From positions 1-23,916 of IMG/VR virus record IMGVR_UViG_3300007276_000306: a stretch of DNA of 23,916 bases; one strand, given 5' to 3'. The translations under genes were made by a program, and so were the position numbers. Each line of letters opens with the position of its first letter. Position 1 is the stretch's first letter. The notes under the pieces were generated by a model. That model worked only from the letters and a program-made list of their open reading frames with translations. It was not told where the DNA came from and searched no databases. This stretch comes from a virus. This document shows, piece by piece, positions 1 to 23,916 of the stretch.

Positions 1-410
1 GCATTTTGGTCTAGGGTAAGGTCGTTAGTGTCAGTGACAGTAACGTCTTGGTCTCCAGAATCCAACAAGGCATGGGCTACTACTACATTGCGAGTTGTGT
101 TATACAACCCAGCATACCTAGCAACTAGAGAACCGCCAGTGGCTGTCCATACAAGTTGAGTGGCACTGGTAAATGTAAATACACCAGCTAGTTGTGAGCC
201 AGTGCAAGTCAGGACTTGGCCTCCTGTAGTGTACCCCAGACCGTTGGCTACTTCGCCAGTTACCGAACCAGTAGCTACTACTGAAGTTGTTGCTATGTTA
301 CTGGCACTCGTCAGGAGAACTATTTTAAACACGTCAGTGTCTATGTCCCAGTTTCCACTGTGCGTTTCAAGATTTAATGTGTCGTGCTTGACCCAGATAT
401 CACCGGCCAT
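1..410 (-). CDS. Hypothetical phage structural protein, 3' end outside the window
   Basis: An open frame begins with ATG at 410 and runs without a stop past the left edge, so about 136 residues are visible. The start follows a GGAG ribosome site at about 415-419 that overlaps the TAG stop of the gene before it. The protein opens MAGDIWVKHDTLNLETHSGN and is rich in Thr, Val and Ala with alternating hydrophobic residues, suggesting beta structure. The early stretch WDIDTDVFKIVLLTSAS resembles the opening of small phage virion proteins that begin with an LDTDTFKVALL-like segment, but I cannot assign a named family. It is the last visible member of the tail cassette, directly after the 24-residue-repeat protein. 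It is read as a virion protein from position and composition only. Confidence 0.75.
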   Translation of the reverse strand, partial: MAGDIWVKHDTLNLETHSGNWDIDTDVFKIVLLTSASNIATTSVVATGSVTGEVANGLGYTTGGQVLTCTGSQLAGVFTFTSATQLVWTATGGSLVARYAGLYNTTRNVVVAHALLDSGDQDVTVTDTNDLTLDQN

Positions 411-419
411 GTTAATCTC

Positions 420-1637
420 CTACTTAATAATGTTTAGAGTTCTGTTCTCTCTAAGTATGTTGTTAGTCCTGTTCTCCTTTAAAGCAAAGAGGGTTCGGGA
501 CGGATGGCCGAATGCTATTAAAGATCCGGTATTGAATACTGTTGGTGCTAACCCAGTTAGGTTTATAGATGCTGTACCTATTTCAGAGTACACCCTCTTT
601 GTTACATTAACTACTATTGGGGAAGTAGTGACAGCTATCTGTGCAACACCTAGAGTCACAGGTACATTGGCCGTGTATACAACCTCGACCTCTTTCCCAG
701 ACAGAGCTATTGAGCCAGCACCGATAGATACACTAACTCCACCGTTGGCTGACACTAGTTGTTGTTTACCCTCAACCAGTATATCCCCAGTACCCACAGT
801 CACAAACTTGTGATCCTCTGCGTACACTTCAAGCTGCTTGCCAGATAGGTTTATCTCGCCCAGCCCCAGTTGCAGAGTGACATGTTCAGTCTTCTGGATC
901 TGTATTTGCTTACCAGACACAGTTAAATTTGAAACTCCCAGTCTGATCCTTTTGCTAGCGTCTGCTGATACTTCTATAGCCTGTCCAGTTAAAGACAAAG
1001 ATGCAGTTCCTAGCTCTACTTGTTTGTGATCTGTCTCAGACACACCAAGTGCAAATCCAACTGTGTTGATAGCGCAAGTGCCAAAGACTACTCGCTGGTG
1101 GTCTGATACACTGACACTACTAAGGAGTCCAGAGAAGTTCAGTGCTCCAGTGTTTAAAGTTACACTCTTGTGATCTGATGTCAGTACTGATTGTGCTTGG
1201 CCAGATACAGATAGACTACCAACCCCGAGCACTACAGACTTGTTATCTGACAGCGCTACTGAAGGTGCGTATCCGACTAGCGAAAGGGATCCAGTGTTTA
1301 GTGTTACATCTACATTGGAAGTGGTGGACACACTTACACCTACAGCATAGCCAGCTTGGGCAATGCTTCCAACGCCAAGTGTCACACTTATGTTGTTGCT
1401 CAGGCTCACACCTACAGCATAGCCAGTTTGGGAGATACTCCCAGTGGCAAACTCTACGCTTATACCGGTTGAAAATGGTACGGTTACTTCTTCAACGAGG
1501 GCTAGGCTGTCGCCTTCTACAGCGTCTACTGTGGTGACTCGGTACCTATACGTGCCATCAGCTACACCTGTATCTACGTAGGTTACATCAGTACCTTGCC
1601 CTTCGTATGGTCGAGTTATTATGGTTATATATGCCAT
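420..1637 (-). CDS. Repeat-rich tail/fibre-like structural protein
   Basis: This 405-residue protein has two clear parts. Residues 13-50 (TYVDTGVADGTYRYRVTTVD) look like the second half of a fibronectin type III domain; the first half is missing. Residues 60 to about 367 are about 13 tandem repeats of mostly 24 residues with the pattern V-x-L-G-x-G-S-I-x-x-x-G-x-x-x-x-V, the GSLSLTGYAP type of repeat seen in phage tail proteins. The C-terminus has a doubled ENRTxNI motif, also seen in phage structural proteins. No catalytic motif is visible. The ATG overlaps the TAA of the preceding gene by one base (TAATG) and its own ribosome site is weak, so translation probably depends on reinitiation. 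A fibre or tail surface protein is likely; the receptor is unknown. Confidence 0.9.
   Translation of the reverse strand: MAYITIITRPYEGQGTDVTYVDTGVADGTYRYRVTTVDAVEGDSLALVEEVTVPFSTGISVEFATGSISQTGYAVGVSLSNNISVTLGVGSIAQAGYAVGVSVSTTSNVDVTLNTGSLSLVGYAPSVALSDNKSVVLGVGSLSVSGQAQSVLTSDHKSVTLNTGALNFSGLLSSVSVSDHQRVVFGTCAINTVGFALGVSETDHKQVELGTASLSLTGQAIEVSADASKRIRLGVSNLTVSGKQIQIQKTEHVTLQLGLGEINLSGKQLEVYAEDHKFVTVGTGDILVEGKQQLVSANGGVSVSIGAGSIALSGKEVEVVYTANVPVTLGVAQIAVTTSPIVVNVTKRVYSEIGTASINLTGLAPTVFNTGSLIAFGHPSRTLFALKENRTNNILRENRTLNIIK
537..1460 (-). repeat. Coding repeat, about 13 units of roughly 72 bp
   Basis: Within the fibre-like gene, units begin at about residues 60, 84, 110, 134, 158, 182, 206, 230, 254, 278, 302, 326 and 349. 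Most are exactly 24 residues (72 bp); the second has 26 and the last two are shorter. The Gly near position 13 and hydrophobic positions are kept while DNA has diverged. The SDHK-type unit ending leaves a recurring cttgtgatc on the plus strand. Confidence 0.85.
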
Positions 1638-2293
1638 TAGGTAGTCACCGCCTCAACATAGCTCAGGTGGCCTGAGTTATTGTTTATATTGTAAGACCGC
1701 AATCTTATGTATGTCCCTGTGTTTGCTGTATCTTGTAGTGTAGTTGATAACGCAGGTGCACCTGGAAAGCTTGCCGTAGCCTCTTGCCCTAATACAGAAA
1801 ACGTCAAATCACCTGCATAGAGGTTTCCCATAATACCCAATGCCCTAACTACATTTGTCCCAGCAGTAACCTCCCGAATTGAAAAAGTATTCTGACTGCT
1901 GTTGGCAATGTAGTGCTGGGCATAGGCGTGGTTCGAACCATCCTGATACCGCAGGTACACAAAGACGGGCGAGTTTGTAGCGTTAGTAAGTATGCCCACT
2001 GTCGCGGCAATATTCTGTTGCTCCAGATCAAACTTGGCGTCCATGTCATTGCCCTGACTTCCTCCAGACCCCAACACGTTTCCAGATCGCTTGTATGCAC
2101 TAAACGAGGAGCCTGCTTCCCAAACGTTACCTGTAGTTGTCGAAGTTGTCGGGGCATCTCCATCAATGTTACCTGTTGAGCCTGATGTAAAATCATCGCG
2201 CAATATGACTTCGCCAATCTTTTCCCGCTCGATGCGGGTTTCAGTTGCGGTTACTGCATTGTTATCCCAAGTTAGTCTAATGTCTGTTGTCAT
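1637..2293 (-). CDS. Lectin-like structural protein with partial fibronectin III start
   Basis: This is a 218-residue protein of the tail cassette. Residues 3-23 (DIRLTWDNNAVTATETRIER) read as the B and C strands of a fibronectin type III domain, but the rest of that domain is absent. From about residue 29 (ILRDDFTSGSTGNIDG) to the end it looks like a concanavalin/LamG-type beta sandwich: a DDF opening, aromatic and Gly positions, YLRYQDGSNHAYAQHY, then a C-terminal strand ending SYVEAVTT. Such domains in phage tails bind glycans; that role is inferred. It starts in an ATGA overlap with the gene before it and ends in a TAATG junction with the repeat protein, so all three are probably co-translated. 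I see no enzyme active site. Confidence 0.85.
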   Translation of the reverse strand: MTTDIRLTWDNNAVTATETRIEREKIGEVILRDDFTSGSTGNIDGDAPTTSTTTGNVWEAGSSFSAYKRSGNVLGSGGSQGNDMDAKFDLEQQNIAATVGILTNATNSPVFVYLRYQDGSNHAYAQHYIANSSQNTFSIREVTAGTNVVRALGIMGNLYAGDLTFSVLGQEATASFPGAPALSTTLQDTANTGTYIRLRSYNINNNSGHLSYVEAVTT

Positions 2294-2544
2294 AACATAG
2301 ACCTCGTTGCTGGCAATATTGTGAAGTTTACATCTGCCTCAACTGCGTCTAGTGCAGCAGTGCTGGCAACAACCCGAACAACAAACTGGTTTGGATTGTT
2401 GGGCAAGCCGAGTGCCATAGACTGCACTGTTATGTCTTGAAAGGATTGAAGAGGGTGGTAGACCGACACAGCGGGGTAGGCAGAAGTTTCGCCGTTCTCG
2501 TCAGTTACGTTCTCCCACCAAGTTAGTATGTCGGAAGTTTCCAT
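2290..2544 (-). CDS. Small tail-cassette protein, paralogue A
   Basis: The 84-residue protein starts METSDILTWW at 2544, one base after the stop of the gene before it. A start further upstream, at 2613, is open but would overlap that gene deeply, so I prefer 2544. Its C-terminal half (LPNNPNQFVVRVVA, then AVEADVNFTILPATR) matches the 97-residue protein at 2749-3042 (LPTAPNNFICRVIA, AADADYTLLPNSR), and the N-terminal Trp and PxxxxY positions also line up. The two are clearly paralogues. No known family is recognised. The gene ends in an ATGA overlap with the lectin-like gene. A virion accessory or assembly role is inferred from position only. Confidence 0.75.
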   Translation of the reverse strand: METSDILTWWENVTDENGETSAYPAVSVYHPLQSFQDITVQSMALGLPNNPNQFVVRVVASTAALDAVEADVNFTILPATRSML

Positions 2545-2545
2545 T

Positions 2546-2749
2546 TTAAGCCCTTGGCGCGCTAGCGCAGAATTGACGCATCGCCTCGTGAAGCTCTGCC
2601 CATGTGCGACCATCTACAGTTGGCCCGATTGCTTGGTTAAGCTGACCCATGTTCCAGATAGGAATATTGTCGGCTCCGCGCATTTTCATAATGGAATTGC
2701 GATAAGCGACCCATTCATTTTGTTTTGGTATGTCTGTTAGTTCAGCCAT
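2546..2749 (-). CDS. Small tail-cassette protein, 67 aa
   Basis: The protein begins MAELTDIPKQNEWVAYRNSI at 2749 and ends at 2546. The ATG overlaps the TAA of the upstream gene by one base (TAATG); a longer reading from 2878 would run through that gene and gives a Cys/Arg-rich sequence typical of a shadow frame, so the short start is chosen. It is mostly helical in appearance, with several Trp and Met residues, and has no recognised domain. It sits exactly between the two paralogous genes at 2290-2544 and 2749-3042. Function unknown; a structural or chaperone role is possible. Confidence 0.65.
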   Translation of the reverse strand: MAELTDIPKQNEWVAYRNSIMKMRGADNIPIWNMGQLNQAIGPTVDGRTWAELHEAMRQFCASAPRA

Positions 2750-3042
2750 TATAGACTCTCCAGCGGAAATACCGCTTCTTCTGGTTCGACGTACTCCGAA
2801 CGTGAGTTGGGGAGCAACGTGTAGTCTGCGTCCGCCGCAATTAAATCCATCACAGCAGCTTCTGCAATAACTCGACATATAAAATTATTGGGCGCTGTTG
2901 GTAGATGTGAGGCAGCTTGCCCTGTTGTGTCGTCAAAGCCACAATCGTACTTAAGTGCAATGCTCGGCCACATTGAAAACGTACCCTCACCTTGGGGATC
3001 ATGAGAAACCCAAGGGGTAAGAAATTCTGCTTGTTCCATCAT
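2749..3042 (-). CDS. Small tail-cassette protein, paralogue B
   Basis: This 97-residue protein begins MMEQAEFLTPWVSHDPQGEG and ends in an acidic tail (YVEPEEAVFPLESL). The ATG at 3042 forms an ATGA overlap with the stop of the 231-residue gene and has GGAG about 10 bases upstream. The second Met (3039) is slightly further from that site. Residues 50-80 match the 84-residue protein two genes downstream, so this is a duplicated gene with one unrelated gene between the copies. No known domain is recognised. Its place in the fibre cassette suggests a virion component or assembly factor. Confidence 0.75.
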   Translation of the reverse strand: MMEQAEFLTPWVSHDPQGEGTFSMWPSIALKYDCGFDDTTGQAASHLPTAPNNFICRVIAEAAVMDLIAADADYTLLPNSRSEYVEPEEAVFPLESL

Positions 3043-3734
3043 TCGTAAGTGTCTCCTATATATATCCCGCCTTCACCCGTTAACGTATTCCCGTTATCGT
3101 CAGTAATGACTGGGTTAACTGTTCCCGAGGCATAGGCGTCAAGGGGAGTTCCCGCCAGAAGCTGAATTTGAGTGACGTATGACACTCTTGAATATCCACG
3201 CGTACAAACGCCTTGTCCAGAATAGAGTTTTGCTTGTCCATTCGCTAGCAAAGGCGTTCTAATTGTTTGACTGCTTTGGCTTCGAGTTACGAAATTAGCA
3301 GATGGGTCATCGCGCTCTTGAAGATATGCTTTTGTATTATAGGCAAAGTTCCCTAGCAACTCGTGCCAAGTATTCGGGAGCATCTGGCTGGCTGTAGGTG
3401 TCCAGTACTGTGATCCTCCACCTGTATTGTAATAGCGCCAACTAAAAGCTATGCGGCCGTCAGCAGGCAGCCACAAAGAGCACGAGTAGTTGCTCAAATC
3501 TGTTTTAACAAACCCCGCACATATCGGATTTCTAACTGTTACACCCCAATCTCCAACGCCACCCCATCTAAGCTGTGCCGCGTTTAAAGTTCCAGTGCTG
3601 AAGTACGGAGTACTTACACAGAAAGTTTCCTCATAGAAATCATCGGTAGTATCCACGCCTTGTCCCATCAGTCCGTGCTGAGTGGGTATAGCTTCTTCAA
3701 ACCGCAGATTGGTTGGTGCATCTGGTATAGCCAT
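3039..3734 (-). CDS. Putative tail structural protein, lectin-like
   Basis: This 231-residue protein opens MAIPDAPTNLRFEEA, which is the characteristic first strand of a fibronectin type III domain, but no further part of that domain follows. The remainder is rich in aromatic, Ser, Thr and Gly residues (for example AFSWRYYNTGGGSQYWTP) in an alternating beta pattern like a jelly-roll or lectin module. The end (NPVITDDNGNTLTGEGG) is Asn/Gly/Asp rich. A GGGAG site precedes the ATG at 3734. It is the first gene of the fibre cassette, two bases after the 61-residue gene. Host-surface binding is an inference from domain type and position. Confidence 0.8.
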   Translation of the reverse strand: MAIPDAPTNLRFEEAIPTQHGLMGQGVDTTDDFYEETFCVSTPYFSTGTLNAAQLRWGGVGDWGVTVRNPICAGFVKTDLSNYSCSLWLPADGRIAFSWRYYNTGGGSQYWTPTASQMLPNTWHELLGNFAYNTKAYLQERDDPSANFVTRSQSSQTIRTPLLANGQAKLYSGQGVCTRGYSRVSYVTQIQLLAGTPLDAYASGTVNPVITDDNGNTLTGEGGIYIGDTYE

Positions 3735-3736
3735 AG

Positions 3737-3922
3737 TTAACTCCCGTCAGAACACCAGCCGTTAGGCTTTACGATGTAATAGTCTTCCTTAGTTTCAATT
3801 TCCAAAGTCACACCGCGCTTGTCCATCATGGAGACTTCAGCTACAACGTGACCGTCATTATCAAATATCCTAAACGAGTGGTTATCTTCAGACCTCCCGT
3901 CTAGTCGAGTCTTTAAACCCAT
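3737..3922 (-). CDS. Hypothetical protein, 61 aa
   Basis: The short protein begins MGLKTRLDGRSEDNHSFRIF and has an alternating hydrophobic pattern (RIFDNDGHVVAEV, then GVTLEIETKEDYYIVKPNGW) that suggests a small beta sheet. A good AGGAG site overlaps the TAG stop of the terminase gene, so the two are tightly linked. I do not recognise the family. It lies between packaging and tail genes, so either a small virion part or a regulator is possible. Confidence 0.7.
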   Translation of the reverse strand: MGLKTRLDGRSEDNHSFRIFDNDGHVVAEVSMMDKRGVTLEIETKEDYYIVKPNGWCSDGS

Positions 3923-3933
3923 AGTGGTTTCTC

Positions 3934-5529
3934 CTATCCCCAGTTCTCGTAAGACATAAGCAGACCGGCGAAGACCACATCAACAGCGTCAGAGACATTG
4001 TCAGCGAAGTCATCATTGCCAGTAGCGCTCCCTTGGTCAGACATCCCCAAGAGTTCTCGCCTACAATGCTGGTAGTGTTCGTGGTGCTTCGGTAAAAGTA
4101 TTCGACCTTCACGGAAGTACGGTATTGTGTTTAGAAAGCGACTGAACTTATCATTGTTCGAGGTTCCGTCACGCTTGACTGGCTTAACATTAACTGTGCC
4201 GTCCCTAAGGAACTGCTGGTTAAGGTGCATGCCAGATGATTTGTCTTCCATGTAGAAACCCTTGGGCTTCCACGTAGGCTTGTTCATATCGAATACGTTG
4301 TGCTTCTTCCAGAACTCCCGCATAGCTACAATCAACTCAGGGACTTCCCATTTTTCTACAACTATATCCAAAAGAATGAGCTTCTTACAAGTAGTAAAGC
4401 CCCAGAAACATGCAACTGTGTAGTCAGAGTAAGACTTAGTAGTCGCGGCAGTGTCTGCGGTGATGAAGGTGTAGGCAATCTTGTACTCGTCAGCATCTAC
4501 ATAGCTGGCAATGTCATCTTCCTTGAGTGCCGAATTACCCTTACCCACTGGAGTCCCTTGGTACTGGGAGTAGAATGTGTAAGGGTCATGGTGAGCTAAC
4601 CCGAGTAGGGTATCTACGCTCTTTCGGACAGCCCAGAAGGATGAAACGGATTGCATCTTACCTTCGAACTCTTTCTCCTCGTACTTGCGAGTCTTGCTAG
4701 TGGGGAGGTTGTAAGTGATAGGCTCAACATTGGTGTACCCAAGTTTATCTATCTGGTTCTGGTACCACTCTTTAGAACCTGTATAGCCCTCGACAATGAT
4801 GCCAGGGATACTCAGCCATTTGTACACGTCAGCAGTGTTGCCCTTCATTAGATAACCACAGAGGTCGTCGGCGTGAAGTCTCTGCATGATGATACACAGT
4901 GGAGTTGTCTCAGTCGCCAGTCGTGAGAGTAGCGTGTTACTGAAACGGTTATTGATCTTGTCACGCTCGGTGGGAGAGTTAGCATCGTCAGGCTTGATAA
5001 CATCGTCGATAGCCATCAGCCCAGCGAACCCTTCCACGAGTGCTCCACACCCTTTACCAGTCATCTTCCCTGTAGTAGGGATCGCGTGGAGCACTCCAGC
5101 ACTCATGGTACCAAGACGTTCAACCGATTTCTTGTTCTGGTCAATGACCACATCGGGAAAGACTCGTTCGAAGTCTGGGCTTATCATAATGGTTCTTATG
5201 TAGCCAGAGCTTTCGGCGAGCACGTCTTTATTAAACCCAGTGAGGATTGTCTGCCCACTAGGGTTTCTGCACCACGCGAACAAGGGAAGGAATTGACTCA
5301 AGATAAGAGTCTTCCCAGCTCGTGGTGGTATGTTGATGATCATGCGATTACACTTCTGCTCGATGAGAAGCTGGATAGCCTCAAAGAGAACATCGTAGTA
5401 GTCCACATGCATCATCTTCTGTCCTGTCAGAATCTTGAATACAAAATAACTGAAGGCTCTAAAATCTTTAAGGAGGTAGTCCCTAAGAGCATCAACTTCA
5501 TGATCTTCTAATTTTGAAATATAGCTCAT
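3934..5529 (-). CDS. terL: Terminase large subunit (DNA packaging ATPase/nuclease)
   Basis: The 531-residue protein packages the phage genome into the prohead at the portal, using ATP, and cuts concatemeric DNA. The ATPase half shows Walker A at residues 68-74 (PPRAGKT), Walker B at 171-176 (LMAIDD) and the coupling motif QRLHADDL at 216-223, typical of the Terminase_6 group. The C-terminal RNase H-like nuclease has acidic residues at D359 (ITADTAAT), E428 (FYMEDKSSG) and the DDFADNVSDAVD cluster at 506-517. Length is normal for the family. A GGGAG site precedes the ATG at 5529. The probable small subunit is two genes upstream, separated by the ribonucleotide reductase and a small membrane protein, an unusual spacing. 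Confidence 0.95.
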   Translation of the reverse strand: MSYISKLEDHEVDALRDYLLKDFRAFSYFVFKILTGQKMMHVDYYDVLFEAIQLLIEQKCNRMIINIPPRAGKTLILSQFLPLFAWCRNPSGQTILTGFNKDVLAESSGYIRTIMISPDFERVFPDVVIDQNKKSVERLGTMSAGVLHAIPTTGKMTGKGCGALVEGFAGLMAIDDVIKPDDANSPTERDKINNRFSNTLLSRLATETTPLCIIMQRLHADDLCGYLMKGNTADVYKWLSIPGIIVEGYTGSKEWYQNQIDKLGYTNVEPITYNLPTSKTRKYEEKEFEGKMQSVSSFWAVRKSVDTLLGLAHHDPYTFYSQYQGTPVGKGNSALKEDDIASYVDADEYKIAYTFITADTAATTKSYSDYTVACFWGFTTCKKLILLDIVVEKWEVPELIVAMREFWKKHNVFDMNKPTWKPKGFYMEDKSSGMHLNQQFLRDGTVNVKPVKRDGTSNNDKFSRFLNTIPYFREGRILLPKHHEHYQHCRRELLGMSDQGSATGNDDFADNVSDAVDVVFAGLLMSYENWG

Positions 5530-5547
5530 AGGGTTCTCCCTTGTAAG

Positions 5548-5826
5548 TTAAATGATCGTCAGTACTGCTGCGACCAGACCCAGTAGCACGTTAGCGCATA
5601 GGGATAACATCAACACATGACCAGCAAGGTAGCTGGCATCTTTGTAGTTACCATCACGGCAACTCTCTACGCAAACATTCGTCGCGTTATGTGTGGATGG
5701 CTTCTTTTTCAAACGGCTCAGCGCATCTTTAATCGCGTAAGCCTCTCGCCACCTAATGATGGCATTGTTCAGTTTGGCTATGTCTCTCCGTAGCCCGTTC
5801 TTTCCTGACAAATCTCTTAATTTCAT
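5548..5826 (-). CDS. Small membrane protein, holin-like candidate
   Basis: The 92-residue protein has a basic, helical N-terminal part (residues 1-45, ending ALSRLKKK), a short linker with two Cys, and one long hydrophobic segment from about residue 68 to the end (HVLMLSLCANVLLGLVAAVL). A single C-terminal membrane helix with a basic cytoplasmic head fits a tail-anchored protein, and small phage holins can look like this, but no family match is recognised. It lies between the reductase and the large terminase, downstream of hairpin 5846-5861. The ribosome site is modest (GAG about 7 bases before ATG). Confidence 0.65.
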   Translation of the reverse strand: MKLRDLSGKNGLRRDIAKLNNAIIRWREAYAIKDALSRLKKKPSTHNATNVCVESCRDGNYKDASYLAGHVLMLSLCANVLLGLVAAVLTII

Positions 5827-5834
5827 AGTGTTCT

Positions 5835-5861
5835 CAAATAAAGAACCCCTCTTGCGAGGGG
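5835..5861 (-). terminator. Hairpin terminator after nrdJ
   Basis: On the minus strand, CCCCTC-GCAA-GAGGGG (5861-5846) forms a six-pair GC stem closed by a GNRA-type GCAA loop, then TTCTTTATTT. It begins seven bases after the reductase stop. The U-rich tail is interrupted, so termination may be partial, and an RNA-processing site is an alternative. The GNRA loop exists only in the minus-strand transcript. Confidence 0.65.
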
Positions 5862-5867
5862 CTTAGT

Positions 5868-7505
5868 TTATATTCCGCACACACCACTTGGACAAGCAGC
5901 ATCTCCGTTCTCTTCAAACACTTGACCAATACTTTCCTTAGCCTCTTTGTAAGAGCACTGAGTAAGTGGTTGGCCACCGCGAGCACCATCAGGGTAGACG
6001 GTGAATCCACGGAGTCTTGGAGCGTACTTCGCCAGCGTTCTGGCAAATGGCTCGACTGTGTCTTCGTTGTTGTCTTCGGATCCCCAAGCAGGCATGTTGA
6101 TAGTACTGCTTATCGCCATGTCCACATAATCCTGAACATCAGCTTGGAATGAAAGTCGGCGCTCGAAGTCAGTTACCAGATCCTGTGAGGTCTCGATCTT
6201 TTCTGGATCAAGGTCATAGTCTTGGATTAAGTCCTCGGCTGTAGCGTCAACTACGTACTCATACTTCCAATCTTTGGCACCAACCAGATACCTACGCTTA
6301 TAAGCAACAGCATATAATGGCTCAATACCAGTAGTAGTGCCTGCCAAGATTCCAATCGTCCCCGTAGGTGCAATCGCACGGTAAGCCACAGGCCGAGAAA
6401 TGCTAAGAGCATCACAAAGGGTGTTAGCAGCATATTCAGATTCCTCTCTGTACACTTCCATCCATCGACGGAGTTCATCATTCATCTCATAACGGTAGCC
6501 ACGTTTCAGCAACCATTCGTGCATGCCCATCAGACCAAGTCCTAGTCTACGGTTCTTAGCTCGGACTTCATAGATCTTTTCATACGGCAGGTCAGCACCG
6601 ATAGTTCCACATACAAGGAACATGACACCAAGACGAACAACCTCTCTAAATTCTTCAATGGTTTCGATAGCACCCATATTAACAGAACCAAGATTACATA
6701 CGTCTGAATCATCTTCGGAAGTAACTTCTGTGCAAGCATTACGTAGTGTCTCCTTCTCCTTTGCGCCAAAGTTGAAACTCATTCCAGGTTCACCCGTCCT
6801 TAGGGCTTGTCTGCAATTAGTCACGAAAGTCTCTGGCAATGCACCTCCTTCTAACTGGTGGAGGAATGCGTTATCGTAGTTCAGACTTATATTAGTCTGG
6901 TCTAGTGGTGCATGGTAGTTATAGTTCTCTGCTTTGGCATCCTTGATTGAATACCCTTTCGTGATTTGCATGTTCTCCCAATCTTTGCAGATTAAGAATT
7001 CTCCAGCATCACCATGCTGCCAGTTAAGGCTAGCGTAGATAGCTGAACGTCGAGACCCACCTTGCTGCACGTTACGCCCTACTTCGTTCATAGAGTACAT
7101 AAGTGGTAGTGGCCCAGAAGCTACGCCTCCAGTTCTACCAAGCGGCGATCCATTGGGTCTAAAGATAGAGTAATCACCTCCTATTCCCCCGCCAGCCATG
7201 AGACAGTCACTTCCGCGTTTCAACAGGTTTCCCCATTCTTCGCGAGTGTCTTCCTCACCTTTTAGCAGGTAGCAGTTATTCCAGTATGAAGCCTGACGAC
7301 CAGCGTAGTAAATGTACCGGCCTCCTGACATGAACTTAAACTTACTCATGTGCTTGAGCAGCTGGCTTGCATCAGCCACAGGCAACAAGCCATGCGTTAC
7401 ATCATGCACTATATCTACACACTTCTCATACCAAGTTTGGTCTTCTGTGAGTGCGTACTTTCCTTTAAAGATTGTTTCCCCAAAGCTGTTTCTAAATTCT
7501 GACAT
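5868..7505 (-). CDS. nrdJ: Class II (adenosylcobalamin-dependent) ribonucleotide reductase
   Basis: The enzyme reduces ribonucleotides to deoxyribonucleotides for phage DNA synthesis, using a B12-derived thiyl radical. Residues line up with the family: first redox Cys C78 (NNCYLL), radical motif N256-A-C258-T-E260, second redox Cys C270 (CNLGSVN), the phosphate-binding loop at 379-386 (APTGTIGI), and a C-terminal reductant pair C538/C543 (CPSGVCGI). The class I features (a two-Tyr radical path and a small beta subunit) are not seen and no nrdB lies in the window. At 545 residues it is short, and it begins directly in the catalytic region without an N-terminal ATP-cone, so allosteric activity control is probably absent. 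The ribosome site is weak. It lies between probable small and large terminase genes. Confidence 0.93.
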   Translation of the reverse strand: MSEFRNSFGETIFKGKYALTEDQTWYEKCVDIVHDVTHGLLPVADASQLLKHMSKFKFMSGGRYIYYAGRQASYWNNCYLLKGEEDTREEWGNLLKRGSDCLMAGGGIGGDYSIFRPNGSPLGRTGGVASGPLPLMYSMNEVGRNVQQGGSRRSAIYASLNWQHGDAGEFLICKDWENMQITKGYSIKDAKAENYNYHAPLDQTNISLNYDNAFLHQLEGGALPETFVTNCRQALRTGEPGMSFNFGAKEKETLRNACTEVTSEDDSDVCNLGSVNMGAIETIEEFREVVRLGVMFLVCGTIGADLPYEKIYEVRAKNRRLGLGLMGMHEWLLKRGYRYEMNDELRRWMEVYREESEYAANTLCDALSISRPVAYRAIAPTGTIGILAGTTTGIEPLYAVAYKRRYLVGAKDWKYEYVVDATAEDLIQDYDLDPEKIETSQDLVTDFERRLSFQADVQDYVDMAISSTINMPAWGSEDNNEDTVEPFARTLAKYAPRLRGFTVYPDGARGGQPLTQCSYKEAKESIGQVFEENGDAACPSGVCGI

Positions 7506-7522
7506 TGTTATAGTCTACCACA

Positions 7523-7966
7523 TTAACTGTTTAGGAATCCAGCCAGCACCTCGGCTGCGTCTTCCTTTGATGCTATCAGCACTGTGGAGCTGGGAGACAT
7601 GGACATCCCTTTTCCCTCAGCGATCAAGCGTGAAATTTCTTTACTGAGTTCAATGACCATCTTGGGATCAGCTGGCAGCTCGATAGTAATACCATCGACT
7701 TCCATCTCACCACCAAAGGCTGCCTCTTGTAGCTCAGCCATCTTAAGTATTCGTTCGGCAATATGCAGACCCTTCTCCTGCATTTCTTCAGCTAGGAGTT
7801 CGTGATAGCGTTGTCGAATCTCTGGGTGTTTCTGTACCACGGCGCGGAGGCTCATGGCATTATATTCGATTGAGTCGAGTCTGGAAGCCTTTCCCAGATC
7901 GCCACGGTATATGAGCATAGCTCGGGCGATTATCTCGAACTCGTCTGAGATTACTAAGTCAGACAT
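7523..7966 (-). CDS. terS: Probable terminase small subunit
   Basis: This 147-residue protein is largely helical. Residues 10-65 (ARAMLIYRGDLGKAS, then RAVVQKHPEIRQRYHELLAEE) fit a DNA-binding helical region followed by a long oligomerisation helix. A short beta piece follows (EVDGITIELPADP), then another helix and a mobile tail. Size and layout match small terminase subunits, which bind pac/cos DNA as a ring and hand it to the large subunit, but no diagnostic motif exists, so the call rests on shape and on lying upstream of terL. A strong AAGGAG site precedes the ATG. It is the first gene after the RNA polymerase, behind a 166-base noncoding leader. An unrelated DNA-binding regulator is the alternative. 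Confidence 0.5.
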   Translation of the reverse strand: MSDLVISDEFEIIARAMLIYRGDLGKASRLDSIEYNAMSLRAVVQKHPEIRQRYHELLAEEMQEKGLHIAERILKMAELQEAAFGGEMEVDGITIELPADPKMVIELSKEISRLIAEGKGMSMSPSSTVLIASKEDAAEVLAGFLNS

Positions 7967-8132
7967 AATTAGATACTCCTTAGAGTTTTGAATAACAAAG
8001 GGCGCTAGATAGAATACTATTTAGTTGCCCCTCCAAACCTCCCCGTAAATCCAGAGGCCGACCCACCTCCCCCTAAGTATGGCGGGGTGGTAGCGGTAGG
8101 TCGTTCCTCCTTTAGCACTGGGTCTAGGGCGA
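7967..8132 (-). other. Noncoding leader between RNA polymerase and small terminase
   Basis: This is one of the few real gaps in the window. The minus strand is strikingly G-rich in its middle (8041-8080 reads as runs of G) and can fold: CCACC-CC (8090-8084) pairs with GG-(A)-GGTGG (8070-8063). A perfect AAAGGAGGAA Shine-Dalgarno sequence lies at 8113-8104 with no ATG, GTG or TTG at a usable distance. An AT-rich stretch (ACTAAATAGTATTCTATCT) lies nearer the terminase gene and could hold a phage promoter; no known consensus is met. A late promoter or a leader RNA is plausible but unproven. Confidence 0.4.
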
Positions 8133-9980
8133 TTATTTGAAGAAAAGCCTCAGACCCCGCATAGACTCTGGGTTCCAGCTCCCGAAAGAGGGTGGATCTT
8201 GGAGGTCTACGTCATACTTATGAGACCAGTATGAGCGTAGGTCTGAGAGGTAGGTACCTGAGTAAAGCTCGATGAAGGTATCCACAATGATCCTATATAG
8301 CTCATCCCTGTAGTTAGCATGGGTGGCAAAAGAGTCATGAATGAATATCATCGGGTAGCCTAGCTCCTTCAAACGCCTAGCTACCATTCTCAGGTGGGTG
8401 GCATCAAGTCCGTGTACGATGTTAGGGGAGATGGCGAAGGCATGCTTCTGGGTATTGACCTTCTCACCTGAGAAATCCTTAACCTCCACAAATACTTCAT
8501 CACCATTGTCCAGCATGCACGTAACTTGCTTGCGCTCACCTTTCACCTTCCGTTGAGAACAGAGGAAGCCATCAGGAGTATACCATGTTATCTCCACATT
8601 GCCCTTACTAGCTATAGCCCGAGCACTAGCAGTGAGCCAGTCGACCACTTCCTTGAGTGGGCCGAGCGTTAGGTTCAGCTGCATGTACAAGTCAGCACCC
8701 ATTCGTGCTGTCCTCTTCATGGGGAGGCCATCTCCTACGATCTTGTAGGCTCTATCCTCCACGTCCCAGACGCTCTTAGCACCGTAGAGCCTATGCATCC
8801 ACGCTGTTGAGGTCATAACAGTTGCAGAGTAGCCCCAGGTCATGACGGGGATCTTAGCTGCTTTCCTCGTAGCATACACACGGTCTCCTACGTCCTCCAT
8901 AGAATACTTCCAGTCTTCAGCAACCTTCTCATAGATGTCGAGGTCAGCCTCTTCTTCGTGCATTCCGATGTGTCGCGTGAGGGCGTCTGAGCGGCTCAGA
9001 GCGGTCAAGTGCTGTAGCCCTGAGCATCGCCCGTCCAGAGGTGGGAAAGCTGGCAGCGAGCACTGGGGATCGTCCACGTACATTGATATCATCTTTGCAG
9101 TGGACATATAGCAGTAGGGCTTATCCGCACACATCCACTCACCCACGGTTCCAACAGGATCACGAGCGTGCTCGATCATCTTCTGGATCCCCCACGGCTG
9201 TTCTGAGTAGCCCTTGGCCATGTCCACCAGTGCATCAAAGCCACCGCCGGTAAGGGGTATGGCGAAGGTAGGGATGATCATTGCTTTCTCGTGGTCAGCG
9301 CCCTGTGGAGTCACACCACATGTAGTATCGACATACATTCTGCTGCGGCTGCATAGGAAGTACGGAAACATGAACCTTTGCCCAGCTAGGTGTTCTGCTG
9401 AATTCATAGACCTCTCGTACATGAATGCGTCTGAGCACTTATCAAACTCTGGCGGGAACTGCTTCACGAGATCGACCACGAACTGATTGATCTCGAAGGT
9501 TTCCTTGGCCATGTCTTGAGCTATGGCAGACACAATCTTGTTACGCTCCCCACTGATACCACCACGTACAGGTACGGACGGCATAGCATCTCCCTTACTG
9601 CGAGGGTAGGAGATGACAGTCTGGGGAGCACAGTCCAGCTCCAGAGCCAGTTTAGTGAACTTTCTGGTTGGCAGGACGACACGCTCGTCGTAACCTCGCT
9701 CGAACTTTATGTAGCCATCTGCTTCCATCTCCCCCAAAAATCGGAGAACTACGTTGAACGGGTCATCGGACTCGAGCATCTTCCTAGCTATCCGTGGCAC
9801 TACTGTGTGCAGAGGGAGGTCGAAGTGGAGCGGGAGAGAGTACAGACAGTGAGTGTAGGCACGTAGCCAGCGGTCTCCCTTCTGAATCTTCCAGCGGTAG
9901 TCGGTGATGTTCTCAGGTCGACTGAACCCTTTAGCCTTCTTCGGTGTTGGCAATACAATGCCGCCGTCGAGATGAATCAT
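8133..9980 (-). CDS. T7-like single-subunit RNA polymerase, compact form
   Basis: The 615-residue enzyme transcribes phage genes from phage promoters. Catalytic elements of the T7 family are all present: motif A with D316 (LDGRCSGLQHL), the O-helix with K376 and Y384 (KIPVMTWGYSA, matching T7 K631 and Y639), the APN-type segment at 517-525 (ISPNIVHGL), and motif C with H548-D549 (FIHDSFAT, matching T7 D812). The region between about 465 and 515 matches the promoter specificity loop. T7 RNA polymerase has 883 residues and its motif A Asp is at 537, so about 200 residues of the N-terminal promoter-binding/RNA-exit domain are missing or reduced. The start at 9980 has a textbook AAGGAGG site, so this is not a wrong start. 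It lies after the replication genes rather than early as in T7. Confidence 0.93.
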   Translation of the reverse strand: MIHLDGGIVLPTPKKAKGFSRPENITDYRWKIQKGDRWLRAYTHCLYSLPLHFDLPLHTVVPRIARKMLESDDPFNVVLRFLGEMEADGYIKFERGYDERVVLPTRKFTKLALELDCAPQTVISYPRSKGDAMPSVPVRGGISGERNKIVSAIAQDMAKETFEINQFVVDLVKQFPPEFDKCSDAFMYERSMNSAEHLAGQRFMFPYFLCSRSRMYVDTTCGVTPQGADHEKAMIIPTFAIPLTGGGFDALVDMAKGYSEQPWGIQKMIEHARDPVGTVGEWMCADKPYCYMSTAKMISMYVDDPQCSLPAFPPLDGRCSGLQHLTALSRSDALTRHIGMHEEEADLDIYEKVAEDWKYSMEDVGDRVYATRKAAKIPVMTWGYSATVMTSTAWMHRLYGAKSVWDVEDRAYKIVGDGLPMKRTARMGADLYMQLNLTLGPLKEVVDWLTASARAIASKGNVEITWYTPDGFLCSQRKVKGERKQVTCMLDNGDEVFVEVKDFSGEKVNTQKHAFAISPNIVHGLDATHLRMVARRLKELGYPMIFIHDSFATHANYRDELYRIIVDTFIELYSGTYLSDLRSYWSHKYDVDLQDPPSFGSWNPESMRGLRLFFK

Positions 9981-9992
9981 ATTGCCTCCTTG

Positions 9993-10235
9993 TTATATAT
10001 CTAGTTCTTCCAGCTTATCAACCATTGACTCGACGCACATGTCGATCTTGCGCTCGAGTATAAAGTCTGCGAGTTCAAATGGGCTTACGATAACAGCACA
10101 TCCGATACGCTGACCAAGTTCTGTTTGGCAGAACATGGAAAACTCTATCCCGTTTGTTGAAGCTCGTATATGGATATCAGGTAGGAACCCACCAGCTTCG
10201 AGCATGCGCTCCTGGATGTCAGTTGTAGATATCAT
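9993..10235 (-). CDS. Hypothetical protein, 80 aa
   Basis: The protein begins MISTTDIQERMLEAGGF and looks like a small alpha/beta fold: a helix, two strands (DIHIRAST and GIEFSMFCQT), then VIVSPFELADFILERK and a C-terminal helix rich in Met, Asp and Glu. No family is recognised. It starts in an ATGA overlap with the ligase stop and ends 12 bases before the RNA polymerase, so it is co-translated with ligase and may be expressed along with the polymerase. A small regulator of one of these neighbours is possible but there is no direct evidence. Confidence 0.75.
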   Translation of the reverse strand: MISTTDIQERMLEAGGFLPDIHIRASTNGIEFSMFCQTELGQRIGCAVIVSPFELADFILERKIDMCVESMVDKLEELDI

Positions 10236-11179
10236 ACGTCACTCACCTCTTTGTCAAACCGCATCTCACCAACCTTAGGCAGGCGCAAGACACCCTTGCT
10301 AGACTCCTCCAGTGCGTACACTTGGAAGACATAGCCCAGTGGGTAGTATGGGCTGACTGGATCTTTGAGCTGAATGCTGTTGAACATCTGCTCAGCCATA
10401 TCGTGAGTCCAGCCTTTGCCGAGCATGGCTTTGATCTCGCGGCCACCCTTCCAGCTGAAGAGCAGGTTAGCTATCTTGCCAGTGTACTTGCCAGTGCCTT
10501 CCTCGTAACCAATGCACTTCAGGTCATAGTCACAACCACGGACCTTCTTCATCACGCGCCAGCCTTTGTGACCAGCTTCCCAGCCAGCATCAGCAGAGCG
10601 TATGACGATACCTTCACCGCCAGCATCCACTACCCATCCCAGAAGCCGGTCCAGTTCTGCTTCGTTGGAGATAGCATAGCCAAGAACATGAGCTGTAGGA
10701 AGGCGGCTGTTAAGGTCTTGCCAGCGCTGACGGAATCCTCGCTCGGACTTACCGGCGATGAACTCTTCTAAGGTAACGAAGTCAAAGAAAGCTATCCGTC
10801 CATTCTCAGCCAGCATGTCGGCACGCTCATCATCCAGAGCCTCGACACGGTTGGGGTTGATCATGCCAGATAATACTTCCAGACTAACGGGATCGCAGCA
10901 GGTCTCACCCATGTAAACTCCTGGGCGTAGGTCGTACTTGACCAAGATATTATTCATGTTGGTCAGGGCTTTGCCTGTACGTGAGAATGCCCACATAGCA
11001 CTGCTCTCTGCTACCACGAGCAAGGTGCACACTCCGTCTTCCTTCTTCTGCACTGCAAAAGGAGCAGTCTTCTTACTGTCAGGTACTTCATCAAAGTGCT
11101 TCACGAGCTGAGTTACCTTATTGCTCAACTTGCGGTGCTCGGCTTTAAGTCCGAGGAATTCAAATATATTGATACTCAT
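10232..11179 (-). CDS. ATP-dependent DNA ligase
   Basis: The enzyme seals nicks in phage DNA with ATP during replication and recombination. Nucleotidyltransferase motifs occur in order: motif I K46-E-D-G (AMP-accepting Lys), motif Ia SRTG at 66-69, the conserved Glu in VYMGET (E92), motif III IAFFDFV at 129-135, motif IV GGEGIVIR at 187-194, and motif V with K211-K212. An OB-fold domain follows (CIGYEEGTGKYTGKIANLLF). At 315 residues it is the small T7-type ligase (T7 gp1.3 has 359) and has no extra DNA-binding domain. GGAG precedes the ATG at 11179, and a hairpin with a U-rich tail sits just upstream. Its stop overlaps the 80-residue gene. Confidence 0.93.
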   Translation of the reverse strand: MSINIFEFLGLKAEHRKLSNKVTQLVKHFDEVPDSKKTAPFAVQKKEDGVCTLLVVAESSAMWAFSRTGKALTNMNNILVKYDLRPGVYMGETCCDPVSLEVLSGMINPNRVEALDDERADMLAENGRIAFFDFVTLEEFIAGKSERGFRQRWQDLNSRLPTAHVLGYAISNEAELDRLLGWVVDAGGEGIVIRSADAGWEAGHKGWRVMKKVRGCDYDLKCIGYEEGTGKYTGKIANLLFSWKGGREIKAMLGKGWTHDMAEQMFNSIQLKDPVSPYYPLGYVFQVYALEESSKGVLRLPKVGEMRFDKEVSDV

Positions 11180-11189
11180 TATGTCTCTC

Positions 11190-11228
11190 CAAATAAAGGA
11201 GGTGCCGCAGATTCTTCTACGACACCTC
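11190..11228 (-). terminator. Hairpin upstream of DNA ligase
   Basis: The minus strand gives GAGGTGTCG (11228-11220) pairing with CGGCACCTC (11207-11199), nine pairs including one G·U that exists only in the minus transcript; AGA/TCT in the loop can extend it. CTTTATTT follows. It starts just after the stop at 11233. It probably reduces read-through into ligase or is an RNase cleavage site. Confidence 0.6.
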
Positions 11229-11232
11229 AGTC

Positions 11233-11415
11233 TTAATGCAGGCGGTTTTCGTGCCTGTGATTCGTAACCACCGCAGCAATTATCTCAGCTGCACTGGCGA
11301 ACACACGGCCCATGCCTTCTAATACATCTATCCTGTCACCAACACCCTCGGACTTCATATCCTCTAGGCATTGGTGAACAAGATCAAGTGCATCATCTTC
11401 CTCAGTCCTACCCAT
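11233..11415 (-). CDS. Hypothetical protein, 60 aa
   Basis: The ATG at 11415 gives a 60-residue protein (MGRTEEDDALDLVHQCLEDM) that is helical, acidic at the start and basic with several His at the end (TNHRHENRLH). A TTG at 11439 would add eight residues but has no ribosome site. The first 8 bases overlap the end of the 57-residue gene, so coupling is likely. No family is recognised. It is the last gene before hairpin 11199-11228. Confidence 0.6.
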   Translation of the reverse strand: MGRTEEDDALDLVHQCLEDMKSEGVGDRIDVLEGMGRVFASAAEIIAAVVTNHRHENRLH

Positions 11416-11581
11416 CGGTGAGGGCTGTTGCCGCAGCAATCAGGTCAGCTACCGTGTTCTCAGGTGTCATGCCCAGCTTCTCGCCAACCTCTACAACCAC
11501 TTGCACGAGCATGTTGCGCTCGTCAGTCAAGTCGAGAACTCTGGCTTTGAGGGTATTAACCTCTTCTTGTAAATCAGTCAT
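11408..11581 (-). CDS. Hypothetical protein, 57 aa
   Basis: A 57-residue frame runs from ATG at 11581 to TAG at 11408. An AGGAG site overlaps the TAG stop of the metallophosphoesterase gene and is well spaced from the ATG. The N-terminal half has a heptad-like pattern (LQEEVNTLKARVLDLTDERN) that suggests a short coiled coil, so it may oligomerise. The C-terminal half is Ala-rich and helical. No family is recognised. Confidence 0.65.
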   Translation of the reverse strand: MTDLQEEVNTLKARVLDLTDERNMLVQVVVEVGEKLGMTPENTVADLIAAATALTDG

Positions 11582-11589
11582 AAGTACTC

Positions 11590-12351
11590 CTAATACATTT
11601 GTAACAGACGCTCGAGGCTAACGAAATTACAATCCCAGTCATCGAATCCATATCTGTTAATGAAGTGTTTGAGGTGCACGAACCCACGTATCTCAGTGTT
11701 GTTAGCACCTCGGTAGCCTTCGTCATGCATGTAAAATGAACCAGCGCAAATACCAAAGTGTGGCATGCCTTGCAAGTTCTGTCTCCGTGCGTACTGGAAC
11801 TGTTGCTGGTGTCCGTGCACAAACGAGTGCGGGAACTTGTTCAGCTTGTTCTCCATACTGCCGCCTACAGGTCGCCCAGACATTGGGTTCTCCATGTAGT
11901 GGTTGAAACAGATACCGTCCAGCCACAGTGGGTCACACATCTGGTTAACAGTCCAACCTTGATCCTCGACAAAGCGATCCAGATCGAAGCAGCCTTCCAG
12001 CACTGGGTGAGAGTCGATGAAGCGGTTCAGCCTGTTCTCATGGTTGCCCATAAGGAAATGCTTGTCAGGCTTGTACTGCTTCTTCTTACCACTGGCATTC
12101 TTCTGGTCAGTCTTCTTCATAATCATTCGGAAGGCTTCAAAGCCACCCTCCAGATCATCGTACAAGCGCCGACCTTCAGACTCCTTGGCACTGGCATAGC
12201 TGCTCAGGCTTGGGAAGTCCCAGTGGTCGCCAATGTGCACGATCTTCTGCGGCTTGTGCTCCCAGATGTACTCGGACGCAGCACTGAAGTGAGCCAGTGG
12301 TGAGTCTTTGTCAACCTGTGTGTCAGCCAGAACAATAATATCTTTGTTCAT
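11590..12351 (-). CDS. Calcineurin-like metallophosphoesterase, variant metal site
   Basis: This 253-residue protein has the frame of the calcineurin-like phosphoesterase family: GDHWD at 41-45, GNHEN at 102-106, a His at 151 and GHQQQ at 180-184. Two usual ligands differ: the first motif is D10-T-Q12 where the family has DxH, and the last is GHQQ where the family has GHxH. The bimetal centre may therefore be altered, hold one metal, or have a changed substrate. Phage members of this family act on phosphodiesters or on DNA repair intermediates, but the substrate here is unknown. The start is an ATGA overlap with the endonuclease VII-like gene, and that gene's final codons contain its AGGAGG ribosome site. 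Its neighbours are all DNA-processing enzymes. Confidence 0.85.
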   Translation of the reverse strand: MNKDIIVLADTQVDKDSPLAHFSAASEYIWEHKPQKIVHIGDHWDFPSLSSYASAKESEGRRLYDDLEGGFEAFRMIMKKTDQKNASGKKKQYKPDKHFLMGNHENRLNRFIDSHPVLEGCFDLDRFVEDQGWTVNQMCDPLWLDGICFNHYMENPMSGRPVGGSMENKLNKFPHSFVHGHQQQFQYARRQNLQGMPHFGICAGSFYMHDEGYRGANNTEIRGFVHLKHFINRYGFDDWDCNFVSLERLLQMY

Positions 12352-12713
12352 TTAGCCCTCCTTTTAACGGGTTTCTGTTTGCCAGTCTTCACATCGAAGC
12401 TGGGGTGTATTAGTCCGGACGGATTCTCTCTGTGGTGATCGAGATAGTCGGCTAACTTTCGGAGCCAGTTGGCTGGGTGAGTGTACGCCATGTTGCTCTT
12501 CGGAGTACGGAACTTCAGTGCAGCCTTAACCTTACCTTCCCCAACGTTGCAGGACTGGCAGAGTGTAGCACGTACATGTCCAGTGTCATGGCAATGGTCT
12601 AGGGCAGGCGTACCAATGGTCAACCTACTATTGCAGATAGGGCAGATATGTTTCTGCTTAGCTGATAGTGCTACCCTCGTAGGGCGTATTGAGTCGTTAG
12701 TCAATTGTCGCAC
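12348..12713 (-). CDS. Endonuclease VII-like Holliday-junction resolvase
   Basis: The 121-residue protein carries the His-Me finger endonuclease VII signature: a CPIC pair at C24/C27, the catalytic LDHCHDTGHVRATLC block with D39, H40 and H42, then the second zinc pair C52/C55 followed by NVGEGK. It probably resolves branched DNA during replication and packaging, filling the job of T7 gp3, which belongs to a different family. The start is GTG at 12713: an AGGAG site lies about six bases upstream, inside the end of the exonuclease gene, so the genes overlap by 17 bases. It ends in an ATGA overlap with the metallophosphoesterase. The C-terminus is basic (KPVKRRAK), fitting DNA binding. Confidence 0.9.
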   Translation of the reverse strand: MRQLTNDSIRPTRVALSAKQKHICPICNSRLTIGTPALDHCHDTGHVRATLCQSCNVGEGKVKAALKFRTPKSNMAYTHPANWLRKLADYLDHHRENPSGLIHPSFDVKTGKQKPVKRRAK

Positions 12714-13587
12714 AAATCTCTCCTGTTAGGCAGTTCATATACTCGTCCCTTGCATCCAGAGTCCAGCGCTTGATCCAATCACCTTGCTTGTAGCGAACCA
12801 TGAACAGCAGGTTTGCTTGCTCTTCCATGCGCTCTCGCCACTCGTCACCGAACTCTAACTCGTAGAAGTCCTCGACAACTGCTTGTGCTGCATCAAGCTC
12901 AAGACCAATCAATGCTTTGCATGCTTGCTTGTGACCTACACCCTTGCGGCGAATGTATTCTTGGCCAGCCTTAGCACCAGTCTTCCAGACAGCAGTAGCC
13001 CTGTGCCCACAACCAACTATGTAGTCAGCTCCGTCACCAACGAGTAGCTGGTAAAGGAAACCAATGGCTCCAGTGAAGTACACCTTCTTGCCTCGGTCTT
13101 CGAGCACACCATAAGGAGTAATCTCTATGACCTTCTGGCTATTGTGATCCAGGTGCTTGCCAGGAACTTGACGTAAGTCTTTGTCCTCACTCCAGATAAT
13201 TGTATCATTAGTCTGGTGCATGGCTAGCAAATCATCAGCTTCCATACCCATCTCAAAATGAGTGTTGAGGTTATCGACAGCCCAGCGTTTAGCCCAAGCT
13301 AGGTTCACTGGTCTCTCGACACCTATACGGTTGGCTTTGTAGTCATCAACGATGAAGTCTCTGAAGTTAACCTTGGGAGTCACGAACATAATATAGCTCG
13401 TAGCTCCCGCAGCTTCACAATAGTCACTCACCTTCTTCTTGATGTGCTTAGTGATAAGACGCTTCTGGGTATCTGAATCATCAGCGTTGAAGATACAACA
13501 CCCAGAGTACACGATCAAGTCTCCGTCGATGAGCAACGTCAGCTCTTCCTCCACCCAGTCCTCTAATCCTAAATCAGATAGTGACAT
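12697..13587 (-). CDS. FEN-family 5'-3' exonuclease (T7 gp6-like)
   Basis: The 296-residue protein is a structure-specific 5' nuclease that removes RNA primers and degrades host DNA in T7-type phages. Acidic metal-binding clusters are in the expected order: D21 and D23 (LLIDGDLIVY), the basic DDYKANR patch at 81-87, E116-A-D-D119, D135/D137 (SEDKDL) and D185/D188 (LVGDGADY). The helical-hairpin-like segment after 190 (GVGHKQACKALIG) fits the DNA-binding H3TH of this family. Its length is close to T7 gp6 (300). An AAGGAG site precedes the ATG. It lies between the SSB and resolvase genes, as expected for a replication cluster. Confidence 0.9.
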   Translation of the reverse strand: MSLSDLGLEDWVEEELTLLIDGDLIVYSGCCIFNADDSDTQKRLITKHIKKKVSDYCEAAGATSYIMFVTPKVNFRDFIVDDYKANRIGVERPVNLAWAKRWAVDNLNTHFEMGMEADDLLAMHQTNDTIIWSEDKDLRQVPGKHLDHNSQKVIEITPYGVLEDRGKKVYFTGAIGFLYQLLVGDGADYIVGCGHRATAVWKTGAKAGQEYIRRKGVGHKQACKALIGLELDAAQAVVEDFYELEFGDEWRERMEEQANLLFMVRYKQGDWIKRWTLDARDEYMNCLTGEICATID

Positions 13588-13598
13588 GGTGGTGCTCC

Positions 13599-14285
13599 TT
13601 AGAATGCAATGTCTTGATCCATCTCGACAACGGCTGCTTCTTCAACAGCTTGCTCGCCTTCCAGAACAACGTCAGTGTCATCCAGATCTTCCAGCCCAAG
13701 GCTATCCAGATCTTCCTCAATTTCGCCGCCAGTGTAAGGCACGAGGTCGGTGATGCACAACAGGTGCGGGTACAAATACAAGCCGTTCTTACCATCGACT
13801 GGACGGAACTGGAAGTGGCCTTTGGTGCCATTGCCAATCGCTGTGTCTTGATCGACAGTCAGCCCAGCGTGATCCTGAACCTTGCCCTTGATACCAATTT
13901 GCTTAATAGGGAATGACTCGCGGCGTACACCGTTCGCGTCAGGCTTACCGACCAATACAGTCTGGCTAAACTTAACCAGAACCATCTCGTCTTCGAGGTC
14001 ATCAGCTGAGAGGTAGTCATACTTCTCGAGGATGTCATCCTTCTCCCACTCCTTCGCGTTCGCCAAGTTCTTGGCACCGGTGAAGACTTTCTTCAGCTCC
14101 TTCTTGAAGCGTGACTCTGAGATGAGAATCTTAATCTCATACGAGTGGAACTCCATCGGGCTGTCCGACTGGGGAGGCTTCTTGTCCGTGTTCAGCTGCT
14201 CAATTGCGCGAGAGACTGAGCTAAACATAAAGATCACGTCTTTCATAGTGACCACGGTTGTTGCTAACTTTTCTGCTTCTGCCAT
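13599..14285 (-). CDS. Single-stranded DNA-binding protein (T7 gp2.5-like)
   Basis: The 228-residue protein probably coats ssDNA and recruits polymerase and primase. The central part (residues 45-180) has an OB-fold-like strand pattern (EIKILISES, VLVKFSQTVLVG, IGIKGKVQD). The C-terminal 45 residues are strongly acidic and end in DQDIAF, the acidic tail plus terminal Phe that is the hallmark of phage SSBs such as gp2.5 (T7 ends in EDEF). Sequence identity to gp2.5 is too low to see by eye, so the call rests on the tail, size and position between polymerase and exonuclease. AAGGAG precedes the ATG with good spacing. Confidence 0.75.
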   Translation of the reverse strand: MAEAEKLATTVVTMKDVIFMFSSVSRAIEQLNTDKKPPQSDSPMEFHSYEIKILISESRFKKELKKVFTGAKNLANAKEWEKDDILEKYDYLSADDLEDEMVLVKFSQTVLVGKPDANGVRRESFPIKQIGIKGKVQDHAGLTVDQDTAIGNGTKGHFQFRPVDGKNGLYLYPHLLCITDLVPYTGGEIEEDLDSLGLEDLDDTDVVLEGEQAVEEAAVVEMDQDIAF

Positions 14286-14310
14286 GTTATGGCTCCTTAG
14301 TAGTTTTAGA

Positions 14311-14631
14311 TTATAGATCTGCTGGAGTATACGTATAACCAGCTCTCTTTTCTAGGATGGTTTGAAGATTTGCCATTGCTCTCCAAGCCACTTTCACATC
14401 ATGGTCAAACCCATCGTCGTCTACTGTTCCGCACTCGGATAGATGACGGGTCAACGCATCAAGGTGATCGTTCGACTTTCCCTTGCTCCAATGCAATGGC
14501 AAGCCAGGATTGTGTTTCTCGTTGGCATAGAGTGATAGCCTAGCTACCTCTGCCATAGCCATTGGGAAATATTTTATGAATCCGCTATAGATCGGTATCT
14601 GCTTGCGGAGGTCTGAATCTTGCTCTAACAT
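14311..14631 (-). CDS. dATP/dGTP diphosphohydrolase-like protein (DUF5664-type)
   Basis: From ATG at 14631 the protein has 106 residues. The pattern KYFPMAMAEVARLSLYANEKH, then a Trp-containing segment, HLDALTRHLSECG, and a Asp/His run DDDGFDHDVKVAWRAMANL matches the all-helical phage family annotated as dATP/dGTP diphosphohydrolase N-terminal domain (DUF5664). Family members are related to nucleotide pyrophosphohydrolases that adjust dNTP pools. A longer start at 14721 is open but would lie deep inside the upstream membrane-protein gene; the chosen ATG has AAAGAGG before it and still overlaps that gene by 47 bases. Only the one domain is present. Activity is inferred from the family pattern. 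It sits directly downstream of the polymerase block. Confidence 0.65.
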   Translation of the reverse strand: MLEQDSDLRKQIPIYSGFIKYFPMAMAEVARLSLYANEKHNPGLPLHWSKGKSNDHLDALTRHLSECGTVDDDGFDHDVKVAWRAMANLQTILEKRAGYTYTPADL

Positions 14632-14911
14632 TTTGCCTCTTTCCCAGTAAGGGTAGTTTGTGATTGTCCATCCAAGCGTATGCGTACTGTGCAGCTGTGA
14701 TACCAGCGCTGCCTCCGACACCTGCCCAGAATATATAGACAGGTGAGGATAGGCCAGCGTGAACCACAGCCCAAGTCATTGCGTACTGAGATATAGTTAT
14801 TAGCCAACTAGTCACCGCACCTGCCATGATGTAGTCATCACGGAGTATCTTCGAGTTCAACCCCATCATAAAGACAGAGACAAACGCGGCGACCAGCACC
14901 AATAGCGACAT
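14585..14911 (-). CDS. Small multi-pass membrane protein
   Basis: The ATG at 14911 overlaps the polymerase TGA by one base (TGATG); a TTG one codon earlier is less likely. The 108-residue protein has three hydrophobic segments: about residues 2-18 (SLLVLVAAFVSVFMMG), 28-48 (AGAVTSWLITISQYAMT) and 55-80 (PVYIFWAGVGGSAGITA), then a basic tail. This resembles a common group of short phage membrane proteins of unknown function next to polymerase genes. A holin role is possible because an endolysin exists in this phage, but the position is far from the lysis genes. Its 3' end overlaps the next gene. Confidence 0.75.
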   Translation of the reverse strand: MSLLVLVAAFVSVFMMGLNSKILRDDYIMAGAVTSWLITISQYAMTWAVVHAGLSSPVYIFWAGVGGSAGITAAQYAYAWMDNHKLPLLGKRQNVRARFRPPQADTDL

Positions 14912-16827
14912 CAATGTACGTCACCATAGTTCTCCCCGAACTGTACGTCACAGTCGAGGTCACGGTTAAGCTTCAGCTCATCGTTCACCTTCTGGATAGC
15001 ACCCTTGATGATGCCCTCCATAACCTCACGATTTCCTGTCTTTAATTCCCAGACACCTTCGTCATGGAACTGGGCAGTCAACTGAGGACGCTCTTGCAAG
15101 ATGTACCACAGCCACCGGTCAAAGCAGTACGTAGCAGTCCCTTGGTTAAGGGTGCTGAACCGATCCTTCTCAGCTTTGAGGTAGTACCAGATCTTAGCGA
15201 CAGGATTCCAGAGCCACTTCATGCCACGAGAGTTCACTACGATCTGCTCGTCAGCGATGGCTTTGATAGACCAGTTGCGTAACCAGTAACCTTCGAACAA
15301 CTGCGTGCCAAGCTCCAGAGCAACTCCAGCAGCAGCAGCGATAGTCTCTGGCTGTGCACCATAGGTAGCTGCATAGTTAGTTTGCTTGCCACCATAACGC
15401 TTGAGGTAGATGCGGTCATACTTCTCCGGATCATCCTCACGAGTGTGTGCCTTGTACCAGATCATGTCTTCCTCAGTGATCAGACCAGCAGAGACAGCGA
15501 TGTCCAAGTGTCCACAGTAACCTTCGACCAGCATGTCAGCAACGTACTCAGGGTCATGCTTCATCATGTAGTGGTGCTTGGTGCAATCCTCTACAGATAC
15601 TAAGTCAGCGCCACAGATTTCATAGTCGAGTGACCGTGCCTCAAGCATCGAGCGAAGCTCCTGACCATACAGCTTGCGAGAGCTGGGTAGGTTGACAGCC
15701 TCCTTGTGCTTGAGTCTCAGGGTGTTGGTCAATCCTTGACTACGAGCAGCAATGAAGCCTTTGTCATCGACACACCTCAAGAAACCATTGACCACATCTA
15801 AGCGGTGCTTTAGGATAGTGATTTCTTGAAGGTACTTCAGCTCAACTACCTGTAACACGAGAGCCTCGACAGATGCTGACAAATCACCTTCATCGTTCTT
15901 GATCTTGGGTATGAGTCGAACCTCATTAGTATCTTTGTTGCGCTTACGATCAAACACATCAGGAACCCAGCCCAGGTCGAACAGCCAGTTCTTAATCTGA
16001 ACATGGGAGGTGGCTTTAGGAGGCTCGAAACAATCGAACACTTTAATCTCCTCATCCCACATGACAGCCTTAATCTCTGAGCCGTACAGGTCAGGGTCGA
16101 CCTCCTTCATGACTAGGTTCTTCCACTTCTCTCCAGTTGCAGAGATAGTCTTGTCCAGCTTGAACCGTTTCGCAGGTGGCTTTCTTATTTTATACTTAGC
16201 CTGCTGGGGCATCACTCGCTCAAGGTTATTGCGGCACACTTCATACTCTTCAGCTATGCGCTCGTGGAAAGCATTAGCAGCAACCTCATTCAGCTTCCAC
16301 TTAGTCCTCTCTTGCAGCTTGATACAAGTCGCTTTGAACGAGAGGTGATCCACGAGATGCCAGATTCCTTCCTCAGTATCGTACAGGAGGTTAAGGTGTT
16401 TCCACATCTGCTGCCACAACGCTGTCTGGATTCTTACGTCCTCTTCACAGCGATGGATATAGTCTTCGAGCTTGAGGTTCTTCCAATCATCTACGGGTGG
16501 CTTTGGTATGCCTAGCTCTTCTCCCCAGCCTTCAAGACCGTGGCTAATACGCTTAGGGTACATGTGCCAGCTAAGCCAGAGTGTGTCAATGATCTTGCAC
16601 TGGATCTTCTTGCCAGTGATCTTCTCCATCAGAGCACCATCATAGGTAACTCCATTGTGCATCACCAGTGCCACACTAGGGTCAAAGAATGGACTATATG
16701 TATCAGTCTCAGTCCATGACCGGATAGGGTTCATGTTCTTGTCCAGCTCAGTGTAAGAGGCACACCAGATCTTTGTGGCATCGTCGAGCAGGTTGTCAGC
16801 TTCTAAGTCAGTACATATAATTCTCAT
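14911..16827 (-). CDS. T7-like family A DNA polymerase with 3'-5' exonuclease
   Basis: This is the replicative polymerase (638 residues; T7 gp5 has 704). The proofreading domain keeps Exo I D7/E9 (TDLEAD), Exo II N58/D63 (HNGVTYD) and Exo III D130 (RCEEDV); the Tyr four residues before that Asp in T7 is Arg126 here. The polymerase domain has motif A D408 (GADLVSVED), motif B R477, K481, Y485 and Y489 (RYGGKQTNYAATYG, matching T7 R518, K522, Y526 and Y530) and motif C H588-D589-E590. The thioredoxin-binding insertion of T7 cannot be confirmed by eye. An AGGAG site precedes the ATG. Upstream are the primase and a 78-residue gene. Confidence 0.95.
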   Translation of the reverse strand: MRIICTDLEADNLLDDATKIWCASYTELDKNMNPIRSWTETDTYSPFFDPSVALVMHNGVTYDGALMEKITGKKIQCKIIDTLWLSWHMYPKRISHGLEGWGEELGIPKPPVDDWKNLKLEDYIHRCEEDVRIQTALWQQMWKHLNLLYDTEEGIWHLVDHLSFKATCIKLQERTKWKLNEVAANAFHERIAEEYEVCRNNLERVMPQQAKYKIRKPPAKRFKLDKTISATGEKWKNLVMKEVDPDLYGSEIKAVMWDEEIKVFDCFEPPKATSHVQIKNWLFDLGWVPDVFDRKRNKDTNEVRLIPKIKNDEGDLSASVEALVLQVVELKYLQEITILKHRLDVVNGFLRCVDDKGFIAARSQGLTNTLRLKHKEAVNLPSSRKLYGQELRSMLEARSLDYEICGADLVSVEDCTKHHYMMKHDPEYVADMLVEGYCGHLDIAVSAGLITEEDMIWYKAHTREDDPEKYDRIYLKRYGGKQTNYAATYGAQPETIAAAAGVALELGTQLFEGYWLRNWSIKAIADEQIVVNSRGMKWLWNPVAKIWYYLKAEKDRFSTLNQGTATYCFDRWLWYILQERPQLTAQFHDEGVWELKTGNREVMEGIIKGAIQKVNDELKLNRDLDCDVQFGENYGDVH

Positions 16828-16835
16828 GGGTTCTC

Positions 16836-17072
16836 CTAGAATCGGTTGATAGCAGGCTCACCTTCTTCAAACTCGGTAAGCGTTTCTTTTACATCGAAAG
16901 TCATCGGCGGGTTATAACACCGTGCAGATCGGCGTTCACCCCAAACACCATGAGCAATCTCTCGCTCGGCGCTCAGCATGTGCAGTGAGTCTTCGTCAGT
17001 AAACTTGTCATCGTAACTTAGGTCTAAGAGAATCTCCTTGAACTCTTTGTCCTTATCTATATCAAAACTCAT
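16836..17072 (-). CDS. Hypothetical protein, 78 aa
   Basis: The protein begins MSFDIDKDKEFKEILLDLSY and is acidic and mostly helical, with a central Trp/Arg patch (HGVWGERRSARCYNPP) and an acidic end (TEFEEGEPAINRF). It starts in an ATGA overlap with the primase stop and ends eight bases before the polymerase, so it is co-translated with both. No family is recognised. A small replication accessory factor is possible from position only. Confidence 0.7.
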   Translation of the reverse strand: MSFDIDKDKEFKEILLDLSYDDKFTDEDSLHMLSAEREIAHGVWGERRSARCYNPPMTFDVKETLTEFEEGEPAINRF

Positions 17073-17887
17073 ATTATGTCCTTTATGATTCTTACGAACT
17101 CAGCACTAGCATCATTCATAAGGTAGTCGTTAGGGTCTTTGTATTCCTTGAGCCAGATGTATTCCAGCTTAGGCAAAAGCTCCCTTGTCTTCTCAGCGCT
17201 CTCCCTTCCAGCGGGATCATCGTCGAGGATTATGATGACTCTCTTCCAATAATCCATGATCGGTGCAAGGTCTCGGGCGGCACTGCCTGCTCCGGACTTG
17301 ATGGACACGAATGGGTATTCTCCAGAGGTCATCTGGTATGCTGCGAGGGTGTCGTACTCTCCCTCTGTTGCGAACAGTATATCGTTCGAGAAATTGTTTC
17401 TTATGGCCAGCCACATTCCAAACAGGTCTGCTGTCTTGACCTCTCCATGCGCAAAGAATTTCTTCTTAGCACCACGGGGCGTAAACAGTGGCCTGCACTT
17501 GTAGCCAGAGAGAGAAGAGCCTAGCGAAAATGGAAAAGCTACTGCATAAGGAGTGATTCCATCATACTCACTAAACAGTAGCCGTACTCGGAAATGCTGG
17601 TAAGTTTCTGCCGTGATCTTTCTAAAACCTTTTGTGGGTTTAAATAAAGGACAGTTTAATACCGTTAGCATTTCTTCTCTCTTCTCTTCTTCGGTCTTTG
17701 GCACAACCTTGGGTGCTGGTTTATCTCCTGTGTAAGGATCACCCTTCTGCTCCCAGCATGCACCGTGGCAGAACGAGGTAAACCACTCCACACCTAAGTC
17801 TGTATCGACATTAAGGTATACTTGGCGGTTGTCCATGCTTCCACAGTCCACACACTTTAGTTTCTCCACACATGTATTTGTAATCAT
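17069..17887 (-). CDS. DNA primase, TOPRIM type, without helicase domain
   Basis: The 272-residue protein makes RNA primers. An N-terminal zinc-binding site is formed by C12/C15 (KCVDCGS) and C40/C44 (FCHGACW), like the T7 gp4 primase. The TOPRIM fold has E175 (TEGEYDTLAAY), the DDD triad at 222-224 (ILDDDPAGRES) and KDPNDYL at 250-256. The protein stops there: the C-terminal hexameric RecA-type helicase that is fused in T7 gp4 is absent, and no split or frameshifted remnant follows in the next 230 bases. Another gene must supply replicative helicase activity. Overlaps of ATGA type with both neighbours show tight coupling. Confidence 0.9.
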   Translation of the reverse strand: MITNTCVEKLKCVDCGSMDNRQVYLNVDTDLGVEWFTSFCHGACWEQKGDPYTGDKPAPKVVPKTEEEKREEMLTVLNCPLFKPTKGFRKITAETYQHFRVRLLFSEYDGITPYAVAFPFSLGSSLSGYKCRPLFTPRGAKKKFFAHGEVKTADLFGMWLAIRNNFSNDILFATEGEYDTLAAYQMTSGEYPFVSIKSGAGSAARDLAPIMDYWKRVIIILDDDPAGRESAEKTRELLPKLEYIWLKEYKDPNDYLMNDASAEFVRIIKDII

Positions 17888-18045
17888 TTATGAGGCCCAG
17901 AAAAAATTTTGCAATCTTTCTTGAATACAAAAGTATCTTCCCCATTAGGTAATGTTACGTAGTACATTGTGGATAGGTCATCTATCACGGTGCTTGGCTC
18001 TTTATCAGTCAGCCATATCACCTGCTCTACCTTTACTTTCTCCAT
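17884..18045 (-). CDS. Hypothetical protein, 53 aa
   Basis: ATG at 18045 gives MEKVKVEQVIWLTDKEPSTV and is preceded by an excellent AGGAGG site with seven bases spacing. An upstream codon at 18078 is open but lacks such a site. The protein is short with beta-like alternation (MYYVTLPNGEDTFVFKK). It ends in an ATGA overlap with the primase and overlaps the 58-residue gene by 41 bases in another frame. Function unknown. Confidence 0.65.
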   Translation of the reverse strand: MEKVKVEQVIWLTDKEPSTVIDDLSTMYYVTLPNGEDTFVFKKDCKIFSGPHK

Positions 18046-18181
18046 CTTGCTTCCTCCTCTCTGCTGCCACTGCTGCATTTATGTTACAATATGCCTTCCA
18101 GTGAGCTGGTGTTGTCTCTTCATCACTCTCTCGAAGTATGTAGTCTAAAAGAGATTCGAGGTCTTCTAGGCACACATTCAT
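18005..18181 (-). CDS. Hypothetical protein, 58 aa
   Basis: A frame from ATG at 18181 to TGA at 18005 encodes MNVCLEDLESLLDYILRESD and an Ala/Arg-rich end (NAAVAAERRKQDGESKG). The start is an ATGA overlap with the upstream gene, the junction used throughout this genome, and AAAGG lies upstream. Its last 41 bases overlap the next gene and carry that gene's AGGAGG ribosome site. An acidic helix followed by a basic helix is visible; no family is recognised. Confidence 0.6.
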   Translation of the reverse strand: MNVCLEDLESLLDYILRESDEETTPAHWKAYCNINAAVAAERRKQDGESKGRAGDMAD

Positions 18182-18834
18182 GTCATGTTCGCCTTTACTC
18201 TGTTGCTTATCCCTAACTTGTGGTGTATATCTATATGACGAATCCCGCTTGGTTTCGCAAGTGGCTTCATATAGGCCACTCTCTTGGTGCCTCGGTACAG
18301 TGGACGTCTAGATCCTTGTCTGTAGTCATAGCCTAGCGAGTCCATCTTAGACTGTATCAGCTCTAGAGACCTGGACTTAGGCACTATGAAGTCCATCATT
18401 CTGGAACAGTCCACCACAGCTTCTAGCACCTCTTGAGATAGGACTGCTTCGAAGTTCACATCTATGTAGTCACACACTAGGGTAACGACTTGCTCGTCCA
18501 AGCCAGCTGCACCAGATTCTTGGTGGTAGCTGAACACCTCATCGGTAGTCTTTACGCTAGGGTTGTTTGTAGCGAACTCATACACCTCACCGATTTCTTG
18601 GAAAGCGGCTATTAGGTGGTACTCTTGAAGCTCTCGGGCGGCTGCTCCGCTCAGCGAAACGGCTCGGATGATCCTGAGAACTTCTGGGATGCTCAGCTTT
18701 ACCCACTGCATATCCTTCTTCCGTCCGGACAGACTCGTGTAAAACACCACTATCCCTTCCTTCGCTATGTAGCTCGCACCTTTCCTCTCTATATAGGCTG
18801 TGCAAGCGTCTATCATCTTCTCTGTCGTGCTCAT
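18178..18834 (-). CDS. Hypothetical protein, 218 aa
   Basis: The start MSTTEKMIDACTAYIERKGA at 18834 is chosen because AAAGGAGG lies five bases before it; a TTG at 18885 would add 17 residues without a good site. The N-terminal third is helix-strand-helix (ASYIAKEGIVVFYTSLSGRK). The middle is helical and acidic, and the C-terminal third is basic with two Tyr-rich patches (LGYDYRQGSRRPLYRGTKR), suggesting nucleic-acid contact. I do not recognise the family. It lies among small early genes before the primase and ends in an ATGA overlap. Confidence 0.75.
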   Translation of the reverse strand: MSTTEKMIDACTAYIERKGASYIAKEGIVVFYTSLSGRKKDMQWVKLSIPEVLRIIRAVSLSGAAARELQEYHLIAAFQEIGEVYEFATNNPSVKTTDEVFSYHQESGAAGLDEQVVTLVCDYIDVNFEAVLSQEVLEAVVDCSRMMDFIVPKSRSLELIQSKMDSLGYDYRQGSRRPLYRGTKRVAYMKPLAKPSGIRHIDIHHKLGISNRVKANMT

Positions 18835-18881
18835 CTCGCCTCCTTTTGAATGCATCGCTGTCATCTTCAGTTTCTGGGTAA

Positions 18882-19040
18882 TCAACGCTCCCCATCATTT
18901 ATCTCCTTCTTGGCAAGCGCACGTACACGTTTGTTGTATCTGCGCTTTATCTTCTTTAGCTGCTTTGCCTTCCAGATGTAGAACTTCCTTGACGGAGTTA
19001 GTGCGTCTTGTTCGTCAGCACTGTTGAATGGAACTCTCAT
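18882..19040 (-). CDS. Hypothetical basic protein, 52 aa
   Basis: ATG at 19040 overlaps the stop of the Cys-rich gene (ATGA). The 52-residue product opens MRVPFNSADEQDALTPSRKF and has a very basic helix (KAKQLKKIKRRYNKRVRALA), so it probably binds nucleic acid or an acidic partner. Its final codons contain an AAGGAG site that would serve the nested frame starting at 18898. No family is recognised. Confidence 0.65.
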   Translation of the reverse strand: MRVPFNSADEQDALTPSRKFYIWKAKQLKKIKRRYNKRVRALAKKEINDGER

Positions 19041-19168
19041 ACGTCATCCACACATTCTTGTCTGCATTCCTTGCAGCAGTTACACGTAGTCTTATTATCG
19101 TTGATTTCTTCTTCGTAAGGGCAGGTTCCATACTCACCTTTACCTGCTTCACATGACTTACAGTCCAT
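19037..19168 (-). CDS. Cys-rich mini-protein, 43 aa, probable zinc binder
   Basis: ATG at 19168 follows the endolysin stop; AGGTGA, which contains that TGA, is the likely ribosome site. The 43 residues include eight Cys: an N-terminal MDCKSC pair, one in GTCPYEEE, and a cluster TTCNCCKECRQEC. This number suits two zinc sites or one zinc ribbon. The protein is acidic between the Cys groups. Such small zinc proteins in phages often bind host proteins or nucleic acid, but no specific family is recognised. It ends in an ATGA overlap with the basic 52-residue gene. Confidence 0.65.
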   Translation of the reverse strand: MDCKSCEAGKGEYGTCPYEEEINDNKTTCNCCKECRQECVDDV

Positions 19169-19171
19169 AAC

Positions 19172-19618
19172 TCACCTATAAAATTTGTGGTTGCCTACTC
19201 CGTACATGAACTCCAGCTTGCTAGCCCACCAAGGGACAATGTTGCTGGCGTGGTAGTGGGTAGGGCCATCGACCTTCCTCTTTCCTCTCCCAGACATTGC
19301 TTGTCTTGCAATCTCTCTGGACTTTTGCCTAGCTCTGTGGTTAGGAGTGTCATCGCTAATGTTGTCATGAGTCCAGCTGAACTGCTTATCCTGATACACC
19401 ACACCGCAGACAGTGTCAGGCCACTGGGCCGCATCTACACGGTTCATCACCACATGAGCTACCAAGAGCTGGCCATGTTCAGGCTCGCCTCGTGCTTCGT
19501 GGTAAATGTTCAGGGACATACAGTTCATCTCCTCAGAGTCTATCCCCATAGCAGGTAAAGTTGACACAGCAAGGCAGAACACAAGGAAAATAGCCATTAT
19601 CAATAGAAAGTATTTCAT
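19172..19618 (-). CDS. SleB-type cell wall hydrolase (endolysin)
   Basis: The 148-residue protein has an N-terminal hydrophobic helix (residues 2-24, KYFLLIMAIFLVFCLAVSTL) that acts as a signal peptide or signal-anchor-release segment. It is followed by a Hydrolase_2 (SleB) domain: NIYHEARGE at 37-45 with the likely catalytic Glu, LLVAHVVMNRV, VVYQDKQFSW, THYHAS and the closing GNHKFY. It should cleave peptidoglycan at lysis, reaching the periplasm through the host Sec route without needing a large holin. It starts in an ATGA overlap with the lipoprotein gene, making a two-gene lysis unit that lies among early genes. Confidence 0.88.
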   Translation of the reverse strand: MKYFLLIMAIFLVFCLAVSTLPAMGIDSEEMNCMSLNIYHEARGEPEHGQLLVAHVVMNRVDAAQWPDTVCGVVYQDKQFSWTHDNISDDTPNHRARQKSREIARQAMSGRGKRKVDGPTHYHASNIVPWWASKLEFMYGVGNHKFYR

Positions 19619-20094
19619 GATATTTCTTCCTTAGTCTGCGCTTGGTTACGATACATGGCTCTTATCTTGCTCTCCCAGCGCTCAGTAAAGGTACGGTAAG
19701 GTGCCATTACGTCATCGACTGGTGCGCCATGAAGTTGTGCGAGCAAGTGTTTTATCTGCTCTCTATACATCTTGCGCTCTAGCTTCTGCATCCGGTGCTG
19801 TCCCAGTGATGGGAGTGCCAGACCAAGAGCTAAGCCGAAGGCCAGGATCAGCCATGTGGGATACTCTTGGATTTGGTTGTATGTTTGTTGAAGTGTGTCA
19901 GAGATGTATTCATTCTGTGATGTATCCCCAGTCTGCACCTTGACCATGTTGTCTTCTTCCACACCTGTGTTGTGCTCTCCTCCTACTTTGGCGTCCACAC
20001 TGATCGGCTTAACAGCTAAGCTAGGTAAACCCCCGCAGGACGTAAGTAGGAACAATGAGCAGAATAATATTGCTATGACTCTAGTCATCCTCAT
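19615..20094 (-). CDS. Lipoprotein with internal membrane segment, spanin candidate
   Basis: The 159-residue protein has a signal peptide with lipobox LTSC, so Cys20 should be lipidated. Residues 21-78 are a Ser/Thr/Asn/Gln-rich periplasmic linker (VKVQTGDTSQNEYISDTLQQ). Residues 80-98 are a membrane helix (TWLILAFGLALGLALPS), and the last 60 residues are basic and helical. An outer-membrane lipoprotein end plus an inner-membrane helix is the plan of a unimolecular spanin that fuses membranes at lysis, but classic ones end soon after the helix. Position next to the endolysin supports lysis. ATG at 20094 has AAGGAG at seven bases and overlaps the upstream gene by 14 bases. Confidence 0.75.
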   Translation of the reverse strand: MRMTRVIAILFCSLFLLTSCGGLPSLAVKPISVDAKVGGEHNTGVEEDNMVKVQTGDTSQNEYISDTLQQTYNQIQEYPTWLILAFGLALGLALPSLGQHRMQKLERKMYREQIKHLLAQLHGAPVDDVMAPYRTFTERWESKIRAMYRNQAQTKEEIS

Positions 20095-21250
20095 CTTCGC
20101 TCTCCTTATGATTAGTTAAATATTCGTCTTCTTGCTCTGTGATGATTGACACACCATCGACTTCCATAGCCATATCCCCAAGAACTAAATCCTCCTCTCC
20201 TGTATCACAGTTGAATACGGATACAGAGTCACGAGCGACTATGTAGGTATCTAAGAAGTTAGAGAAATTGGCATCATCGCTGTGAATCCATACACAGTCA
20301 TGGTCACTATAACAGCAATCCTCCGACAACTGCCATTCTCCGTCCATGTCCTCAACAACGTCTTCAGACTCTATGTGGTATGACTCACCTTCAACCCAGA
20401 CATGGGTTTCATCGTAGCAGTACTCACACATTTGTTGTTCAGTGTGGTGATCGAAGTAAGAATCATCTTCGTCCATCTCATTATCACAGACATCACATAG
20501 GCAAGAGTTTATGCGTCCATCAGTGTTAGGCTGTTGTCCATATTGAAACACAATTATTCGGCCATCTCTGCTAACGTAACCGTCATCAAAGCCGCCATCG
20601 CCATCCATGTAAGGATACAGTGTATTGCCATAATCATCCTCAATATGAGCAAGGGTGCAGCCTACCAAGTCAGTCGATACGCCATAGCCAGCCTTTCTCA
20701 GGAGTGGCATCATCAAGTCATTGTTACCATAGACCCTGATATACCCTTTCTCTTCTCCGTGGAGTCTAACCACGGTTCGGGCAACTATACGCTCACCGAT
20801 CCTAACAAAAGCAATCGCTGTATCAACCCCATCGTATGCCCTGATAGCATCACATCCCACCATGCACGAACGTGGGCCTATCTCGTATACGTGCTCTGCC
20901 TCGAGACTGGTGGTGGTGAACTCGAGTACAGCACCTCTGATTTCCTCAAGCATTGCAGAGAGTTTACCACTCGCTTCTCTGGCCATGTCCTCAGACTTGC
21001 CAATCCTGCGAATATATTTCCCAAGCTTCATGTTTACACTTCTGCCTTTGGTGAGCACTTTAACCAATCCGGTATCTTCATCAAGGTCATACAACCCTCG
21101 GTCATAGCCTTTAAGATCCGCACCAGATAACTCCAGAGCCTTGCTCACTAGGGTTGGCAAGTAGTGGTATCTCTCGCCGCGAGGTATGAGCTTATCATAC
21201 TCATTCTTTCCAATTATATTTTCGCCTTCCATATCTTTTAAAATTAACAT
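20081..21250 (-). CDS. Large acidic protein with Cys-pair (zinc-like) region
   Basis: I take ATG at 21250 (389 residues) because GGGGC lies upstream; GTG at 21262 has no ribosome site. The N-terminal half is mixed alpha/beta with a conserved-looking block (ARTVVRLHGEEKGYIRVYGN, then LLRKAGYG). From about residue 250 there are Cys pairs (CLCDVC and CEYC), followed by WVEGESYHIESEDVVEDMDG and further Cys, which looks like one or two small zinc knuckles. The last 60 residues are very acidic. This plan recalls large unknown phage proteins with C-terminal Cys/His knuckles; none has a function that I know. It lies behind a hairpin and before the lysis genes. Confidence 0.85.
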   Translation of the reverse strand: MLILKDMEGENIIGKNEYDKLIPRGERYHYLPTLVSKALELSGADLKGYDRGLYDLDEDTGLVKVLTKGRSVNMKLGKYIRRIGKSEDMAREASGKLSAMLEEIRGAVLEFTTTSLEAEHVYEIGPRSCMVGCDAIRAYDGVDTAIAFVRIGERIVARTVVRLHGEEKGYIRVYGNNDLMMPLLRKAGYGVSTDLVGCTLAHIEDDYGNTLYPYMDGDGGFDDGYVSRDGRIIVFQYGQQPNTDGRINSCLCDVCDNEMDEDDSYFDHHTEQQMCEYCYDETHVWVEGESYHIESEDVVEDMDGEWQLSEDCCYSDHDCVWIHSDDANFSNFLDTYIVARDSVSVFNCDTGEEDLVLGDMAMEVDGVSIITEQEDEYLTNHKESEDEDD

Positions 21251-21262
21251 AATAAGCCCCAC

Positions 21263-21298
21263 AAAAATTTTGAAGCCTGCCTCGGATGAGGTCAGGCT
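21263..21298 (-). terminator. Hairpin terminator after the 89-residue gene
   Basis: On the minus strand AGCCTG-(A)-CCTC-ATCC-GAGG-CAGGCT (21298-21274) folds into a ten-pair GC-rich stem with one bulge, followed by TCAAAATTTTTG. It lies about ten bases after the stop at 21309 and just before the next gene. This is the best Rho-independent terminator candidate in the window. Confidence 0.7.
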
Positions 21299-21308
21299 AA
21301 GGTACTAC

Positions 21309-21578
21309 TTAGAACGGGTCGGCGACAACTTCAACAGTTGACTGGGTGGCTGCAAATGCTAGGAAGTCAACAATCACGTTGATCTTGCCCTGTGCATTCT
21401 TGCCAGTAAGACCACGAGCTGCTACGTAAGCGTCAGCCTCGGCAGAAAACTCTGCGCCTTGAATAAAATTAATACCAGCAGTCTGTGCTGCGTCATATGT
21501 AGGGAATAGTTGCACACCATTAGCTGTCATGGTTGCGAATTGGCCCAGTACTTCTTCTACTACTACTTGATCACTCAT
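21309..21578 (-). CDS. Hypothetical protein, 89 aa
   Basis: ATG at 21578 (MSDQVVVEEVLGQFATMTAN) is chosen because GGAG lies six bases before it; an ATG four codons upstream would place the site inside the gene. The protein is Ala/Val-rich with an acidic bias and alternating helix and strand (NGVQLFPTYDAAQTAGINFI, GKINVIVDFLAFAA). It stands alone, flanked by the structured noncoding stretch upstream and a strong hairpin downstream, so it may be a separate, highly expressed transcript. No family is recognised. Confidence 0.75.
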   Translation of the reverse strand: MSDQVVVEEVLGQFATMTANGVQLFPTYDAAQTAGINFIQGAEFSAEADAYVAARGLTGKNAQGKINVIVDFLAFAATQSTVEVVADPF

Positions 21579-21590
21579 AGGTTTCTCCAT

Positions 21591-21863
21591 TAGAGTTGGT
21601 TAGGGTTGGGGGGGAGTTACGGCATCCCCTTGCCAGAGCTTATGCTGGATGTAACCATGCTCTTATTGCGGTGCATAGGTGTAAGACACTACGCTTTAAT
21701 TTAATACAATGACTCCCCGACAGACTTAGCAAGCGATAGGCCAGAGGTCTGTTACGGGTATGTCAAGGGATGGTTTGGATTCACATTTAGTGTAGGGTTA
21801 TTTCATCACACCCACGCCTGATTTATACTGCACGGCTCTAGCACAGTCCCTGTCGGGGGGTAT
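21591..21863 (-). other. Structured noncoding stretch, origin, leader or ncRNA candidate
   Basis: No frame with a ribosome site is found in these 273 bases on either strand. ACTCCCCGACAG (21712-21723) and CTGTCGGGGGGT (21850-21861) are complementary over 12 positions with one wobble and could enclose the region. Inner arms are possible: ACAGAC/GTCTGT (21720-21752), GGGT/ACCC near 21795-21813, and GGCA/TGCC near 21621-21635. A short AT-rich patch lies at 21695-21710 and a G-rich run at 21600-21614. A TTGACA hexamer (21766-21761) has no fitting -10. A leader RNA, ncRNA or replication origin are all possible. Confidence 0.45.
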
Positions 21864-21992
21864 TCATTGCTCGTTAAAGGATTGAACGCCTCCGGTCAGA
21901 AGTTCGACAGCTTGTTGGTAAGCGTCAGACTCAGTCCAAGCAGCCACGTAGACAATCACTCCGTCCCACGATACTGCTTTCCAAGTTCTCAC
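21864..21992 (-). CDS. Hypothetical protein, 42 aa, GTG start
   Basis: GTG at 21992 overlaps the TGA of the coiled-coil gene (GTGA) and has GGAG five bases before it. The 42 residues (MRTWKAVSWDGVIVYVAAWT, then ESDAYQQAVELLTGGV) fit a beta-beta-alpha mini fold and end at TGA 21864. Codon pattern and amino-acid makeup look real. No family is recognised. Confidence 0.6.
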   Translation of the reverse strand: MRTWKAVSWDGVIVYVAAWTESDAYQQAVELLTGGVQSFNEQ

Positions 21993-22390
21993 TTAAGCTC
22001 CACGAGATTATCTACATCAATTTTGTAGTCATGGGCTGTGCCATACACGTACTCGCACTGACTAAGAAGAAGACCTTCTTTGTTGAGTAAAGTAGCACAC
22101 CTTTTAGCAGTCTGTGGCTCGATGAATAGCGCATAGTGATTACCTTCTCTCACAAGGTAATCACCTCTCACCTCATCATAGTACATGACTGCTCTCGAGA
22201 GCTTATTTAGTTCTCGCCTGATTATCTCAAGAGTATCGGCCTCTAGATCTTCCAGCTTGTTAAGCTCTCGCTCAGTATGAGAAAGGACGAGGCGTTGTGA
22301 AGCAATTGTATTCTCCTTGACTAAGAGGTCTCTTTGTACTTCCTTCAGGACTTTCTTCAGACTCTCTATGTATTCCGTAGTCTCCATCAT
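21989..22390 (-). CDS. Hypothetical coiled-coil protein, 133 aa
   Basis: Two ATG codons (22390 and 22387) follow a strong GAGGAG site; either could be used. Residues 5-65 are a long charged helix with heptad-like spacing (SLKKVLKEVQRDLLVKENTI, then LNKLEDLEADTLEIIRREL), predicted to form a coiled coil. Residues 80-130 form a small alpha/beta end (HYALFIEPQTAKRCATLLNK). The first 119 bases overlap the end of the preceding 105-residue frame. No family is recognised; an oligomeric regulator is possible. Confidence 0.75.
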   Translation of the reverse strand: MMETTEYIESLKKVLKEVQRDLLVKENTIASQRLVLSHTERELNKLEDLEADTLEIIRRELNKLSRAVMYYDEVRGDYLVREGNHYALFIEPQTAKRCATLLNKEGLLLSQCEYVYGTAHDYKIDVDNLVELK

Positions 22391-22589
22391 CTATCTCCTC
22401 GGTTTCTGTGTAGAATGTGTCAGTATCCAGATCTACCCAGCCTACCCCGTAGGGTAAAGGCACATCTATCCTGCTTCCTGAAGATAAGACAACACCTGGC
22501 CTGTTCTCCCAGACATCGTGGTAGCACCTGAAGCAGTCTGTCCTGTGACACATTAGCCAATCACAGTTGAACACTTTCTTAAGTTTCAT
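22272..22589 (-). CDS. Hypothetical Cys-rich protein, 105 aa
   Basis: ATG at 22589 is an ATGA overlap with the helicase stop. The N-terminal part has four Cys and two His (FNCDWLMCHRTDCFRCYHDV) that could hold zinc, followed by a beta-rich stretch (IDVPLPYGVGWVDLDTDTFY). The last 40 residues lie over the start of the coiled-coil gene in another frame and look less ordered (ESEESPEGSTKRPLSQ), so the protein may effectively be a 65-residue domain with a tail dictated by the overlap. Function unknown. Confidence 0.6.
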   Translation of the reverse strand: MKLKKVFNCDWLMCHRTDCFRCYHDVWENRPGVVLSSGSRIDVPLPYGVGWVDLDTDTFYTETEEIDDGDYGIHRESEESPEGSTKRPLSQGEYNCFTTPRPFSY

Positions 22590-23916
22590 TTTGTCAGCTT
22601 CCCCTCAATAGTTACAAAGTGGGTGGCTCGTGATACAGCTGTGTAAGCCAAGCGAGTCTTCTGCTCAAGGTCACGACAGGAGTTAATATCACACAGATCA
22701 ACTAGCGCATGCTTCAAGGTAGTACCCTGAGACTTGTTTACAGTCATAGCATACGTGAATCTGATATCTGCACAGCCTTCTTTTAAGCTGTAGAATGCTC
22801 TCCACTTCTTGCTGGCCTCTGTCTTGTCACCCTGACTGGTAAATTGGTTAGCCTCGTAAGCCATCTGCTTCAATCGAGTTAGCAATTTGTCAGGAGTAGC
22901 AGGTACAAAGACTGTCTCCTCTATGTCCTCTCCGTCCATGTCTAGGTACTGAATGAATGCTCCAGCAAGGCCGAAGCTAGTGGTAGGCTCCACAGTCTTA
23001 ACTATCAACTTCTGGTTATTCCTGATTAGGACGTTGTCACCAGTGCTTGTAGTTATCGCTGTGTTAGCAACCATCTCTTCGCCCACGATAGGGACTGGGT
23101 CTTTGAGGCCCATTACTTTCTTGCGGATCTTACGATTCAGAGACAGACATCGCTTGTTCGTGAAGGCCAGGACTTTGATGTCTCTAACATTACCATCGCG
23201 CACTCCAGCTTCGAAAGCCTTGTACGCGAACTCTTCAATGTCATCAACATGCCTAATCCCCCGCCCCGTACCATCGGCATTCAGTAGGGTACGGAGGCGG
23301 GGCTGACGCTCACCATCGACTGCTCGACGGTAAGCTTGGCTAAGGGCGAATATGACGTCACCCTTATCGACGCGCTTCGGTTCTGTAAGGTGCATCTTAC
23401 ACTCCGTGGCGTCATAGGCAGGAATACAAAGCTCTTCTCCCTCTTTAGTAACAGGGAAGCACTGCTTATTGTCTCCTACCAGAAGCACTCTGGCTCCTGT
23501 CTCTTTACACTCCTTCTTCAGCAAAGCCACTTCATTGTGACCCATCAGCCCTGCTTCATCCACTACGACGAGCATGTTACGCTCTAGTCGTGGGTCTGCA
23601 TTGCTATCACGCATCTTAGGAGTGCTGATACCTTCCTCGCCAGTGTCTTTATCGACGTAAGGTACCCATCCCATGAGGCTATGTAGCGTATTCACAGCCA
23701 TACCAGTGAATTCAGCCAATACATCCACAGCTGAGTGGGTCATGCTAGTTAAAACTGGAGTGTAGTTAGAGTTCTTGATCACAACTTCATTGATCAAATG
23801 CTTTACACAGTACGATTTCCCGTACCCAGCGCTTGCCCACAGGCCAGCTAGGTGAGTTGTGTGATTGAGCAGCCACCCCTCGAAGTCGTCAGCGGCTTGC
23901 AGTTGGTCTGGGTACA
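22586..23916 (-). CDS. SF1 DNA helicase, Dda/RecD-like, 5' end outside the window
   Basis: The frame is open to the right edge; 442 residues are visible and only a short N-terminus is missing. Motifs in order are: a Q-motif-like YPDQLQAADDF at the very edge, Walker A ASAGYGKS (residues 27-34), Walker B VVVDEAGLM (D119/E120), and a motif III-like LLVGDNKQCFPV. Near the C-terminus MTVNKSQGTTLKHALVDL and AYTAVSRAT are the motif V and VI segments of SF1B helicases such as T4 Dda and RecD. It should be an ATP-driven 5'-3' DNA helicase for origin opening, fork restart or recombination. The first Gly of Walker A is replaced by Ala. The stop overlaps the next gene (ATGA). Confidence 0.9.
   Translation of the reverse strand, partial: YPDQLQAADDFEGWLLNHTTHLAGLWASAGYGKSYCVKHLINEVVIKNSNYTPVLTSMTHSAVDVLAEFTGMAVNTLHSLMGWVPYVDKDTGEEGISTPKMRDSNADPRLERNMLVVVDEAGLMGHNEVALLKKECKETGARVLLVGDNKQCFPVTKEGEELCIPAYDATECKMHLTEPKRVDKGDVIFALSQAYRRAVDGERQPRLRTLLNADGTGRGIRHVDDIEEFAYKAFEAGVRDGNVRDIKVLAFTNKRCLSLNRKIRKKVMGLKDPVPIVGEEMVANTAITTSTGDNVLIRNNQKLIVKTVEPTTSFGLAGAFIQYLDMDGEDIEETVFVPATPDKLLTRLKQMAYEANQFTSQGDKTEASKKWRAFYSLKEGCADIRFTYAMTVNKSQGTTLKHALVDLCDINSCRDLEQKTRLAYTAVSRATHFVTIEGKLTK

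Follow-up and report, generated by a model that had tools for sequence, protein, structure and literature searches.

In a 23,916-base genome fragment of an uncultivated phage, the whole of which is referred to here as the window, a fibronectin III (FN3) domain appears to be distributed over separate genes. Based on profile scores, the N-termini of two consecutive genes, B and C, can be assigned firmly as consecutive, non-overlapping parts of one FN3 module in transcript order. The two would thus be complementary pieces of one domain encoded by separate genes, and a third gene, A, begins with a candidate for the remaining strand. Taken as a whole, the locus is best explained by an FN3 module that was split by insertion and whose pieces associate into one sandwich, an explanation to which we give close to an even chance.

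Organization of the locus

The phage genes of the locus lie on the minus strand. The open reading frames (ORFs) of genes A (3734-3039), B (2293-1637), and C (1637-420) were confirmed where an earlier note on this DNA had placed them, with their FN3 pieces in N-to-C order along the transcript. The features are listed below in that order.

3934..5529, minus strand: large terminase (47% to Chaseviridae, 65-75% to the related fragments L005-L013)
3737..3922, minus strand: conserved 61 aa gene, left anchor between the terminase and the variable interval (phrog_12735, E 5.5e-13)
3039..3734, minus strand: gene A, 231 aa; putative FN3 strand A, then a body that may be concanavalin/LamG-like (ORF; Laminin_G_3 below cut-off)
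3690..3725, minus strand: FN3 piece A, putative strand A, PDAPTNLRFEEA, at the gene A N-terminus (profile positions 4-11, suggestive only)
2749..3042, minus strand: small gene P1, 97 aa, paralogue of P2 (alignment, phmmer); 4-base overlap with the end of gene A
2546..2749, minus strand: small ORF, 67 aa; 1-base overlap with P1 (ORF; family search without a match)
2290..2544, minus strand: small gene P2, 84 aa if its start is at 2544; 4-base overlap with gene B (ORF, alignment)
1637..2293, minus strand: gene B, 218 aa; predicted FN3 strands B and C followed by a body of ~190 aa (ORF)
2210..2290, minus strand: FN3 piece B, predicted strands B and C, TTDIRLTWDNNAVTATETRIEREKIGE, at the gene B N-terminus (profile positions 18-42)
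420..1637, minus strand: gene C, 405 aa; predicted FN3 strands C' to G, beta repeats of ~20 residues, and a C-terminal ENRT motif (relative L098/L142)
1479..1634, minus strand: FN3 piece C, predicted strands C' to G, AYITIITRPYEGQGTDVTYVDTGVADGTYRYRVTTVDAVEGDSLALVEEVTV (AYITIITRPYEGQG...VTV), at the gene C N-terminus
423..500, minus strand: C-terminal SRTLFALKENRTNNILRENRTLNIIK motif of gene C (pattern scan of viral stretches)
3..410, minus strand: phrog_644-like gene, partner of gene C, reaching the window edge (PHROG E 3.9e-15)

Small genes had been said to lie in the gaps, and P1, the 67-codon ORF, and P2, the reading frame of which opens at 2613, were indeed found between genes A and B. 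P1 and P2, which flank the 67-codon ORF, share 38% identity in alignment (phmmer E about 1e-14). No relatives of P1 or P2 were found by alignment search in viral and genome collections, and the ORF at 2546-2749 matched no family. From 3734 to 420, each gene either overlaps the next by 1-4 bases or lies almost against it, and Shine-Dalgarno-like sites accompany most of the starts. On this arrangement, we consider that genes A to C are true separate cistrons and not the result of sequencing errors. Because of the same overlaps, the FN3 pieces would come from one mRNA, and genes A to C are probably translated together. Genes B and C overlap by a single base, and ~190 codons of other coding sequence separate their FN3 pieces.

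Because joining the pieces would give a sequence that reads as one domain, one full protein might be supposed to arise through splicing of the RNA or through translation that skips the interruptions. This is very improbable. Rfam revealed neither an intron nor any other RNA family in the window, and each interruption is open coding sequence with a stop that overlaps the next start or lies next to it; ribosome-site-like sequences are present. In addition, the first interruption contains three further small genes.

Evidence for a single FN3 domain

The pieces were scored against an FN3 profile made from 14 FN3 domains of unrelated phages, which had been found by a generic consensus. A set of 4067 ORF N-termini from loci without a known FN3 served as the background. 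When scored alone, pieces A, B, and C reached 2.6 bits (profile positions 4-11), 16.9 bits (18-42), and 13.1 bits (57-79), respectively. When joined in order, they scored 38.1 bits over positions 4-79 with small gaps, a value that applies only to the composite of three chains. Permuted joins gave 12.0 to 32.3 bits, with the top value coming from the order in which B and C stay next to each other, and none of 2000 residue shuffles of the join exceeded 11.0 bits. The N-termini of gene B (15.9 bits) and gene C (13.0 bits) were each matched by none of the 4067 background N-termini. The mechanical join of the three N-termini scored 39.1 bits over positions 4-79, whereas 20,000 random three-way joins reached 14.3 bits at most, in agreement with the earlier proposal that the joined N-termini read as one FN3 domain. 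The hallmark FN3 core residues are intact in every strand (LTW, RIER, TYVDTG, and TYRYRV).

Agreement with FN3 profiles was clear for the phage profile but not for Pfam fn3 (PF00041), which gave the ordered join 17.3 and 14.0 bits in two versions, below the gathering cut-off of 25 bits. Pfam fn3 matched no single piece, neither of the permuted joins tried, and not one alternative ordered cut of the join. A PDB search with the join returned the Fn3-like protein 3mpc (E 0.017), with an alignment continuous across the B/C junction. The failure of every single piece to reach the Pfam cut-off, together with that of the alternative cut, would be expected if three beta-rich N-termini resembled FN3 by chance. 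However, the background set contained no N-terminus equal to B or C, and the join exceeded the 20,000 random joins by 25 bits. Chance resemblance is disfavored by these controls, and we regard it as scarcely credible.

The first break falls in the A-B loop. The second lies exactly in the C-D (C-C') loop, where the slack amounts to one to two residues. Gene C had been thought to open with the D-G half only, but its piece in fact extends from C' to G; the first ten residues correspond to the C' strand, and nothing is lacking between the second and third pieces. Because this strand is present at the start of gene C, little would have been lost at either break. The ATG starts immediately precede strands B and C'. 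In the FN3 topology, the A-B loop, the C-D loop, and the C-terminal end of strand G share one pole, so that the gene C repeats and the two bodies encoded by genes A and B could exit on one side. Visual inspection showed a 5-base repeat, CATAT, at either end of the second interruption; it was rejected as lying within chance expectation.

Assignment of piece A

The claim that all three N-termini come from one FN3 held for B and C, whereas for piece A the evidence is suggestive only. The profile score of the gene A N-terminus was matched or beaten by 63 of the 4067 background N-termini, and shuffled versions of piece A reached the observed score of the join in 4 of 500 trials. Piece A raises the B and C join from 32.9 to 38.1 bits, and among 5744 ORF N-termini only one has its P-x-A-P-x-N-L motif, even in a relaxed form. 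Piece A (PDAPTNLRF) thus probably belongs to the same FN3 domain as B and C.

Alternatively, only B and C may come from one domain, and the PDAPTNL with which gene A starts may be an unrelated linker or a remnant of another FN3. Besides the 2.6-bit score of piece A and the number of background N-termini that do as well, this reading has in its favor that FN3 domains starting at strand B are common in virion proteins, so that gene B may never have had a strand A. In SPN3US-like jumbo phages (EarlPhillipIV gp146/gp147, Huxley, and Proteus phage 7) and in Bordetella phages (MW2, FP1), virion proteins likewise start at strand B, which suggests that the lack of strand A is tolerated in nature. Unlike in the window, these domains run from B to G in one chain and are not split in the C-D loop. 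We nevertheless consider the alternative unlikely, as PDAPTNL is near the strand-A consensus, is rare at N-termini, stands in the correct order, and adds 5 bits to the join, an effect equaled by only those few shuffles.

In the Erwinia phages EarlPhillipIV and Huxley and Proteus phage 7 (L137-L139), as well as in L135 and L136, neighboring virion genes were observed to start at FN3 strand B. A second split FN3 was considered for the Bordetella phages, in which the gene preceding the FN3 gene ends with PPEITGFSVAP, a possible A strand; it was rejected because shuffled sequences score about equally.

Gene A and B bodies and the family of gene C

Lectin-like modules had also been proposed for the locus. 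The body of gene A gave a weak match to Laminin_G_3 (14.6 bits against a cut-off of 27.6; E 0.036), and the body of gene B gave one to Caf1 (E 0.0086), also below the cut-off, and none to Laminin_G_3, so the lectin label is not established. PDB searches for a LamG or lectin fold with both bodies gave empty results or spurious matches. Gene B matched no clear family, and protein searches detected no relatives of genes A and B in viral contigs or phage records.

By contrast, gene C has the full build of a repeat/ENRT virion protein, with beta repeats, a C-terminal ENRT pair, and an adjacent phrog_644 gene all present. A scan for the ENRT-pair pattern yielded 29 viral stretches, many of which encode proteins whose repeats are preceded by LamG or other modules. 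Proteins of this type (L098/L142, L091, L092, L112, and others) share with gene C the beta repeats of ~20 residues and the C-terminal ENRT; at the N-terminus they carry LamG or other repeats, whereas gene C carries a partial FN3. The only clear relative of gene C itself is in L098 (extended as L142; E 1e-20), where the gene is likewise followed by a phrog_644-like gene and has a different N-terminus. From this difference, the N-terminal module of repeat/ENRT proteins is taken to be exchangeable, and in gene C it is, or was, an FN3 as judged by the profile. The gene C repeats had no match in genomes by alignment search.

The repeat/ENRT gene of L142 (5982-7079, minus strand) and its phrog_644-like neighbor form a pair that occurs in two phages with no other relationship. 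L142 also has a second gene of similar appearance farther upstream. Relatives of the phrog_644-like gene are annotated as hypothetical or as minor tail proteins in mycobacteriophages.

The terminase-portal interval in related phages

The terminase shows 46-47% identity to members of the Chaseviridae and 65-75% to nine IMG/VR fragments (L005-L013). With this terminase and a single-subunit RNA polymerase, the phage appears to be Chaseviridae-related and to lie outside the known genera, as judged on a fragment. The remainder of the window (5548-23916) looks like that of a virulent phage. The single-subunit RNA polymerase gene was identified by searching at 8133-9980, and a ribonucleotide-reductase-like gene (5868-7505) and DNA ligase-, exonuclease-, DNA polymerase-, and helicase-like genes were recognized by reading translations.

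In L005-L013, a phrog_12735 gene (46-61% identity) follows the terminase, and the portal gene is next where the contig reaches it. Between the two is a variable interval, and this is where the split-FN3 locus sits. L007 and L011 have nothing in the interval, and L006 has an unrelated gene of 480 residues. In L008 it contains a BppU_N (BppU baseplate domain) protein with fiber-like genes, in L009 eight genes that mostly overlap, and in L012 again different genes. The interval is thus a cargo spot, and the contents of L008 point to baseplate or fiber parts. As it is hypervariable in close relatives, insertion at this place is normal. These relatives resemble the window in their flanking genes, fast-changing cargo, and overlapping small genes, but, unlike the window, they have no FN3; no FN3 family was found among 50 terminase-related records either.

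At positions 9825-13591 of L009 lies a chain of small, mostly overlapping fiber-like genes. Such a chain suggests that segmented fiber proteins may be a habit of the terminase-portal locus.

Origin of the split and possible reassembly

The proposal that a fiber gene was split by module insertion fits the order of B and C, the break in the C-D loop, and the variable interval, and fits piece A less firmly. For B and C, a split through insertion is likely on the arrangement of the sequence. The FN3 module would once have been N-terminal in a repeat/ENRT virion protein, that is, gene C, and cassettes would have inserted into it within the hypervariable interval. The insert in the C-D loop would be the body of gene B; that in the A-B loop, larger and less certain, would consist of the body of gene A, P1, the 67-codon ORF, and P2. 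Each insert would have supplied its own stop and start, leaving the module as three overlapping cistrons on one mRNA. We infer both the insertion event and the ancestral unsplit state, the latter because no unsplit relative was found in the viral contigs, phage records, or genomes searched. The FN3 E-F strand signature had five matches in viral contigs, none of them split.

In the most likely view, a single FN3 sandwich would form by non-covalent association of the three N-terminal pieces and would hold A, B, and C together in one peripheral complex of the tail or fiber. One pole of the fold would bear the C-terminal exit as well as every chain break. Such reassembly is plausible because two peptides obtained by cutting FN3 in the CD loop come together again in the laboratory (PMC11666773); the same source, with reference to Dutta et al. 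2005, names this cut as the most efficient. As far as that account describes it, the engineered FN3 is likewise broken in the CD loop, as between genes B and C, into pieces of ~42 and 53 residues, similar in length to those here. It has two pieces and no insert, whereas the present case is natural and would consist of three pieces, each with another protein body attached. Reassembly from three pieces is harder than in the two-piece laboratory case. Single-sequence structure models of A and B were too poor for use (pLDDT 28 and 34). Weighing these points, we put functional reassembly in trans somewhat short of an even chance. Still more tentative is the fully specified arrangement, a natural three-piece FN3 whose translationally coupled parts (A, B-C, and C'-G) lock together in the virion and form a joint for three tail or fiber subunits, with the inserts emerging from loops.

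The main rival explanation is that the FN3 pieces are dead remnants of fiber-cassette insertion, with A, B, and C working separately and their stubs tolerated. The insertion history would account for the order and complementarity of the pieces without any function, the interval turns over fast in relatives, and the relative of gene C in L098/L142 has a different N-terminus. However, all hallmark core positions are kept in the three pieces, and an ATG stands directly before strands B and C', although a recent insertion would look alike in both respects. We regard the remnant explanation as possible but rather doubtful.

If the pieces do reassemble, phages would be able to make a heteromeric joint out of a single folded domain through gene insertion in its loops. 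Fiber subunits would then be added without linkers or chaperones, and the locus would be a natural counterpart of the laboratory split FN3. Even without reassembly, the junctions would record that fiber loci grow by insertion inside domains and not only between them.
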